From Bradyrhizobium sp. NFR13 (GTDB lineage: Bacteria > Pseudomonadota > Alphaproteobacteria > Rhizobiales > Xanthobacteraceae), in contig NZ_FOTP01000010.1 in the NCBI RefSeq assembly GCF_900114605.1, positions 62,001 through 126,000 on the forward strand: DNA of 64,000 nucleotides, read 5' to 3'. Each line of letters begins with the position of its first letter. Position 1 is the first letter of the stretch. The notes beneath the pieces are model-generated. The model saw only the letters and a list, made by a program, of their open reading frames with translations. It did no database searches and was not told the DNA's origin. A program made the translations under genes and the position numbers. Positions 1 to 64,000 of the stretch are shown here, piece by piece.

Positions 1-2727
1 CCGATCATGCTGCTGTCGGCGACGTCGGACACGCTGCCCATTACGACGGTCAGCGATAGTGTCGATGCACAACTGGCGCAGCAGATCAGCCAGATCTCCG
101 GTGTCGCCCAGGTTACGATCGGTGGCCAGCAAAAGCCGGCGATCCGCATCCAGATCGATCCCGCCAAGCTGGTGGCCAAGGGGCTACAGCTCGAAGACAT
201 CCGCAGCCAGATCGCGATCACCACTGTCGACAGTCCGAAAGGCAATATCGACGGCGCGACCCGCAGTTACACGATCTACGCCAACGACCAGTTGCCGGAA
301 TCGAAAGACTGGAACGACGTCATCATTGCCTTTCGCAATGGCGGCCCGTTGCGGGTCAGGGATATCGGCCGAGCGGTGACCGGCCCTGAAGACGCCAAGC
401 AGGCGGCCTGGGCCAATGGCAAGCGCGGCGTGTTTCTGGTGATTTTCAAGCAACCCGGCGCCAACGTCATCGACACCGTCGACAAGATCAAGGCCGAGCT
501 GCCGCGTCTGGTGGCCGCAATCCCGCCGACCGTGAAGATCGAGGTCCTCAGCGATCGCACGCAGACCATCCGCGCCGCCGTGCAGGATGTGCAGTTCACG
601 CTGCTGCTGACCATCGGGCTTGTCGTGATGGTGATCTTCATCTTCCTGCGCAGCGTCTGGGCCACGGTCATTCCCAGCGTCACCGTGCCGCTGGCGCTGC
701 TCGGCGCGTGCGCACTGATGTGGGTGTTCGGCTATACGCTCGACAACCTGTCGCTGATGGCGCTGACCATCTCGGTCGGCTTCGTGGTCGACGACGCCAT
801 CGTGATGCTGGAAAACATCACGCGCTATATCGAGGAAGGCGAAACACCGATGGCTGCCGCGCTGAAAGGCGCCGGTGAAATCGGCTTCACCATCGTCTCC
901 ATATCAGTCTCGCTGGTCGCGGTGCTGATACCGCTGCTGCTGATGGGTGGCATTATCGGTCGCCTGTTCCGCGAATTCGCCGTCACGCTGACCATGACGA
1001 TCTTCGTCTCGCTGGTGGTGTCGCTGACATTGACCCCGATGATGGCCTCGCGCTTCCTGCGCGAGGAGAAGCACGCCAAGCATGGCCGGCTCTATCAGCT
1101 CAGCGAGAATGCCTTCGACGCTCTACTGCGCGCCTATGAGCGCGGCCTCGACCTCGTGCTGCGCTGGCGCCTGACCACGCTGATGGTGTTCTTCGCTACG
1201 CTCGTTCTGTCGGTCTATCTGTTCATGATTATCCCGAAGGGTTTCTTCCCGCAGCAGGACACCGGCCTGATCACGGCCTCCTCCGAAGCGGCGCAGGATA
1301 TTTCCTTCGCCGACATGAAGGTCCATCAGGAAGAACTCGGCAAGATTGTGCAGGCCGATCCCGACGTCGCCAGCGTGGCCATGTCGATCGGCGGCAGCGG
1401 CGGCGCGCTCAATACCGGGCGCATGTTCATCACACTGAAACCGCGCGACGAACGCTCGGCCAGTGCGCAGCAGATCATCACGCGGCTGCGGCCCCAGCTG
1501 GAGAAGGTCCAGGGCGCCCGGCTGTTCATGCAGGCGGCACAGGATATCCGCCTCGGCGGCCGTGCCACCCGCACCCAGTTCGAATATACGCTGCAAGACG
1601 CCAATCTGACGGAGCTGAACGAATGGGCCCCGAAGATTCTGGCCAAGATGCAGACGCTGCCGGGTCTACGCGACGTCGCCACAGACCAGCAGACCAAGGG
1701 CACAACGCTGACGCTGACCATCGATCGCGACAACGCCTCGCGCTACGGCATCCAGCCGCAACTGATCGACGATACTCTGTATGACTCGTTCGGCCAGCGT
1801 CAGGTCGCGCAGTATTTCACGCAACTCAACAGCTACCACGTCATTCTCGAAATCCTGCCTGGGCTGCAAGGCAAACTGGATTCGCTAGACAAGATCTACA
1901 TCAAGTCGCCGACGACGGGCGACATGGTGCCTTTGTCGGCCTTTGCGAAATGGACCACGGTGCCAGTGCGGCCACTGTCGATCAGCCATCAAGGCCAATT
2001 CCCGGCGATCACCATCAGCTTCAACCTGGCGCAGGGTGTCGCTCTTGGTCAGGCCACGGATGCCGTTCAAAACGCAATGCAGGAAATGGGGGCGCCATCG
2101 ACGCTGCGTGGCACCTTCCAGGGTACGGCGCAGGCCTTCCAGCAATCACTGGCAACGGTACCGCTGCTGATCCTCGCCGCACTGGTGGTGGTCTATCTGA
2201 TCCTCGGCATTCTCTATGAGAGCTACATCCACCCTCTGACGATCCTGTCCACCCTGCCCTCTGCCGGCGTCGGCGCGCTGGCGATCCTGATGGCGTTCGG
2301 ATTCGATTTCAGTCTGATCGCGCTGATCGGCATCGTGCTGCTGATCGGCATCGTCAAGAAGAACGGCATCATGCTGGTGGACTTCGCAATTGCTGCCGAG
2401 CGCGACGAGCATCTCGAGCCGGAGGAAGCCATCCGCAAGGCCGCTATCCTGCGTTTCCGCCCGATCATGATGACGACCATGGCCGCGCTGCTCGGCGGCG
2501 TGCCGTTGATGCTCGGCACCGGCACCGGTTCGGAAATCCGCCAGCCGCTCGGCTATGCGATGGTCGGCGGCCTCATCGTCAGCCAGGCACTGACCCTGTT
2601 CACGACACCTGTGGTCTATGTCTATCTCGACAAGCTTTCGAACATCATGTCCGGCTGGGGACGATCGAAGCGCGACGACGCTAACCGGCCGGACAAGCAG
2701 ATGCTGGCGAAACAGGCCGCCGAATAA
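1..2727 (+). CDS. RND efflux pump permease subunit (5' partial)
   Basis: Inner-membrane permease of a proton-driven RND multidrug pump of the HAE1/AcrB-MdtC type, which normally works with a periplasmic adaptor and an outer-membrane channel. The frame is open from base 1, and about 908 residues remain of a family usually near 1,030-1,050, so roughly the first 130 residues lie upstream of the window. Visible features are the porter-domain segments, the first transmembrane block around residues 195-365 with the motif GFVVDDAIVMLEN carrying the paired aspartates of the proton relay, the periplasmic loop motif GFFPQQDTGLI, and the second block with GIVKKNGIMLVDFA carrying the relay lysine. No adaptor or outer-membrane gene follows, so those partners are probably upstream. 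The substrate cannot be inferred. Confidence 0.93.
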   Translation, partial: PIMLLSATSDTLPITTVSDSVDAQLAQQISQISGVAQVTIGGQQKPAIRIQIDPAKLVAKGLQLEDIRSQIAITTVDSPKGNIDGATRSYTIYANDQLPESKDWNDVIIAFRNGGPLRVRDIGRAVTGPEDAKQAAWANGKRGVFLVIFKQPGANVIDTVDKIKAELPRLVAAIPPTVKIEVLSDRTQTIRAAVQDVQFTLLLTIGLVVMVIFIFLRSVWATVIPSVTVPLALLGACALMWVFGYTLDNLSLMALTISVGFVVDDAIVMLENITRYIEEGETPMAAALKGAGEIGFTIVSISVSLVAVLIPLLLMGGIIGRLFREFAVTLTMTIFVSLVVSLTLTPMMASRFLREEKHAKHGRLYQLSENAFDALLRAYERGLDLVLRWRLTTLMVFFATLVLSVYLFMIIPKGFFPQQDTGLITASSEAAQDISFADMKVHQEELGKIVQADPDVASVAMSIGGSGGALNTGRMFITLKPRDERSASAQQIITRLRPQLEKVQGARLFMQAAQDIRLGGRATRTQFEYTLQDANLTELNEWAPKILAKMQTLPGLRDVATDQQTKGTTLTLTIDRDNASRYGIQPQLIDDTLYDSFGQRQVAQYFTQLNSYHVILEILPGLQGKLDSLDKIYIKSPTTGDMVPLSAFAKWTTVPVRPLSISHQGQFPAITISFNLAQGVALGQATDAVQNAMQEMGAPSTLRGTFQGTAQAFQQSLATVPLLILAALVVVYLILGILYESYIHPLTILSTLPSAGVGALAILMAFGFDFSLIALIGIVLLIGIVKKNGIMLVDFAIAAERDEHLEPEEAIRKAAILRFRPIMMTTMAALLGGVPLMLGTGTGSEIRQPLGYAMVGGLIVSQALTLFTTPVVYVYLDKLSNIMSGWGRSKRDDANRPDKQMLAKQAAE

Positions 2728-2742
2728 CGCAACGGAGCGTTA
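2725..2742. terminator. Short hairpin between convergent genes
   Basis: Perfect 6-bp inverted repeat TAACGC / GCGTTA with a 6-base loop, overlapping the stop codons of the RND gene and of the convergent methyltransferase gene. It has no clear T-tract on either strand, so a terminator role is only suggested by position. Confidence 0.35.
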
Positions 2743-3471
2743 TGCGGCCTCTTCGATCTTCGTTCCGACATAAACGGTATTGGAGACTTCCTCGTCGGCG
2801 TTCAGATTGTCGAAGGCCACGACATGCGCGCTCACCGCGCCGAACACACTTTCCATGACTGCTGTGAAGGCAGCATCCGGCGGATCGTTCGACCACAGCG
2901 CAAATACGCCGCCCGGTTTGAGATGCTCGGACAGACGCTGTAACCCTGCCGCCGTATAGAGCACGGCATGGCTAGGATGCAGAAGATTGTCCGGCGCGTG
3001 GTCGATATCGACCAGTATCGCATCGAAGCGACGACCGGGTGCATCGGGATCGAGATGACCACCCGCCGAGGTCGCCATCCTGAAGAAATCGCCATGGACC
3101 AGACGGCAGCGCCTGTCCGCCGACAATTCGCGACCGATCGGGATCAGGCCGGCCTGATGCCATTCGATCACTTCAGGCAGTGCATCGATGACAACGAGCG
3201 CCCCCACCTTCTCGTGCCCGAGAACCGCCTGCGCCGTGTAGCCCAGACCGAGGCCGCCAACGACAACATCCAATCCGCTGCCGGTTAGCGACGCCAGGCC
3301 GATATCCGCCAGCGCAATCTCGGCAGCCGTAAATGCGCTCGACATCAGAAATTCGTCGCCGAGCTTGATCTCATAGATATCGATGTCCGCCCCCGGCTTC
3401 CGCCGACGTCGCAGGGTCAGGACCCCCATCGGCGTCGGGCGATAATCCAGCTCTTCGAACATCATGCTCAT
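2740..3471 (-). CDS. Spermidine synthase-like class I SAM methyltransferase fold protein
   Basis: About 243 residues with a Rossmann-type SAM-binding fold of the spermidine synthase/methyltransferase group. The glycine-rich first motif reads VVGGLGLGYTA, followed by an acidic second strand (VVIDALPEV) and a later ILVDIDHAP segment, where spermidine synthases carry catalytic and substrate-binding aspartates. A longer frame reaches 3522, but the residues before MSMMFEELDY look non-coding, so an internal start is preferred; 3465 is an equally possible start. The gene stands alone, convergent with the RND gene. No polyamine genes adjoin it, so spermidine synthesis itself is unproven and a small-molecule methyltransferase is possible. 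Confidence 0.7.
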   Translation of the reverse strand: MSMMFEELDYRPTPMGVLTLRRRRKPGADIDIYEIKLGDEFLMSSAFTAAEIALADIGLASLTGSGLDVVVGGLGLGYTAQAVLGHEKVGALVVIDALPEVIEWHQAGLIPIGRELSADRRCRLVHGDFFRMATSAGGHLDPDAPGRRFDAILVDIDHAPDNLLHPSHAVLYTAAGLQRLSEHLKPGGVFALWSNDPPDAAFTAVMESVFGAVSAHVVAFDNLNADEEVSNTVYVGTKIEEAA

Positions 3472-3653
3472 ACCCAACCATGCACACGGTGGGTGCGATG
3501 CGGCAACAACGAAATGCCCCAAGTGTGCAAATCTGGACAGACACTTCCGGCCAAAAGGCTAAACACCTAGCGTCGTCGATGATTCGTTGCGTCACGGTTG
3601 CGTGTTGCGTGGAGAGTGACTGCAGGCTCACTCCAGCGCGCGGGGGCGCCACC

Positions 3654-3852
3654 ATGAAACGCATTCTGGTCGTCGACGACGACCCGCTCGTGTCCATGTT
3701 CATCAGGCTGACACTGGAACGCGAGGGCTTCGAAACCGTCTCGGCCGATGGGGCGAGACCGGTCTATTGGTGCTGGATACCGGCTACGACGTGATCATCG
3801 TCGATATGCGGATATCATGCCGCATGATCAGGCGTCAGCCATATCGCCGTGA
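3654..3852 (+). pseudogene. Decayed two-component response regulator (receiver-domain remnant)
   Basis: The first 34 codons encode a normal receiver start, MKRILVVDDDPLVSMF, with the acidic pocket DDD and the first helix. After SADG the frame breaks and stops at 3792-3794. The next frame continues the same domain as GETGLLVLDTGYDVIIVDMR, which includes the phospho-acceptor strand. A third frame then gives DIMPHD, the loop that normally follows the acceptor aspartate. At least two frame disruptions, plus an apparent short duplication of gatat near 3813-3824, therefore separate pieces of one receiver domain. The remnant ends inside the 3' end of the convergent PilZ gene. It is too short to be a functional single-domain regulator of about 120 residues. 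Confidence 0.75.
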
Positions 3853-4154
3853 TCGCTCTTCGCCGGCGACTTCTTCTTGTTACCCTTGGTGTTCAGGAAG
3901 CGAATGTCGATCTGCGCACCGTTCACCTTGACCAGTTCGCAGCGGCGATAGGCAAGTCCGGTCGATGACAGCAGCAGGAAGAACTCCTTCAGATTGAGGC
4001 CCTCGATGGAGCTCTCCAAGATCAACTCGGCGTCATGACTCGACACGGCCTTCAGCACGCAACTGCGCCGCCATGTGCCATCGATAGCCATGATCCAGAC
4101 ATTGTAGCCACGCCCGAAAGTGACGCGCCCGTTCGTTACGGCTTCTTCTGCCAT
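3828..4154 (-). CDS. PilZ-domain protein
   Basis: A 108-residue single-domain protein resembling PilZ proteins of Bradyrhizobium and relatives, candidate receptors for cyclic di-GMP. It carries a basic patch DGTWRRSCVLK near residue 25, where the RxxxR di-GMP motif is expected, then a beta-rich core ending in IDIRFLNTKG and a lysine-rich tail. The classical RxxxR and D/NxSxxG pair is not fully matched, so ligand binding is uncertain. The start at MAEEAVTNGR lies 8 bases after the cheR stop, so the two genes probably form an operon linking chemoreceptor methylation and second-messenger control. A longer frame to 4271 overlaps cheR and is not used. Confidence 0.72.
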   Translation of the reverse strand: MAEEAVTNGRVTFGRGYNVWIMAIDGTWRRSCVLKAVSSHDAELILESSIEGLNLKEFFLLLSSTGLAYRRCELVKVNGAQIDIRFLNTKGNKKKSPAKSDHGDMADA

Positions 4155-4162
4155 GACCGCTC

Positions 4163-5041
4163 CTACGCACGCATACTGGGAGACGTCTTCAATCCGGCAC
4201 CCATGCCGGGCACGATCGATGGCGACGCCTGCACACCCACCGGCAGATAGACACCGCGGCGATTGGGACAAACCTGATAGCGGTCGGTGAGACCGATCAC
4301 CGTCTCGGCTGCCCCCAGGAACAGATAGCCGTCAGCCTCGCTGGCTTTTGCAAGCCTGCCGAAGATGTCGGTCTTGGTTGCCTGATCGAAATAGATCAGC
4401 ACGTTGCGGCAGAAGATGACGTCGAACTTGCCGAGGTGCGCGTAGTCCTGCAGCAGGTTGAACTGCTTGAACTGAACCATCGCGCGGATGTCGGCATTGA
4501 GCTGCCACGTCGTGCCGGTCTGCTTGAAGTATTTCACCAGCAACTGGATCGGCAGGCCGCGCTGCACCTCGAACTGGGTGTAGATGCCGGTGCGCGATTT
4601 TTCGAGCACTTCGGGCGACAGATCCGTGGCCACGATCTCGACGCGCCATCCCGTCAGCGCGGCGCCGAATTCCTTCATGATCATGGCGAGCGAATATGGC
4701 TCCTGCCCGGTCGAGCCGGCGGCGCACCAGATCCGCAGGCTGCGCTTTCCAGCGCGCGCCTTGATCAGGTCGGGGATGACCGTGTTCTGAAAATGCTCGA
4801 AAGGGGTCTTGTCGCGAAAGAAGAAGGTCTCGTTGGTGGTCATGGCTTCGACCACATCCGAGATCATCGGCTCGGAGCCGGCTTTCATCTTCTGAACGAG
4901 TTCGCTGATCCCGGCGACACCGGCCTTACGCGCCAGCGGCATCAATCTGCTTTCGAGCAGGTACTTCTTGTCGGCCGATAACACCAGTCCGGAACGATCC
5001 TTCAGGATCTTCTGCAAATACTCATAATCGATAGGGGTCAT
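4163..5041 (-). CDS. cheR: Chemotaxis protein methyltransferase CheR
   Basis: SAM-dependent glutamate O-methyltransferase that methylates methyl-accepting chemotaxis proteins for adaptation. The 292-residue length is typical. An N-terminal helical domain (about residues 1-75, ending in VVEAMTTNETFFFRD, the CheR signature region) precedes the SAM-binding domain with IWCAAGSTGQEPYSLAM, VATDLSPEVLEKSRTGIY and the FDVIFCRNVLIYFD motif. The usual cheA, cheW, cheB and cheY genes are not nearby; only a decayed response regulator, a PilZ gene downstream and an MCP gene upstream are. This is either a detached copy or one of several CheR paralogues expected in these motile bacteria. Confidence 0.95.
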   Translation of the reverse strand: MTPIDYEYLQKILKDRSGLVLSADKKYLLESRLMPLARKAGVAGISELVQKMKAGSEPMISDVVEAMTTNETFFFRDKTPFEHFQNTVIPDLIKARAGKRSLRIWCAAGSTGQEPYSLAMIMKEFGAALTGWRVEIVATDLSPEVLEKSRTGIYTQFEVQRGLPIQLLVKYFKQTGTTWQLNADIRAMVQFKQFNLLQDYAHLGKFDVIFCRNVLIYFDQATKTDIFGRLAKASEADGYLFLGAAETVIGLTDRYQVCPNRRGVYLPVGVQASPSIVPGMGAGLKTSPSMRA

Positions 5042-5301
5042 GGTCTCTTTCTAAGACGCAACGCCGGTCCAAATAACGAGCAGCGATGACGGTATGCCGC
5101 TGCGTGTAAAAACGCGTAATACACGATTGCAGTAAATGACTAAAAGATCGCCAAGACGCCGCAGGACGTTGCGTGAGATTTGCTGCGCCGGGCACAAAGT
5201 TGAGAAGCGCGGCAGCATAATCGCCACCGCACGGTAGCCTGCAACCTGCGCAAAAGGATAGTTCAGCAAGCGAATGGCGGGAGGCGGCGCAACTAACAAT
5301 G
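5042..5301. other. Intergenic region upstream of cheR
   Basis: This stretch between the MCP terminator and cheR should hold the cheR promoter. A 93-codon open frame on the minus strand (5051-5332) runs through it and through the terminator hairpin, and has no recognisable protein features. No repeat or RNA gene is evident. Confidence 0.4.
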
Positions 5302-5330
5302 AGAAAAGCCGGCGCTTTCGCGCCGGCTTC
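5302..5330 (-). terminator. Rho-independent terminator of the MCP gene
   Basis: Perfect 10-bp stem (5306-5315 with 5320-5329) and a 4-base loop. Read on the minus strand, the stem ends in GGCTTTTC, giving the T-rich tail. It lies 23 bases after the stop codon of the MCP gene. Confidence 0.85.
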
Positions 5331-5352
5331 AATGTCTCGATATCCTGTCGCG

Positions 5353-7044
5353 TCAGGCTGCGCGTACGGCGTTGAGGAACTTGCTGACCTCGACCTTCAG
5401 ACGCGTGCTGTCCGAGGAGAGCGACTGCGCGGCAGAAAGTACCTGCGTGGAGGCCGAGCCGGTCTCGCTGGCGCCACGCTGCACGTCGGTGATATTCGAC
5501 GAGACTTGCATGGTGCCCTGCGCTGCCTGCTGCACGTTGCGGGAGATTTCCTGGGTCGCAGCGCCCTGCTCTTCCACCGCCGACGCAATCGTCGAAGCAA
5601 TCTCGGACATCCGGCCGATGGTGTCCCCGATCTCCTTGATCGCACCAACCGATTCCTGCGTCGCCGCCTGGATTCCGGAGATCTGCGTCGAGATCTCACC
5701 GGTGGCTTTTGCCGTCTGCTCAGCCAGCGCCTTCACTTCCGATGCAACCACCGCGAAGCCGCGGCCGGCTTCACCGGCGCGCGCTGCTTCGATAGTTGCG
5801 TTGAGCGCCAGAAGGTTGGTCTGGCCGGCGATATTGTTGATCAGCTCGACGACGTCACCGATGCGAGCGGCCGCACTGGCAAGCGCGCTGACGCGATCGT
5901 TGGTCAGGCGAGCCTGATCGACGGCCTGATTGGCGATGCTGGCCGATTCCTGCACCTGACGGCTGATTTCGTTCACCGACGAGGCCATCTCCTCAGTCGC
6001 CGAAGCAACCGACTGCACATTGGTCGAGGCTTCCTCCGAAGCGGCTGCCACGGTCGTTGTCAGCTCCTGCGAACGTTCGGCGGTCGCGGTCAGCGTGCTG
6101 GCAGAGGCTTCCAGTTCGGTCGAAGCCGACGACACTGTCTCGACGATCTCGCCGATCATCGCTTCGAATTCGCGGGTGATGTTATCGACGCGGCGACCAC
6201 GCTCGATCTTGGCTTCCGCATCGGCTGCTGCTGCTTCGTCGGCCGCACGCTTGTCGATCAGCGCCTGTTTGAAGATCTGCAGCGCGTCTCCCATCGTGCC
6301 GATCTCGGTCTTCATACCCTGATGCGGCACGATGGCGGTCAGATCGCCCTGGCCCAATGCCTGCATCGGCTTGACGATCGATGCGATGCCGCTGGAGACG
6401 TCCCGCACGAGATAGATACCAATACCAATACCAAGCAGCGCCGAGACGACGAGAATTGCGACAACTATCATGAAAGCAGCATCGTAATTAGCGAGGGCGT
6501 CCGCACCGGCAGCATCGGAGCCCCTGAGATTGAGCTCGATGTCCTTGTTCAGAATTTCGTCAGCTTTCAGGCCAATCGGATTCACAGTCTTCGTGTTCAA
6601 TGCATTGGCTTCCTGCGGCATCTTGCCGGCGCTCTTGCGCGACAGATCCATTACGTCCTGTGTGCCTTTTTTGTAGGTATCCCAGAGCTTGCTCCATTCC
6701 TCGTAGAGCGCACGCTCTTCCGGCGAGGTGATCAGCTTCTCATACTTCGCGCGGATAGCGGTGTTGCTCGCCACCACCGTCTCGAGCGTTTTCTCATTGG
6801 CCAGCTTTTCTTCCAGCGTCTCGGACAGCATGTGCTGACGGATCACGTTGCGATAGGTGATCGTACCCGAGCGCAAATCGCCGAGGAAACGCACGCTTGG
6901 CAGCCAGCTGGTCTGGATGTCCACCGCATTGGCGTTGATCGCCTGCATCTTGCGAACCGCGATCAGGCCGAGACCCGTCATCGCCAGCAGCAGAAATGAA
7001 AGAACAATGGTGATCTTGGCGCGAATAGACAGGCTGGCGAGCAT
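5353..7044 (-). CDS. Methyl-accepting chemotaxis protein (4-helix-bundle sensor, HAMP)
   Basis: Transmembrane chemoreceptor of 563 residues. The first membrane helix is at about residues 10-28. A periplasmic four-helix-bundle type sensor spans about 30-190 and includes [19 protein letters not shown] second membrane helix lies near 190-212, followed by HAMP, then a long cytoplasmic signalling domain with the conserved hairpin tip around residues 385-405 ([18 protein letters not shown]). Alanine/glutamate/glutamine-rich heptads on both sides are the usual methylation helices. No C-terminal pentapeptide tether for CheR is visible. The ligand is unknown. It is transcribed toward cheR but separated from it by a strong terminator. 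Confidence 0.95.
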
Positions 7045-7661
7045 GACGAAGGGTCCCTCGGTTTTCGACCGTTGGTCCGCAATGTGCGGGGTGTCGTGGA
7101 AATGAAGCAGTCAGCAGAAGTGCAATGGCAGAACGGCGAACACGGGGTTCGATGACTTTCTCGTTATCAAGTCCCGTTCCTTCAATTTGTAGGTATTATG
7201 TAAACCGTTGGTAAAGGTGCGACATTCTGGCTAAGCAAAAATGAACCGCAGGTCTCTTTTTTCGATGCCTGCAATATCAGTCAGTTAGCAACAATCATCT
7301 GAGGTTGACGACTGCTATTTCACTACTTGTGGAGGCAAGCCGACGCAGGGCAGTGACGAGATCGTGCCTCTAGGCAAAGCAGCGAATCAAAATACAACTC
7401 TTGGTTCCAGTCCCTGACATTGCTGATCTGAAGTTTATCCATCACCCAGCGCGAGAAACGCAGCGGCGCGCGAGCGCGACTGAACGTGCTGAATGGGAAA
7501 GAGAATCCAGCCAATACTCGCGTCGCCGATCAAAACCACCGCTCACGCCACCGCGACATAATGGCACACTGTTGTCCCATCTGTCGGCAACGTCCTTCAA
7601 ACGCAGGATGTCGAAATTTCCCTGTCCGGCGATAACGAGTCTTGGGCTTGGCAGGTGACCT
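7045..7661. other. 617-base divergent intergenic region
   Basis: This gap separates the minus-strand MCP gene from the plus-strand biosynthetic operon and must contain promoters for both. The segment about 7150-7330 is visibly richer in A and T than its surroundings. A clear ribosome-binding sequence AGGTGA occurs at 7652-7657, just before the thioesterase start. An 85-codon open frame (7401-7658) ends 3 bases before that start but has no domain features, so I do not call it. Confidence 0.5.
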
Positions 7662-8801
7662 ATGGCTCGGACTTATCTCCAACCGGAAGTAGCGGAACGA
7701 CCGGCCGATCAGCTTGTCAGCCAGAAGTTACGGCCTTCATGGGCGCAGGGACGCGAGCCGACGATCTATCAAATCGTGCAGGATGCCCGGGCCACGAGTT
7801 TCAACACCCGCAACATGCCTGGAGCCTCGGAGGAAGCCGACGATTTATCAAGGCTGCAGCGGTGCATCCAGGACATCGAAAGCGCCACCGGGCTTGAGTT
7901 ATCGATCGCACACTTCACGCTCGATATGACAGCCGCGGAAATGGTCAAGGCGATTGTGTCCGGGAAGGCAACCGTCAAAGCCGTAGGCGTGCAAGCCGAT
8001 ATGCGTCCAATCGTGTTCCTGTTGCCGGGGTCCCTCGGTTACGGTCCGAGCATGGCCGCTTTTGCAGCGGGGCTCGGCAAAATCGCCCGGGTCATCCCGA
8101 TCAAATACCCCGACCTCGCGAGCATCCTCGACGGAAACAGCACGGTCGCCTCCATGGCCGATGCCGCGATCGAGCAAATCCGCCGAAGCCAACCTGTCGG
8201 ACATGTTCGCCTTCTCGGCCATTCCCTTGGTGGTGTGGTGGCGTTCGAAGTTGCGGCGCGGCTGCTGGAGGCACGGCGGTCCATCAAGTTCCTGGGAATT
8301 CTCGATACAACGATCGTCAACGAGGGCCGCGATTATCGGGAGACACTCGCCCGAACGTTCCGGCGGCTCCGCGCCAATCGCGTGAACATGTCGCGGATAG
8401 CCTGCCGAGCACTCGCGAAGGTTACGGCTTCAATCGGTCGCGAGGCCCTCCTTGCTCGGATGCTTCATCGCTATACGCGAGGGAAGTTCAACGCCACCAG
8501 CTTCCGAATTAGACTTGAACTGCAAGAGGTGCTGCGGTCGCGAGCTTTCTACCAATGGCTGGCGTCACCCAAGCCGGCTTTGCCGATCGGGGCTACACTG
8601 TTTCGCTGCAACCGGGATGGAGCGCCGCGCGCGCTCGGCTGGGATTGCGCCCTCGCGAGCCTGGACGTGATCCCCATAGCAGGCACGCATATCGAGCTCG
8701 TCGTCGAGCCCTATCTCGCCACCAACCTCCCCTTGGTCGAGAGTGCGGTCGCGCAAACCTACACACCGGCCGAATTTTGCAAGCGGGAAACGCTGTCATG
8801 A
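7662..8801 (+). CDS. Thioesterase with degenerate carrier-like N-terminal segment
   Basis: A 379-residue alpha/beta-hydrolase of the type I thioesterase class that releases products from NRPS or PKS carrier proteins. The domain starts near residue 114 with PIVFLLPGSLGYGPS. The catalytic triad appears to be Ser188 in GHSLGG, Asp215 in GILDTT and His343 in AGTHIEL. Residues about 54-100 resemble the last two helices of a carrier domain (EADDLSRLQ, then SATGLELSIAHF), but aspartate stands where the phosphopantetheine serine of a DSL motif would be. The start has a good ribosome-binding site. The stop overlaps the next start in ATGA, so this is the first gene of a translationally coupled operon. 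Confidence 0.82.
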   Translation: MARTYLQPEVAERPADQLVSQKLRPSWAQGREPTIYQIVQDARATSFNTRNMPGASEEADDLSRLQRCIQDIESATGLELSIAHFTLDMTAAEMVKAIVSGKATVKAVGVQADMRPIVFLLPGSLGYGPSMAAFAAGLGKIARVIPIKYPDLASILDGNSTVASMADAAIEQIRRSQPVGHVRLLGHSLGGVVAFEVAARLLEARRSIKFLGILDTTIVNEGRDYRETLARTFRRLRANRVNMSRIACRALAKVTASIGREALLARMLHRYTRGKFNATSFRIRLELQEVLRSRAFYQWLASPKPALPIGATLFRCNRDGAPRALGWDCALASLDVIPIAGTHIELVVEPYLATNLPLVESAVAQTYTPAEFCKRETLS

Positions 8802-9805
8802 CCCTTGCTGCGCACATTCCGGCTGCGCGGGAGTTCGACAATAATGTATTGACGCTCGACCCCGCTGCCGAAGTCGAGAGGATCGTTCAGACGTTACGCC
8901 AGCAAGTCCTGGGCGTGTTGGGGCGCCGCGGCGCCGTTGTCGGTCTTTCCGGCGGTATCGACAGCTCCGTCGTCGCGGCGTTGTGCGTGCGTGCATTCGG
9001 CAGCGACAAAGTCCTGGGCATCTTCATGCCCGAGCACCATTCCTCGGACGATTCACTGAGGCTCGGCCGCAGTTGGGCCGCGCAGCTTGGCATCGACACC
9101 GTGTTGGAAGACATATCGCCCGCCCTCGAGGGGCTCGGCGCCTATCGCCGGCAGATCGAGGCAATCCGGACCGTCGTTCCCGAATATGACGAGGGCTGGA
9201 AATGCAAACTGGTATTGCCGTCGGTTCTCGCGAGCAACGGATTGAATATCACCCGCCTCACGGTTCAGAGCCGCGACGGCAGCACCCGCACCGTTCGTCT
9301 GTCGTCAAACGCCTATCTCCAGATCGTCGCCGCGACCAATTTCAAGCAGCGCGTCCGCAAGATGACGGAGTACTACCACGCCGACCGCCTCCGATACGCG
9401 GTCGCGGGCACACCGAACCGCCTCGAGCACGACCAGGGCTTTTTCGTCAAGCAGGGCGACGGAATCGCGGACGTGATGCCGATCGCCCATCTCTACAAGA
9501 CGCAGGTCTATCAGCTCTCGGAATATCTCGAGGTGGAGGAGGAGATCCGGCGCAGGCCACCGACCACGGATACGTTCTCCATGCCGCAGAGCCAGGAGGA
9601 ATTCTATTTCGCGCTGCCTTATCACCAGATGGACCTGTGCCTTTACGCGGTGAATCACGGGATTCCGTCAGACGAGGTCGCAGAAGTTACCGGACTGACA
9701 ACAGCCCAGGTCGATTTGGTATTCAGGGACATTGACGCCAAGCGTCGTGCGACGCACTACCTCCACGCACGGCCCTTGCTCGTCACTCAAGTATTCGAGG
9801 ACTGA
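8798..9805 (+). CDS. NAD synthase-like ATP-pyrophosphatase (synthetase domain only)
   Basis: A 335-residue member of the NadE family. These enzymes adenylate a carboxylate with ATP and replace AMP by ammonia to form an amide. The PP-loop SGGIDSS is at residues 51-57, and the later signature GTPNRLEHDQGFF with the following KTQVYQL is typical of NadE. The nitrilase glutaminase domain of glutamine-dependent NAD synthases is absent, and the ends extend past the roughly 275-residue bacterial ammonia-dependent form. A complete two-domain NadE is encoded at 55472-57223, so this copy is unlikely to be the housekeeping enzyme. It is coupled to the thioesterase by an ATGA overlap and sits 5 bases before the AsnB-like gene, which suggests an amidation step in the same pathway. 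Confidence 0.85.
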   Translation: MTLAAHIPAAREFDNNVLTLDPAAEVERIVQTLRQQVLGVLGRRGAVVGLSGGIDSSVVAALCVRAFGSDKVLGIFMPEHHSSDDSLRLGRSWAAQLGIDTVLEDISPALEGLGAYRRQIEAIRTVVPEYDEGWKCKLVLPSVLASNGLNITRLTVQSRDGSTRTVRLSSNAYLQIVAATNFKQRVRKMTEYYHADRLRYAVAGTPNRLEHDQGFFVKQGDGIADVMPIAHLYKTQVYQLSEYLEVEEEIRRRPPTTDTFSMPQSQEEFYFALPYHQMDLCLYAVNHGIPSDEVAEVTGLTTAQVDLVFRDIDAKRRATHYLHARPLLVTQVFED

Positions 9806-9810
9806 CCTGC

Positions 9811-11841
9811 ATGTGCGGTGTCGCGGGCATAGTGTCAGTAAGCGCCGCGGCAGGGCCACCCTCACGCGAAGCCTTGATGCGCATGCTCGGCGCGCTGGCC
9901 CATCGCGGCCCGGACGAGCGCGGCCTGTACCGGGACCAACGCGCGGGACTGGCACATGCCCGCTTGTCCATCATCGACATTTCGAGCGGCCAGCAGCCTC
10001 TCGCGGATGCGAGTGGCACGACATGGATCGTGTTCAACGGGGAAATCTTCAACTACGTTGAGTTGCGTGAGAAGCTGGTCGGGCTTGGTTACGGGTTCCG
10101 GACCCGCAGCGACACGGAGGTCATCGTCAACGCCTATCGTGCCTGGGGCGTGGACGCCTTCGAACGGATGGCCGGACAGTGGGCGCTCGCGATCTGGGAC
10201 TCGGTCACCCGCCGTCTGGTGTTGGCACGCGATCGCACCGGCATTTGCCCTTTGCATTTCTGCGAGCGCGAAGGTCGACTGTATTTCGCCAGCGAAGTGA
10301 AGGCCATCTTCGCGGCGGACGCAGCGATTCCCCGCGCCTTCGATCCAGTCGGCATCGATCAGACATTCACTCTGTGGACCGTTGTGCCGCCGCAGAACGT
10401 GTTTCAGGGGATCAAGGAGCTCATCCCGGGACATTTCCGCACTTATGAAAATGGCGAGGTTCGTGAGAAAGCGTTCTGGAAGCCGCGATATCCCGAATTG
10501 TCCAGTCCGCGCGACGACCAGTTTGCCGGTTCACTCGACGATGCCGTGACACAGGTGCGCAGCGCGCTCGAATCCGCGACGTCGCTTCGAATGGTCCGCT
10601 CCGACGTAAGCGTCGGTAGCTATTTGTCCGGCGGCCTCGACAGTTCGCTTATTGCGGCAATGGGATGCCACTTTGCCGGCGAACGCTTCCAGACCTTCTC
10701 ACTGCGTTTTGCTGACGCTGAATATGACGAGACCGAGTTCCAACGATTGGTTGCCCGTGTCACCGGTAGCGAACACCACGAAGTGGTGGTTTCGCGCAAT
10801 GACATCGCCGAGATTTTTCCGCAGGTCATCTACCACACCGAGCGTCCGATCTTGAGAACGGCGCCGGCGCCGCTGTTCCTTCTGTCGCGCCTGGTGCGCG
10901 CCTGCGGCGTCAAGGTTGTGCTGTCCGGCGAAGGCGCCGACGAAATGTTTGCCGGCTACGATCTCTTTCGCGAAGGCAAGGTCCGCCGGTTCTGGGGCCG
11001 GCAACCCGCGTCGACACGCCGCGCGCGCCTGCTTGAGCGTCTCTACCCTTATCTCACACGCTCACCGGTCACGCAGCGAGCAATGGCCCGGCAGTTTTTC
11101 GGGCGCAATCTGTCGGAGCACGCCGCGCCGGGCTTCGCGCATGACACCCGCTGGCGAACGACCAGCGGCATCAAACGACTGTTTTCCAGCGACATGTTCG
11201 CGGAATCGGCGAAGCACGATGCGGTCTCCGACCTGATCGCCGGTCTGCCTCCGGAATTCAGGCAATGGAGCTCCCTTGCGCAGGATCAATATCTTGAAAT
11301 CCAGACACTGCTGTCGGGATATCTCCTGTCCTCTCAGGGTGACCGAATGCTCATGGCTCATTCAGTTGAAGGACGCTTTCCTTTCCTTGACGAGGACGTG
11401 GTCGCGCTGGCGAATTCGCTGCCGCCAGCCTACAAGCTCCGCGTCCTTGACGAGAAGCACGTTCTGAAGCGCGTCGCACAACCGATCGTGCCGTCGGACA
11501 TCATCGCCCGCAAGAAGCAGCCGTTCCGCGCGCCCGACGCCCTATGTTTCGTTGGCCGCGATACGCCCGCCTATATCGACGACGCGCTTTCAGAAACGGC
11601 TATTCGCGAAGCAAACGTCTTCGATCCCGACGCGGTTGCGCGCCTGCGGAACAAGTGCCGGACACAGGCCGCAACCGGCAACGGCAATCTCTCGAATTCC
11701 GACAACATGGCGATGGTCGGCGTTTTATCGACCCAGCTCCTCCACCAGCAATTCGTCGCGAGCCGTCCTGGTGGACGCCACGCTCTGGAGCTGACCGTTG
11801 ATGTCGATCGCGAGCACCGGGTTGAGGGGGCCCTTTCCTGA
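9811..11841 (+). CDS. Glutamine-dependent asparagine synthase-like amidotransferase
   Basis: A 676-residue AsnB-family enzyme. An N-terminal class II glutaminase domain (about residues 2-210) begins MCGVAGI with the nucleophile Cys2 exposed after methionine removal, and contains HRGPDERG, RLSIIDISSG and FNGEIFNY. The C-terminal synthetase domain carries the PP-loop SGGLDSS at 273-279 and the conserved LSGEGADEMFAGYD segment. It is somewhat longer than E. coli AsnB (about 554) and near the 620-650-residue form common in surface-polysaccharide and secondary-metabolite clusters. Gene position suggests it amidates a pathway intermediate, or cyclises one as beta-lactam synthetases do, rather than making free asparagine. 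It overlaps the next gene by one base (TGATG). Confidence 0.9.
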   Translation: MCGVAGIVSVSAAAGPPSREALMRMLGALAHRGPDERGLYRDQRAGLAHARLSIIDISSGQQPLADASGTTWIVFNGEIFNYVELREKLVGLGYGFRTRSDTEVIVNAYRAWGVDAFERMAGQWALAIWDSVTRRLVLARDRTGICPLHFCEREGRLYFASEVKAIFAADAAIPRAFDPVGIDQTFTLWTVVPPQNVFQGIKELIPGHFRTYENGEVREKAFWKPRYPELSSPRDDQFAGSLDDAVTQVRSALESATSLRMVRSDVSVGSYLSGGLDSSLIAAMGCHFAGERFQTFSLRFADAEYDETEFQRLVARVTGSEHHEVVVSRNDIAEIFPQVIYHTERPILRTAPAPLFLLSRLVRACGVKVVLSGEGADEMFAGYDLFREGKVRRFWGRQPASTRRARLLERLYPYLTRSPVTQRAMARQFFGRNLSEHAAPGFAHDTRWRTTSGIKRLFSSDMFAESAKHDAVSDLIAGLPPEFRQWSSLAQDQYLEIQTLLSGYLLSSQGDRMLMAHSVEGRFPFLDEDVVALANSLPPAYKLRVLDEKHVLKRVAQPIVPSDIIARKKQPFRAPDALCFVGRDTPAYIDDALSETAIREANVFDPDAVARLRNKCRTQAATGNGNLSNSDNMAMVGVLSTQLLHQQFVASRPGGRHALELTVDVDREHRVEGALS

Positions 11842-13409
11842 TGCATGGTCCTGTACCGCTCCTGCATGATTACCTCATCCACTCCGCCCGTCATCTCGGT
11901 GGAAAGGTGGCGCTGGTATGTGGCAAGCATCGCGTCACCTATGGCGAGCTTGAGGCGCGCTCCAACGCAATCGCCAACCACCTGGTCGCGAGCGGAGTCG
12001 AACGTGGCGATCGGGTGATTATCTTCGCCGACAACACTGTCGAGACCGTCGTCAGTTTCTGGGCCGTGCTGAAGGCGAATGCCGTGGTGTGCATCGTCAA
12101 TCCGCTCACCAAACGCGACAAGCTTGGCTACCTGCTCAATGATTGCCAACCGGCGGCGCTCATCACCGACAAGCATCTCTTGCCGATATTCAAGGAGCCC
12201 ACGCAGGCATGCCGATCATTGCGCCGGGTGATCGTTTCCGGGTCGATCGACGATGCCGAGCTGACCGAGCTACCCCATGCAATACGCTGGAGCGAGGCAG
12301 GCGCCGCCAGACACGACGCACCTCCGGCGCGCAGCTGCATCGATATCGATCTCGCGGCCATCGTCTACACCTCCGGATCATCGGGAGATCCCAAGGGCGT
12401 GATGCTGACGCACCGGAACATGCTGACCGCGTGCACGTCGATCGCCTCATATCTCGCGCTACGCGAAGATGAGGTCATTTTGAACGTTCTGCCGCTCGCC
12501 TTCGATTACGGCCTGTATCAAATGATCATGGCGTTTCGTACGGGCGCGCGGCTTGTCCTCGAACGGTCATTCGCTTTTCCGGCACAGATTCTCGGGCTTA
12601 TCGCCGATGAGCGGGTGACCGGCCTGCCCGGCGTGCCGACGATCTTCTCGACGCTATCGGGGCTCAAGTCGATCAAGGAGCACGATCTCTCGAGTATCCG
12701 CTATGTCACGAACACCGGTGCTGCGCTGCCGATGAAGCACATTCGTCTGCTGCAGGATCTATTCCCGGACGCGCGCATCTATTCCATGTACGGCCTCACT
12801 GAATGCAAGCGCTGCACCTTCCTCCCCCCGGAGGATATCGACCGAAAGCCGTCAAGCGTAGGAATCGCCATCCCGAATACCGAGATGTGGATTGTCGACG
12901 AGCGCGACAGACGTGTGGGCCCCGACGTGGTCGGCCAGCTTGTCATTCGCGGCGCGACGGTGATGAGAGGCTATTGGGGCAAGCCGGAGGCCACGGCCAG
13001 GAAACTCAAACCCGGTCCGCTCCCAGGCGAGCAGGTTCTGTACACCGGTGACTACTGCCGGATGGACGCGGAAGGCTACCTCTACTTCGTTGGCCGCAGC
13101 GACGAGATCATAAAGTCGCGAGGAGAGAAGATCGCTCCCAAGGAAGTGGAGAACGTACTGATGGATATTGCGGGCGTGAGGGAAGCCGCGGTGATTGGCG
13201 TTCCCGACGAGCTCCTCGGGCAGGCGGTTAAAGCGTTTGTCGTTATCGAGCAGGACATAACACTGAGCGAGAAGCAGCTTCAGAAAGAGTGCCAGCAACG
13301 CCTCGAAAGCTTCATGGTGCCAAAATGTATTGTGATCGTGCCCAGCCTGCCGCGAACGAATACAGCAAAACTCAACAAGAGAGCACTGCAGGAGTCGATA
13401 TCCGAATGA
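11841..13409 (+). CDS. AMP-forming acyl ligase (ANL superfamily)
   Basis: A 522-residue adenylate-forming enzyme that activates a carboxylic acid as acyl-AMP and loads it on CoA or a carrier protein. The P-loop YTSGSSGDPKG is at 176-186. The aromatic/Glu motif SMYGLTECKR, the YTGDYCRMD hinge region, GRSDEIIKSRGEKI and a C-terminal lysine within NTAKLNKRAL complete the set of core motifs. The segment TECKRCTFLPPEDIDRKP resembles ligases of exosortase/exopolysaccharide-associated clusters. The carrier protein gene lies 38 bases downstream and is the likely acceptor. The activated acid cannot be read from the sequence. Confidence 0.9.
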   Translation: MHGPVPLLHDYLIHSARHLGGKVALVCGKHRVTYGELEARSNAIANHLVASGVERGDRVIIFADNTVETVVSFWAVLKANAVVCIVNPLTKRDKLGYLLNDCQPAALITDKHLLPIFKEPTQACRSLRRVIVSGSIDDAELTELPHAIRWSEAGAARHDAPPARSCIDIDLAAIVYTSGSSGDPKGVMLTHRNMLTACTSIASYLALREDEVILNVLPLAFDYGLYQMIMAFRTGARLVLERSFAFPAQILGLIADERVTGLPGVPTIFSTLSGLKSIKEHDLSSIRYVTNTGAALPMKHIRLLQDLFPDARIYSMYGLTECKRCTFLPPEDIDRKPSSVGIAIPNTEMWIVDERDRRVGPDVVGQLVIRGATVMRGYWGKPEATARKLKPGPLPGEQVLYTGDYCRMDAEGYLYFVGRSDEIIKSRGEKIAPKEVENVLMDIAGVREAAVIGVPDELLGQAVKAFVVIEQDITLSEKQLQKECQQRLESFMVPKCIVIVPSLPRTNTAKLNKRALQESISE

Positions 13410-13447
13410 TCTGATCGTGACTTTTCTTTACGCATTGGAGTTGAAAC

Positions 13448-13714
13448 ATGCTGCTAGTCAGGGAACCGCTCGAGACCTATCGAAGGCAAGTTCGCGATTT
13501 CTTGCTGTCGAACTTCTACATTGCTGAAGCCAACTCGCTTGAGGTCGACACATCGCTGCTCGATCAAGGCATCATCGACTCGACGGGAGTGCTCGAGGTC
13601 ATCGGGTTCATCGAGGAGACCTTCGGCATCACGGTCGAAGATAGCGAGCTCTTGCCTGAGAACCTCGATTCCATCGAGGGAATTTCACGCTTCGTCATGA
13701 GCAAGAAGAGCTGA
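13448..13714 (+). CDS. Acyl/aminoacyl carrier protein
   Basis: An 88-residue single carrier domain. The phosphopantetheine attachment serine is Ser45 in GIIDSTGVLE, followed by the helix VIGFIEETFGI and the acidic EDSELLPENLDSI, the normal four-helix carrier pattern. The DST rather than DSL motif is frequent in D-alanyl- and aminoacyl-type carriers. It is the last plus-strand gene of the operon and the obvious partner of the preceding ligase. AGTTG before ATG is a weak ribosome-binding site. It is clearly different from AcpXL at 28417. Confidence 0.9.
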   Translation: MLLVREPLETYRRQVRDFLLSNFYIAEANSLEVDTSLLDQGIIDSTGVLEVIGFIEETFGITVEDSELLPENLDSIEGISRFVMSKKS

Positions 13715-13762
13715 TGCTTGTCTGCAGCGTCCAAACCGCGTCACGAACGCCACCGTAGCGGT

Positions 13763-14458
13763 TCAGGTTGTTGCGCCTTTGCGGTATCCCATAACGACGC
13801 GGCCTTCGCCCGTTTCGTTCGTCACCACCCTGATGCTCTCGTAGCTCTTGTTGCGCTCAAGAAGGGTTGTCACCTGCCGCTCCTGACCGGAGCCGACCTC
13901 GAACAAGAGGATGCCGCCCGGCCGCAGATATCGGACTGCGTCCTTCGTAACCCGCATATGGATGCTCAGCCCGTAAGGACCGGCTGCGAATGCCTCACGT
14001 GGTTCGAGTTCGAGCAAGGGGGCACGGTCGCCTCTGAGCCGCGTTTCCGAGATATAGGGTGGGTTGCAGACGATCAGGTCGATGGTCCCGTCCAGCGACA
14101 GATCTGAAAAAGCGTCGAACAGATCGCCCTGAAGCACCGACATGCGTTGCGTGAGTCCGTGATAGGCGACATTGCGACGTGCGACAGTGACACATCCATC
14201 GGTTAGGTCGCTCGCCCAGACGCGTGCGTCGGGGATCTTGAGAGCGATGGCGCAGGCCAGATTGCCTGCGCCGCAGCACATGTCGATCACCCGCGGCTCC
14301 GCCACGTTTAACTGACGCAGAGCATCAACAGCGCTCGCGCAAAGCAATTCGGTTTCCGGCCGGGGGACGAGCGCACCGGGTGCAACCAACAGCTCTATTC
14401 CCATAAATAGAGTGCGTCCCTTATCGTAAGCTTTGGCGACGTTGATCACTTCGCTCAT
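13763..14458 (-). CDS. PrmC/HemK-like N5-glutamine methyltransferase, catalytic domain only
   Basis: A 231-residue SAM-dependent methyltransferase. It shows VPRPETELL, the PrmC entry motif, then the SAM-binding VIDMCCGAGNLACAIA and the NPPY motif (VCNPPYISE) that binds a planar amide or amine nitrogen. Authentic PrmC has about 70 extra N-terminal residues forming the release-factor-binding helical domain, and that part is missing here. The chosen start MSEVINVAK has AGGG about 8 bases upstream; another ATG at 14512 would add 18 residues. The gene faces the biosynthetic operon head-on, 48 bases from the carrier gene. It may modify the cluster product or be unrelated. Confidence 0.8.
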   Translation of the reverse strand: MSEVINVAKAYDKGRTLFMGIELLVAPGALVPRPETELLCASAVDALRQLNVAEPRVIDMCCGAGNLACAIALKIPDARVWASDLTDGCVTVARRNVAYHGLTQRMSVLQGDLFDAFSDLSLDGTIDLIVCNPPYISETRLRGDRAPLLELEPREAFAAGPYGLSIHMRVTKDAVRYLRPGGILLFEVGSGQERQVTTLLERNKSYESIRVVTNETGEGRVVMGYRKGATT

Positions 14459-14852
14459 TGCGGTCACCCTGCCTGGACGTTGCGCGACAACTGTTGCATG
14501 CGGCGTGATCATGCACCGGACAGAACCATGCCCTGTCCATGTGGCAATGGCGGTAGTCACAATGAGGTAGATGGGCCGATAGCGGCAATGCAGTTGTTTT
14601 CGGCAGCGCTCCTTACGCATTTTGGCGATGCGGCGCCCCACCGGCTGCGTGGTCATCCGACGACGCAGACCTCGCTCTGACTTCGGCCACTTCGAGGCTG
14701 CGTGGTATTTGCCTGTCCCGCTTTTCAAGTTCTCATGAACGGGGCCGCGGCGATCCGGCACCCTGTCCGGCGAGCTAACAATTCGTGACGATGGCTTCGT
14801 TGGCCGTTTGCTGCTATGGCGTTCTTGGTATCAACGAGGCTGAGGCCTTACG
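14459..14852. other. 394-base divergent intergenic region
   Basis: This gap lies between the PrmC-like gene and the YdcF-like gene, which diverge from it. The minus-strand frame stays open well upstream of the preferred methyltransferase start, but the extension is arginine-rich and lacks PrmC helical-domain features. No RNA gene or clear repeat is seen. Confidence 0.4.
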
Positions 14853-15653
14853 TTGTTTTTTATATTGTCCAAGACTCTTGGCAACGCACTTGCGCCGGTC
14901 AATTTCCTGGTCGGCCTCGGTGTGCTCGGCGCGGTTCTTTCGGCAACACGGCTTTCTTCGCTTGGCCGCAGGCTTATGATCACAGCCGCCGTGCTGCTTG
15001 CGGTCGCCGCGTTTTCACCGGCTGGAAGATTGCTGCTCTATCCGCTTGAATCGCGCTTCCCGCCCTGGGATCCGGGACAGCGTGCGCCTGACGGCATCAT
15101 CGTGCTCGGCGGCTCGATCGACGCCGATGTTTCGCTTGCGCGTGACACGCCGGTCGTCCGTCGCTCGCCCGACCGCATCATCGCAGCCGCAGCGCTGGCG
15201 CGACAATATCCGAATGCACGTGTGGTGTTTACCGGCGGCAGTCCGAGGCTGGTGTCGGATGCCAGAGAGGCCGATTACGCTGCCGCGCTCTTCGCAAGCC
15301 TTGGAGTCGACAGGTCGCGTTTGATCATGGAGCGACAATCGCGCAACACACATGAGAACGCCGAATTCACCAAAGCGCTCGTGGCGCCGAAGCCGGGCGA
15401 GCGCTGGGTTCTGGTGACATCAGCGTTCCATATGCCGCGATCGATTGGCTTATTTCGCAAAGCCGGATTTCCTGTCGAGGCTTATCCGGTCGACTGGTGG
15501 GTCGGCGGTCGGCGCGCCGCACTTTCCTTCACCACCCTCGCCCTTGACGGGCTGTCGCGGACCGACATTGCGGTGCGCGAATGGTTCGGGCTCATTGCCT
15601 ATCGAGTCACGGGGCGGATCGATGACTTGCTGCCGAGGCCCGATGCACATTGA
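14853..15653 (+). CDS. YdcF/ElyC-like (DUF218) membrane-anchored protein
   Basis: A 266-residue protein with two N-terminal membrane helices (about residues 8-30 and 38-62) and a DUF218 domain. The domain motifs are GIIVLGGSID at about 85-94, the ARVVFTGGS strand, ESRNTHEN-like ERQSRNTHENAEF, and the VTSAFHMPRSIGLF stretch. Related E. coli proteins (ElyC, SanA, YdcF) act at the cell envelope, ElyC in peptidoglycan and lipid-carrier homeostasis. The start is a TTG codon preceded by GAGG. It is needed to keep the first hydrophobic helix, since no ATG fits. The gene is monocistronic. Confidence 0.82.
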   Translation: MFFILSKTLGNALAPVNFLVGLGVLGAVLSATRLSSLGRRLMITAAVLLAVAAFSPAGRLLLYPLESRFPPWDPGQRAPDGIIVLGGSIDADVSLARDTPVVRRSPDRIIAAAALARQYPNARVVFTGGSPRLVSDAREADYAAALFASLGVDRSRLIMERQSRNTHENAEFTKALVAPKPGERWVLVTSAFHMPRSIGLFRKAGFPVEAYPVDWWVGGRRAALSFTTLALDGLSRTDIAVREWFGLIAYRVTGRIDDLLPRPDAH

Positions 15654-15840
15654 TTCTCCGGGCCCGAGATAAGGCAAGCGCCGCAGGCCGTGGGAAGCCA
15701 AAAGCCATTTATGGCCACGCCGTCGCAGGTAATGCCCGGACGCCATTCGAGCCCGGTGTGGACCATTGTTGTGGACCACCGGATTTTCTCGAAAAGGCTG
15801 CGGGTTAGAAGTCTTTGATCTACAAAGGGAAATTCGAGTG

Positions 15841-15914
15841 TGGCTGGGGAACTAGGATTCGAACCTAGACAAACAGAGTCAGAGTCTGTTGTGCTACCGT
15901 TACACCATTCCCCA
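15841..15914 (-). tRNA. tRNA-Gln (CTG anticodon)
   Basis: A 74-nt cloverleaf with encoded CCA. The acceptor stem TGGGGAA pairs with TTCCCCA followed by the discriminator G. The anticodon arm ACAGA-CTCTGAC-TCTGT puts anticodon CTG at 15880-15882, and the T arm contains GGTTCGAATCC. It decodes CAG. Confidence 0.97.
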
Positions 15915-16101
15915 AACGATTCAGAGACTTACAGAAAAATCCAGTCTGGAATCGGTCGGAACAGAGATGCGCATCTCGTTCGGGCGCGTTCTAGCCCGTC
16001 CGCCGGACAAAGCGCAAGGCCTCTGGACGGAAATGACAGCTCATTGACACCACTGGCAATGGACAGGCCACACAGAGCGCGGCCTGCCCGGTCGCCTCGC
16101 C

Positions 16102-17523
16102 CTATTCGCCCGGCCCACCAACCGGGATGGCCATCGGCTCCGGCGCCAGGCGCCTGCTGAGCGCCAGATAGACGCCGCCGCCCACGACGATGCCCGCCAG
16201 CCAGCTCAGATCCGCGCCGCCGAGAAGGTTGATCGAGATCGGCCCCTGCAACGCAGGCACCAGGCCATCCTGGAACAGCCAGGTGGCGATCAGGCCTGCG
16301 AAGAACGCGATCATGCCGCTCCAGTTGATATCGCCATAGATGCTGGTCTCCGGCGACTTGTAGAGTTCGGCGATGTCGATCTGGCTCTTCCGCCTGACGA
16401 AGAAGTCGGCCAACACCACCCCGGCATAGGGGCTCATCCACATCAGCAGGCTGATCAGCCAGTTATCGAACGCCTTGGCAAAGGACGGCGCGAAGATGAA
16501 ATACACCGTCACCGCATAGCCCGCGATGCCGACGATCAGCGCCAGTGCCGTGCGCGAGAAGCGAACGCCCATGCTGAGCGCCGCGAGCGCCGACGAATAG
16601 ACGTTGAGGATGTTGGTGGCGATCGGCCCGTGCAGCACCAGCAGCAGCACGAGAATGCTGGCGATGCCACCGAACACGGCCGAGACCATCTTGGCCGGAT
16701 CGGTATCGAGCGTCACCGACGCGATGGTGGCGCCGAGAATGGCCAGCCACACCGACGGCACGAACATGCCGACATAGCTGTACCAGAACACGGCTTTCGA
16801 CGAGGTCGAGCGCGGTACGAAGCGCGAATAGTCCGACGCCCAGGTCACCCAGGAAATGCCCCAGCCGACGCCGACGGCGGTCATCAGCAGCGACAGCATT
16901 GCCAGATGCGGCCCCGGCGGCAGCGACGTTGTGTGATTCCAGTTGACGACACCGGGCTGGCTCCAGGCCAGCACGCTCATCAGCACCATGATCACCACCG
17001 TGACCGGCACGGTGTATTTCTCGAAGGTGCGGATCGCATAGAAACCGTAAGTGCCGATCACCACCTGCGTCACCATCACGATGGTGATCACCACGAGATT
17101 GGCGAACCAGCTATCCGCGATGCCAAACTGGCCGAGAATGGCCATCGAGATCTTCACCGGGAAGTATGTGTTCACGCCGATCCAGCCGAGCGTCATCAGG
17201 AACATCAACAGGCTCGGCAGATAGGCGCCGCGGCGCCCGAAGGCCGACCGCGCGAGTACCATCTGGTTGACGCCGGTCTTGTGGCCCATGACCGTGAAGG
17301 CGGCGAAGATCGCGGAGCCCGCCGCATTGCCGATGACGATGACCGCGATGGTTTCCCACAGACCGAGCTTGAGAATGATACCAAGCGCGCCGAGGGCCCA
17401 GTTCACCGGCGCGATATTGGCGCCGGCCCAGATCCACATCTGCTGCGGCCCGGTGGAATCCCGGTCGGCATCGGGGATCGGTTCGATACTGTGGATGTCT
17501 GCCCGCAACTCAGAGTTAGTCAT
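16102..17523 (-). CDS. NCS1-family nucleobase/cation symporter
   Basis: A 473-residue inner-membrane permease of the NCS1 family (cytosine, uracil, allantoin, hydantoin and related cyclic amides), with about 12 hydrophobic helices. The start of the transport core, QMWIWAGANIAPVNWALG, and the SWVTWASDYSRFVP segment are NCS1 landmarks. The ATG at 17523 follows a GGGGGCGAGC ribosome-binding sequence; a GTG at 17535 would add four residues. It is the last gene of the aromatic-catabolism operon, 72 bases after the dioxygenase gene, so it probably imports a ring compound or related acid. The typical NCS1 substrates contain nitrogen, which is a clue about the pathway substrate. Confidence 0.88.
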   Translation of the reverse strand: MTNSELRADIHSIEPIPDADRDSTGPQQMWIWAGANIAPVNWALGALGIILKLGLWETIAVIVIGNAAGSAIFAAFTVMGHKTGVNQMVLARSAFGRRGAYLPSLLMFLMTLGWIGVNTYFPVKISMAILGQFGIADSWFANLVVITIVMVTQVVIGTYGFYAIRTFEKYTVPVTVVIMVLMSVLAWSQPGVVNWNHTTSLPPGPHLAMLSLLMTAVGVGWGISWVTWASDYSRFVPRSTSSKAVFWYSYVGMFVPSVWLAILGATIASVTLDTDPAKMVSAVFGGIASILVLLLVLHGPIATNILNVYSSALAALSMGVRFSRTALALIVGIAGYAVTVYFIFAPSFAKAFDNWLISLLMWMSPYAGVVLADFFVRRKSQIDIAELYKSPETSIYGDINWSGMIAFFAGLIATWLFQDGLVPALQGPISINLLGGADLSWLAGIVVGGGVYLALSRRLAPEPMAIPVGGPGE

Positions 17524-17595
17524 GCTCGCCCCCACGTCAGAAACAACCTGGGGTCAACAAAGCAAGACGCGTACCAATCCCGGCAGAGCGGTTTG

Positions 17596-18555
17596 CTACT
17601 TGTGGGGCACGGGCGGCGTGCCGTGGGTGTGGAACGACTCGATGGTCTTGAGGCCCCAGGCCTGACCCTTCTTGCGCTCCTCCTCGGTCCAGACGATAGG
17701 CTTCCAGTCCGGCGCCAGGATCAGCCGCGCGCCAGCATTCGCGACTTCGACGCGGTTGCCGCCGGGCTCATAGACATAGAGGAAGAAGGTCTGCTGGATA
17801 GCATGTTTGTGCGGGCCGGTCTCGATGAAGACGCCGTTTTCCAGAAAGATATCAGCCGCGCGCAGAATGTCTTCCCTGCTGTCGAGCGCGTAGGTGACGT
17901 GGTGGAAGCGCCCCTTGGTGCCGGAGTGATCGCGCGAATAGGCGAAGTCATAACTCTTGTTCGACATGGTCATCCACATCGCCGCTTCCGTGCCATCATT
18001 GAGCACGATCTGCTCGGTCAGCCGGAGCCCCATATAGTGCTCGAAAAACTCGCGATTGGCCTTGATGTCCACCGCGAGGCAATTGAGGTGATCGAGCCGC
18101 CGCACATTGATGCCGCGCGCCGGATAGCGCTGCGCCTGATTTTTAAGCGCCGGCTTGAGTTCTGGCGGCGCCTCGTACCATTCGGTCTCGTAATAGAGTT
18201 CGACGATATGTCCGTCCGGGTCGCGGCAGCGAAATGCCGGCCCATGGCCGAGGTCACCGTCGATCCAGCCGAGATCGTAGCCGGAGCCCTTCAGTGCCGC
18301 CACGCGGCGCTCCAGCGCCTGCGGGCTGCGTGCGCGCAGCGCCATATGCTCCATGCCCGACGTGTTCGACGCCGTCAGCTTCAGCGAATAGCGCTCATAG
18401 TCGTCCCAGCCGCGCAGATAGACGGAGTCCCCCTGCCGGCCTGACACCGTCATGCCCATGACGTCGACGAAGAACTTCTCGCTTTCGGCCGGCTTCGGCG
18501 TCAGCAATTCGAGATGACCGAGATGGGCGAGGTCGAAAATGGGCTCGGGAAGCAT
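17596..18555 (-). CDS. Type I extradiol ring-cleavage dioxygenase (catechol 2,3-dioxygenase-like)
   Basis: A 319-residue two-domain protein of the vicinal-oxygen-chelate superfamily that cleaves catecholic rings next to the hydroxyls using Fe(II). The N-terminal domain (about 10-125) lacks the metal site, as usual. In the C-terminal domain the metal triad is His156 (RLDHLNC), His218 or His219 (GRFHHVTYAL) and Glu270 (GGNRVEV). Length and layout match XylE-type enzymes. It sits among protocatechuate 4,5-pathway genes, where the ring opener is normally the unrelated LigAB. The substrate therefore may be a carboxylated or N-containing catechol rather than catechol. Confidence 0.9.
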   Translation of the reverse strand: MLPEPIFDLAHLGHLELLTPKPAESEKFFVDVMGMTVSGRQGDSVYLRGWDDYERYSLKLTASNTSGMEHMALRARSPQALERRVAALKGSGYDLGWIDGDLGHGPAFRCRDPDGHIVELYYETEWYEAPPELKPALKNQAQRYPARGINVRRLDHLNCLAVDIKANREFFEHYMGLRLTEQIVLNDGTEAAMWMTMSNKSYDFAYSRDHSGTKGRFHHVTYALDSREDILRAADIFLENGVFIETGPHKHAIQQTFFLYVYEPGGNRVEVANAGARLILAPDWKPIVWTEEERKKGQAWGLKTIESFHTHGTPPVPHK

Positions 18556-18589
18556 GGATGTCGTCCTCGCGCAAAGCGTGGTTGTCAGG

Positions 18590-19441
18590 TTAGCGCAGAC
18601 CGCGCGTCACGTCGTCGAACAGTTCATCGACGGTATAGGCGCGCGGGATCAGTCCCTGCTGCGCAGAATAGTCCGTGATCAGCTCCAGCGATCGCGTCAT
18701 GTCATCCCTGCTGAAGGCCGGCACTTTGCCCGTTGCAGCCGCCCTGCTCGCTTCCAGCACCCGCTGCACCTCGCGCACCACATCGGGTCGCGTATCGGAC
18801 AATTGCTTGCTGACGACTACCATATGGTTGATCGGCACCACGCCATGCCTGGCAAGCCATGTTTTCTCTTCAGCGGCCACATCGGGAAATAGTTGCGCCA
18901 CCTGAGGATCGTCGCTCTTCTCGCCGAGCACGGCATCCAGCTCGCCATCAAACAGCATCTGCATGATCTGCTTGCCGGCGGGCGCCTTGGTGGTGCTGTC
19001 GACATATTCGGCGACGTGGGGTTCCTCGAAGGTGACCCATTCGATCGCATCGAGATTGACGCCGTAGTCATTGGCGAGCATGCCGCGCAGCCACGCGCCC
19101 GTCGTCGTCGTAAACGATCGAATGCCGACGCGTTTGCCCTCGAGGCCTTTCGGCCCGATGATCCCAGATGCCGGGTTGGTGACCGCGAAGCCAAACTGAT
19201 GCCGTGCCATCATCACACTCGGCAACAGCGCCATCGGCTTGTCGTAGCTCCTGGCCATCAAATAGGTGACAATAGCCATTTCCGCGACGTCGAAAGCGCC
19301 ATCGCGCACCATGGGCTTGAAGCCCTTGTTGGTGGGCTTGTAGTCCGCGAAATCCAGCTCGACGAGATCAGACGTGACGGCGCCGGCTTTGAGTGCGGCC
19401 GTATGCGGGTGATCGCCAAGCAGAATACGGAGCCGCATCAC
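18590..19441 (-). CDS. 4,5-dihydroxyphthalate decarboxylase-like / periplasmic-binding-fold protein
   Basis: A 283-residue protein with the type II periplasmic-binding fold and no signal peptide, resembling 4,5-dihydroxyphthalate decarboxylase and ABC-type ligand-binding proteins. Visible features are RILLGDHPHTAALKAG at the N-terminus, the YDKPMALLPSVM segment, and GLEGKRVGIRSFTTTTGAW, the strand-loop of the ligand pocket. The absence of a leader argues for a cytoplasmic enzyme, possibly a decarboxylase feeding the ring-cleavage steps, rather than a transport protein. It lies 34 bases before the dioxygenase gene and 14 bases after the aldolase gene in the same operon. Confidence 0.75.
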   Translation of the reverse strand: MMRLRILLGDHPHTAALKAGAVTSDLVELDFADYKPTNKGFKPMVRDGAFDVAEMAIVTYLMARSYDKPMALLPSVMMARHQFGFAVTNPASGIIGPKGLEGKRVGIRSFTTTTGAWLRGMLANDYGVNLDAIEWVTFEEPHVAEYVDSTTKAPAGKQIMQMLFDGELDAVLGEKSDDPQVAQLFPDVAAEEKTWLARHGVVPINHMVVVSKQLSDTRPDVVREVQRVLEASRAAATGKVPAFSRDDMTRSLELITDYSAQQGLIPRAYTVDELFDDVTRGLR

Positions 19442-19455
19442 AGCCTCCTCCCCGA

Positions 19456-20148
19456 TCAGACCTGATCAGGATCATCGACGTAAACCAGACCCGCTTTGGC
19501 GAGCGGCTCACGCATATTGTACATGTCGAGGCCGAGAATGCCGGAAGCCAGCTTCTGGCGCTTGGCGTCTTCTTCGGCAAAACGCTTCTCGCCTTTCGCC
19601 GCAACCTCCGCAGCATCCTTGCGCGGAATCACCACGACGCCGTCCTCGTCGGCAACGACGACATCGCCGGGATTGACGAGCGCGCCGGCGCAGACCACCG
19701 GCACGTTCACCGCGCCGAGCGTCGCCTTGACCGTGCCCTTGGCGGAGATCGCGCGTGACCACACCGGAAAACCCATCTCGCGCAGCGTCTTGATATCGCG
19801 GCATCCGGCATCGATGATCAGGCCAACGCCACCGCGTGCCTTCAGCGACGTCGCGAGGAGATCGCCGAACATGCCGTCGGTATTGTCCGTCGTGCAGGCC
19901 ACCACCAGCATGTCGCCGGGTTTGCACTGCTCGATGGCCACATGCAGCATCCAGTTGTCGCCGGGCTGCGCCAGCACCGTCACGGCGGTGCCGGCGGCTT
20001 CTGCACCGGACCATACCGGCCGCATATAGGTCTTCATCAGACCAAAGCGGCCATAGGCCTCATGCACCGTGGAGACGCCGAGGACGCCGAGCCGCTGCAC
20101 AACAGCGGCATCCGCGCGTTGAATATTCCTGACGACGACGGGTTTCAT
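19456..20148 (-). CDS. ligK: 4-carboxy-4-hydroxy-2-oxoadipate/HMG aldolase (RraA-like)
   Basis: A 230-residue RraA-fold class II pyruvate aldolase. It splits 4-carboxy-4-hydroxy-2-oxoadipate to pyruvate and oxaloacetate, the last step of the protocatechuate 4,5-cleavage and gallate routes (LigK/GalC/ProA). Typical motifs are [13 protein letters not shown], the [13 protein letters not shown] loop with the substrate-binding arginine and metal aspartate, and [12 protein letters not shown]. The start at 20148 overlaps the galB stop in ATGA, which rules out the upstream extension to 20364. GalB and LigI are its immediate neighbours, which supports the pathway assignment over a generic RraA role. 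Confidence 0.88.
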
Positions 20149-20867
20149 GCCAGTGCCTCCACGGTCATCGGGAACAGGCGCTGATAGGCTTCCCCATAGG
20201 TCATGGCCGCGCCGGTGTTGCGGCCGCCCTGCATGCCGCGCTGCAAGGCCACGCGCTCGTAATATGCCCAGAGATGCTTTTGCGCAGCGAGAATTTCGAA
20301 CGTCTTGCGCTTGATGTCCCAGACCTCGTCGATGTTGAGGATCACCTGGGGCTTGAAATTGCACATCTCGGGCTGATGCGGCTCGAACAGGAACACCGGC
20401 GGCGCCGAGTAGCTATATTCCGCTTCAGGCTTGTGCCCCATCGCCTGCGCGATGATGCGGGCCTCCTGCGCGGCGGCGGTCGCTGCGGGATGATCGACAT
20501 TGTAAGGATCTTCGAGCGAATGCGTCAGCACGAAACTCGGATTGAGCTCCCGATAGATATCGATCAACCGTTCTTTATGCGCTTCGGTCAGATGCAACGG
20601 ATAATCGCCGGCATCGAAAAATTCGATCTCGGCGCCGAGCGACGCCGCCGCACGCTCGGCTTCGTCTTTCCGTCCCGCCTTGACCTTGTCGAGCGTCATA
20701 CCCGCCTGCTTCCAGGCAAATTGCGACTCGCCGCGTTCGCCATATGCGAGACAGACGATCTTCACGCGATAGCCCTTCTTGGCATGCAGCGCGATGGCGC
20801 CGCCGGCGCGCCAGACGAAATCGCCGGGATGGGCTGAGACGACGAGGCCGGTCTTGGCTTTGGACAT
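20145..20867 (-). CDS. galB: 4-oxalomesaconate hydratase (PIG-L family)
   Basis: A 240-residue protein of the PIG-L/LmbE fold, best explained as GalB-type 4-oxalomesaconate hydratase, which makes 4-carboxy-4-hydroxy-2-oxoadipate for the aldolase encoded next. The zinc motif reads [13 protein letters not shown] where deacetylases have AHPDDE. Further conserved elements are [21 protein letters not shown] and [12 protein letters not shown] with the second histidine pair. The start [10 protein letters not shown] was chosen because the frame upstream has no family features. It lies 28 bases after ligI. A sugar N-deacetylase is the alternative, made unlikely by context. Confidence 0.85.
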
Positions 20868-20895
20868 CGGATGTTCCTTCGGATTTTCGCGTCGC

Positions 20896-21765
20896 TTAAG
20901 TGTCGAATTCAAACAATCGCGCGGGATTGTCGACGAGGATCTTCTGCTGAATCTCTGCATCCGGCGCAAATAGCGGGATCAGATCGACGAGATCGCCGTC
21001 ATTGGGCATCGCCTTGACGTTGGGGTGCGGCCAGTCGGTCCCCCAGATCACGCGATCCGGCGCAGTCTCGCAGATTTTCTTCGCGAATGGCACCGCGTCG
21101 GTGAATGGCGGCCCCATCGAGGTGACGCGCTCGCAGCCGGAGACTTTCACCCAGCATTTCTCGTCGCGCTGCATCAAGTCGATCAGCGTCTGGAACGGCT
21201 TCTGTTCGAGGCCATCCGCAGCCTTCACGCGCCCCATGTGATCGATAGTGTAGATCACCGGCAGCTTTGCCAGCAGGTCGGCATAATCAGGCAGATCGAC
21301 CGCATCGAAATGCAGGTCGACATGCCAGTTCATCGGCGCGATCATATCGATGATGCGGTGAAACACCTTCATGTCCGGCGTGCCGCCGAGATGTCGCACG
21401 AAGTTGAAGCGGCAACCGCGGAAGCCGCCTTCATGCAGTTCGCGCAGGCCCTTCTCCGTGATCGTGCCATCGATATTGGCCACCGCGCGGTAACGCCCGC
21501 CGCTCACCGCAATCGCATCGAGCGCCACGCGGTTGTCCGTCCCGTGCACGCTGGCATTGACGATAACGGCACGGCCGATGCCGAGCTTCTTGTGCAGCGC
21601 CTGAAAATCTTCCAGCGGCGCGTCCGGCGGAATGTAGGAACCGACATAGGGATATTTGGCGCCGGGCCCGAAAATATGCGTATGCGCATCGCAGGCCAGC
21701 GGCGGCAGCTTGAACTTCGGTGTTTTGGTGTGCGGATCGGGACCGGGAACGGTGGGTTTTGTCAT
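20896..21765 (-). CDS. ligI: 2-pyrone-4,6-dicarboxylate hydrolase (amidohydrolase)
   Basis: A 289-residue TIM-barrel amidohydrolase matching LigI, which opens 2-pyrone-4,6-dicarboxylate to 4-carboxy-2-hydroxymuconate / 4-oxalomesaconate. The first strand carries CDAHTHIFGP, a mid-barrel segment reads CRFNFVRHLGG, and the C-terminal strand reads VIWGTDWPHPN with the conserved aspartate. The start at 21765 overlaps the stop of the upstream binding-protein gene in ATGA. The genes that make the pyrone (ligAB, ligC or a gallate dioxygenase) are absent from the window. Confidence 0.88.
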   Translation of the reverse strand: MTKPTVPGPDPHTKTPKFKLPPLACDAHTHIFGPGAKYPYVGSYIPPDAPLEDFQALHKKLGIGRAVIVNASVHGTDNRVALDAIAVSGGRYRAVANIDGTITEKGLRELHEGGFRGCRFNFVRHLGGTPDMKVFHRIIDMIAPMNWHVDLHFDAVDLPDYADLLAKLPVIYTIDHMGRVKAADGLEQKPFQTLIDLMQRDEKCWVKVSGCERVTSMGPPFTDAVPFAKKICETAPDRVIWGTDWPHPNVKAMPNDGDLVDLIPLFAPDAEIQQKILVDNPARLFEFDT

Positions 21766-22766
21766 TGTTTCGGAATTCCTGCCTTCTCGATCACGGCGGT
21801 CCATTTGGCGATATCGTCAACCAGCCGGGCCTTCAGTTCGTCGGGCGAACTCGCTTTCGCCTCGATGCCGAGATCAAGCAGCTTCTGCTTCACATCGGGC
21901 ATCGCCAATACTTCGCGCAGGCCCGCATTCAACCGCGCAATCGCTTCGGGCGGCGTACCTGACGGTGCGAACAGCGCATTCCATGACACCACGTCATAGC
22001 CCTTCACGCCCCCCTCGATCATCGTCGGCACGTCTTTCAGGATCACCGAACGGGCTTCGCCCGTGGTCCCGACGGGACGCATCTTGCCATCCTGCAGCGC
22101 GGATTTCATCCCGACATAATTGTCGATCATCACATCGATGTCTTCGCGCAACAGCCCGACAATGACTTCCGGCGTTCCGCGATAGGGCACGATCTGGAAG
22201 TTGATCCCGGCCGTGGATTTGAGCAATTCGGCCGACAGGTTCTGGGTGCTGCCCACGCTGATGGTGCCGACATTCAATTTGCCCGGATTGTCGCGCGCGA
22301 ACTTGATGACGTCGGCCAGCGTCTTGTGTTGCGAATTCGTATTGGTACCGACGATGAAATCGAAGAAGCCGATGCTGGAGATCGGCGCAAAGTTCTTCAC
22401 GGGATCGAATGGCAGGCTCTTGAACAGCGGTACACTGACGGCGGTGCCGTTGCTGAGCAGCGCCAGCGTATAGCCATCCGGCTGCGACGACAGTACTGTG
22501 CGCGCCGCAACGACGCCGCCCGCGCCCGGCATGTTCTCGATCACCAGACGCTGGCCGAGATTGTCGCCGAGTTTCTCGGCCACGATGCGGATGGTGATGT
22601 CGGCAACACCGCCGGCCGCGAACGGCACGATCACGCGAATGGGCTTGGTCGGATAGCCGGACTGGGCCTGCGCCACAGGTACCGCGCTCGTGAGGAATAT
22701 CGCACCGAGCGCCAAATGCACGGCGCTCAGCAGATGCTTGAGCCTAGTCGGGAAGCGGAGCGTCAT
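21762..22766 (-). CDS. Bug/TctC-family periplasmic solute-binding protein
   Basis: A 334-residue exported binding protein of the tripartite tricarboxylate transporter family. Residues 1-34 form a signal peptide ending AVPVAQA, followed by the typical start YPTKPIRVIVPFAAGG and later VARTVLSSQPDGYTLA-type elements (VVAARTVLSSQPDGYT). These proteins usually bind di- and tricarboxylates or aromatic acids. No TctA/TctB membrane partners are present, as is common for Bug proteins, so transport may depend on distant partners or on the NCS1 permease. It is the first structural gene of the catabolic operon and overlaps ligI by 4 bases. Confidence 0.92.
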   Translation of the reverse strand: MTLRFPTRLKHLLSAVHLALGAIFLTSAVPVAQAQSGYPTKPIRVIVPFAAGGVADITIRIVAEKLGDNLGQRLVIENMPGAGGVVAARTVLSSQPDGYTLALLSNGTAVSVPLFKSLPFDPVKNFAPISSIGFFDFIVGTNTNSQHKTLADVIKFARDNPGKLNVGTISVGSTQNLSAELLKSTAGINFQIVPYRGTPEVIVGLLREDIDVMIDNYVGMKSALQDGKMRPVGTTGEARSVILKDVPTMIEGGVKGYDVVSWNALFAPSGTPPEAIARLNAGLREVLAMPDVKQKLLDLGIEAKASSPDELKARLVDDIAKWTAVIEKAGIPKQ

Positions 22767-22906
22767 GATGGATTGAAGACGCCTGATGCGTCCACCCTTG
22801 CCGTTTTTATGTCGGTACCCGTGGCCGTCACGTCATCGCGACAGGGCTATGGACCGTTCTGCTCCCGCAGTAGCCAATTCCGATATATGAAACAAATGAG
22901 AAATCT

Positions 22907-22955
22907 GGGATAATCGTGCAGTCTCCTGCATATATCCTGCCGGGCGGATTATCCC
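22907..22955. repeat. Perfect 9-bp inverted repeat at the lysR 3' end
   Basis: GGGATAATC (22907-22915) and GATTATCCC (22947-22955) flank a 31-base spacer that contains two TGCA tetramers. The right arm overlaps the lysR stop codon. It lies 140 bases upstream of the catabolic operon's first gene, so it could be an operator or an RNA hairpin at the lysR transcript end. Confidence 0.45.
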
Positions 22956-23845
22956 GCAGCCTGGAAGTATTTCCGGGTCAGGTCGATCAGCGCCTGCGCC
23001 GGCTTGCTCACCGGTTGTCCGCGCTTGACTATAATCCCGACCGTCCGGCTGACGCTGGGATTGCGCAGCGGCACGGCGACCAGTCCGGCAGTTCCCTGCG
23101 TCGCCACAGCAATGCTGGGGACCACGGCGATGCCGAGCTTTTCGAACACCATACCCACCGCCGTCTGCAGATGCTGCACCTCATAGCGCCAGTTCAGCTT
23201 GTCGCGGCGGTGGCCGAGCGCGTCGTCGATCAGGGCCCTATTGCCGGCCTGCGGGCTGATACGGATCAGCGGCATATCCTCGAGATGCGACCAGGCCACG
23301 AACTTGCGCTGCGCAAAAGCATGATCCTTCGTGCACAGCAGGACGAAGCGCTCCTTGATCAGCGGGGTGACAGCCAGATCCCATATATTGGTCGCCGTGA
23401 TCGTGATGCCGAATTCCGCCTGGCCGGACTGCACGAGCGTGGCGATCTCGCTGGCTGAGTTATCGTGGATCTTGATCGAAATCCCCGGATGCACCGCGTT
23501 GAACTGCTTCAGCACCCGCGGCAGGTGATAGGCGGCGATGGTCGGCAGGCAGCCGAGCGCGATGTGCTCCTGCCGCTTGCGGCCCCGTGCCCGCAGCAGA
23601 TCGATGGAGTCGGAGAGTTCCCCGATCATACGCCGCGCAGTCGGCAGCAGTTCCAGCCCGGCCGGGGTCAGTGCCACCTGCCGCGTGGTCCGGGCCAGCA
23701 GCTGAAAACCGAGATCCTCTTCCAGTTTCTTGATCCGGTGGCTCAGCGCCGTCTGCGACAGATTGAGGTGCGCGGCCGCGCGAGAGAAGCTGCCCCGCTC
23801 CGCGATGCTCAGAAACGCCTGCAGGCCGGGAAAATCGATGCGCAT
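22949..23845 (-). CDS. LysR-type transcriptional regulator
   Basis: A 298-residue LysR regulator. The winged helix-turn-helix occupies residues 1-60 (FLSIAERGSFSRAAAHLNLS, then ALSHRIKKLEEDLGFQLL), and the co-inducer domain follows from about residue 90. The start MRIDFPGLQAF is the family start; the upstream extension to 23905 is not used. It is encoded on the same strand as, and 182 bases upstream of, the catabolic operon rather than divergently, so it may be co-expressed and may sense a pathway intermediate such as a ring-cleavage product. This is inferred from position only. Confidence 0.9.
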   Translation of the reverse strand: MRIDFPGLQAFLSIAERGSFSRAAAHLNLSQTALSHRIKKLEEDLGFQLLARTTRQVALTPAGLELLPTARRMIGELSDSIDLLRARGRKRQEHIALGCLPTIAAYHLPRVLKQFNAVHPGISIKIHDNSASEIATLVQSGQAEFGITITATNIWDLAVTPLIKERFVLLCTKDHAFAQRKFVAWSHLEDMPLIRISPQAGNRALIDDALGHRRDKLNWRYEVQHLQTAVGMVFEKLGIAVVPSIAVATQGTAGLVAVPLRNPSVSRTVGIIVKRGQPVSKPAQALIDLTRKYFQAAG

Positions 23846-24149
23846 GAGAGGTCCGTGCACGGCCGAAGACGACCGCGCTGAGATAACGCGGCGACGACGA
23901 CCCATGCAAGGTCAGGACACCAGCCTATGCTGACCTCGCGGGCTGGTTAAAACCGCGTAAAGCCAGATCGCCAGCCACGAGCGACAAGGTATCCAGTGCC
24001 GGAGTTTCCGCGTTCCAGTGCGGAGCTAATTCCGCAATGCAAGTTTGACGAGCAGAGTCCACCGATAGCCCGCGGACGCGCCTTAACAATTTGTCCAGTC
24101 CCTGACCTGCATAGTCGGCCCAACCGGGGCGTGAGACGCGAATTCATCA
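23846..24149. other. 304-base divergent intergenic region
   Basis: This gap between the lysR gene (minus) and the HerA-like gene (plus) presumably holds both promoters. No repeat, RNA gene or convincing small gene is visible. Confidence 0.4.
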
Positions 24150-25910
24150 ATGACCAGTTTAAACGCAGCGGCGTCGTTCGGGCGCATTATCTCAGTTCGC
24201 GGCTCGCTGGCCCGGGTCGGCTTGCTCGCCGTGAACCCGATGACACCCTCGGAGATGCGCGGCACCGTCGGCCGCTTCGTCAGCATCCGTTGCGCCTCCT
24301 CGACCATCATTGCCATGATCACGGAAGTGTCCGCCGAGAACATGCATGCATCGGACATGTATATCGCGAGCGCCTCGGTCGATCTGCTCGGCGAGATCAT
24401 GGGGCACGGAGACAAGGCCAAATTCCAGCGCGGCGTCACCAACTATCCCACGATCGACGACATCGTCGATCTGATCAGCAATCACGATCTGCGCACGGTC
24501 TATGCGCCGTCCGGCTCCGAGCAGATCAACGTGGGCACGCTGCAGCAGGACAAGTCGGTCGCCGCTTATGTCGACGTCGAGGAAATGCTGAGCAAGCACT
24601 TCGCGGTGCTCGGCTCCACCGGTGTCGGTAAATCCACCGGCGTGTCGCTGCTGCTCAATGAAATCCTGAAGTCGCGCCCGCATCTGCGCATCTTCCTGCT
24701 CGATGTGCATAACGAATATGGCCGCTGCTTCGGCGATAAGTCGCTGGTGCTGAACCCGCGCAATCTGAAACTGCCGTTCTGGCTGTTCAATTTCGAGGAA
24801 ATCGTCGACGTGCTGTTCGCCGGCCGCCCCGGCGTGCCCGAAGAGCTCGAAATCCTCTCGGAAGTCATCCCGATCGCCAAGGGCGTCTACACGCAATACC
24901 AGAACGCCGACCGCATTGGCCTCAAGCGCATCGATCCGAAGACCATCGGCTACACCGTCGATACGCCGGTGCCCTATCGCCTGGTCGATTTGATCTCGCT
25001 GATCGACGAGCGCATGGGCAAGCTCGAGAACCGCTCGTCGCGCATCCAGTATCACAAGCTGATCTCGCGCATCGAAGCGGTGAAGAACGACCCGCGCTAC
25101 GCCTTCATGTTCGACAACGCCAATGTCGGCGGCGACACCATGGCGGAAGTGATCAGCCATCTGTTCCGCCTGCCCGCCAACGGCAAGCCGATGACCATCA
25201 TGCAGCTCGCCGGCTTCCCCGCGGAAGTCGTCGATAGCGTGGTGTCAGTGCTCTGTCGTATGGCATTCGATTTCGGCCTGTGGAGCGACGGAGCCTCGCC
25301 GCTGCTGTTCGTCTGCGAGGAAGCGCATCGCTACGCATCCGCCGACCGCAATATCGGCTTCGGCCCGACCCGCAAGGCAGTATCGCGCATCGCGAAGGAA
25401 GGCCGCAAATATGGCGTCTATCTCGGCCTTGTGACGCAGCGTCCGGCAGAACTCGACGCCACGATCATCTCCCAGTGCAACACGCTGTTTGCGATGCGTC
25501 TCGCCAACGAGCGCGATCAAGCCCTGCTGCGCTCCGCGGTGTCGGATGCTGCCGCGAACCTGCTGTCCTTCGTGCCGTCGCTCGGCACGCGCGAAGTGCT
25601 CGCCTTCGGTGAAGGCGTCGCATTGCCGACCCGTTTGCGTTTCAAGGAAGTGCCACCGCATCAGCTGCCGCGCTCCGAAGCTACCATCGCGACGGTGCCG
25701 TCGGTAGCTGCGGGTCACGACATGCAGTTCGTCAGCGCGGTGCTGGAACGCTGGCGCGGCGCCACCTCGCATCGCGAGGTACCGAACGATCCCGGCTTCA
25801 TCGAACGCCCGCTGGCGACGCCGAGCCGCAGCGTCGAAGCCCCGATGCTGCAACCCTCGCTCGGCCTCGATCCGGATCGCTTCTCGCTGCTCAAGAAGCC
25901 GCTACGTTAA
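24150..25910 (+). CDS. HerA/DUF87-like hexameric ATPase
   Basis: A 586-residue ATPase of the HerA-FtsK class. An N-terminal beta-barrel-like (HAS-barrel) region covers about residues 1-90, beginning FGRIISVRGS. The Walker A motif GSTGVGKST is at 155-163. A Walker B strand LLFVCEEAHRYAS comes near residue 395, followed by a sensor/arginine region (GLVTQRPAELDATI, then NTLFAMRLANERDQ). Archaeal HerA acts with the nuclease NurA in end resection, and bacterial homologues also occur in defence systems such as Sir2-HerA. No NurA, Sir2 or other nuclease gene adjoins, so this is probably a stand-alone DNA translocase of unknown role. The C-terminal 60 residues are poorly conserved-looking. Confidence 0.85.
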   Translation: MTSLNAAASFGRIISVRGSLARVGLLAVNPMTPSEMRGTVGRFVSIRCASSTIIAMITEVSAENMHASDMYIASASVDLLGEIMGHGDKAKFQRGVTNYPTIDDIVDLISNHDLRTVYAPSGSEQINVGTLQQDKSVAAYVDVEEMLSKHFAVLGSTGVGKSTGVSLLLNEILKSRPHLRIFLLDVHNEYGRCFGDKSLVLNPRNLKLPFWLFNFEEIVDVLFAGRPGVPEELEILSEVIPIAKGVYTQYQNADRIGLKRIDPKTIGYTVDTPVPYRLVDLISLIDERMGKLENRSSRIQYHKLISRIEAVKNDPRYAFMFDNANVGGDTMAEVISHLFRLPANGKPMTIMQLAGFPAEVVDSVVSVLCRMAFDFGLWSDGASPLLFVCEEAHRYASADRNIGFGPTRKAVSRIAKEGRKYGVYLGLVTQRPAELDATIISQCNTLFAMRLANERDQALLRSAVSDAAANLLSFVPSLGTREVLAFGEGVALPTRLRFKEVPPHQLPRSEATIATVPSVAAGHDMQFVSAVLERWRGATSHREVPNDPGFIERPLATPSRSVEAPMLQPSLGLDPDRFSLLKKPLR

Positions 25911-26000
25911 TCGCATCGGCATGCATTGCCGCAAGCGCTTTGCGGTGACGGCGTGATCGCCTATGGTCTCGTGAAACAGAAACGTTCACGGGAATGCCAG

Positions 26001-26579
26001 ATGACCCAGCCGATTGCGCAACGCTTTCCGACACCCGCCCTCGATAAGCTGCCCGAGGACATCCGCACGCGCATTATGGGCGTGCAGGAAAAGTCCGGCT
26101 TCGTGCCGAACGTGTTCCTGTCGCTGGCCTATCGCCCCGACGAATTCCGCGCGTTCTTCGCCTATCACGACGCGCTGATGGAAAAGGACAGCGGGTTGAC
26201 CAAGGCCGAGCGTGAGATGATCGTGGTCGCGACGTCAGCCGCCAACCAGTGCCATTATTGCGTCATCGCGCATGGTGCGATCCTGCGCATTCGCGCCAAG
26301 AACCCGACCATCGCCGACCAGATCGCCGTCAACTACCGCAAGGCCGACATCACGCCGAAGCAGCGTGCGATGCTGGATTTCGCCATGAAAGTGAGCCGGT
26401 CCGCCGAGACGATCGGCGAGCAGGATTTCGCCGAGGTCTCCGGCCACGGCTTCAGCGACGACGATATCTGGGACATCACCGCGATCTCGGCCTTCTTCGC
26501 GCTGTCGAACCGGATGGCCAATGTCACCAACATGAAGCCGAATGACGAATTCTATATGATGGGCCGGCTGCCAAAGTAA
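26001..26579 (+). CDS. Peroxidase-related AhpD/carboxymuconolactone decarboxylase-like protein
   Basis: A 192-residue all-helical protein of the AhpD-like superfamily. The redox motif CHYC in AANQCHYCVIAHGAI, with the nearby histidine, matches peroxidase-related proteins, which use a CxxC pair to reduce peroxide or act as a thiol partner. The start MTQPIAQRF was chosen over an upstream in-frame start at 25926 because of the GGAATGCCAG spacing and family length. It lies 90 bases after the HerA-like gene. The physiological electron donor is unknown. Confidence 0.85.
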   Translation: MTQPIAQRFPTPALDKLPEDIRTRIMGVQEKSGFVPNVFLSLAYRPDEFRAFFAYHDALMEKDSGLTKAEREMIVVATSAANQCHYCVIAHGAILRIRAKNPTIADQIAVNYRKADITPKQRAMLDFAMKVSRSAETIGEQDFAEVSGHGFSDDDIWDITAISAFFALSNRMANVTNMKPNDEFYMMGRLPK

Positions 26580-26605
26580 TGGCACGGGTTTAGAAGGATC
26601 TCGCA

Positions 26606-27115
26606 TTGCTCGACTGGTCGGAGATTATCCTGCGTCTCGGCGTCGCCGCCCTCGTCGGCGGCGCCATCGGCCTCAACCGCGACCTGCACGGCAAGCCCGT
26701 GGGCGTGCGCACGCTGGGGCTCGTCAGTCTGGCCACCGCCATGATCGTCGTGCTGGCCGATCCGCTCGGCAAAGGCGGCTTCACGGATGCCGGAAGCCGG
26801 GTCGTCCAGGGCATCCTCACAGGCGTCGGCTTTCTCGGTGCCGGCGTGATCTTCCATGCCGAGCGCCATTTCCGCGTCCGCGGCCTGACCAGCGCCGCCT
26901 GTGTCTGGCTGACAGCCTGTGTCGGCATCATGTGCGGCGCCGGCCACTGGCGCGTTGTCACCGTCTCGGTGGTGATCGCGTTCATCGTGCTGCTGCTCGG
27001 CGGCAAGGTCGAACGCGCCCTGCACCGCGTCTTCGGCGGCAAGGGCGATCCGACCTCGATCCCGATGGATGCGCCTCAGTCGTCCGACGCCGGTCCGCAC
27101 CAGCCCGGCAAATAG
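26606..27115 (+). CDS. MgtC/SapB-family membrane protein
   Basis: A 169-residue membrane protein with four to five hydrophobic helices. The MgtC core is recognisable by IGLNRDLHGKPVGVRTLG near residue 22 and by GVGFLGAGVIFH and VRGLTSAACVWLTA further on. MgtC proteins are linked to magnesium limitation, and in pathogens to ATP synthase control. The small C-terminal soluble domain of longer MgtC proteins is missing, as in the SapB subgroup. The start is TTG, with GAAGGA 8 bases upstream. Its 3' end overlaps the convergent ParB-like gene by 40 bases. Confidence 0.88.
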   Translation: MLDWSEIILRLGVAALVGGAIGLNRDLHGKPVGVRTLGLVSLATAMIVVLADPLGKGGFTDAGSRVVQGILTGVGFLGAGVIFHAERHFRVRGLTSAACVWLTACVGIMCGAGHWRVVTVSVVIAFIVLLLGGKVERALHRVFGGKGDPTSIPMDAPQSSDAGPHQPGK

Positions 27116-27702
27116 ATCGCATCCTTGCTCTTGGCGATCGCCAGCGCCTTCTCCAATGCCTTGGCGAAATCGGCCTCGACCTCCTTGGTGGAGAGCCGGC
27201 TGCGAAACAGGTCCGCCCAGAGGAATTCGCTGAACGGCGTAGTGTCCTTGGCATAGCCGCCGGCACGGCGAATTTCGCCGGCCAGGCTGCGGAACGGATC
27301 GTCCTTCAGGCCCGTCACCGATTTCGGAATATCCTTGAACTGCCGTCGCTCGCCCTTGGCGTCATAGGGATAGGCCCAGCGGCGGTGATCGAGCACGCCC
27401 CAGAAGGCTTTCATATCGACCATCGTGAGATCCGCGATCACGGTGACGAGCACATCCTTCACGCCTTCGTCATGCAACGCACGTGCGAGATGATGGTGAT
27501 CGACCACGTAGTGACGCTGGTCCGGGCCGAGCACCACGGGGATCATGTGTTGGCCAAGCAGTTCTGCCTTTTTGCGCTCGGACTTGTGCGCGCGCCAGCG
27601 TTTGCGCTTCTCCTTCACCTCGCGCATGCCCACCGTCATCTGCGTTGGCCGCAGCGACAGGATCGGGACCGGATCCAGTAACGGTTCGCGTGTGTTCGGC
27701 AT
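27076..27702 (-). CDS. ParB-like nuclease-fold protein (ParBc_2 type)
   Basis: A 208-residue protein of the short ParB-like family found as single genes in many proteobacteria, not the chromosome-partition ParB. It begins with PILSLRPTQMTVGMREV and has YVVDHHHLARALHD, the counterpart of the ParB nucleotide-binding DxHHR-type loop, followed by an all-alpha C-terminal half with GGYAKDTTPFSEFLWAD. No parA or parS-like repeats accompany it. The start at MPNTREP is favoured over MGGHMPN, five residues earlier. Function is unknown; CTPase or sulfiredoxin-like activity is possible for the fold. Confidence 0.8.
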   Translation of the reverse strand: MPNTREPLLDPVPILSLRPTQMTVGMREVKEKRKRWRAHKSERKKAELLGQHMIPVVLGPDQRHYVVDHHHLARALHDEGVKDVLVTVIADLTMVDMKAFWGVLDHRRWAYPYDAKGERRQFKDIPKSVTGLKDDPFRSLAGEIRRAGGYAKDTTPFSEFLWADLFRSRLSTKEVEADFAKALEKALAIAKSKDAIYLPGWCGPASDD

Positions 27703-27879
27703 GTGGCCTCCCATCTATCCGACGTTTCATCGGAGCAAACTATGGCATGGCCGCCGCGCCGAGGCGGATCAGTTCCACGTCATTTCTGACGATTGCCGCA
27801 TCTGTGCCATGCGGACTTTATCTGCGCGAAGCAGCCACATCGTGCTACACTCCAGCATTGCATGCGCAGACCCACGACC

Positions 27880-28227
27880 ATGAAGACCCAGCAGCCGATT
27901 ATCAGAGAGGATGACGAGCACCGCGTGCTTCGTTTCGTGCCGCGCACCTCGGCGACGCTGCCACACCATCCCACCGCTCCCGCCGACCACCCCCGCCGCC
28001 GCCAGACCACCGGCGCCAGCGACCTGTCCCGCTACCAGCAGGCACAGGACGACCCCGACGACTTCCGTCACCGGATGCTGGCCAATAGCGCGGCCTTCGG
28101 CTTTACGGTGATCCTTGTGGGTGTAGGGATCTGGCTCGCGGTCAGCATCGCCGATCTCCGCAAAACCCAGGATTGCGTGTTGATGGGCCGCCGGGACTGC
28201 GCCCACATTGTTGCGCCGCACGGCTGA
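27880..28227 (+). CDS. Small single-pass membrane protein
   Basis: A predicted 115-residue protein. It has a polar, proline- and histidine-rich N-terminal half, DLSRYQQAQDDPDDF, then one hydrophobic helix (AFGFTVILVGVGIWLAV, about residues 72-92) and a short tail with two cysteines. I do not recognise the family. Codon positions look coding from about 27880 on, and an ATG at 27862 is an alternative start. It precedes the lipid A locus by 190 bases and is not clearly part of it. Confidence 0.5.
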   Translation: MKTQQPIIREDDEHRVLRFVPRTSATLPHHPTAPADHPRRRQTTGASDLSRYQQAQDDPDDFRHRMLANSAAFGFTVILVGVGIWLAVSIADLRKTQDCVLMGRRDCAHIVAPHG

Positions 28228-28416
28228 GGGCGCCCGCCGCCCCTTTCCACAGCCCACAGCGGCTGGTGAGCAGGCGCTCAACTGCATTGAACTGCCGCTC
28301 CCGCTCCGATATACGGGCAATCGACTCTATGCGGCGGACCGGGACTGTCCCGGGGCGAAGCCCTGTCTTTGCGCGCGCCGATCGAAAATTGTCTTCAATA
28401 TATCAAAGGCTTAGTA

Positions 28417-28698
28417 ATGTCCTCCACATTCGATCAGGTCGCTACAATCATCGCCGAGACTTGCGACATCCCTCGCGACACGATCACGCCGGAAAGCCAC
28501 GCCATCGACGATCTGGGGATCGACAGCCTCGACTTCCTGGATATCGCTTTTGCGATCGACAAGGCGTTCGGGATCAAGCTGCCGCTGGAAAAATGGACCC
28601 AGGAGGTCAATGACGGCAAGGCGACCACCGAGCAGTATTTCGTCCTGAAGAACCTCAGCGCGCGCATCGACGAATTGGTCGCGGCCAAGGGCGCGTAA
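28417..28698 (+). CDS. acpXL: Acyl carrier protein AcpXL
   Basis: A 93-residue specialised carrier protein on which the 27-hydroxy-octacosanoate-type very long chain acid of rhizobial lipid A is built. The phosphopantetheine serine is Ser37 in [11 protein letters not shown]. The downstream signature [12 protein letters not shown] and [14 protein letters not shown] closely follow Rhizobium AcpXL and distinguish it from housekeeping AcpP. It is the first gene of the six-gene acpXL-lpxXL locus, all on the plus strand. The upstream 190 bases must carry the promoter. Confidence 0.96.
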
Positions 28699-28707
28699 CG
28701 CCCGGCC

Positions 28708-29181
28708 ATGAACCTCGAATATTTTCACCTGATCGACCGTATCACCGACCTCAATGTGGCCGAACGGACGATCACGGTTGAAGCGAACGTCCCGGAAAAG
28801 AGCACCATCTTCGAGGGCCACTTCCCGGGCTACCCCTTGATGCCCGGCGTGCTGCTGATCGAGTCGATGGCGCAGACTTCGGGCTGGCTGCTGATCGCAC
28901 TGATGAAGTTCGAGCGCATGCCGTTCCTGGCTGCGGTGAAGGAAGCCAAGATGCGCACCTTCATCACACCCGGCACGAAGCTGGACATCAACGCCAGCGT
29001 GCTGCACGAGGGCGACGGCTTCTTCATGACCACGGTCAAGATCAAGGTCGATGGCAAGCTGACCTGTAACGCGCAGCTCACCTTCAAGACCGTTCCATTC
29101 CCTCATCCGGATCTGCGTGGACACATGGACATCGTGGCCAAGCGCATCGGATTTCCGCTACAGGCGATCACCAATGGCTGA
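28708..29181 (+). CDS. fabZXL: 3-hydroxyacyl-ACP dehydratase for VLCFA synthesis
   Basis: A 157-residue hot-dog-fold dehydratase of the FabZ type serving the very long chain acid of lipid A. The catalytic pair is His38 in FEGHFPGYPLMPG and Glu52 in LLIESMAQ. It begins 9 bases after acpXL and overlaps the start of fabF2XL by 8 bases, so translation is probably coupled. Housekeeping FabZ is expected elsewhere, near lpxD and lpxA. Confidence 0.93.
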   Translation: MNLEYFHLIDRITDLNVAERTITVEANVPEKSTIFEGHFPGYPLMPGVLLIESMAQTSGWLLIALMKFERMPFLAAVKEAKMRTFITPGTKLDINASVLHEGDGFFMTTVKIKVDGKLTCNAQLTFKTVPFPHPDLRGHMDIVAKRIGFPLQAITNG

Positions 29182-30379
29182 AACCCGTCCTGTCGTTACC
29201 GAGCCGGTCGAAGCGTGGATCACCGGCATCGGCCTCGCGTCCTCACTCGGCGAAGGCCCCGACGCGCATTGGGAAGCCCTCAACGCCAAACGCGTGAATG
29301 TCGACGAGACGAGCTTCGCGCCTTACGTCGTGCATCCGCTGTCGCCGCTGACCTATGACGCGCAGATCCCGAAGAAAGGCGATCAGCGTCAGATGGAAGC
29401 CTGGCAGCGCATCGGGACCTATGCCGCCGGCCTCGCGCTCGATTCTGCCGGCGTGAAGGGCAACAAGGACATCCTGTCGAAGATGGACATGATCGTCGCC
29501 GCCGGTGGCGGGGAACGCGATCTCAACGTCGATTCCAGCATCCTGAACGCGGAAGCCTATGGCAGCGCGACACCGAGCTATCTGAACGAGAAGCTGCTTA
29601 ACGATCTTCGTCCCACACTCTTTCTCGCGCAGCTTTCCAACCTGCTCGCCGGCAATATTGCCATCGTGCATGGCGTCACCGGCTCGTCCCGCACCTTCAT
29701 GGGTGAGGAAGCTGCCGGCGTGGACGCGGTCCGCATCGCGCTTGCGCGTATCGCGGACGGACAGAGCGACATCGCCCTTGTCGGCGCCGGTCACAACGGC
29801 GAGCGCAAGGACATGTTGCTGCTGTATGAATTCGACAATTTCAACCTGCGCGACAAGCATTCGTCGGTCTGGGATCGCAAGGACCATAGCGGGTTTGCGC
29901 TTGGCTCCGGCGGTGCCTTCCTCGTCATCGAATCGAAGGCCCATGCGGAAGCGCGGGGCGCCAAGCCATTCGCGCGGCTGAAGACCGTCATTGCCGATCG
30001 CGCCCGCCGCAAGGACGCCGGCGAAGTGACCGCTTCGCTCGACAAACTTTGGACCAATCTCGGTCCGCTGAAGCAGGATGCTGCGATCATCACCGGCGCG
30101 ACTGGTGCGGAGCCTGCGACCTCGGAAGAACTGAGCTTCCTCAAGAAGCACGCCGATGTCGCCGTGCGTGCGACGGGCACGACATTCGGCCATGCGGTCG
30201 AGACGCAATTTCCGCTCGGCATCGGCCTTGCGGCACTCGCGATCTCGCGCGGAGCGCTTTATCCGCCCAACGATTCTACTGGCGTCGAGATTGAAATGTC
30301 GAAGCCGCCTTCCCAGATTGTCGTGATCGGGACGGGTCACTGGCGCGGCGAAGGCATGGCGCTGGTTGAAGCCATTTAA
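29174..30379 (+). CDS. fabF2XL: 3-ketoacyl-ACP synthase-like subunit FabF2XL, active-site cysteine absent
   Basis: A 401-residue KAS II-like thiolase-fold protein of the lipid A very long chain acid locus. Aligned by eye with FabF1XL, the nucleophile Cys176 corresponds to Ser172 (GVTGSSRTFMG), and the first catalytic histidine of the NAHGTGT motif corresponds to alanine (ITGATGAEP). The second histidine region (TTFGHAVET) is kept. This pattern recalls the chain-length factor of aromatic PKS ketosynthase pairs, so FabF2XL may be a non-condensing partner of FabF1XL. That role is an inference. The start MAETRPVV overlaps fabZXL by 8 bases. Confidence 0.9.
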   Translation: MAETRPVVTEPVEAWITGIGLASSLGEGPDAHWEALNAKRVNVDETSFAPYVVHPLSPLTYDAQIPKKGDQRQMEAWQRIGTYAAGLALDSAGVKGNKDILSKMDMIVAAGGGERDLNVDSSILNAEAYGSATPSYLNEKLLNDLRPTLFLAQLSNLLAGNIAIVHGVTGSSRTFMGEEAAGVDAVRIALARIADGQSDIALVGAGHNGERKDMLLLYEFDNFNLRDKHSSVWDRKDHSGFALGSGGAFLVIESKAHAEARGAKPFARLKTVIADRARRKDAGEVTASLDKLWTNLGPLKQDAAIITGATGAEPATSEELSFLKKHADVAVRATGTTFGHAVETQFPLGIGLAALAISRGALYPPNDSTGVEIEMSKPPSQIVVIGTGHWRGEGMALVEAI

Positions 30380-30383
30380 AGTC

Positions 30384-30434
30384 TGAGCATGATCTTGTTC
30401 GAAGGCCGGTATCCGCTTTTCGGGATCATGCTCA
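30384..30434. repeat. Palindromic intergenic repeat of the GAGCATGATC type
   Basis: A 51-base imperfect palindrome with perfect 11-bp outer arms TGAGCATGATC / GATCATGCTCA. It lies between fabF2XL and fabF1XL. The core includes ccggtatccgctttt. This type of element is scattered in intergenic regions of Bradyrhizobium and Rhodopseudomonas genomes. It could fold in the mRNA and stabilise or attenuate the downstream message. Confidence 0.8.
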
Positions 30435-30467
30435 AGTCAAGCGGCCCGCATGGGCGACGGAGAGAGC

Positions 30468-31748
30468 ATGTCAGCAACGCGCGATAAATTCGGCCGACCG
30501 ATCGTTGTCGTCACCGGCATGGGAGTCGCGACCTCGCTGGGCGCAGGCAAGGCTGACAACTGGGCCAAGCTCACGGCCGGCGAATCCGGCATCCGCACCA
30601 TCACCCGCTTCCCCATCGAGGGCATGAAGACCACGATGGCCGGCACTGTGGATTTCGTCGCCGTCGATCCGTTCTCCTCCACCGATCTTTCCGAGAAGCT
30701 CGGCGAGATGGTTGCCGAGGAAGCGATCGCGCAGGCCGGTATTGGCCGCAAGGGCGACTTCCCCGGCCCGCTCTTCCTTGCCGTTGCGCCCGTTGAGGTG
30801 GAATGGCCGCAGCGCCAGGCGCTCGCCAAGGCCGCCGGTGCGAACACCGACATCAATTACGACACGTTGCTGCGCGCCGCCGGCTCCGGCGGTTTCACCG
30901 AGTATCATCGCCGCTTCCTGTTCGGCTCGGTGGCCGACAGCCTGGCTGACACATTCGGCACCAAGGGCTCGCCGATCTCGCTATCGACGGCCTGTGCATC
31001 GGGCGCGACCGCGATCCAGCTCGGTGTGGAAGCGATCCGCCGCGGCGAAGCCGATGCAGCGCTCTGCGTCGGCACCGATGGCTCGGTCAATCCGGAAGCA
31101 TTGATCCGTTTCTCGCTGCTCTCGGCGCTGTCGACCAACAATGAGACGCCCGCCAAGGCCTCCCGCCCGTTCGCCAAGAACCGCGAAGGCTTTGTGATGG
31201 CTGAAGGCGCTGGTGCGCTGGTGCTGGAGAGCCTGGAATCGGCGACCGCGCGTGGTGCGAAGATCCTCGGCGTCGTGGCCGGCTGCGGCGAGCTCGCGGA
31301 TTCCTTCCACCGCACCCGCTCCAGCCCGGACGGCAAGCCGATCATCGGCTGCGTGAACAATGCGCTGATCGATGCCAGCATGACCGTCGACAAGATCGAC
31401 TACATCAACGCCCACGGCACCGGCACGCCGGAAAACGACAAGATGGAATATCTCGGGATTTCCACCGTGTTCGGTGAGCTCGCCAAGACCATTCCTGTCT
31501 CGTCCAACAAGTCCATGGTCGGCCACACCCTCTCCGCCGCGGGCGCGGTCGAAGCCGTGTTCTCGCTGCTGACCCTGGAACATCAGCGGATCCCGCCGAC
31601 GATCAATTACGATGTTCCCGATCCGGCCATTCCGTTCGACGTGGTTCCCAATACCGCCCGCGACGCAAAGGTCACCGCCGTGATGTCGAATTCTTTCGGC
31701 TTTGGCGGCCAGAATGCCTCGCTGATCCTCACCGGCGAGCCCGTTTAG
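30468..31748 (+). CDS. fabF1XL: 3-ketoacyl-ACP synthase FabF1XL
   Basis: A 426-residue KAS II enzyme that condenses malonyl-ACP with the growing chain on AcpXL. All three catalytic residues are visible: Cys176 in STACASGAT, the histidine of NAHGTGTPEND and that of SMVGHTLSAAG. The start MSATRDKFGRP has GGAGAG a few bases upstream; an ATG at 30450 lacks such a site. It is separated from fabF2XL by a palindromic repeat and followed by adh2XL after 93 bases. Confidence 0.95.
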   Translation: MSATRDKFGRPIVVVTGMGVATSLGAGKADNWAKLTAGESGIRTITRFPIEGMKTTMAGTVDFVAVDPFSSTDLSEKLGEMVAEEAIAQAGIGRKGDFPGPLFLAVAPVEVEWPQRQALAKAAGANTDINYDTLLRAAGSGGFTEYHRRFLFGSVADSLADTFGTKGSPISLSTACASGATAIQLGVEAIRRGEADAALCVGTDGSVNPEALIRFSLLSALSTNNETPAKASRPFAKNREGFVMAEGAGALVLESLESATARGAKILGVVAGCGELADSFHRTRSSPDGKPIIGCVNNALIDASMTVDKIDYINAHGTGTPENDKMEYLGISTVFGELAKTIPVSSNKSMVGHTLSAAGAVEAVFSLLTLEHQRIPPTINYDVPDPAIPFDVVPNTARDAKVTAVMSNSFGFGGQNASLILTGEPV

Positions 31749-31841
31749 GGCTCCCTGCGCCCTTGGCCGGTTGACGCGCCAGCGTTAACCGGCGATACGC
31801 AAGCCACACAAATTCAACGCCTTACTCGGAGACACGGTGTC

Positions 31842-32864
31842 ATGCGTGCGCTCAATCTTGCTGCTGAACGCGAGCTCATCACCGCCGACGTTCCCCCGCC
31901 CCCGCCCCCCGCAGCCGGCGAAGTGCAGATCCGCGTCAAGGCGGTCGGCCTCAACCATATCGACGTCTGGGGCTATCGCGGCATGGCCTTCGCCAAGCGC
32001 AAGCTGCCGATCACCATTGGCGCTGAAGCATCGGGCGAGATCGCCGCGGTCGGCGAAGGCGTCACCAATTTCAAGCCGGGCCAGAAGGTCGCCATGTATG
32101 GCGCGCTGACCTGCGGCCACTGCAAAGCCTGTCAGGAAGGCCGTGACAATTTCTGCGAAAACGTCGGCGGTCTCTACGGTTTCCATATCGACGGCTTTGC
32201 GCGCGAGTTGATGAACATGCCGGCGCGGCTGGTGATCCCCGCCCCCGACAAGCTCTCGTTCCGCGACATCGCCTGCGCGCCGATCGCGTTCTCCACCGTG
32301 CAGCACATGCTGTTCGATAACGCCAAGCTGCAGCCGGGTGAGACCATTCTCGTCCATGCTGGCGGCTCGGGCATCGGCACGGTCGCCATCATGATGGCGA
32401 AGAAAATCGGCTGCACCGTCATCACCACCGTGGGCGACGACAGCAAGTTCGAGGGCGTGAAGAAGCTCGGCGCCGACTACGTGATCAATTATCGCAAGGA
32501 TCGCTTCGAGGGTGAAACGCGCAAGATCACCAAGAAGAAGGGCGTCGATGTCGTGTTCGAGCATGTTGGTGCCGACACGTTCAACGGCTCGCTGCTGGTG
32601 ATGAAGCGCGGCGGCCGTCTGGTCACCTGCGGCTCGACCTCGGGCCCGAGCACGACCATCAATCTGATGCAGTTGTTCCAGCAGCAGTACCGCATCTTCG
32701 GTTCGTTTGGCGCCTCGATGCGCAATATCTCCGAGAGCCTCGACAAGATGGCTGACGGCATGCTGCCTGTGATCGACACCGAAGTGCCGTTCGACGACGT
32801 CGCTACCGCGCTGAAGCGGATGGAGACGCGTCAGGTGTTCGGCAAGATCATCGTCCACTTCTGA
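31842..32864 (+). CDS. adh2XL: Zinc-dependent alcohol dehydrogenase-like protein Adh2XL
   Basis: A 340-residue medium-chain dehydrogenase/reductase. The proton-relay GHE-like segment reads GAEASGEI, the structural-zinc cysteines are in GALTCGHCKACQEGRDNFC, and the nucleotide-binding loop reads HAGGSGIGTVAIMMAK. In rhizobia this gene always sits between fabF1XL and lpxXL, and it is thought to act as an enoyl- or ketoreductase during very long chain acid synthesis; its exact reaction is not established. Its stop overlaps the lpxXL start by one base (TGATG). Confidence 0.9.
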   Translation: MRALNLAAERELITADVPPPPPPAAGEVQIRVKAVGLNHIDVWGYRGMAFAKRKLPITIGAEASGEIAAVGEGVTNFKPGQKVAMYGALTCGHCKACQEGRDNFCENVGGLYGFHIDGFARELMNMPARLVIPAPDKLSFRDIACAPIAFSTVQHMLFDNAKLQPGETILVHAGGSGIGTVAIMMAKKIGCTVITTVGDDSKFEGVKKLGADYVINYRKDRFEGETRKITKKKGVDVVFEHVGADTFNGSLLVMKRGGRLVTCGSTSGPSTTINLMQLFQQQYRIFGSFGASMRNISESLDKMADGMLPVIDTEVPFDDVATALKRMETRQVFGKIIVHF

Positions 32865-33799
32865 TGCTCCGCCTGCTGCTTCGCACCAAGGCCCGCATTC
32901 GCGATGCCGTGAAGCCTGCAGGCGAAGCCGCTGTTGGCGCGTTGACTATCGGCATGCTGCGCACCACCCGCTATTTCGATCCAATCAAGACCGCCAATCT
33001 GTTTGGCCGGATTACCAAGCGGATCGGGCCGCTGTTTCGCGAAGACAGGATCGCGCGGGCCAATCTCGCCGCCGCCTTTCCCGAGAAATCGCCGGAAGAG
33101 ATCGGGAAGATCTTGGCCGGCGTATGGGACAATATGGGCCGCATCGGCGCCGAGTTTGCGCATCTCGACCGCATCTGGGATTACGACCCGGCGAATCCCG
33201 GCAAGCCCTCCAATGTCGAATTCTCAAAGCGCACGGCCGAAATTTTCGATCAGCTGCGCGATGACGGCAAGCCTGCGCTGATCTTCGCCAGCCATCTCGG
33301 CAATTGGGAAATCCCCGCACTTGCCGCCGTGGCGCACGGGCTCAATGCGGCGGTGCTGTATCGGCCGCCGAACATCGCCGCCGCCGATCGTGCCATCAAG
33401 ACGATCCGCGCTGTCAGCATGGGCAATCTGATTGCCGCGAGCCCTGAGGCGCCGGTGAAGCTCGCGCACGCGCTGAGTGACGGCCAGCACGTGGCGATGC
33501 TGGTGGATCAATGGTTTGGCAAAGGGGTCGAGGTGGATTTCTTCGGCCGCAAAACGCGCGCCAATCCGACGCTGGCGCGGCTGCTGCGTCAGGTCGACTG
33601 CCCGATCCACGGCGTCCGCGTCATCCGCCTGCCCGATCACCGTTTCCGCATCGAACTGTCGGAAGAAGTGAAGCCTGCGCGCGATGCGAATGGCAAGGTC
33701 GACATTCAGGGCACCATGCAGGCGGTGACATCCGTGCTGGAAGGCTGGATCCGGGAATATCCGGAGCAGTGGCTGTGGCTACATCGCCGGTGGCGATAG
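32864..33799 (+). CDS. lpxXL: Lipid A very-long-chain acyltransferase LpxXL
   Basis: A 311-residue inner-membrane acyltransferase of the HtrB/LpxL family that transfers the very long chain hydroxy acid from AcpXL to lipid A. The catalytic HX4E motif is His144-Glu149 in FASHLGNWEIP. Other family features are the LYRPPN segment, LVDQWFGKGVEVDFFG, and the C-terminal EYPEQWLWLHRRWR. Its start is translationally coupled to adh2XL. It closes the locus; the next gene converges from the opposite strand 3 bases later. Confidence 0.95.
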   Translation: MLRLLLRTKARIRDAVKPAGEAAVGALTIGMLRTTRYFDPIKTANLFGRITKRIGPLFREDRIARANLAAAFPEKSPEEIGKILAGVWDNMGRIGAEFAHLDRIWDYDPANPGKPSNVEFSKRTAEIFDQLRDDGKPALIFASHLGNWEIPALAAVAHGLNAAVLYRPPNIAAADRAIKTIRAVSMGNLIAASPEAPVKLAHALSDGQHVAMLVDQWFGKGVEVDFFGRKTRANPTLARLLRQVDCPIHGVRVIRLPDHRFRIELSEEVKPARDANGKVDIQGTMQAVTSVLEGWIREYPEQWLWLHRRWR

Positions 33800-33802
33800 T
33801 AC

Positions 33803-34912
33803 TCAGCGCCCCGTCTTCACTTTCGTCCAGAGCCGGTTGATCACACGCTGCGTGCCGGGATCGCGCGCCGTAATGACGAACAGCTTCTGCAGCATCACGT
33901 CGTCCGGATAGATCGTCTTGTCATTCAAAATCTTCGGGTCGATCAGCTTCTGGCTGGCCAAATTGCCATTGGCATAGCCGAGGAAATCGGAATTCTTCGC
34001 GGCGACATCCGACCGGTAGAGGTAGTTGATCAGCTCATAGGCCTCACTGACGTTCTTCGCATTGGCCGGGATCGCGAAGTTGTCGAAGAACATCTGCGCG
34101 CCCTCTTTCGGCACTGCATAGCCGATCTCGACGCCATTCTTCGCTTCCTCTGCCCGCGCACGCGCCTGGATGATATCGCCGGACCAGCCAACCACGAGAC
34201 AGATCTCGCCGGTCGCCAGCGCGCTCAGATATTCGGAGGAGTGAAACTTGCGGACGCTGCCTCTGATCTTGCCGACAAGATCTGCGGCCTTTTCGAGGTC
34301 AGGCTGCTTGGTGGAATTGGGATCGAGACCCAACGCATTCAACGCCGCCGGCAGAATGTCATCGGCGGAGTCCAGCATATGGACGCCGCAATCCTTGAAC
34401 TTCGCAAGGTTCTCCGGCTTGAAGACAATATCCCAGCTATCGATCTTCGCATCGGGCCCGAGGACTTTGGCGACCTGCTTGACGTTGTAGCCGATGCCCG
34501 TGGTGCCCCACATATAGTTCGCGGCAAACTGGTTGCCGGGATCGTAGATCGCGAGGCGCTTCGTCACCTCCGGCCAGGCATTGGCGAGGTTCGGCAGTTT
34601 CGCCTTGTCGAGCTTCTGAAATACTTTGGCAGTGATCTGGCGCTGCAGGAAATAGGCCGTCGGCACCACGACGTCGTAACCGGACTTGCCGGCGAGCAAT
34701 CGTGTCTCCAGCGTCTCATTGGCATCGAAAGTGTCATAGACGACCTTGATGCCGGTCTCTTTCGTAAACGCCTCCAGCACGCCAGGCGCCATATAGTTCG
34801 ACCAGTTGTAGAAGTTGACGGTGCGCTCCGGTTTCTGGTCTTGCGCTTGTACCTGCACGGGCAATGACCACAGCAGCGCCGTTCCGACGACCCACGCTAT
34901 CCCCTTGCCCAT
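33803..34912 (-). CDS. Polyamine ABC transporter substrate-binding protein (PotD/PotF family)
   Basis: A 369-residue exported binding protein for putrescine or spermidine. A signal peptide of about 24 residues ends VQAQ, followed by NFYNWSNYMAPGVLEAFTKETGIKVVYD-type sequence (start: TVNFYNWSNYMAPG). MWGTTGIGYN in the middle is a family landmark. The start at 34912 has GGGGAG 9 bases upstream, and a TTG at 34921 sits too close to it. No ABC permease or ATPase genes are adjacent, so this is an orphan binding protein serving a transporter encoded elsewhere. Confidence 0.9.
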   Translation of the reverse strand: MGKGIAWVVGTALLWSLPVQVQAQDQKPERTVNFYNWSNYMAPGVLEAFTKETGIKVVYDTFDANETLETRLLAGKSGYDVVVPTAYFLQRQITAKVFQKLDKAKLPNLANAWPEVTKRLAIYDPGNQFAANYMWGTTGIGYNVKQVAKVLGPDAKIDSWDIVFKPENLAKFKDCGVHMLDSADDILPAALNALGLDPNSTKQPDLEKAADLVGKIRGSVRKFHSSEYLSALATGEICLVVGWSGDIIQARARAEEAKNGVEIGYAVPKEGAQMFFDNFAIPANAKNVSEAYELINYLYRSDVAAKNSDFLGYANGNLASQKLIDPKILNDKTIYPDDVMLQKLFVITARDPGTQRVINRLWTKVKTGR

Positions 34913-34926
34913 GCGTATCAACTCCC

Positions 34927-36081
34927 CTAGCGGCGATGAACCGCGTTATGCAGACGCTCCAGCGCCGTGTCGAGCGTCGCATCGTTCTTGGCGAAACAGA
35001 ACCGCACCACCGATGTGACCTTGTCCTGCTCGTAGAACGCCGACACCGGGATCGCGGCGACCTTGTAGTCGTAGACGAGACGCCGGCAGAATTCCTCGTC
35101 GGTCTCGTTTAGGCCCAGCGGCGACAGATCGACGGTGAGGAAGTACGTGCCCTGCGACTTGATGACGGGAAAGCCGATGCTCTCCAGACCAGCAGCGAGA
35201 CGATCGCGGCTGCGCGCGAGATCGTCTCGCATCGTCTTGAAGTAATCGTCGGGCTTGCCGAGACCGTAGGCGACAGCCACTTGCAGATTCGGCGCCGTCG
35301 TGAAGGTGAGAAACTGATGTACCTTGGCACAGACGCGGAGCAGATGCGGCGGCGCGCAAACGAAACCGATCTTCCATCCGGTCAGCGAGAAAATCTTGCC
35401 AGCGGAGCCCACCTTGATGGTGCGATCGCGCATGCCGGGAATGGTGATCAGCGGGATATGCTCGTGACCGTCGAAGGTCACATGTTCCCAGACTTCGTCG
35501 CAGATCGCGATCGTATCGAATTCCTGGCAGAACTTCGCCAACAGTTCGAGATCCTCGCGCGGCGACACCACTGCAGCCGGATTGAGCGGGCTGTTGAACA
35601 GCACGGCCTTGGTCTTGTGATTGAAGACCGCGCGGAGATCTTCTTCCGTGAGACGCCAGTGCGGCGGCTTCAGGCTGACCAGACGCGGAATGCCGCCGGC
35701 CTGCCGGATGATTGGCAGATAGGAGTCATAGACCGGCTGGAAGCAGACGACTTCATCGCCGGGCTCGACCACCGCGAGGATCGACGAGGTCAGCGCCTCG
35801 GTGCCGCCGGAGGTCACCATCACCTCGGTCATCGGATCAAGCGAGAGCTTGTGCCAGTGCTGGTAATGCGTGGCGATCGCCTGACGCAGCTCCGGGATGC
35901 CCATCATCGACGGATACTGGTTGTAGCCGTTCAGCACCGCGTCAGCCGCCGCCTGACGGATATCGTCGGGACCGGGATGATCGGGAAAGCCCTGTCCAAG
36001 ATTGATGGCATTGTGGTCGCGCGCGAGCTGCGACATCGCCTCGAACACCGTGACGGGCAGCTCAGAGAAAATCTTATTCAT
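34927..36081 (-). CDS. PLP-dependent class I aminotransferase
   Basis: A 384-residue fold-type I aminotransferase close to the kynurenine/methionine (YbdL-like) group. It starts MNKIFSELPVTVFEAMSQL and shows INLGQGFPDHPGP, the cofactor-phosphate motif TSGGTEAL, FNSPLNPAA, ICDEVWEHV, and the Schiff-base lysine in KVGSAGKIFSLTGWK. The substrate is uncertain; aromatic, methionine or glutamine acceptors are known in the group. It lies 14 bases upstream of the polyamine-binding protein gene and 7 bases after the rhodanese gene, so the three probably form a minus-strand operon. Confidence 0.9.
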   Translation of the reverse strand: MNKIFSELPVTVFEAMSQLARDHNAINLGQGFPDHPGPDDIRQAAADAVLNGYNQYPSMMGIPELRQAIATHYQHWHKLSLDPMTEVMVTSGGTEALTSSILAVVEPGDEVVCFQPVYDSYLPIIRQAGGIPRLVSLKPPHWRLTEEDLRAVFNHKTKAVLFNSPLNPAAVVSPREDLELLAKFCQEFDTIAICDEVWEHVTFDGHEHIPLITIPGMRDRTIKVGSAGKIFSLTGWKIGFVCAPPHLLRVCAKVHQFLTFTTAPNLQVAVAYGLGKPDDYFKTMRDDLARSRDRLAAGLESIGFPVIKSQGTYFLTVDLSPLGLNETDEEFCRRLVYDYKVAAIPVSAFYEQDKVTSVVRFCFAKNDATLDTALERLHNAVHRR

Positions 36082-36088
36082 CGAGAGA

Positions 36089-36421
36089 TCAGCCAGCCTT
36101 GGTCGGCAGGCCCGCAGCCTTCCATCCGAGAATGCCGCCGGCGAGATGCTTGTCATAGGCAAGGCCATCGGCCTGGGCTGCCAGCGAGGCTGTCACCGAG
36201 CGCTTGCCGGAGCGGCATGCAAACACGATCTGCTTGCCGGCCGGATCAGGCAGATTGGCGCTGTCGAAGGTCGACAGCGGGACCACCACAGCATCCGGAT
36301 AGGCCTCCACGGCCACTTCATTAGGCTCGCGGACATCAACCAGCAGATACTTGCCCTCAGCGATCCCCTTGGAGACTTCCTCGGGCGTCAAGTCGTGAAC
36401 GGTATGAGCTTCGCCTGCCAC
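36089..36421 (-). CDS. Rhodanese-like domain protein
   Basis: A 110-residue single rhodanese domain, a sulfurtransferase or persulfide carrier. The active-site loop ACRSGKRS contains the catalytic cysteine in the usual CRxGxR form, and the domain begins HDLTPEEVSKG with LLVDVREPNE. The start is a GTG codon at 36421, preceded five bases upstream by a strong GAGGAGG site. The ATG-led frame to 36520 passes through two hairpins and is not used. It is the first gene before the aminotransferase. Confidence 0.85.
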   Translation of the reverse strand: MAGEAHTVHDLTPEEVSKGIAEGKYLLVDVREPNEVAVEAYPDAVVVPLSTFDSANLPDPAGKQIVFACRSGKRSVTASLAAQADGLAYDKHLAGGILGWKAAGLPTKAG

Positions 36422-36435
36422 CAAAACCTCCTCGC

Positions 36436-36478
36436 GCTCCGGCCTCCGGAGCGAATACGAAGGGGCGGAAACGCCCCT
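36436..36478 (-). terminator. Two adjacent hairpins between kup and the rhodanese gene
   Basis: The first stem is AGGGGCG/CGCCCCT (36461-36467 with 36472-36478, loop GAAA). The second is GCTCCGG/CCGGAGC (36436-36442 with 36446-36452). On the minus strand they lie after the kup stop and just before the rhodanese ribosome-binding site. The T-tract is weak, so attenuation or simple spacing is also possible. Confidence 0.45.
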
Positions 36479-36589
36479 GTTTTCGGGCGCCAAAGTCGCC
36501 TCTCGCGCGGCGAAAATCAAGCGTCGGAAGAGCTTATTGTCGGGCCTGATCTTGCCCGAAACCGCAAGCCGACTTTTCGGGCCCAGGCC

Positions 36590-38512
36590 TTAAATAGTCA
36601 CCTGCGTACCCACTTCGACCACCCGCCCCGTGGGGATCTGGAAATAGTCTGTGGCGTCATTGGCAGTACGGCTCAGCGCAATGAACAGATGATCCTGCCA
36701 GCGCGGCATGCCGGAATGCGCAGCCGGCTTCAGTGCCCTACGCGACAGGAAGAACGACGTCGACATGATGTCGAACTGCCAGCCGATCTTGCGCGCAATC
36801 GCAAGGGATTTCGGCACATTCGGCGACTCCATGAAGCCGAAGCGGAGTGTGATCTTGGAGAAGGTCGCGCTGACCTCTTCCATCCGCACCCGCTCGCTCG
36901 GATCGATGCGCGGCGTCGGCGCCGTCTCGATGGTGAGAATAACGTTCTTCTCGTGAAGCACTTTGTAGTGTTTCAGACTATGCATGAGCGCCGTCGGCGC
37001 ACTCTGCGGATCGCTGGTGAGAAATACCGCCGTACCGGCCACGCGCTGCGGCGGACGTTTCTCCAGCATGGCCACGAGATCGGCCAGCGGAAACTCCAGC
37101 TTGCGCGACTTCTCGAACAGCAGACGGCTGCCGCGCCGCCACGTATACATCATGAGAATGATCACGCCGCCCATCACCAGCGGCACCCAGCCGCCGTCGA
37201 ACACCTTCAAAAGGTTCGCGGTGAGGAACGTGACGTCGATCACCAGGAACGGCACGATCAGCGCCGCAGCCGCGATCGGCGACCACTTCCAGCCCCGCCA
37301 GATCACCACAAAGCCCATCATCGCAGTAACGACCATGGTGCCGGTGACCGAGATGCCATAGGCCGAGGCCAGCGAGCTCGATGACTTGAACAGCACGACA
37401 AGCACGATCACTGCGATGAACAGCAGCATATTGACGCGCGGAATGTAGATCTGGCCGGAATGCGACTCCGATGTGTGCCGGATTTCGAAACGCGGCAGCA
37501 GGCCAAGCTGGATCGCCTGCTGCGTCAGCGAATAGGCGCCGGTAATCACGGCCTGACTCGCAATCACAGTGGCAGTCGCCGCGAGGATCACCATGGGAAT
37601 CAGCGCCCAGTCGGGAAACATCAGATAGAACGGATTTTCCAGCGCGGTCGGATCATGCATCACCAGCGCGGCCTGACCGAAATAGTTGATGGCCAGCGAT
37701 GGCAGCACGAGAAATAGCCAGGCCAGCTGGATCGGCTTTTTGCCGAAATGCCCCAGGTCGGCATAGAGCGCTTCGGCACCCGTCACCGCGAGGAACACAG
37801 CGCCCAGTGTGACAAAAGCGATGATGCCGTGGTGGAACATGAAATAGATCGCATGCACCGGATTGAGGGCCGCAAGCACTTCCGGATGCTTCACGATCTG
37901 CGGAATCGCCGCCACCGCGATCACAACGAACCATAGGCACATGATCGGTCCGAAAAACGTTGCGACCTTCGCGGTGCCGCGCGATTGGACGGCAAACAGC
38001 GCCACCAGAATCACGATGGTGATCGGCACCACGTAGGGATCGAACGCGGTGGTGACGAGCTTGACGCCCTCGATGGCTGACAGGACCGACAGTGCCGGCG
38101 TAATCACCGCGTCCCCATAGAACAGCGCCGCCGCGATGATGCCGAGCATGACGACGACCGTGCCGCTCGATCCGATGGCACGCTGCGCCAGCGCCATCAG
38201 GGCCAGCGGGCCGCCCTCGCCGTTATTGTCGGCGCGCAGCAGCAGCACGACATATTTGAGCGTGACCACGATGATCAGCGCCCACAGGATCAACGAGAGG
38301 ACACCCAGGATCGCTTCATTGTCGATGCCGGGCGCCTTGTGGCCCCCGGCCGCGACCAGCGCCTCACGGAGCGCGTAGAGCGGGCTGGTGCCGATGTCGC
38401 CGTAGACGACGCCGATACTGCCCATGACGAGTGAGCCAAAGCTGGCTGTGGAATGCCCATAAGAGGAGTCCGCCGGGGAAGCCACGGCGGGAGAAGCGCT
38501 ATCACTGGTCAT
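36590..38512 (-). CDS. kup: KUP-family potassium transporter (copy 1)
   Basis: A 640-residue potassium uptake permease, proton-coupled, with about 12 membrane helices in the first 450 residues and a soluble C-terminal domain. The family signature [18 protein letters not shown] is near residue 35, and RADNNGEGG follows the second helix. The C-terminal [20 protein letters not shown] is shared almost exactly with the neighbouring copy. Paralogues in tandem probably arose by duplication. No regulatory element is obvious in the 141 bases between the two genes. Confidence 0.95.
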
Positions 38513-38653
38513 GGAAACGGCCTCGACAACTTCTGGATGGCAAGTCCTTGAACGACAAATCTCTGAACAGCGGGGCAGCGAGGCCGTTCCCGGCCCCGAT
38601 GATCACCCCCATTCTAGCGCAAATCCGGGAACCGGACATGACAAAAGGTGAGT

Positions 38654-40555
38654 TCAGATCGTCACCTGAGTACCGACCTCCACCACGCGTCCGGTGGGAA
38701 TCTGGAAATAGTCGGTGGCGTCGTTCGCCGAACGGCTGAGCGCGATGAACAGATGGTCCTGCCACAGCGGCATGCCGGATTGCGCCGACGGCTTCAGCGA
38801 GCGCCGCGACACGAAGAACGACGTCGCCATGATGTCGAACTGCCAGCCGAGCTTGCGCGCGACGACCAGCGCCTTGGGGACGTTTGGCGATTCCATGAAG
38901 CCGAAACGCAGCTTCACCATCGAGAACTTGTCGCTGATATTCTCCATGCGAACGCGCTCTGCCAGATCGACCTTCGGCGTCTGTGCAGTCTCGATGGTCA
39001 GGATCACATTGTGTTCGTGCAGAACCTTGTTGTGCTTCAGGTTATGCAGCAGCGCTGTCGGCACGAATTCGGGATCGCTGGTGAGGAACACCGCGGTGCC
39101 CTTCACGATATGCGGGGGGCGCTTTTCCAGGCTCTTGATGAGATCGCGCAGCGGCACTTCGATACGGCGCGTCTTGGTGATCAGTATCCCCGCGCCGCGG
39201 CGCCAGGTCCAGATCATGCCGGCCATCAGCACGCCGAACAGCAGCGGCACCCAGGCGCCTTCCAGCAGTTTCAGGAGATTGGCGCTGAGGAAGGCCAGAT
39301 CGACGAACACCAACGGCGCGATGATTGCGGCGGCAGTGGCAGCCTTCCAGTTCCACAGCTTCCAGATCACCACAAAACCCATGATGCCATCGGCCACCAT
39401 CGTCGTGGAGACGGCGATGCCATAGGCGGAGGCCAGACCGCTTGACGATTTGAACATCAGCACGAGCAGCAGCACGCCGATCAGCAGCAGGCGATTGACC
39501 CGAGGCAAATAGATCTGGCCGGCATGGGTCTCGGAGGTGAAGCGCACTTCGAAGCGCGGCAGTAGCCCAAGCTGCACCGCCTGACGCACGAGCGAGTATG
39601 CGCCCGTGATGACGGCCTGGCTCGCAATCACGGTGGCGGCCGTCGCCAGCACGATCAGCGGCACCAGCATCCATTCCGGTGCCATCCGATAGAACGGGTT
39701 TTCGATCGCGGTTGGGTTGGACAGCACCAGCGCGCCCTGCCCGAAATAGTTGATCATCAACGCCGGCAGCACGAAAAAGAACCAGCCGTATTGAATTGGC
39801 CTGCGACCGAAATGGCCAAGATCCGCGTAGAGTGCCTCGCCGCCGGTGACGGCCAGGAAGACTGCGCCCAGGGTGACAAGGCCAATGGTGCCGTGGCTCA
39901 ACATGAACTGTACGGCGTAATATGGATTGATCGCCTTCAGCACCGTCGGATCGTCAGAGATGTGCGAAGCCCCCATCAGCGCCAGCGTCGTAAACCAGAT
40001 GATCATCACCGGCCCGAAGGCGGATGCCACTTTGGCGGTGCCGATCCGCTGAACGGAAAACAGCACCACGAGAATCGCGACCGTAACCGGCACGACATAG
40101 GGCTCGAGCGCAGGCGCCTTGAGTTTCAAACCCTCCACCGCCGACAGTACCGAGATCGCCGGGGTGATCATGGAATCGCCAATGAACATCGACGCGCCGA
40201 TCACGCCCAGTACCATCAGTGGCAAGCTCCGCCGACCCAGGGCACGCTGGCCCAGCGCCATCAGCGACAGCGTCCCGCCCTCGCCATTGTTGTCGGCGCG
40301 GAGCAGGAACAGCACATATTTGGCGGTGACAACGATGAACAGCGCCCACAGGATCAGCGAGAGCACGCCGAGCACAATGACGGGCGTCACTGGCGCACCA
40401 TGCGTCGCGCCGTGTACCGCCTCGCGGAACGCGTAAAGTGGCGAAGTTCCGATGTCGCCAAACACGACGCCGATGCTGCCGACTGTGAGCGACCAGAACC
40501 CGGTATGAACCGGAACTTCGATCGGTCCCTCGCCTGTTGTTTCCGAAACGGCCAT
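38654..40555 (-). CDS. kup: KUP-family potassium transporter (copy 2)
   Basis: A 633-residue paralogue of the downstream KUP protein, with the same landmarks ([27 protein letters not shown], the shared C-terminus ending [12 protein letters not shown]). The start [11 protein letters not shown] gives the expected length; a frame open to 40678 adds 41 residues without membrane or family features. It is the upstream member of the tandem pair. The N-termini and the loop sequences differ enough to suggest an old duplication and possibly different expression or affinity. Confidence 0.95.
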
Positions 40556-40726
40556 TCTGCTCGTAACGCCTCTGGACAATCCGGACCCGGCTATGGCGCG
40601 CCGGGCAATGCCAGTCAACCGGGACACTAGCCTATCCTGCCGCAGATCGCTCATCCGGAGCGCGGCAAAAATCGGCATTGCCCAGCAAAAAAAGAGGCGC
40701 GAGCAGTAAAAAAGGAATTGACTGTT

Positions 40727-41551
40727 TTACGGCTTGAGGTTTGGCGGCAGCGGCGGGTCTTCCCGCATCAGCGTAATGGTCACCCGCCGGTTGGCAGCCA
40801 TGGTCGGATCATCGGGGAATAGCGGCTGGCTGTCCGCCTTGCCCGACACTGAGAAGATATGCGACGGCGGCAGGCCTTCGCGTTCCAGAATCTGCCGAAC
40901 GACATTGGCGCGATCAGCCGAAAGATCGAATGCATCATATTCGCTGCGCGCCGGCACGAAGCCGGCGGCGGTATGGCCGACGATAGCCACACGCAGCGGC
41001 GTCGCCTTCAGCGGTCCGGCGAGTTTCTGCAGCAACAGACGGGTGCGCTCATAGGGAACCTTGGATCCGTCAGCAAACATCGAGCGGCCGTTCTGATCGA
41101 TGATTTCCAGATTGAGGCCCTGCTTGGTTTCCTCGAACATGATGTTCTTGGAGATCTCGTTGATCTCCGGCATGTCCTGCAGCGCCTGCCGCAGTGACGC
41201 CGAGGCGAGCGCGAATTCGCGATCCATCTTCAGCTTGGCACCCGCGGGACGGCCACCCTTCTCGCTCGGACTGGTGACGTTGGACGCGTCCTCAGGCGAC
41301 ACGTGATCCTTGTTTCTTGTCTGGCCGCGCGTCGGCAGACCATCGGATTCGATCACACCGGAATAGCGCGCATCGGTCTGCACGCCGAAGGCTTCGCGAA
41401 CCGAGCCGGCAACGATCTTGAGCTTGGCGCCATCAGGGCTGGAGAACGCCACCAGCATGACGAAGTAGCTGAGCAGCAGCGCCATCAGATCGGCGAAGGT
41501 CACGAACCAGCCATGGCCGCCGTGTGCTTCTCCGCGTTTTTTCTTCGCCAT
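40727..41551 (-). CDS. motB: Flagellar stator protein MotB (OmpA-domain)
   Basis: A 274-residue stator subunit. A single membrane helix at about 16-36 carries the proton-binding Asp21 in FVTFADLMALLLSYF. A linker follows, then a peptidoglycan-binding OmpA domain from about residue 145 (MFADGSKVP, VAIVGHTAAGF, LSADRANVVRQIL, NRRVTI). It is encoded 29 bases after motA and anchors the stator to the cell wall. Rhizobia often carry more than one stator set, so this may not be the only one. Confidence 0.9.
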   Translation of the reverse strand: MAKKKRGEAHGGHGWFVTFADLMALLLSYFVMLVAFSSPDGAKLKIVAGSVREAFGVQTDARYSGVIESDGLPTRGQTRNKDHVSPEDASNVTSPSEKGGRPAGAKLKMDREFALASASLRQALQDMPEINEISKNIMFEETKQGLNLEIIDQNGRSMFADGSKVPYERTRLLLQKLAGPLKATPLRVAIVGHTAAGFVPARSEYDAFDLSADRANVVRQILEREGLPPSHIFSVSGKADSQPLFPDDPTMAANRRVTITLMREDPPLPPNLKP

Positions 41552-41580
41552 CGGACGTGCTCCGAACCTCCCCCTGCGCG

Positions 41581-42354
41581 TTACGCGGGGACCGGCTCAC
41601 TTTCGTCGTGGCGATGCTTTTCGGGCAGATAGGCCAACAGCATTTCGCGGACCAGCGCCGGGCTCTTGGAGTCACGGATCATCAGAATGCCATCGATGAT
41701 GAGGGTGCGGTTGGTCTCCTCGTCGAGCACCTTGACGTGCAGCTTGTCGGCAATGGGCAGACAGACCAGGTTGCCGACCACCGCGCCGTACAGCGTCGCC
41801 AGCAGCGCGACCGCCATGAACGGGCCGAGCTTGGAGGGATCGGACATGTTCGAGAACATCTGCACCATGCCGAGCAGCGTGCCGATCATACCGAAGGCCG
41901 GGGCGCAATCGCCGATGGCGCGATAGATCTTCGAACCTTCATCGAGATGCATGAGAAAGTTGTCGCGGTCGCGCTCGAGATTGTCACGGATGAATTCGAG
42001 GTCGTAGCCGTCGGCAACGAAGCGGATTCCCTTGGCGAGGAACGCGTCATTGGTCTCGACTTTTTCGAGTCCAACCGGCCCCTGCTTTCTTGCGATCTCA
42101 GCGATGCGGGCGAGTTCGTCGACGAGATCACGCGCATTCAGACGGCTCAGCGTGAACGCAAATTTGGCGCCCAGTGGAATGCCATGAAGGATGGACGAAA
42201 GCGGAAAGCGGATCAGCGTCGCGGCGAACGAACCGCCGAAAATGATGATAACGGCGTGGATGTCGTAGAACATCCCGAAACTGCCGCCCATGAGGATCAG
42301 GGTACACAGCACAATGATGCCAGCGACGAAACCGACGAGTGTTGTGATATCCAT
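41581..42354 (-). CDS. motA: Flagellar stator protein MotA
   Basis: A 257-residue four-helix stator subunit of the MotA/PomA family. It starts MDITTLVGFVAGI and has FGGSFAATLIRFPLS after the second helix. The conserved cytoplasmic loop has charged residues, and IYRAIGDCAPAFGMIGTLLGMVQMF-type helix 3 (APAFGMIGTLLGMVQM) precedes VALLATLYGAVVGNLV. It lacks the long E. coli-type loop, as in PomA. The frame open to 42408 begins earlier, but family alignment favours 42354. It forms an operon with motB. Confidence 0.92.
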   Translation of the reverse strand: MDITTLVGFVAGIIVLCTLILMGGSFGMFYDIHAVIIIFGGSFAATLIRFPLSSILHGIPLGAKFAFTLSRLNARDLVDELARIAEIARKQGPVGLEKVETNDAFLAKGIRFVADGYDLEFIRDNLERDRDNFLMHLDEGSKIYRAIGDCAPAFGMIGTLLGMVQMFSNMSDPSKLGPFMAVALLATLYGAVVGNLVCLPIADKLHVKVLDEETNRTLIIDGILMIRDSKSPALVREMLLAYLPEKHRHDESEPVPA

Positions 42355-42566
42355 GTCAACTCCGACGCTATACACGTATCGAACGACGTCCGTCCTGGAC
42401 GGCGGCACGCCTCGAGATCAGGCCGCGCGAAGGCACCTTAGCGATATTGCGATTAAGGACGCGTTACCGCTTCACGGTCCATTAATGATAGATTAATGAC
42501 GCGCGAGCGCGCGTGGAACGATACGAAGAGTCGTTCAGCAGACAGATTGGGGACGATTGTGCGGCG

Positions 42567-43295
42567 TCAGGCAGCGCGCCGGACGACCACGAAGGTTCGT
42601 GATCCCGGCGCGTGGGTCGGGTCATCAAGAAACTCGATCGGCTTGAGGCCAGCGGCCACGCAGAACTCGGCGATCATGTTCTTCGGCAACGGCTTTGCAC
42701 CGCGCCACGACGTATCCGCCGTCAGCGGATCCTTGCCGAGCATCATCTTCAAGCGCTGGATGACGGGCGTCGGGACGAACTTGGCGATATGCCAGAGGAT
42801 CGTCGGATATTCATGCGCCGTTCGGAAGTGAATGAGTCCGAGCGCGGATGGACGCAGGATGCGGGCCACTTCGACCAAATTGGCCTTCACGACGTCATGC
42901 GACGGCATGTGCTGAAAGACCTCATATGACCATACGAAATCCGCAGTTTCCGGCGCCAAGGGAAACACGACGCCATTGCCGGCGACGAAGTCGAGATTGC
43001 TGAACGCCGCTCCCGCCGCCTTCGCCTTCTCCACCATGACGTCGGACACATCAATGCCGAGAGCCCTGGTGAAACGCCCGCCAAGTGCCTGCGTGAAACG
43101 GCCGACACCGCAGCCGATATCGACCGCCGTCTTGCCGACGGGGTCCAGAGCGTATTTCGCGAGAACAGGATCGATCAGCAGCGTCGCGCGTTCGCGACCG
43201 AGTGCAAAGAATTTTTCGGGATCGTGATCCCACAGCTCGGTCTCTACGTAGAAGAACGGGTCACGATTTGCGCGCTCATTCCAGGCTTTCTTCAT
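42567..43295 (-). CDS. Class I SAM-dependent methyltransferase
   Basis: A 242-residue methyltransferase of the Methyltransf_11/25 type. The SAM motif AVDIGCGVGRFTQAL is near residue 60, the acidic second strand is LGIDVSDVMV, and VWSYEVFQHMPSHDVV contains the post-II motif. A TTG at 43325 would add ten residues; the ATG at 43295 (MKKAWNERANRDPFF) is preferred from family starts. The gene is isolated, with nothing nearby to indicate a substrate. Confidence 0.8.
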   Translation of the reverse strand: MKKAWNERANRDPFFYVETELWDHDPEKFFALGRERATLLIDPVLAKYALDPVGKTAVDIGCGVGRFTQALGGRFTRALGIDVSDVMVEKAKAAGAAFSNLDFVAGNGVVFPLAPETADFVWSYEVFQHMPSHDVVKANLVEVARILRPSALGLIHFRTAHEYPTILWHIAKFVPTPVIQRLKMMLGKDPLTADTSWRGAKPLPKNMIAEFCVAAGLKPIEFLDDPTHAPGSRTFVVVRRAA

Positions 43296-43445
43296 ATCCT
43301 TGGTCTGAGGCAACACCGTCTCCAATGCCCGTCTTAACGGCGGAACGGGCAGTTAGCCCGAAGCCCTCCGGCCGCGCAAGCCACCGAAGGAGGTTCGGTA
43401 TGATCGGCATCTAACCCTTATCGTTAGTCTTAATAGCCCTGGATT

Positions 43446-44165
43446 TCAGTGTATTTCCGACGAGCGTGCCATCGCCTCTTTCAGCTTCTCGAGCGTGAAT
43501 GACGGACTGCGCGCGATATCGAGAATGGGCGTCTCGCGCCGCCCGCACAGCTCCGCCGCGTCCGGCAGCTTCGCGGCGACATCGAGCGGGATCACAACCG
43601 CGCCGTGCTGATCCGCATGGATCAGATCGTCCGAACGGACACTCATGCCGGCAACGCGTACTTCCTGACCGAACTCGCTCACATGCACATGCGCATGCGA
43701 CGGACCGATCGTGCCGGCGAGCGCCTGGAAGTCCGGCGCCCATTGCGGGATATCGCGGATCGAGCCATCGGTGACCACACCGAGGCAACCGAGCGCCTTG
43801 TGCACGGCGCTGTTCACCTCGCCCCAGAACGCGCCATAACCCGCGTCGGGCCCGTCGATATCCTGGATCACGCTGATGCGCGGACCGATGCCCGTGCCGA
43901 CATATTCGTAGTAAGCGAGCCGCCGCGCCTTCTGCTCCGCCGCAGGCAGGCCGGAGGCCATGGTCGCGCGAATGGTCGCGGTGCGCGCATAGCCGACGAT
44001 GGGCGGCAGATTGGGAAACGGACAAACCAGCGGACGCGTAGTGTAGCCGATCAGCCGGCGCTCGGGCGCTACGATCTCCATCGCATTGCAGATGGTCGGG
44101 GTGTCGTAGCGGCCCAGTGCTTCCAGAACAGATGCGGGCAGCGGACCGATCGCGGAATTCGTCAC
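43446..44165 (-). CDS. RraA-family protein (putative dimethylmenaquinone methyltransferase / aldolase)
   Basis: A 239-residue RraA-fold protein related to HMG aldolases. The metal- and substrate-binding loop reads GVVTDGSIRDIP, with the conserved Arg-Asp pair. It is only distantly similar to the LigK-like protein at 19456 and lacks pathway neighbours. A C-terminal extension follows the core. Possible roles are a pyruvate aldolase of another pathway or an oxaloacetate decarboxylase. It is upstream of no obvious operon and follows the pssA terminator. Confidence 0.75.
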   Translation of the reverse strand: MTNSAIGPLPASVLEALGRYDTPTICNAMEIVAPERRLIGYTTRPLVCPFPNLPPIVGYARTATIRATMASGLPAAEQKARRLAYYEYVGTGIGPRISVIQDIDGPDAGYGAFWGEVNSAVHKALGCLGVVTDGSIRDIPQWAPDFQALAGTIGPSHAHVHVSEFGQEVRVAGMSVRSDDLIHADQHGAVVIPLDVAAKLPDAAELCGRRETPILDIARSPSFTLEKLKEAMARSSEIH

Positions 44166-44251
44166 GGCGTTTCTCCTGTGTGATTATCGCATCCCGTCTT
44201 CGCGGGAGGTCGTCGTGCTGGGTAACTTCGGATATAGCCGACTTCGCTGCA

Positions 44252-44298
44252 TGCCCAAAACGAAATGCAGCCGCTTTCGTCGTGGAAAGCGGCTGCAT
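44252..44298 (-). terminator. Rho-independent terminator of pssA
   Basis: Perfect 14-bp stem (44265-44278 with 44285-44298) and a 6-base loop. On the minus strand it is followed by TTTCGTTTTG. It lies 22 bases after the pssA stop codon and is the strongest terminator in the window. Confidence 0.9.
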
Positions 44299-44320
44299 AA
44301 ATTGTTCGCGAGATGGACAA

Positions 44321-45202
44321 TCAGTTCAGGCGTGCGGGCCGATCGTCCGGCGCAATCTCAGGTGCACCCGGCGTGTAGGGCGTCGATGCATGGGGCGCTG
44401 CCGGATCGACAGGAACCACCGGCCGCGCGACCAGCGCGCGCTCCTGATCGCGATACGACTTCCAGCCAAGCGGCAGGCTCAGCAGATACATGATCGAGAG
44501 CGCCGACAGGATGTGCCAAGGGTAGCCGATCAGCAGCGCGATGAAGAGCACGACGCCGACGAACACCGGCAGCACCAGCTCGCGCGGCACCCGCATATTC
44601 ACGGCCTTGCCGGAGAACACCGGCAGCCGCGACACCATCAGGAAGCCGACCAGCAGCGTGTAGACGGTCGTCAGGACGGCCGGCGGCATCGGCATGCCCA
44701 GGAAGCCCAGATAGATCGGCAGCATCACGGTGAGCGCGCCCAGCGGCGCCGGCATGCCCGTGAAGAAGTTGGCCGCAAAGGCCGGCTTGTCCGGATCGTC
44801 CATGGTGGCGTTGAAACGCGCCAGCCGCAGGCTGCCGGCGATGGCAAACACCATCGCGGCAATCCAGCCGGCATTGCTGAGATCGTGAAGCTGCCAGAAA
44901 TACAGGATCAAGCCAGGCGCAACGCCGAAATTGACGAAGTCAGCCAGGCTGTCGAGTTCAGCGCCGAATTTCGACTGCCCCTTGATCATGCGGGCGACAC
45001 GGCCGTCGACACCATCGAGCACAGCCGCGAATACGATGGCCGCAACTGCGAGTTCCATCCGCCCTTCGGTGGACAGGCGGATCGCCGTCAGGCCGGCGCA
45101 GATCGCCAGCAGCGTGATCATGTTCGGCACCAGCATCCGGATCGGAATGGTCCGGAACCGGCGGCGGCGCGTCTCGGGAGACTGGTCAGAAGGCATTTGC
45201 AT
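44321..45202 (-). CDS. pssA: CDP-diacylglycerol-serine O-phosphatidyltransferase
   Basis: A 293-residue membrane enzyme that makes phosphatidylserine from CDP-diacylglycerol and serine. The CDP-alcohol phosphatidyltransferase motif DGxxAR(x8)GxxxDxxxD is intact as DGRVARMIKGQ with GAELDSLAD following. About eight hydrophobic helices are present. It lies 74 bases downstream of psd, so both steps to phosphatidylethanolamine are encoded together, as usual in this group. The C-terminal 45 residues are polar and proline-rich. A strong terminator follows. Confidence 0.94.
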   Translation of the reverse strand: MQMPSDQSPETRRRRFRTIPIRMLVPNMITLLAICAGLTAIRLSTEGRMELAVAAIVFAAVLDGVDGRVARMIKGQSKFGAELDSLADFVNFGVAPGLILYFWQLHDLSNAGWIAAMVFAIAGSLRLARFNATMDDPDKPAFAANFFTGMPAPLGALTVMLPIYLGFLGMPMPPAVLTTVYTLLVGFLMVSRLPVFSGKAVNMRVPRELVLPVFVGVVLFIALLIGYPWHILSALSIMYLLSLPLGWKSYRDQERALVARPVVPVDPAAPHASTPYTPGAPEIAPDDRPARLN

Positions 45203-45246
45203 GGTGTGATCCTAGCAAATCCCACCCTGTTCCGCCATTGTGGCGA

Positions 45247-45267
45247 CCTGCCGCCCAAAGCGGCAGG
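45247..45267. terminator. Perfect 8-bp hairpin in the psd-pssA gap
   Basis: CCTGCCGC (45247-45254) pairs with GCGGCAGG (45260-45267) over a 5-base loop. No T-tract follows on either strand, so it may be a processing or stabilising hairpin rather than a terminator. Confidence 0.35.
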
Positions 45268-45276
45268 AAATCGGGG

Positions 45277-45975
45277 TTAATCGACGCGGTAAGTGCGGCC
45301 GCCGTCACCGATCCGGAAATCGGCTAACACGGTCTCGCCGGCAATCGCCGTCTGACCCACGGCTACCAGCGCCTTGCTTCCTTCCGGCAGGTAGATATCC
45401 AGCCGGGAGCCGAAACGGATCAGGCCGAAGCGCTCGCCGGCGCTCAGGGTCTGGCCCTCGCGCACGAAGGACACGATCCGGCGCGCCACAAGCCCGGCGA
45501 TCTGCACCACGCCGATCCGGCCGCCGGGGGTCGAAATCACCAGCGAATTACGCTCGTTGTCCTCGCTGGCCTTGTCCAGTTCGGCATTGATGAACTTGCC
45601 CGGCCGATAGGCGATGCGCTCGATTCGGCCCGCCACCGGGCTGCGGTTCACATGGACGTTGAAGACGCTCATGAACACCGAAATACGCAGCAACGGCTGG
45701 TCGCCGAGGCCAAGTTCAGCCGGCGGCAGCACCGGCTGCACCATCGATACTTTCCCGTCGGCGGGCGACACCACGACACCCTCGCGGGTCGGGGTCACGC
45801 GCACCGGATCGCGAAAGAACAGCGCGCACCAGACGGTCAGGACCGTGCCGATCCAGCCCAGCGGCGTCCAAATCCAGAACAGCACCAGGCTCGCCAGCGC
45901 AAAGGCGCCAATGAACGGATAGCCTTCCTTGTGGATCGGCGGGATCTGGCCACGGATAGAATTTGCGATGGACAT
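45277..45975 (-). CDS. psd: Phosphatidylserine decarboxylase
   Basis: A 232-residue short-form proenzyme that decarboxylates phosphatidylserine to phosphatidylethanolamine. Autocatalytic cleavage should occur at Gly189-Ser190 in LIRFGSRLD, producing the pyruvoyl group on the small alpha chain. Other landmarks are FFRDPVR near residue 54, PADGKV and [13 protein letters not shown]. Two hydrophobic segments anchor the N-terminal region. It is transcribed toward pssA and follows the ABC exporter gene by about 50 bases. Confidence 0.95.
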
Positions 45976-46025
45976 GGGTGCTTAAAACCTGGGTTCGGGC
46001 AGAATCTGGCCCTGCTTAGCAGAGA

Positions 46026-47981
46026 TTATTCCGCCGCGTCAGGCGTCATCAGCCGGTCGTCATCGACCGGCGGTGGGGTGCGATTGGGGGCGACGGCATC
46101 GTCATCTATCTGGGCAAGCCGTTCACGGGCTTCCTGGGCCTCGCGCTGCCGGTTCCACATGCTGGCATAGAGACCGCCGGCGGCCAGCAACTGGCCATGG
46201 GTGCCGCGCTCGGCGATCCGGCTCTGGTCGAGCACGATGATCTCGTCGGCGCCGACGATGGTCGACAGCCGATGCGCGATCACCAGCGAGGTGCGGCCCT
46301 GCGAGACCTTCTCCAGCGCGTCCTGGATCTCCTGCTCGGTATGACTGTCGAGCGCCGACGTCGCTTCATCGAGCAGCAGGATCGGCGGCGCCTTCAGCAC
46401 GGTCCGCGCAATGGCCACGCGTTGCTTCTCGCCGCCGGAGAGTTTCAGGCCGCGCTCGCCTACTTCGGTCTCGTAACCCTTTGGCGACATCCGGATGAAC
46501 GGGTCGATCTGCGCCATGCGGGCAGCTTCCTCGACCTCTTCATCCGTCGCGTCCCAGCGGCCATAGCGGATGTTGTAGCGGATGGTGTCGTTGAACAGCA
46601 CGGTGTCCTGCGGGACCATACCGATGGACCGGCGCAACGAGGCCTGCGTGACCTCGCGGATGTTCTGGCCATCGATGGAGATCGTGCCGCCCGACACATC
46701 ATACAGCCGGAACAGCAGTCGCGAGATCGTCGACTTGCCGGCGCCCGACGGGCCGACGATGGCGACGGTCTTGCCGGCCGGCACCTCGAAGGAGAGCCCC
46801 TTCAGGATCGGCCGCTCCGGGTCATAGGCGAAACGCACATCGTCGAAGCGCACCGCGCCCGATGTCACCAGCAGCGGCTTGGCTCCTGGAATATCCTTTA
46901 CTTCCGGATTGCGGTTCAGGACGCCGAACATCTTCTCGATATCGATGATCGCCTGCTTGATCTCGCGATAGACCATGCCCATGAAATTCAGCGGCTGGTA
47001 GAGCTGGATCATCATGGCGTTGATCATGACGAAATCGCCCACCGTGTGGGTGCCGTTGCGCACGCCGACCGCGCACATCAGCATCGTCGATGTCAGACCG
47101 AGCGTGAAGATGATCGCCTGCCCGGTATTGAGCACAGCGAGCGACGTATAGGTCTTGACGCTGGCGCGTTCGAAACGCTCGACAGTCCTGTCATAGCGCT
47201 CAGCTTCGCGCGTTTCGGCGCTGAAATATTTGACCGTCTCATAGTTCAGCAGCGAGTCGATTGCCTTGGTATTCGCCTCGGTATCGGACTCGTTCATGTT
47301 GCGGCGGATGGCGATGCGCCACTCTGTCGCCAGATACGTATAGTACATGTAGACGACCACAGTGATCGCCACGACCATCACATAGCGCCAGTCGAACTGC
47401 CAGAGCAGCACGCCCATCACCAGCAACAGTTCGATGATGGTCGGCACCAGTTGCAGGATGACCATCCGAACAATGACTTCGATGCCTGCGCGGCCGCGTT
47501 CGAGCACGCGCGTCAGGCCGCCGGTCTTGCGCTCCAGATGAAAACGCAGCGACAGCTCGTGCATATGGACGAAAGTAAGATAGGCCAGCTTGCGCACCGC
47601 ATGCATGGCCACTTTGGCAAAGATGCCGTCGCGCCATTGCGTGAAGATCGCCATCAACACGCGGATCGCGCCGTAGCTGACGGTCATGGCGACCGGCGAT
47701 GCGATCAGCCACAGCGTCCAGTTTGAGGACTGGACGGGAGCCGTATCGGCGCCGGTGAGCGCGTCGATTGCCCATTTGAATGTGAACGGCACCGTCAGCG
47801 TAGCCGCCTTGGCAACCAGCAGCAGCAGCATCGACCAGACGACACGCATCTTCAGGTCGTCGCGATCGCTTGGCCAGATATAGGGCCACAGATGCGCAAG
47901 TGTCCCGAACAGCGTGCCGCGTTCGATTGGGGCCGGATTGCGAGTTGTCTCGTCGTTCAGCGCGGGATCGTAATCAGACAT
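46026..47981 (-). CDS. ABC exporter of the Atm1/HMT1 type (fused permease-ATPase)
   Basis: A 651-residue half-transporter. A six-helix permease domain (about residues 40-350) precedes an ATPase domain with Walker A GPSGAGKST, signature LSGGEKQRVAIAR and Walker B LLDEATSALD. The permease segment TNTKAIDSLLNYETVKYF (written here as EANTKAIDSLLNYETVKYF) is the Atm1/ABCB7 hallmark. Such exporters move glutathione-containing or metal-related compounds from the cytoplasm and support iron-sulfur metabolism or metal tolerance. It probably works as a homodimer. It is divergent from the LOG gene. Confidence 0.92.
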   Translation of the reverse strand: MSDYDPALNDETTRNPAPIERGTLFGTLAHLWPYIWPSDRDDLKMRVVWSMLLLLVAKAATLTVPFTFKWAIDALTGADTAPVQSSNWTLWLIASPVAMTVSYGAIRVLMAIFTQWRDGIFAKVAMHAVRKLAYLTFVHMHELSLRFHLERKTGGLTRVLERGRAGIEVIVRMVILQLVPTIIELLLVMGVLLWQFDWRYVMVVAITVVVYMYYTYLATEWRIAIRRNMNESDTEANTKAIDSLLNYETVKYFSAETREAERYDRTVERFERASVKTYTSLAVLNTGQAIIFTLGLTSTMLMCAVGVRNGTHTVGDFVMINAMMIQLYQPLNFMGMVYREIKQAIIDIEKMFGVLNRNPEVKDIPGAKPLLVTSGAVRFDDVRFAYDPERPILKGLSFEVPAGKTVAIVGPSGAGKSTISRLLFRLYDVSGGTISIDGQNIREVTQASLRRSIGMVPQDTVLFNDTIRYNIRYGRWDATDEEVEEAARMAQIDPFIRMSPKGYETEVGERGLKLSGGEKQRVAIARTVLKAPPILLLDEATSALDSHTEQEIQDALEKVSQGRTSLVIAHRLSTIVGADEIIVLDQSRIAERGTHGQLLAAGGLYASMWNRQREAQEARERLAQIDDDAVAPNRTPPPVDDDRLMTPDAAE

Positions 47982-48181
47982 GCACGGCGCCTGGAAGGAA
48001 CGAAACGGCGGCCCAGGGCCGCCCTAAAACGAGGGTCAATTTCATTAGAATGCATATAGGCGTTTTGCCGGAACGTCGCACCCTAGCGGAGCATTCTTTT
48101 CCCTGTGGAGAGGTGTCCCGGGCAGGAATTTCCCGTATCGCGTTCATTCCGTGTCTTGACGGTGTTATCCCGCAGTGCCAC

Positions 48182-48796
48182 ATGGATTTGATGAGCACAA
48201 TTAAAACGATCTGCGTCTATTGCGGCTCCGGCCCCGGTACCAATCCCAGTTTCGTCGAATCAGCCGTCACACTCGGCAAGATCATGGCCGAGCAAGGTAT
48301 CGGCCTGGTCTATGGCGGCGGCTCCATCGGCCTGATGGGCGCGGTAGCCAAGTCCGTGCTGGACAATGGCGGACGAGTCACCGGCATCATTCCGGAATTC
48401 CTGACCAAGCGCGAAAACGCACTGACCGCTGCCCAGGAACTGATCGTCACCCATGACATGCATGAGCGTAAACGGCTGATGTTCGAGCGGTCGGACGCCT
48501 TCGTCGCCCTGCCCGGCGGCATCGGCACGTTGGAAGAGCTGGTCGAACAGCTCACCTGGCAGCAGCTCGGCCGGCACTCGAAGCCGATCCTGATGGCCAA
48601 TATCGATAACTTCTGGGAGCCGCTGCTCGAGCTACTCAAACACATGCGCTCGACCGCCTTCATCCGGCCGACACTGCCGCTGGACGTGCTGACGGCCGAC
48701 CGTGCCGAAGACATCCTGCCCCGGCTCCGCACCGCCGCAGCGCTGGCCTCCGACGAAGCCAAGAAGCTGGCTCCGGACGTCGCAACGCGGCTCTGA
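48182..48796 (+). CDS. LOG-family cytokinin riboside 5'-monophosphate phosphoribohydrolase
   Basis: A 204-residue Rossmann-like protein of the LOG family (TIGR00730 type). Both signature motifs are present: YGGGSIGLMGAVA and PGGIGTLEELVEQLTW, with the catalytic Arg and Glu. LOG enzymes release free cytokinin bases from nucleotides, and many bacterial forms act on AMP or other nucleotides. The ATG at 48191 is an equally possible start. The gene is monocistronic and divergent from the Atm1-type exporter. Confidence 0.9.
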   Translation: MDLMSTIKTICVYCGSGPGTNPSFVESAVTLGKIMAEQGIGLVYGGGSIGLMGAVAKSVLDNGGRVTGIIPEFLTKRENALTAAQELIVTHDMHERKRLMFERSDAFVALPGGIGTLEELVEQLTWQQLGRHSKPILMANIDNFWEPLLELLKHMRSTAFIRPTLPLDVLTADRAEDILPRLRTAAALASDEAKKLAPDVATRL

Positions 48797-48802
48797 GGCC
48801 TT

Positions 48803-49195
48803 CTACGACGTGGTGACGTCGTCCTTCGGGAACGTCACCACTTCGATTCGGTTGCCATCGGCATCGGCGATGAAAGTCGCGTAGTAACGCACGCGATCGT
48901 GCGGCCGCAGCGAGGGCGCGCTTTCCGACACGCCGCCAGCGGCCATGGCTGCCGCATAAAATGCATCCACTTCATCCGTCGTCCTCGCGCGCAGGCAAAG
49001 ATGCACGCCGCTATCAAGCGGTAGCGGCGCCATGCCTGCACGCAGATTAATCCAGACTTCCGGATAGGTCTTGCCGAACCCAACCATTGCCGGCCGTGTT
49101 ACCAGCCGGGTCATGCCAAGCGGCGCGAAACTACGCTCGTAGAAGGGCACGGCACGTTCGAGATTGCTGACCGCGATGGAGATGTGATCGATCAT
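48803..49195 (-). CDS. VOC-family (glyoxalase/dioxygenase-like) protein
   Basis: A 130-residue single VOC domain starting MIDHISIAVSNLERAVPFY, with C-terminal FIADADGNRIEVV giving one of the usual metal-ligand glutamates. The His5 of IDHISI and Glu of NRIEV fit metal binding. The start is fixed by GGGGAGGAAG upstream. Substrate is unknown; antibiotic-binding, glyoxalase and dioxygenase relatives share the fold. It is convergent with the LOG gene, 6 bases apart. Confidence 0.82.
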   Translation of the reverse strand: MIDHISIAVSNLERAVPFYERSFAPLGMTRLVTRPAMVGFGKTYPEVWINLRAGMAPLPLDSGVHLCLRARTTDEVDAFYAAAMAAGGVSESAPSLRPHDRVRYYATFIADADGNRIEVVTFPKDDVTTS

Positions 49196-49226
49196 CGGTC
49201 TTCCTCCCCTGCCTTCTTCATTCGAT

Positions 49227-49730
49227 TTAGGACGCCCCGGATTCGCCCAGCGTCTTCTGCATCGTGGTGTTGGCAAGCCACTCGTCATTGACAGGCACGC
49301 TGTTGCGTTGTGTCGGGATATATCCGCGTTTCTTGAAGAACGGCTCAGCGGTGTCGCTGGCATCCACGGTCAGCAGCTTGGCGCCGCGTGCACCTGCCAG
49401 CCTCTCGATCGCGTCGATCAGCAGCGATGCCACACCCCGCAGGGCGGCATTCGGATGCACGTAAAGCAGGTCGATGTGATTGGCGCCCTTCAGCGATGCA
49501 AAGCCGACCGGCACGCCGTCCAGCGTCGCGATCAGCGTGAGTTGCGACGCCAGCCGCTTGCCGAACGCCACTTCATCGTCGACCGTTGCAGCCCAGGCTT
49601 CCTGCTGCGCTTCGCTGTAGTCGTCGCCCGTCAATTCCTCGATGCTGGCCACATAGATCGCAGCCGCAATCGCGGTGTCATCCGGCAGGAACGGCCGCAA
49701 TGCCGGTTTCGCCTCGCCCATCGCGCTCAC
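49227..49730 (-). CDS. GNAT-family N-acetyltransferase
   Basis: A 167-residue GNAT protein. The acetyl-CoA binding region reads IDLLYVHPNAALRGVASLLIDAIE, with the R/Q-x-x-G/A loop as ALRGVAS, and the C-terminal FFKKRGYIP completes the fold. The start is the GTG at 49730, which overlaps the stop of the preceding 37-codon gene in GTGA and has GGTGGA just upstream. It is the third gene of a cysS operon. Substrate is unknown; RimI-like or small-molecule acetylation are options. Confidence 0.85.
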   Translation of the reverse strand: MSAMGEAKPALRPFLPDDTAIAAAIYVASIEELTGDDYSEAQQEAWAATVDDEVAFGKRLASQLTLIATLDGVPVGFASLKGANHIDLLYVHPNAALRGVASLLIDAIERLAGARGAKLLTVDASDTAEPFFKKRGYIPTQRNSVPVNDEWLANTTMQKTLGESGAS

Positions 49731-49840
49731 CAGAAATCCACCAGCTTCAGTGCCAGCGCGATGGCGCCGACGATCAATGCCCACTTGAGGGCAATGTAAT
49801 ATTTCCAATGTTTTGGAAACGGTGTGTCGGGTCGGCTCAT
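49727..49840 (-). CDS. 37-residue single-pass membrane microprotein
   Basis: A short gene that gene finders easily miss. It encodes [15 protein letters not shown] followed by a hydrophobic helix ([18 protein letters not shown]) and ends DFW. Its ATG overlaps the cysS stop in ATGA, and its own stop overlaps the GTG of the acetyltransferase gene in GTGA, so all three are translationally coupled. The composition and the double overlap support a real gene. I do not recognise a family. Confidence 0.75.
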
Positions 49841-51243
49841 CGCGCGATCTCCCAGGTGGTGCCTTCCTTCGAGTCCTTGATGATGACGCCCATGGCGGCA
49901 AGTTCATCGCGGATACGATCGGACTCCTTGAAGTCCTTGCGCGCCCGCGCGGCTGTACGATCCGCAATCAAACCATCGACCTTTGCTGCGTCGATCCCGC
50001 TGGCCTGTTGTTTGCGCCCATTCCACGCAGCAGCCGTTTCCGACAGGAAACCGAGCGCACGCAACGACGCTGCAAATTGGCGGCGATCGCCGTCATTGCC
50101 TGCTGCTGCACTGTTACGAAGACCGTGCAACGCCGCAACAGCCAGCGACGTGTTCAGATCGTCGAACATCGGCTCCATCACCTTGTCGGAGACGTCGCCA
50201 CCTGTTGCATCCGCTGCGACCCAATACCAGTCATCGAGCGTCTTGGCGCTTTCTTCCAAACCTTTCACGGTCCAGTCGATCGGCGAACGATAGTGTGTCT
50301 TCAACATGTTCAGGCGTAGCACTTCGCCCGGCCAATCGTTCAGCAGTTCACGGATGGTGAAGAAGTTGCCGAGGCTCTTCGACATCTTCTCGCCTTCGAC
50401 CTGCAGGAAACCGTTATGCATCCAGTAATTCGCCATCGCATGGGTGCCATGGGCGCAGCGCGACTGGGCGATCTCGTTTTCATGATGCGGGAAGATCAGG
50501 TCGAGACCGCCGCCATGAATGTCGAAGATCGTGCCGAGATACGCCTCCGCCATTGCCGAGCACTCGATGTGCCAGCCCGGACGGCCCCTGCCCCACGGGC
50601 TTTCCCAGCCGGGCTCTTCCGCGGATGACTGCTTCCACAACACGAAGTCGGTCGGATGCTTCTTGTGCGCATCGACGGCGACGCGCGCGCCGGCCTGCTG
50701 GTCTTCCAGTTTGCGGCCGGAGAGCGCGCCGTAGTCGGCCATCGACTGGGTGTCGAACAACACCTCGCCCGCAGCCTCATAGGCGTGGCCGCGCGCGATC
50801 AACTCCTTGATCAGCGTCACCATGTCGGTTTTGCCGTCGGGCCGCGGAAGCACGAAGTCCGTCGCCCGCGGCTGATGGGTCGGCGGCAGGCAGCCCAGCG
50901 CATGAACGTCAGTCTCGAACTGATTGAATGTGGTCTCGGTGACGCGGCGGATAGCCTGGTTCAGCGGCAGCCCGGGAAAATCGCGCAATGCACGATCGTT
51001 GATCTTGTCGTCGACGTCGGTGATGTTGCGGACATAGGTTACTTTGTCGACTCCGTAGACGTATCGCAGCAGCCGGTACAGCACGTCGAACACGATGACC
51101 GGGCGCGCATTGCCGATATGGGCGAAGTCGTAGACCGTCGGCCCGCAGACATACATCCGGACATTGTCGGCATCGATCGGCGTGAAGACGCGCTTCTCGC
51201 GGGTCAGAGTGTCGTAAAGGCGCAGTTCCGGCCGAAAATTCAT
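49837..51243 (-). CDS. cysS: Cysteinyl-tRNA synthetase
   Basis: A 468-residue class I aminoacyl-tRNA synthetase. The HIGH-type motif is in [16 protein letters not shown], the first zinc cysteine is in the same segment, and the KMSKS loop is [22 protein letters not shown] and [14 protein letters not shown] provide the other zinc ligands. A C-terminal anticodon-binding region follows. Its stop overlaps the start of a 37-codon membrane protein gene. Confidence 0.97.
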
Positions 51244-51527
51244 TGGATGTCCGTCCCTAGCGGCCGGGCGTCCAATTATCTCGTGTGAGAAAAGACGGCC
51301 TCAGCCAGCGAATCGCTAGCTCTTAATCTCGCGGCAAATGCCACAAATGGCGAGAGAACCGTTCATCGGGGCACCATGGGGCAACCCCAGGTGGCCCGTC
51401 AAGGGTGTGGAACTATGCCGTAGAGGGCTGATTTCGGCCTCAATCCATCGCTACGCCCATGGTTAATGATTATTAATCTTTGGGGCATATCGAATGAGGG
51501 CGAATTTCCTCATTCATTCGGTGAGTT

Positions 51528-51833
51528 ATGAAATCCATTTCAGTCGTTCTGACGGCGGCATTTGTTCTGGCCGCCTCCTCCGCGTTTTCCGATTCCCGCG
51601 TCTTCATCATCGCCAACCAGTCTGACGGTTACGGCATCGACCAGTGCCTCGCCCGCGGCGAGAAGTGCGGCGCGCATGCCGCCCTGTCCTATTGCAAATC
51701 GCGCGCCTTCGACCAGGCAGTCGCCTATCGCCGCGTCGATCCCGATGAAGTGACCGGCTCGGTCCCGACGTCAGGCAGCGCCTGCCATCACGGCAAATGC
51801 GATGAATTCGTCGCAATTACCTGCCAGCGCTGA
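51528..51833 (+). CDS. Small exported cysteine-rich protein
   Basis: A 101-residue protein with a clear signal peptide (residues 1-21, cleavage near SSAFS-DSRV). The mature part has six cysteines (spaced as QC, KC, YC, then AC, KC, TC), likely forming three disulfides in the periplasm. I recognise no family with confidence. It is monocistronic, downstream of a 284-base gap, and sits next to the DUF2865 gene. Confidence 0.7.
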   Translation: MKSISVVLTAAFVLAASSAFSDSRVFIIANQSDGYGIDQCLARGEKCGAHAALSYCKSRAFDQAVAYRRVDPDEVTGSVPTSGSACHHGKCDEFVAITCQR

Positions 51834-52062
51834 CATCCCCGGCTTGCGACTTTCCTGCGTCACGGTTACGGCCACAGTGAGGCCCCGGAAACGACGTGAC
51901 CCTGCCGTGAGAAGCAGCTATGGAAAGCCGCGTTCGCCGCCGCATTTTCATCGCGCGCGTCTGGCAACGTCGGCGAGAGGTTGGCGGCGGTATCGACGCG
52001 CGATACCGCACCACCCCGCTTGTTTCTGTCTCGCTCGCTTCTGACTCGCGCATTGGCCGGAT

Positions 52063-53250
52063 ATGTCTGACACTGTGACTGCTTCCCTTTCTCGCTGGGC
52101 TTTCGTTGGTGCCGCACTGGTTGGTGCGCTGTCGCTGGGCACTCCTGCATCGGCGCAGAACGGACCGCCCCCGGCCTATCCCGCGCAGCAGGTCTATCCG
52201 CCGAGCCAGGCGCAGCAGCAGGGCTCTGCAAATCCCATGTGCGGGCGCCTCGAGGCGCAGCTTTCGACCATCGATCGCGGCAACGGCCTCGATCCCGCGC
52301 GCGCCGAACAGCTTCGCCGTTATGAGGACGCCGCGTCCAAGCAGCAGAGCGAACTCGACCGCGTCTCGGCGCAGGCCAAGCGGATGGGCTGCGACAGTTC
52401 CGGCTTCTTCTCGCTGTTCAATGGCCAGTCGCAGCAATGCGGCCCGGTCAACAACCAGATCCAGCAGATGCGCGGCAATCTGGATCAAATCACCAGCAAT
52501 CTCGAACGCCTGCGCGTCGGCACGCCCGGCAGTTCCGACCGTGATACCCAGCGTCGCTCGGTGCTACTGGCCCTCGCACAGAACAATTGCGGCCCGCAAT
52601 ACGCCGCCGCTGCGCAGCGCGCCGCCCCGCAGAACTCAGGCCCCGGCGGTTTCCTGAGCAACCTGTTCGGCAACAACGAGCCAAGTCCCGGCGCGCCGCC
52701 GCTGGATGGCAATATGTCGCCCGTTCCGTCCGGCACCTATCGCACCGTCTGCGTGCGCACCTGCGATGGCTTCTATTTCCCGATCTCGTTCGCGACGATC
52801 CCGGCGCGTTTCGGCGATGACGAGCGAACCTGCAAGAATCTCTGCCCGGCCTCCGACGCCAACCTGTTCACCTATCGTAACCCCGGCGAGGACATGAACT
52901 CAGCCGTCTCGGTGTCGGGTCAGCCATATTCGTCGTCGCCGAACGCTTTCAAGTATCGCACCGAGTTCAATCCGTCGTGCTCCTGCAAGGCGCAGGGCCA
53001 GACCTGGTCCGAGGCGTTGAAGAATGTCGACGACAAATCGGCAGCGGAGAACGGCGACATCATCGTCACCGAGGAACGTGCCAAGCGGATGTCACAGCCG
53101 CAGGCCAAGGGCACACCCGCCGCATTGAAGAAGGGCGCGGCGACCGATGCGCCGGCAGCGGCAGCTCCTGCGCAACCGGCGGCGCCGTCCACACCGGGCC
53201 AGATCCGCACGGTGGGTCCGCAATTCCTGCCGAATAACGCGCCGCGGTAG
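52063..53250 (+). CDS. DUF2865-domain exported protein
   Basis: A 395-residue exported protein of the DUF2865 family, which is largely confined to Hyphomicrobiales. Residues 1-32 form a signal peptide ending PASA. A proline/glutamine-rich stretch is followed by a coiled-coil region with paired cysteines (about 55-170), and by a C-terminal cysteine-rich domain YRTVCVRTCDGFYFPISFAT with CKNLCPASDANLF. The C-terminal 60 residues are alanine- and proline-rich. Function is unknown; SPOR-like or wall-associated roles are guesses from the composition. Confidence 0.85.
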   Translation: MSDTVTASLSRWAFVGAALVGALSLGTPASAQNGPPPAYPAQQVYPPSQAQQQGSANPMCGRLEAQLSTIDRGNGLDPARAEQLRRYEDAASKQQSELDRVSAQAKRMGCDSSGFFSLFNGQSQQCGPVNNQIQQMRGNLDQITSNLERLRVGTPGSSDRDTQRRSVLLALAQNNCGPQYAAAAQRAAPQNSGPGGFLSNLFGNNEPSPGAPPLDGNMSPVPSGTYRTVCVRTCDGFYFPISFATIPARFGDDERTCKNLCPASDANLFTYRNPGEDMNSAVSVSGQPYSSSPNAFKYRTEFNPSCSCKAQGQTWSEALKNVDDKSAAENGDIIVTEERAKRMSQPQAKGTPAALKKGAATDAPAAAAPAQPAAPSTPGQIRTVGPQFLPNNAPR

Positions 53251-53318
53251 GCCCCATGACGTCGCCCGGCAAAGCAAGGCGACGAGCGCACGACCCCTGC
53301 GTCCAGCTTCGGACAACC

Positions 53319-53359
53319 TCCGAACAGTAAGCTCACGGGAAACCGTGAGGGTGTTCGGA
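53319..53359 (+). promoter_or_regulatory. Nested hairpin covering the DUF1217 ribosome-binding site
   Basis: An outer 7-bp stem TCCGAAC (53319-53325) pairs with GTTCGGA (53353-53359). It encloses a perfect inner 7-bp stem CTCACGG/CCGTGAG (53332-53338 with 53343-53349) capped by a GAAA tetraloop. The last base of the outer stem is the A of the start codon. The ribosome-binding GAGGG (53347-53351) lies in and next to the inner stem, so the structure could block translation initiation until opened. Confidence 0.6.
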
Positions 53360-55416
53360 TGGTCTCGACTTATCTCAATTATAATATCGTCTCCCGCAAT
53401 CTCACCCAATCGCTGACGCGGGTCTCGCAACAAGCCACCGTCTCCCGGGATACAGCCTATTACAAAGAGAACATCGGCAAGGTGAAAACCGTCGATGATC
53501 TCCTGAACGACTATCGGCTCTATACCTATGCAACGACGGCCTATGGGCTGGAGGACATGGCCTATGCCAAGGCCTTCCTGCGCAAGGTGCTGGAAAGCGA
53601 TCTCTCCGACGCCAACAGCTTCGCCAACAAGCTGAGCGACAAACGCTACCGGGATTTCGCGGCGGCCTTCCCCTTCGGGGCCACCAGCAGCGGCACCAAC
53701 GCTGCCCAGTCCGGGAACCAGACCGACGAAATGATCGGTCTCTACACGGCCGTAGCGAAGCGCGGGGTCGATGCTATCGACGCGAACAAGAACTACTACA
53801 ATCTCGCGATCGGAAAAATCACCAACGTCAATGACCTGCTCGCCGACGATAAGCTGCGCGATTATGTTTTCTCGGCCTTCGGCATCGACAAGAATCGCTG
53901 GTCCCACGACACGATCAGCAAGGTGCTGAGCAGCGATCCGTCCGATCCGAACAGCTATGTCAATTCCGTTTGGGTGTCGCAGAAGGACGACATCAATGCG
54001 AATATCACCAAGGCCCAGGCAGCGATGCTCGATGCCGCCGGCAAGATCGACACATACATGGCGGCATTGAAACAGCCGGGCGCCGATATGGCCGATCTGC
54101 GCCGGAAGATCGATCTGGAGCGCACGCGCGGATCGATGAATGAGGTCAGTATCCTCAGCTATAAGGATGCACTCAAGACGATCGACAGCTATGTGGCGCT
54201 TGCCGGCGCTTTCGAGTTCTCGCCCGACGGCACATTGCCCACCGGAACGTCTGCTCAGACAGCCGCGCAGCTGAGCGACACCCATACCAAATATGTCAAC
54301 AGCCAGGGCGCGGCCTATCTCGCAGCGGATGAAAATTACGCGGCATCGCTGATCAAGCAGTATCGCGCGGGCATCGCCAATGTGACTACAGTCGATGCCT
54401 TTCTCAAGACGCCAAACGTATATAACTTTGCTCTGAAAGCATTTGGCCTTGATCCCGAAGAGGTGTCGCCGACAATCATCAAGAACGTGCTCAAAAGCGA
54501 TCCGGACGATCCGAAGAGCTACGTGAACAAGCTGCACGACGACCGATACGTTCAGCTCGCTCAGGCATTCAATTTCGACAGCAGCGGAAAGATCACGACG
54601 CCTGTGGTGGCGCAGGACGCGGCGGAAGTCACCCAGGTGATGAAGGACTACATCATCGCCAAGACACGCTTCACGAAGGACAAGGAGCAGGCCGAGCTGC
54701 GCAAGGCGGCCGACAAGGACGCGGTCTATTATCAGAAGAACATCGCCAATATCGAGAGCGTGAAGGATCTGCTTGCCGACAGGAAGCTCATCGACATCGC
54801 GCTCGTCGCCAAGGGCCTCGACCCCGCCAAGGTGACCACCGCCGATCTGAGCAAGATGTTCGACTCGGAACTGAACGACCCGAAGAGCTTCGTCAACACG
54901 CAGAAGGATCCACGTTTCGCAGAGCTGGTGGCCTCGTTCAATTTCGACGACGACGGCGAGATCGCGCGGCTACCGAAATTCGGGCCGCAGACCCGCGACC
55001 AGTTCATGGAAACCCAACACAAATATCTGCAGCAGACGCTGGAGACGCAGCAGGGCGAAAGCAATCCCGGCGTGCGGCTCGCCCTCTACTTCGAGCGCAA
55101 GGCGCCGAGCATCACCTCGGCCTATGACCTGCTTGCAGACAAGGCGCTGTCGGAAGTGTTCCGCACCATCTTCAGCCTGCCGGACGAGGTCGGCGCGATG
55201 GACATCGATCGGCAGGCCAAGGTGGTGGAGAAACACCTCAATCTGAAGGACCTCGCCGATCCCGCCAAGCTGGCCAAACTGCTGAACCGTTTCTCGGCGC
55301 TGTATGACATCAAGAACAGCACCAGCGCCGCATCTTCACCCGTCGTCACCCTGTTTCAGGGCGGTGGCCGCCTGAGCGACTCGACCTTTGCGGCAGTGGC
55401 CAACACGGCGCGGTGA
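53359..55416 (+). CDS. Five-repeat DUF1217 protein, flagellum-associated
   Basis: A 685-residue soluble protein without a signal peptide, composed of five tandem DUF1217 repeats of about 100-130 residues. Each repeat begins with an aromatic-rich YYxxxIGKIxxVxDLLxD segment and continues to a DPxDPxSYVN-like stretch and an AFNF-type motif. Repeats are visible near residues 34, 155, 335, 455 and 570. Short DUF1217 proteins in rhizobia are encoded in flagellar gene clusters, and some are needed for flagellin secretion or assembly. Here no flagellar neighbours exist. An extended hairpin covers its start region. Confidence 0.85.
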   Translation: MVSTYLNYNIVSRNLTQSLTRVSQQATVSRDTAYYKENIGKVKTVDDLLNDYRLYTYATTAYGLEDMAYAKAFLRKVLESDLSDANSFANKLSDKRYRDFAAAFPFGATSSGTNAAQSGNQTDEMIGLYTAVAKRGVDAIDANKNYYNLAIGKITNVNDLLADDKLRDYVFSAFGIDKNRWSHDTISKVLSSDPSDPNSYVNSVWVSQKDDINANITKAQAAMLDAAGKIDTYMAALKQPGADMADLRRKIDLERTRGSMNEVSILSYKDALKTIDSYVALAGAFEFSPDGTLPTGTSAQTAAQLSDTHTKYVNSQGAAYLAADENYAASLIKQYRAGIANVTTVDAFLKTPNVYNFALKAFGLDPEEVSPTIIKNVLKSDPDDPKSYVNKLHDDRYVQLAQAFNFDSSGKITTPVVAQDAAEVTQVMKDYIIAKTRFTKDKEQAELRKAADKDAVYYQKNIANIESVKDLLADRKLIDIALVAKGLDPAKVTTADLSKMFDSELNDPKSFVNTQKDPRFAELVASFNFDDDGEIARLPKFGPQTRDQFMETQHKYLQQTLETQQGESNPGVRLALYFERKAPSITSAYDLLADKALSEVFRTIFSLPDEVGAMDIDRQAKVVEKHLNLKDLADPAKLAKLLNRFSALYDIKNSTSAASSPVVTLFQGGGRLSDSTFAAVANTAR

Positions 55417-55444
55417 CGGGATCACGCGCCGATACGCGACGAGT

Positions 55445-55469
55445 CTGTAGGACGTCATTCGCCCTACAG
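55445..55469. terminator. Hairpin between convergent DUF1217 and nadE genes
   Basis: Perfect 7-bp arms CTGTAGG (55445-55451) and CCTACAG (55463-55469) with an 11-base loop, lying between the two stop codons. The position fits a shared bidirectional terminator, but the T-tract is weak. Confidence 0.45.
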
Positions 55470-55471
55470 CT

Positions 55472-57223
55472 TCATTCAAAAGATTCGCTGGAGCCCTTGC
55501 CGGGCCGCGTTACCAAGTCCTCATCCGGCTTCGGCAATGGATTGGCCAAATCGCGAAATTTGTTGGTGATCGGATAGCGGCGATCCCTGCCAAAGTTCTT
55601 CCGCGTCACTTTCACGCCCGGTGCCGCCTGTCGGCGCTTGTATTCGGCGAGGTTGAGCAGCCGATCGATGCGCGTCACGACGTCTTTCTCGTAGCCGGCC
55701 GCGACGATCTCCGACAGCGGTTCCTCGCGTTCGACGAGGCGTTCGAGAATGCCATCGAGAATATCGTAGGGTGGCAGCGAGTCCTGGTCGGTCTGGTTTT
55801 CGCGCAGTTCGGCCGTGGGCGGACGGATAATGATGTTGTTGGGGATCACTTCGCCATCAGGACCGAGCGCGCCTTCGGGCTTCCATGAATTGCGCAAAGT
55901 CGAGATGCGGAACACCTGGGTCTTGTAGAGATCCTTGATCGGATTGAATCCGCCATTCATGTCGCCATAGAGCGTGGCATAGCCGACCGACATTTCCGAC
56001 TTGTTGCCGGTGGTGACAACCATGGCGCCGGTCTTGTTGGAAACCGCCATCAACAGCGTGCCGCGGGTACGCGCCTGCAGATTCTCTTCGGTGATATCAC
56101 GTTCGAGACCCTTGAACGTGTTAGCGAGAATCTTCTCGAAACCATTCACGGCGTCGGCAATCGGCAGAATCTCGTATCGGAAGCCGAGCGCCTTGGCGAG
56201 CTTGTCGGCATCGTCGAGCGACACCTGCGCGGTGTAGCGGAATGGCAGCATGATGCCGCGCACACGGTCGGCGCCGAGCGCATCCACGGCGATCGCGGCG
56301 CAAAGCGCGGAGTCGATACCGCCGGAGATGCCCATCAGCACACCGGGGAAGCCGTTCTTGTTGACATAGTCACGCAGGCCAAGCACGCAGGCGGCATAGT
56401 CGCCCTCGTCGCCTTCCGGTACCGGTGCGATCGGGCCATTGCAGCTCCAGTGGCCGTCGATCTTCTCGAATGTCAGCGTGGTGATGCTCTCGGCAAACGA
56501 CGGCAATTGCGCACCCAGCGAGCGGTCGGCATTGAGCACGAAGCTCGCGCCGTCGAACACCAGTTCGTCCTGACCCCCGACCTGATTGAGATAGACCATC
56601 GGTAGATGGCTCTCGGTGACGCGGGCGACCTGCACCGACAAGCGCAGATCCGTCTTGCCGCGGGCATATGGCGAACCGTTCGGCACGATCAGGATTTCGG
56701 CGCCGGTCTCGGTCAGCGTCTCGACCACGTCTTCGTAGTCGGCGGACTCTTCCATCCAGGTGTCTTCGCAGATCGGCACGCCAACGCGCAGGCCGCGGAT
56801 AGTGACGGGTCCCGAGACCGAGCCGCGCGCGAAAACGCGCTTCTCGTCGAACACCCCGTAATTCGGCAGGTTGACCTTGAAACGGATCGCCGCGATACGG
56901 CCTCCGTCAAGCAGCGCGCAGGCATTGTAGAGCTTGCCGCCATCGACCCATGGCGAACCGATCAGCACGGCCGGGCCACCGTCCGCGGTCTCGCGCGCCA
57001 GCTCCTCGATGGCCGCCCGGCAGGCCGCCTGAAATGCCGGTTTCAACACCAGATCCTCCGGCGGATAGCCGGCGATGAACAATTCAGGAAACACGATCAG
57101 CGTCGCGCCGTCGGCTTTGGCCTGCGCCCGCGCAGCGCGCGCCTTGGCGGCATTGCCGGTGATATCACCGACGATGGGATTGAGCTGGGCGAGCGTGACG
57201 GTGAAGCGCGTCAATTCTGTCAT
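55472..57223 (-). CDS. nadE: Glutamine-dependent NAD+ synthetase (housekeeping)
   Basis: A 583-residue two-domain enzyme that amidates nicotinate adenine dinucleotide. The N-terminal nitrilase-type glutaminase (about residues 1-270) carries the triad elements FPELFIAGYPPEDL (Glu), a lysine near 115 (RFKVNLPN) and CEDTWMEE (Cys). The synthetase domain has the PP-loop ISGGIDSAL and TGNKSEMSVGY. The ATG at 57223 is preferred; a TTG at 57235 would add four residues. It contrasts with the synthetase-only homologue at 8798. Confidence 0.96.
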   Translation of the reverse strand: MTELTRFTVTLAQLNPIVGDITGNAAKARAARAQAKADGATLIVFPELFIAGYPPEDLVLKPAFQAACRAAIEELARETADGGPAVLIGSPWVDGGKLYNACALLDGGRIAAIRFKVNLPNYGVFDEKRVFARGSVSGPVTIRGLRVGVPICEDTWMEESADYEDVVETLTETGAEILIVPNGSPYARGKTDLRLSVQVARVTESHLPMVYLNQVGGQDELVFDGASFVLNADRSLGAQLPSFAESITTLTFEKIDGHWSCNGPIAPVPEGDEGDYAACVLGLRDYVNKNGFPGVLMGISGGIDSALCAAIAVDALGADRVRGIMLPFRYTAQVSLDDADKLAKALGFRYEILPIADAVNGFEKILANTFKGLERDITEENLQARTRGTLLMAVSNKTGAMVVTTGNKSEMSVGYATLYGDMNGGFNPIKDLYKTQVFRISTLRNSWKPEGALGPDGEVIPNNIIIRPPTAELRENQTDQDSLPPYDILDGILERLVEREEPLSEIVAAGYEKDVVTRIDRLLNLAEYKRRQAAPGVKVTRKNFGRDRRYPITNKFRDLANPLPKPDEDLVTRPGKGSSESFE

Positions 57224-57266
57224 GGAAACATCCAAGCCTACCGGCTCACCCTTCGCAACTGCGGGA

Positions 57267-57620
57267 TTAGAAGATGCCTATGCGCTCACCGAGCGCATAC
57301 AGCCAGGTCATGCCGGCGATCACCAGTGCGACGCCGACGGCCGCCGAGCCCATGTCCTTCACACGCCCGATCTGCGGATCGTGGTCGGTGGTGAGCCGGT
57401 CGGCGAGCTTCTCTATGGCGGTGTTGAGGAGTTCGACGGTGAGCAGCAGCAAAACCACCGCCACCAGCTCCAGCCGGCGCGCTGCGGTGGTGCCGATGAG
57501 GAATGACAGCGGCACCGCAAGGAGCAGCGCAAACAGCTCCTCGCGAATGGCCTGCTCCGATCGCGTCGCGAAGGTCAGGCCATTCCAGGTGTTGATGGTG
57601 GCCCGCCAGAGGCGCGACAA
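57267..57620 (-). CDS. dgkA: Diacylglycerol kinase DgkA
   Basis: A 117-residue three-helix integral membrane kinase that recycles diacylglycerol to phosphatidate. The signature ELLNTAIEKLADR gives the conserved catalytic Glu and Asn, with further acidic residues in the loop DHDPQIGRVKDMGSAAV. The start is TTG at 57620, one base after the stop of the DAHP synthase gene, so translation is coupled to that gene, although no pathway link is known. Confidence 0.92.
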   Translation of the reverse strand: MSRLWRATINTWNGLTFATRSEQAIREELFALLLAVPLSFLIGTTAARRLELVAVVLLLLTVELLNTAIEKLADRLTTDHDPQIGRVKDMGSAAVGVALVIAGMTWLYALGERIGIF

Positions 57621-57621
57621 G

Positions 57622-59010
57622 TCAGAGACCCGATGCCACCGGCAGCGGCTCCGCCCTGTCGACGCGGGACGTCTTCAGCAGTTCGGCGATCAGAAACGCC
57701 ATGTCGATGGACTGCTCGGCGTTCAGACGCGGATCACAGACCGTGTGATAGCGGTCATTGAGGTCCTCGTCGGTGATCGCGCGGGCGCCGCCGGTGCATT
57801 CGGTGACGTTCTGGCCGGTCATCTCCAGATGCACGCCGCCGGCATGAGTGCCTTCGGCCGCATGAATCTGGAAGAACGACTTCACCTCGGACAGGATGCG
57901 GTCGAACGGACGGGTCTTGTAACCCGAGTTCGACGTGATCGTGTTGCCGTGCATCGGATCGCACGACCACACCACCGAGCGCCCTTCCTTCTGCACCGCG
58001 CGGATGAAGCCCGGCAGATGCTCGCCGACCTTCTCGTGGCCGAACCGGTTGATCAGCGTCAGGCGGCCGGGCTCATTGTCCGGATTGAGGACGTCGATCA
58101 GCTTCAGCAGTTCATCCGGCTTCAGCGACGGGCCGCACTTCAGGCCGATCGGATTCTTGATGCCGCGGAAATATTCGACATGGGCATGATCGAGCTGCCG
58201 CGTACGGTCGCCGATCCAGATCATGTGGCCGGAGGTCGCGTACCAATCGCCGGTCGTGGAATCGACGCGCGTGAAGGCCTGCTCGTAACCGAGCAGCAGC
58301 GCTTCGTGGCTGGTATAGAAATCCGTCGAGCGCAGTTCCGGATGGCTTTCCAGATTGAGGCCGCAGGCGCGCATGAAGTTCAGCGCGTCCGAAATGCGGT
58401 CGGCCAGTTCCTTGTAACGGCGCGACTGCTGCGAATCCTTCAGGAAGCCGAGCATCCACTGATGCACGCTGCCGAGATTGGCGAAACCGCCGCTCGCGAA
58501 AGCGCGCAGCAGATTCAGCGTTGCTGCCGACTGGCGATAGGCCATCAGCTGGCGCTGCGGATCCGGCACGCGCGATTCTGGCGTGAAGGCGATATCATTG
58601 ATGATGTCGCCGCGATAGCTCGGCAGCTCGACACCGCCCAGCTTCTCCATCGGCGACGACCGCGGCTTGGCGAACTGGCCGGCAATACGGCCAACCTTCA
58701 CCACCGGCAGCGCGCCAGCATAGGTCAGCACGACAGACATCTGCAGGAAGGCGCGGAAGAAATCGCGGATATTGTTGGCGCCGTGCTCGGCAAAGCTCTC
58801 GGCGCAATCGCCGCCCTGCAACAGGAAGGCTTCGCCAGCGGCCACGCGGGCGAGCGACTTCTTCAGATTGCGGGCTTCACCTGCAAAAACCAGCGGCGGA
58901 AACGTAGCAAGCTGCGCCTCGACATCGCCAAGGGCCTTCTGATCCGGGTATTCCGGCATTTGCAGCACGGGCTTGCCGCGCCAGCTATCGGGTGTCCACC
59001 GCTCGGACAT
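57622..59010 (-). CDS. aroG: Class II (plant-type) DAHP synthase
   Basis: A 462-residue 3-deoxy-D-arabino-heptulosonate 7-phosphate synthase that joins phosphoenolpyruvate and erythrose 4-phosphate as the first shikimate step. Class II features are [13 protein letters not shown] near residue 65, [24 protein letters not shown], and the C-terminal CDPMHGNT and [15 protein letters not shown]. The start [10 protein letters not shown] has GGAG about 8 bases upstream. It replaces the E. coli class I AroF/G/H type, as in many alphaproteobacteria. Confidence 0.95.
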
Positions 59011-59170
59011 GAAAATCACTCCTGAAAACCGCGCTTTATGGCTGCGGAGGCCGCGTTATACACAGCACAGATGGGGATCGCCAGTTCGAAATCCACATTG
59101 CGCCCCAAGCCCTTGCAGCCAAAGCCGAATTCGCATTTGCTAGGCCCGGGTAAGGAACATATGGGACACC

Positions 59171-60091
59171 ATGGGAGAAACTGCGGTGTCGGAGGCTGCA
59201 CTGGACGACGCTTTTGCCGATGACATCACCTTCCAGGCGACCGACGGCTATTCGTTGGGCGCGACGCTGTACCTGCCCCGCGGCGCCCGTACCCACGCGG
59301 TTCTGATCAATTCCGCAACCGCCGTTCCCCGCAAGATCTACAGGGGCTTCGCCAGCTACCTCGCCAGCCGCGGCTGCGCCGTGCTGACCTATGACTATCG
59401 CGGCACCGGCGATTCGCGGCCCAAGGTCGGTCCCCTGTCCAGCCGCTCGAACGCGCTGGTCGGTTTCAAGGCGTCCATGACCGATTGGGCTGCGCTCGAT
59501 GTCACCGCCGCGGTGAACTGGATGCGCGAGCGCTACAAGACGGTGCCACTTGCCTTTGTCGGTCACTCCTTCGGCGGTCAGGCGCTCGGCCTGATCCCCA
59601 ACAATTCCGAAGTGTCGCGCGCCCTGCTCATCGCGGCACAGGCCGGAACCTGGCGGCTGATGACGCCGCCGGAGGGCTACCGCATCTACGCGCTGATGAA
59701 ATTCGTCGGCGCGCCGCTCGCGCGCTTCATCGGCTATGCGCCCGGCAGGATAGGCCTCGGCTACGATCTGCCACGCGACGTGTTTCTGGAATGGGCTCAA
59801 TGGGTGACCAGCGACCGCTATTTCTTCGACGACAGCAAGCTCCGGGCCCTCGTGAATTTTCCGCGCTATCGCGGCGAAATGCGGGCTCTGAGCTTTTCGG
59901 ACGACCCGTGGGCCACGCGCGCCGCCGTCGAAATGCTCTGCGCAGGCTTCACATCAATCAAAGCCGAGATCGACAGTATCCGCCCCATCGAGGCCGGCTC
60001 GAAAAAGATCGGTCATTTCGGCTTCTTCCGGCCGGAGCACCGCGACACACTGTGGCGCGGCGCTGCGGAATGGATTCAGATGCAAGACTGA
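59171..60091 (+). CDS. Alpha/beta-fold hydrolase
   Basis: A 306-residue hydrolase. The nucleophile elbow GHSFGG is near residue 133, the oxyanion-side strand reads AVLINSATAVPRKIY, and YDYRGTGDSRP precedes the elbow. A C-terminal catalytic histidine is likely in KIGHFGFF. The fold resembles YheT- and serine-aminopeptidase-like enzymes. Substrate unknown. The gene is monocistronic and convergent with gor. Confidence 0.85.
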   Translation: MGETAVSEAALDDAFADDITFQATDGYSLGATLYLPRGARTHAVLINSATAVPRKIYRGFASYLASRGCAVLTYDYRGTGDSRPKVGPLSSRSNALVGFKASMTDWAALDVTAAVNWMRERYKTVPLAFVGHSFGGQALGLIPNNSEVSRALLIAAQAGTWRLMTPPEGYRIYALMKFVGAPLARFIGYAPGRIGLGYDLPRDVFLEWAQWVTSDRYFFDDSKLRALVNFPRYRGEMRALSFSDDPWATRAAVEMLCAGFTSIKAEIDSIRPIEAGSKKIGHFGFFRPEHRDTLWRGAAEWIQMQD

Positions 60092-60116
60092 CTATCCCGC
60101 GGCTGCGCCGCGCTGA

Positions 60117-61502
60117 TTATTCCGCGGCTTCGCGCACGTAGCGCGCAGTCGGCGTGCGCATCGTCACCAGTTCCTCGGCCGCACTCGGATGCACGGCCAC
60201 GGTGGCGTCGAAGTCAGCCTTTGTGGCCTTCAGCTTCACGCAGATGCCCAGCACCTGGATGAGTTCGGCCGCCTCCGGTCCGACGATATGGCAGCCGACC
60301 ACGACATCGGTCGCGCCATCGACCACCAGCTTCATCAGCACACGGCTTTCGCTGCCGGAAATCGTCGATTTGATCGACCGGAAATTGGTCTTGTAGATAT
60401 CGACGTGGCTGAAGGTGGCGCGGGCTTCCGTCTCAGTCATGCCGACCGTGCCAACTTCCGGCTGGGTGAACACCGCGGTCGGGATATTGCTGTGATCGAC
60501 CTTTACGGTCTTCTTGCCGAACACCGTATCGGCAAAAGCATGGCCTTCGCGGATCGCCACCGGAGTGAGGTTGACGCGATTGGTGACGTCACCGACCGCG
60601 TAGATATGCGGCACATTGGTCTGCGAGAACTCGTTGACGATGATGCCTCCATGGGCGGCCTTGAGCGCAACGCCAGCCTTCTCGAGGCCGAGATTGGCGG
60701 TGTTCGGATTGCGCCCGATCGCAAACAACACCTGATCGGACGCGATGCTTGCGCCGCTGGACAGATGCGTCGTGAATTCGTGCCGGTGCTTCTCGACCCT
60801 GGTCACCGTGCAGCCGGTCAGGATGGTGATGCCATCCTTCTCCATCTCGCTGCGAACATGGGCCCGCACGTCTTCATCGAAGCCACGCAGGATGTTGTCG
60901 CCGCGATAGACCACCGTCACGTCGGAGCCCAATCCTGCAAAGATGCAGGCGAATTCGAGCGCGATATAACCGCCGCCCTGGATCACGATGCGCCTCGGCA
61001 GTTCGGGCAGATGAAACACCTCGTTGGAGGAGATCACATGCTCGATGCCGGGAATAGCAGGCCCATGATTGGGCGCGCCGCCCGTGGCGATCAGGATATG
61101 CTTGGCGCGAACCGTCTCGCCGGTGCCGAGCCGCAGCGTGTGCGGATCCTCGAACACCGCGCGGGTCTTGACCGTGGTGGCTCCGGTCTTCTCCACATTG
61201 GACTGATAGATGCCTTCGAGCCGGGCGATCTCCTTGTCCTTGTTGGCGATGAAGGTCGACCAGTCGAATGTTGCCGTCGGAATGGTCCATCCGAAGCCGG
61301 CGGCATCGTCGATCTCGCGCTGGACATGCGAGGCATAGACCATCAGTTTCTTCGGCACGCAGCCGCGGATCACGCAGGTGCCGCCGAAGCGATATTCCTC
61401 GGCCACCATGACCTTCGCGCCGTAGCCGGCAGCGATACGGGCGGCGCGCACGCCACCTGAACCACCACCAATGACAAACAGATCGACGTCGATATCAGCC
61501 AT
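60117..61502 (-). CDS. gor: Glutathione-disulfide reductase
   Basis: A 461-residue FAD/NADPH disulfide reductase. The FAD-binding GGGSGGVRAARIAA begins at residue 12. The redox pair is in GGTCVIRGCVPKKLMVY, the NADPH-binding GGGYIALEFACIFAG is central, and the C-terminal active-site histidine-glutamate region is VHPSAAEELVTMR. Plant-type glutathione reductases and mycothione or trypanothione relatives share this arrangement; the CVIRGCVPKK form is typical of glutathione reductase. It lies 54 bases after the DUF2059 gene. Confidence 0.95.
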   Translation of the reverse strand: MADIDVDLFVIGGGSGGVRAARIAAGYGAKVMVAEEYRFGGTCVIRGCVPKKLMVYASHVQREIDDAAGFGWTIPTATFDWSTFIANKDKEIARLEGIYQSNVEKTGATTVKTRAVFEDPHTLRLGTGETVRAKHILIATGGAPNHGPAIPGIEHVISSNEVFHLPELPRRIVIQGGGYIALEFACIFAGLGSDVTVVYRGDNILRGFDEDVRAHVRSEMEKDGITILTGCTVTRVEKHRHEFTTHLSSGASIASDQVLFAIGRNPNTANLGLEKAGVALKAAHGGIIVNEFSQTNVPHIYAVGDVTNRVNLTPVAIREGHAFADTVFGKKTVKVDHSNIPTAVFTQPEVGTVGMTETEARATFSHVDIYKTNFRSIKSTISGSESRVLMKLVVDGATDVVVGCHIVGPEAAELIQVLGICVKLKATKADFDATVAVHPSAAEELVTMRTPTARYVREAAE

Positions 61503-61556
61503 GATCGCTCCGAACTGCGGACCGAGGCCCGGGATGACGGGCCTCAGCTTGCGCCC

Positions 61557-62096
61557 CTAGATTTCCTTGCCACGCTTGCGCATTTCAGCGCGGAACAGGC
61601 CGTTGACCTGCTCCGAAAACTGCTGCGCCCACTGCTGCATATAGGTCATGCTGGCGGAAATCGACTGGGGCTCCTGCACCAGAAGTTTCTGGCCGAGCGG
61701 CGACTTGTAGAAGGTCGCAAGATCCTTCAACTCCGCCTCGGTGAAGTCGCTGGCATAGATCTTCGCCATCTGCTCGGTGATCTCCTTGTCGCGCCCGGCC
61801 ATCGTCTGCGCGATGGTGATGGCGACCTCATTGAGATCCTTCTGATAGTTCAGATTGCTCTGCAGCAGCGAATCCTTGACGCGCTGAACCATGTTCGGCA
61901 CGGCGTTGGCGTACATCGCGCTGGCATTCTTCATCGCCAGAATTTCCTTCGCGTAACCGATCGCGGCAGGCGACGCCGGCTTGATTGGCCGGGCCTGTCC
62001 TTCCGGAGACGCCTGCTGCGCGGAGACCGGCAGCGCGATCACTGCAACGCTGAGCGCTAGACCAGCGGACAGCAGCATGTGCGAGAGCTTCTTCAT
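61557..62096 (-). CDS. DUF2059-domain exported protein
   Basis: A 179-residue protein with a signal peptide (residues 1-27, ending PVSA) and one DUF2059 domain, recognised by YASDFTEAELKDLATFYKSP. The family is widespread in proteobacteria and of unknown function. It is proposed to act in the periplasm. It lies between rpiA (23 bases upstream) and gor on the same strand, so the three may be co-transcribed. A much longer frame to 62627 overlaps rpiA and is a shadow. Confidence 0.85.
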   Translation of the reverse strand: MKKLSHMLLSAGLALSVAVIALPVSAQQASPEGQARPIKPASPAAIGYAKEILAMKNASAMYANAVPNMVQRVKDSLLQSNLNYQKDLNEVAITIAQTMAGRDKEITEQMAKIYASDFTEAELKDLATFYKSPLGQKLLVQEPQSISASMTYMQQWAQQFSEQVNGLFRAEMRKRGKEI

Positions 62097-62119
62097 TCCA
62101 ATTCTCCTTGGTTGCGCCG

Positions 62120-62818
62120 TTACGGACGCTCGAAAACGCGAATTCCCTGCGATCCTGCCAGCATGGCGGTGCTTGCCAGACCGATAAACAAACCGTGCTC
62201 GACCACGCCCGGAATGGCGCCGAGCAGCCCAGCCAGTCGGGGCGCATCGGTGATGGTCCCGAGCCGGGCGTCGATGATCCAGTGGCCACCATCGGTGACG
62301 AAAGCATGGCCGTCCTTGCCGCTGCGAATGGCCATTTCGCCAGACAGGCCGCACTTGGCGAACACATCGGCAATCGCACGGCGCGTGGCCGACAGGCCGA
62401 ACGGGATCACTTCCACAGGCAGCGGGAAGCGGCCGAGAGTCGGCACCCATTTGGAATCGTCGGCGATGACAATCATGCGGTCGGACGCTGCCGCCACGAT
62501 CTTCTCGCGCAACAATGCACCGCCGCCGCCCTTGATGAGATTGAGCGCCGGATCGACTTCGTCCGCACCGTCCACCGTGAGATCGAGCCGATCGACCTCG
62601 TCGAGTGTGGTCAGCGGCACGCCGCAACGTTCGGCATCGGCCCGTGTGGCTTCGGATGTCGGAACGCCAATGACCTTGAGACCGCCCGCCACGCGCTCAC
62701 CCAGCAGTTCGACAAAATGCTTCGCTGTCGATCCTGTGCCGAGCCCGAGCTTCATGCCATCCTGCACATGCTCAAGTGCCTTGGCGGCAGCCTGTCGTTT
62801 CAGCTGGTCCATAGTCAT
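62120..62818 (-). CDS. rpiA: Ribose-5-phosphate isomerase A
   Basis: A 232-residue enzyme interconverting ribose 5-phosphate and ribulose 5-phosphate. Landmarks are [16 protein letters not shown], the DGADEVD motif with catalytic aspartates near residue 85, and the [12 protein letters not shown] loop with the catalytic glutamate. It is the first gene of a minus-strand run with the DUF2059 and gor genes and is divergent from gph. Confidence 0.96.
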
Positions 62819-62914
62819 CGGCGCGGCGGTCCTTGCAGTTCAAAAACGGTCCCGCGGACGGGATGCGCCGCATATCTAGCGACGTTTGGCGGCAAGGAAC
62901 AGGGCGAAGGACGT

Positions 62915-62954
62915 GCATTCCCGGGGAATGCAGACCTGCATTCCCCGGGAATGC
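62915..62954. repeat. Perfect 18-bp inverted repeat with nested palindromes
   Basis: Arms at 62915-62932 and 62937-62954 are perfect reverse complements around a 4-base spacer GACC. Each arm is itself nearly palindromic (GCATTCCC with GGGAATGC). It lies in the 192-base gap between the divergent rpiA and gph genes, so it could be a dispersed repeat element, a binding site for a dimeric protein or a transcript hairpin. Confidence 0.75.
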
Positions 62955-63010
62955 CAGATCGCATCCGGGACCCCTTGCGGTATCGGCCGATGACCGGTAG
63001 CGATCCTCAC

Positions 63011-63703
63011 ATGATCGATGCTCCCCCCGCCCCCCTCGTCGTTTTCGACCTCGACGGCACCCTCGTCGATACCGCCCCCGATCTCATCAGCGCGCTGAAT
63101 CATGTGCTCCATCAGGAGGGGCTGGCCCCCGTCCCGCTGGAATCCGCGCGGAAAATGATCGGCCAGGGCGCCCGGCGCCTGATCGAACGTGGGCTGGAGC
63201 TCGAAGGGCGCGAAATGAGCCCGGACGAGGTCACACGCCTGACCCACGACTTCATCGATTATTACGCAGAGCATATCGCCGACGCGTCCCGCCCTTTCGA
63301 GGGCCTGATCGCGGCGCTCGACGATATGGCCAAGCGTGGCTACCGCTTCGCGGTCTGCACCAACAAGTTGGAATGGCTGTCGAAGCTGCTGCTCGAAAAG
63401 CTGGAGCTGACCAACCGATTCGCTGCGATCTGCGGCGCCGACACGTTCGGCGTCTCGAAACCCGATCCGGTCATCCTGCAGCAAACGGTAGCGCGTGCCG
63501 GTGGCGTGATGTCGTCCGTCGTCATGGTCGGTGATGCCGGCCCCGATGTCGGTGTGGCGCGGCGGGCCAATGTCCCGGTGATCGGCGTTACATTTGGCTA
63601 TACCGATGTCCCGATTATCGAGCTCAAGCCCGACATCGTGATCGACCATTTCCGCGATCTACCGGCGAATGTCGACCGCCTGTTACCTCGACGCCCCGCC
63701 TAG
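63011..63703 (+). CDS. gph: Phosphoglycolate phosphatase (HAD family)
   Basis: A 230-residue HAD-superfamily phosphatase that removes phosphoglycolate formed by RuBisCO oxygenation or DNA repair. Motif I is VFDLDGTLVDTAPD with the nucleophile aspartate, motif II is VCTNKLEW, and motif IV is MVGDAGPDVGVARRA. The start MIDAPPAPLVV gives the usual length; the in-frame extension to 62108 crosses rpiA and is rejected. Specificity within the Gph group is a family inference. Confidence 0.88.
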   Translation: MIDAPPAPLVVFDLDGTLVDTAPDLISALNHVLHQEGLAPVPLESARKMIGQGARRLIERGLELEGREMSPDEVTRLTHDFIDYYAEHIADASRPFEGLIAALDDMAKRGYRFAVCTNKLEWLSKLLLEKLELTNRFAAICGADTFGVSKPDPVILQQTVARAGGVMSSVVMVGDAGPDVGVARRANVPVIGVTFGYTDVPIIELKPDIVIDHFRDLPANVDRLLPRRPA

Positions 63704-63852
63704 CCTGTTCACATAATTGAGTTTCTCAGGTTGTTGGGCGACTTTGTTAACCATCAATTAACTATAAGCGGCCTGCGTGTTGCGTCATATGTACGACGCT
63801 CCTATGGTTGTCCGGGGATGGCGGCTAGCCGCAAAACGTGACGGATATACCC

Positions 63853-64000
63853 ATGCGTAGAGTAATAGTTTTGGCAGCGGCAGGCTTGAGCCTGGCCGGT
63901 TGCAGTTCGTTCTCCATGGACGCATTCAAGTCGGCGCCGGAACCGGTTACCGTGCAGTTCGACTCGGTTCCGCCCGGCGCAGAGGTGGTCACGTCGATTG
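63853..64000 (+). CDS. Lipoprotein (3' partial)
   Basis: This frame begins MRRVIVLAAAGLSLAGCSSF, a lipoprotein signal with the lipobox LAGC (Cys17). It continues APEPVTVQFDSVPPGAEVV, which resembles the start of a PEGA-type surface domain (the SVPPGA pattern). The gene runs off the right edge. It has no assignable function. Confidence 0.7.
   Translation, partial: MRRVIVLAAAGLSLAGCSSFSMDAFKSAPEPVTVQFDSVPPGAEVVTSI

Follow-up and report, generated by a model that had tools for sequence, protein, structure and literature searches.

In rhizobia, an AsnB-type amidotransferase makes the terminal amide of N-acetylglutaminylglutamine amide (NAGGN), and an enzyme of this type is common to that pathway and the gene cassette described here; to our knowledge, the NAGGN pathway uses no acyl carrier protein (ACP). 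The XrtA/PEP-CTERM exopolysaccharide clusters draw on the same broad ligase (TIGR03098) and amidotransferase (TIGR03108) families as the cassette, some of whose relatives adjoin exosortases, although we know of no NadE-like protein in those clusters. A further comparison is the Wbp/Vim linking-sugar pathway of P. gingivalis, with the amidotransferase WbpS and the GNAT protein VimA (PMC7468200). As the available part of that article describes it, the pathway joins AsnB-type amidation to GNAT-type transfer of an amino acid to the amino sugar of an exported glycan, features in which it resembles the cassette; however, the uronic acid itself is amidated there, and in that part of the text a term search for "acyl carrier" returned nothing and we found no ligase or NadE-like step. 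The same part remarks on similar gene sets at exosortase loci, and it states as a gap the compound to which exosortases presumably attach proteins (PMC7468200).

The S. meliloti genes SMb20650 and SMb20651, carried on pSymB, are relatives of our ligase and ACP. According to the portion of the report available, the two genes are co-transcribed, and SMb20650 acylates the ACP SMb20651, as shown in E. coli (PMC7232532); the function of SMb20651 was called open in 2017 in the accessible part of another article (PMC5686131). In the S. meliloti locus among our relatives (L037), AsnB, ACP, ligase and NadE stand in one row, an order unlike that of our locus, and the thioesterase, PrmC-like and GNAT genes have no match there; gene order and numbering suggest that L037 is SMb20649-20652.

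The locus lies in a 64,000-nucleotide stretch of DNA, the whole of which we call the window, and comprises the following features.

7662..8801, plus strand: thioesterase (TE), 379 aa (PF00975, 2.7e-17)
8798..9805, plus strand: NadE-like putative amide synthase of the PRK00876 subfamily, 335 aa (NF002048)
9811..11841, plus strand: AsnB-type glutamine amidotransferase, 676 aa (TIGR01536)
11841..13409, plus strand: AMP-forming ligase, 522 aa (PF00501, 4.4e-92)
13448..13714, plus strand: ACP, 88 aa (PF00550, 3.9e-06)
13763..14458, minus strand: PrmC-like methyltransferase, 231 aa, likely start near 14458 (TIGR03534, NPPY motif)
14853..15653, plus strand: DUF218/ElyC-like envelope protein of the same block, role uncertain (PF02698)
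15841..15914, minus strand: tRNA-Gln, whose 3' end is the right border of an 8.3-kb block (comparison with G002)

ORF coordinates and family matches bear out the gene order given in the original prediction (thioesterase, NadE-like, AsnB-like, AMP ligase, carrier protein), as well as its tight linkage: TE and NadE overlap by 4 bases, NadE and AsnB are 5 bases apart, and AsnB and the ligase overlap by 1 base. The gap from ligase to ACP is 38 bases, and the PrmC-like gene converges on the cassette from the minus strand. The claim that the window contains no transporter was wrong as worded, because it holds an AcrB-type pump (7-2727) and an NCS1 permease (16102-17535), and further two Kup transporters and one ABC exporter. 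None of the NCBIfam models scanned names this gene set and our literature search found no description of it, which agrees with the expectation that it matches no named pathway; a paper on PII and NadE that the search returned does not, in its available part, deal with this NadE family.

The NadE-like protein passes the cut-off of NF002048, the PRK00876 NadE subfamily (515.7 bits versus 313), carries the motif SGGIDS at position 51, and is modelled by AlphaFold with a NadE fold (pLDDT 87.6). Fold, P-loop and catalytic motif are shared with NH3-dependent NAD synthetases, including the F. tularensis NMN synthetase 3fiu, but these lack its insertion of about 62 residues; the insertion is missing from canonical NadE, and canonical NadE copies fit the profile in two pieces only, about 27-108 and 171-302. 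We predict that the protein arose from NAD synthetase and amidates its substrate at the expense of ATP. The AsnB-like protein has a Cys2 glutaminase motif and the synthetase motif SGGLDS at position 273, and it passes the asparagine synthase model TIGR01536 (538 versus 267.1 bits), a family match which says nothing of substrate. Its score falls under the cut-off of TIGR03104 (364.5 versus 570.1 bits), and membership in the NAGGN pathway was rejected. It also falls under that of TIGR03108 (402.6 versus 816.9 bits), as the ligase does under that of TIGR03098 (490.8 versus 592.35 bits), and the genome encodes no exosortase (0 matches to PF09721), so membership in the XrtA/PEP-CTERM clusters was likewise rejected.

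Alignments of the ligase to gramicidin synthase for its specificity code yielded observations on two features only, an FDYG motif and an Arg. Arg324 is invariant in all 77 aligned ligases; Asp222, within FDYG, is present in 54 of them and missing in 23, and we take this Asp to be typical of aminoacyl adenylation. We name no substrate for the ligase, because the invariant Arg is also present in the more distant ligases of related loci. The ACP has its phosphopantetheine serine, Ser45, in a DSTG motif whose conservation across 71 aligned sequences is 95% or higher, and the ligase is predicted to load it. The PrmC-like protein contains the NPPY motif, lacks the N-terminal part of PrmC, and matches TIGR03534 from profile position 50 at 172.2 bits, under the cut-off of 199.1; with a canonical PrmC encoded elsewhere in the genome, its assignment as a release-factor methyltransferase was rejected. 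A defence system was also considered and rejected: five of six proteins had no PADLOC match, and the PrmC-like protein gave only methyltransferase-type matches (best mad2, 2e-20).

We compared the cassette with the best 80, by score, of at least 570 confirmed relatives; 58 of these loci have full flanks, 18 of them from Mesorhizobium. Presence was judged by BLAST scores against the window proteins, and gene calls in the relatives are our own ORF picks. One locus titled Bacillus subtilis (L099) is laid out as Pseudochrobactrum L105 and is probably mislabelled; L038 and G009, with nearly equal dN/dS rows, are probably one genome and were counted once. All four core families (NadE, AsnB, ligase and ACP) were found in 63/80 loci and in 50 of the 58 with full flanks, a count that takes in distant or opposite-strand ligases; under the stricter demand that the four share a strand, fit into 8 kb and include a ligase of 45% identity or more, the numbers were 51/80 and 39/58. 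Of the 73 loci scored as carrying a ligase, 15 have one that is only 31-41% identical, and AsnB had no match in L101, L108 and L113 despite their full flanks. Since the four families occur together in many phyla and in several gene orders among these best 80 relatives, we consider the cassette a real unit rather than a chance arrangement. Distances among the core proteins also correlate (r 0.59-0.75); in each of seven pairs, the observed value was never attained in 2000 permutations. Recurrence in related loci supports the proposal of a carrier-protein operon with two ATP-dependent enzymes of amide formation, and shows it to be inherited as one unit.

The accessory genes are less uniform. Co-occurrence with the PrmC-like gene was seen in 32/80 loci, in 11 of them on the NadE strand, and the gene is absent from the other 48. 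TE is present in 26/80 loci, none on a contig titled outside Proteobacteria, and a tandem-GNAT gene in 13/80; the two never occur together (0/80), and a sequence search of the PDB with a profile built on the GNAT-like family gave no match. Neither gene is present in 41/80 loci (24/58 with full flanks), which leaves the release step unexplained in about half.

Among the loci with full flanks, 23/58 (14 of them Mesorhizobium) have polysaccharide-assembly genes within 9 kb of the cassette, and the remaining 35 have no assembly-gene match. The screen used nine seed proteins by BLAST, of which five were counted; Pfam confirmed all of these but the kinase seed, which we named ourselves, and each of the 23 positive loci matches one of the four seeds so confirmed. 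As a rough control, the sugar-transferase seed was found in 8/40 non-Mesorhizobium full-flank loci, against 1.2% expected (binomial 2.7e-8), where the expectation is the density in the window genome (4 per 6.2 Mb) and the related loci are not independent. Polysaccharide functions also lead a tally of neighbours covering 118 of 228 listed neighbour ORFs, hand-chosen, mostly nearest, from 22/80 loci. In two Nitrospirota loci, L085 and L096, the cassette directly precedes an exosortase W that passes the XrtW cut-off. No polysaccharide-assembly gene was found near the window cassette. The exopolysaccharide link is consequently stronger than the original prediction had it. The claim of novelty is weakened but does not fall: the neighbourhood is conserved and no examined relative is annotated as a named exopolysaccharide or lipid pathway.

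Our preferred reading, held tentatively and at a little under even chances, is that the cassette builds a small amide tethered to its ACP, often for the decoration of an exported glycan in relatives. What we observe is the gene order, the co-inheritance, the selection, the folds and motifs, and polysaccharide genes beside some of the relatives, and acylation of an ACP by its ligase is reported for the S. meliloti pair; which substrate is used, how the steps follow one another, the methylation and the receiver are our inferences. The mutual exclusion of TE and tandem GNAT and the presence of separate NAD synthetase, PrmC and AsnB genes in the genome also speak for this reading. The ligase would charge Ser45 of the ACP with an acid that probably bears an amino group or a second carboxylate. 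AsnB would draw ammonia from glutamine, and AsnB and the NadE-like enzyme would convert carboxylates of the ACP-bound acid to amides, whose nitrogen the PrmC-like protein may methylate. In the lineage of the window, TE would then free the product; in some relatives, the tandem-GNAT transferase that replaces TE would pass the group to an amine, and in many the receiver would probably be an amino sugar, either in an exported polysaccharide or in a glycan that anchors proteins. Several points weigh on this reading: no assembly gene near the window cassette and no exosortase in its genome, the 35 full-flank loci without an assembly match, the 41 loci (and L037 among S. meliloti) with neither TE nor GNAT, the loci whose ligase is distant or whose AsnB is missing, the 23 ligases without Asp222, the 48 loci without the PrmC-like gene, and the description of the S. 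meliloti ligase as a predicted fatty-acid enzyme.

The first gene raises a different possibility. Its TE domain retains Ser188 and His343, but the gene product is a truncated NRPS-like protein, so the statement that there is no NRPS module overlooked a remnant of an adenylation-carrier-thioesterase protein. The intact protein, about 900 residues long, lies directly upstream of NadE in Mesorhizobium and in one Tardiphaga relative (G014); its carrier region is named from a GGDSL motif and has no Pfam match. Alignment to the 904-aa G014 and 911-aa Mesorhizobium proteins shows that the window TE has lost the adenylation domain and the carrier serine, so that adenylation domain, carrier serine and TE are found in one protein in those two but not in the window. 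An NRPS-like protein and the ligase/ACP pair might each load an acid, with the amides being made and TE releasing or cyclising a free, secreted small molecule. That arrangement of the intact protein, the retention of TE in each of the five genomes of the genus that carry the cassette, and an ABC exporter-like gene (named from sequence, not by family search) downstream in several Mesorhizobium loci fit such a product. We nevertheless regard it as unlikely, given that the adenylation domain is gone in 4/5 Tardiphaga copies, that TE has the narrow occurrence described above, and that the neighbour tally is led by polysaccharide functions. Moreover, selection on the window TE is relaxed (dN/dS 0.28-0.43), whereas the core is still constrained.

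Less probable still is a lipid pathway, in which the ACP would receive a fatty acid from the ligase, and a fatty amide or the head group of an amino-acid lipid would be made by the amide enzymes. The FDYG motif, with an Asp that we presume marks aminoacyl adenylation, speaks against it, nor is it obvious what two amidating enzymes would do with a fatty acid. In its favor, the ACP has a weak similarity to the ornithine-lipid ACP model (51.2 bits, cut-off 130), and the tandem-GNAT model of relatives matches N-myristoyltransferases. The available portion of the S. meliloti report points both ways, describing SMb20650 as a predicted long-chain fatty-acid enzyme which nonetheless did not restore growth on oleate to fadD mutants (PMC7232532).

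We consider it very unlikely that the Tardiphaga operon is decaying and has no present function. The missing adenylation domain and carrier serine, the relaxed TE and the patchy distribution of the cassette (5/18 genomes of the genus) would suit decay, but NadE, AsnB, ligase, ACP and PrmC-like genes are all open, with dN/dS of 0.00-0.15, much like the CheR and MCP genes next to them. In comparisons with three close relatives, NadE, AsnB and ligase gave dN/dS of 0.10-0.15 and the ACP gave 0.00-0.06; the four-gene core is under purifying selection. Partial rows for G014 gave 0.14 for NadE and 0.16 over 69 residues for AsnB, and we ascribe its ligase row (0.50) to the adenylation domain encoded upstream, since the contig ends there; the carrier remnant in G001 gave 1.39 over 30 residues. 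The 8.3-kb block is absent from one relative, G002, to which similarity resumes exactly at the 3' end of the tRNA-Gln, and among 18 genus genomes a 94-100% copy of the DUF218/ElyC-like gene is present only in G000, G001, G009 and G016. An island with att sites was rejected, as no second copy of 14-30 bases of the tRNA-Gln end was found in the window and no integrase was noticed among the genes inspected. Finally, redundant housekeeping copies of NAD synthetase, asparagine synthetase and release-factor methyltransferase clustered by chance are the least probable explanation of all: relatives are automatically annotated as NAD(+) synthase and asparagine synthase, and NadE keeps its fold and catalytic motif, but a separate canonical, glutamine-dependent NAD synthetase in the window, a canonical PrmC elsewhere in the genome, a second AsnB, the association with ligase and ACP across phyla, the family-specific NadE insertion and the missing N-terminal part of the PrmC-like protein all oppose it.

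Returning to ACP-tethered amidation, we can extend it to a more specific and doubtful proposal. The two ATP-dependent amidating enzymes might act in sequence, carrying one carboxylate beyond the amide stage, to an amidine for instance, or amidating both ends of a dicarboxylic amino acid, and a PrmC-derived enzyme might then N-methylate the product. Such a pathway would be widespread and undescribed, and what it supplies to surface glycans or exosortase anchors would be a substituent that is charged or methylated. We know of no PrmC-type enzyme acting on a small-molecule amide, and such an activity would be new. The housekeeping labels nadE and asnB hide a specialised cassette of many phyla, and the automatic annotation of both genes therefore misleads. 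Should the product prove to be a glycan substituent or an exosortase anchor, the cassette would offer a testable handle on the compound to which exosortases presumably attach proteins.

All six genes, five on the plus strand and a PrmC-like one converging on them, sit where the original prediction put them, as judged by open reading frames and family matches, and the predicted junctions were borne out: a 4-base overlap, a 5-base gap and a 1-base overlap, then 38 bases before the carrier-protein (ACP) gene. On reading of the window sequences, catalytic features are recognizable in the cassette proteins. The claim that the window holds no transporter was wrong as worded, since transporter genes are present; positions 36590-40678 carry a tandem pair of Kup-type potassium transporters. 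A pair of ketoacyl-synthase genes with a zinc alcohol dehydrogenase gene behind them (29117-32864) presumably resembles the cluster that makes the very-long-chain fatty acid of rhizobial lipid A; the window may thus hold a second pathway based on a carrier protein.

An alignment of the NadE-like protein, used to scan 84,980 species genomes, gave at least 570 confirmed relatives; the best 80 of these are the loci behind every count out of 80 given here. By record labels, these best 80 belong to Alpha-, Beta- and Gammaproteobacteria and, beyond the proteobacteria, to Myxococcota, Acidobacteria, Planctomycetota, Nitrospira, Bacteroidetes, Armatimonadetes, and one actinobacterium (Nocardioides); many are metagenome-assembled genomes. 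All four core families (NadE-like, AsnB-like, AMP-forming ligase, and ACP) were matched in 63 of the 80 and in 50 of the 58 with enough contig on both sides (full-flank loci). Some missing matches reflect contigs that end early, and AsnB was not matched in L101, L108, and L113 despite full flanks. NadE occurred with AsnB in 72/80 loci and with the ligase in 73/80; AsnB was always on the NadE strand (72/72) and lay within 300 bases of it in 46 of the 72. A strict definition, under which the four genes had to share a strand and fit within 8 kb and the ligase had to reach 45% identity, retained 51/80 loci (39/58 full-flank). Gene order varied between loci (T-N-B-L-a, B-a-L-N, N-L-M-a-B, and others; T thioesterase, N NadE-like, B AsnB, L ligase, a ACP, M PrmC-like), and this shuffling argues for joint function. 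Pairwise distances between core proteins correlated (r 0.59-0.75; in none of the seven pairs did any of 2000 permutations reach the observed r), partly due to shared descent of the host organisms. We conclude that the cassette is a real, conserved unit.

Within the window's genus, the NadE-like family was above cut-off in 5 of 18 genomes (6 of 61 in a wider set), and among the best 80 of at least 570 loci the nearest named relative by NadE is a Tardiphaga (L038, 95%). Against three close relatives (G009, G001, and G016), the dN/dS of the window genes is as follows: NadE 0.10-0.11, AsnB 0.12-0.14, ligase 0.13-0.15, ACP 0.00-0.06, and PrmC-like gene 0.06-0.15. The neighboring CheR and MCP genes give similar values (0.05-0.14). 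A relative, G002, lacks the block, with 442 bases in place of the window's 8.3 kb (7500-15840) and similarity restarting exactly at the tRNA-Gln 3′ end; the difference may equally be a gain or a loss. On the other side of tRNA-Gln, G001 (locus L140) carries ∼3.9 kb of extra DNA with the equivalent of window 15880-15915 at both ends, so the tRNA may be an insertion hotspot. A DUF218/ElyC-like gene (14853-15653) has a 94 to 100% copy in only four of the 18 genus genomes, the ones that carry the cassette at this position; some copy is present in 17/18, the ordinary one being 47 to 52% identical.

A family search placed the NadE-like protein in subfamily PRK00876, and a separate glutamine-dependent NAD synthetase is encoded at 55472-57235. 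Canonical NAD synthetases in the genomes searched align to the profile of the subfamily as two separate segments (∼27-108 and 171-302), indicating that the residues between are an insertion specific to the NadE-like family. All 27 members aligned keep the SGGxDS P-loop and the E-x-D-x-G-F-F-V-K core without variation. The AlphaFold model (pLDDT 87.6) matches NH3-dependent NAD synthetases (TM by target length at most 0.88), an NMN synthetase among them, which shows that the NadE fold takes other substrates. AsnB retains Cys2 and the synthetase motif. The window's genome has a second AsnB above the family cut-off (G000:C6:1096479-1098212), ∼7.5 kb from a sugar transferase (G000:C6:1105676-1106251), perhaps a separate polysaccharide locus. 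The PrmC-like protein has the NPPY motif and lacks the N-terminal part, and a canonical PrmC is encoded in addition. Its homologues occur in 32/80 loci, 11 on the NadE strand; some are longer (276 residues in L046) and may still have the N-terminal part. Judging from its family, the protein could methylate the amide nitrogen.

In the ligase, Arg324 is invariant (77/77 aligned) and Asp222 of the FDYG motif is present in 54/77; we take an Asp here to be the amino-group binder of aminoacyl-adenylating domains, a lead rather than a test. In three Nitrospira loci (L094:5720-8857, L096:5757-8900, and L106:5717-8854), the ligase frame is ∼1045 residues with two adenylation-domain matches, probably two fused ligases. 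Sinorhizobium meliloti strain LMB1 (L037) has AsnB-ACP-ligase-NadE in one row, and we infer from this gene order that it is the SMb20650/SMb20651 locus. PMC7232532 describes ligase SMb20650 and ACP SMb20651 as co-transcribed, with SMb20651 acylated on co-expression with SMb20650 in Escherichia coli and SMb20650 no replacement for FadD in growth on oleate. The function of SMb20651 was called open in 2017 in PMC5686131, and PMC10315480 lists SMb20650 among genes down-regulated during predation by Myxococcus.

A ∼370-residue protein occurs in 13/80 loci. Of four members scanned, three were left unmatched by Pfam and the fourth gave a subthreshold GNAT match; the L113 copy, modeled from an alignment of 12 members (pLDDT 84.2), matches N-myristoyltransferases (E ∼1e-14, TM ∼0.5), which points to a tandem GNAT. 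Thioesterase (26 loci) and GNAT (13) never co-occurred in the 80, the pattern that two alternative release routes from the carrier would give, though lineage separates the two as well. Neither was matched in 41/80 loci (24/58 full-flank).

The gene upstream of NadE in Mesorhizobium and in the genus member G014 encodes ∼900 residues (904 in G014, 911 in L042). The L042 protein has Pfam matches to adenylation (PF00501, PF13193) and thioesterase (PF00975) domains; the carrier region between them has none and is assigned by its GGDSL motif. The window protein aligns with the first residues, the carrier region minus the serine motif, and the entire thioesterase domain; ∼525 residues are gone, the adenylation domain among them. 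The G009 and G016 proteins have the same architecture, that of G001 additionally lacks the carrier region, and thioesterases without either domain occur in Bradyrhizobium (L060, L066) and Phreatobacter-like loci (L059, L062). The thioesterase dN/dS (0.28-0.43) indicates weaker but still present selection. Together, the domain losses and the selection comparison indicate that the adenylation-carrier part is dispensable in the window's lineage and the ligase/ACP pair is not.

In 23 of the 58 full-flank loci, 14 of them Mesorhizobium, one or more of five seed families for polysaccharide assembly lay within 9 kb; that screen gave no match in the other 35. A sugar transferase was found in 8 of 40 non-Mesorhizobium loci, against 1.2% expected from its density in the window's genome. 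Among 118 chosen neighbors, Pfam counted six sugar-nucleotide epimerases, six GNATs, four glycosyltransferases, three sugar transferases, and three exosortases, and the NCBIfam tally was similar, plus response regulators. In Nitrospirota L085 (ligase just 34% identical) and L096, the gene after NadE, 31 and 13 bases away respectively, encodes an exosortase above the XrtW cut-off. The window's genome gave no exosortase match, and its four sugar-transferase matches are all on other contigs. Eleven loci, from Beta- and Gammaproteobacteria, Nitrospira, and other groups, carry a member of a secreted-looking ∼275-residue family next to the cassette (e.g., L046:7714-8544, L050:4807-5628); Pfam matched nothing in the single member scanned.

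The cassette did not show the features tested for membership of XrtA, NAGGN, or NRPS-like systems, and in the literature searched, mostly without subscription papers, we found no description of it as a unit. The nearest functional analogue is the Porphyromonas gingivalis linking-sugar pathway, in which, according to PMC7468200, AsnB-type WbpS makes an amide and GNAT-type VimA is the proposed enzyme for attaching an amino acid to the sugar; the authors note similar gene sets at exosortase loci and mention an unidentified compound joined to exosortase substrates. Unlike that pathway, the cassette uses an ACP, a ligase, and a NadE-like enzyme. Our best reading, held at slightly less than even confidence, is that the cassette carries out ACP-tethered amidation and that in many relatives it is tied to exported glycans.
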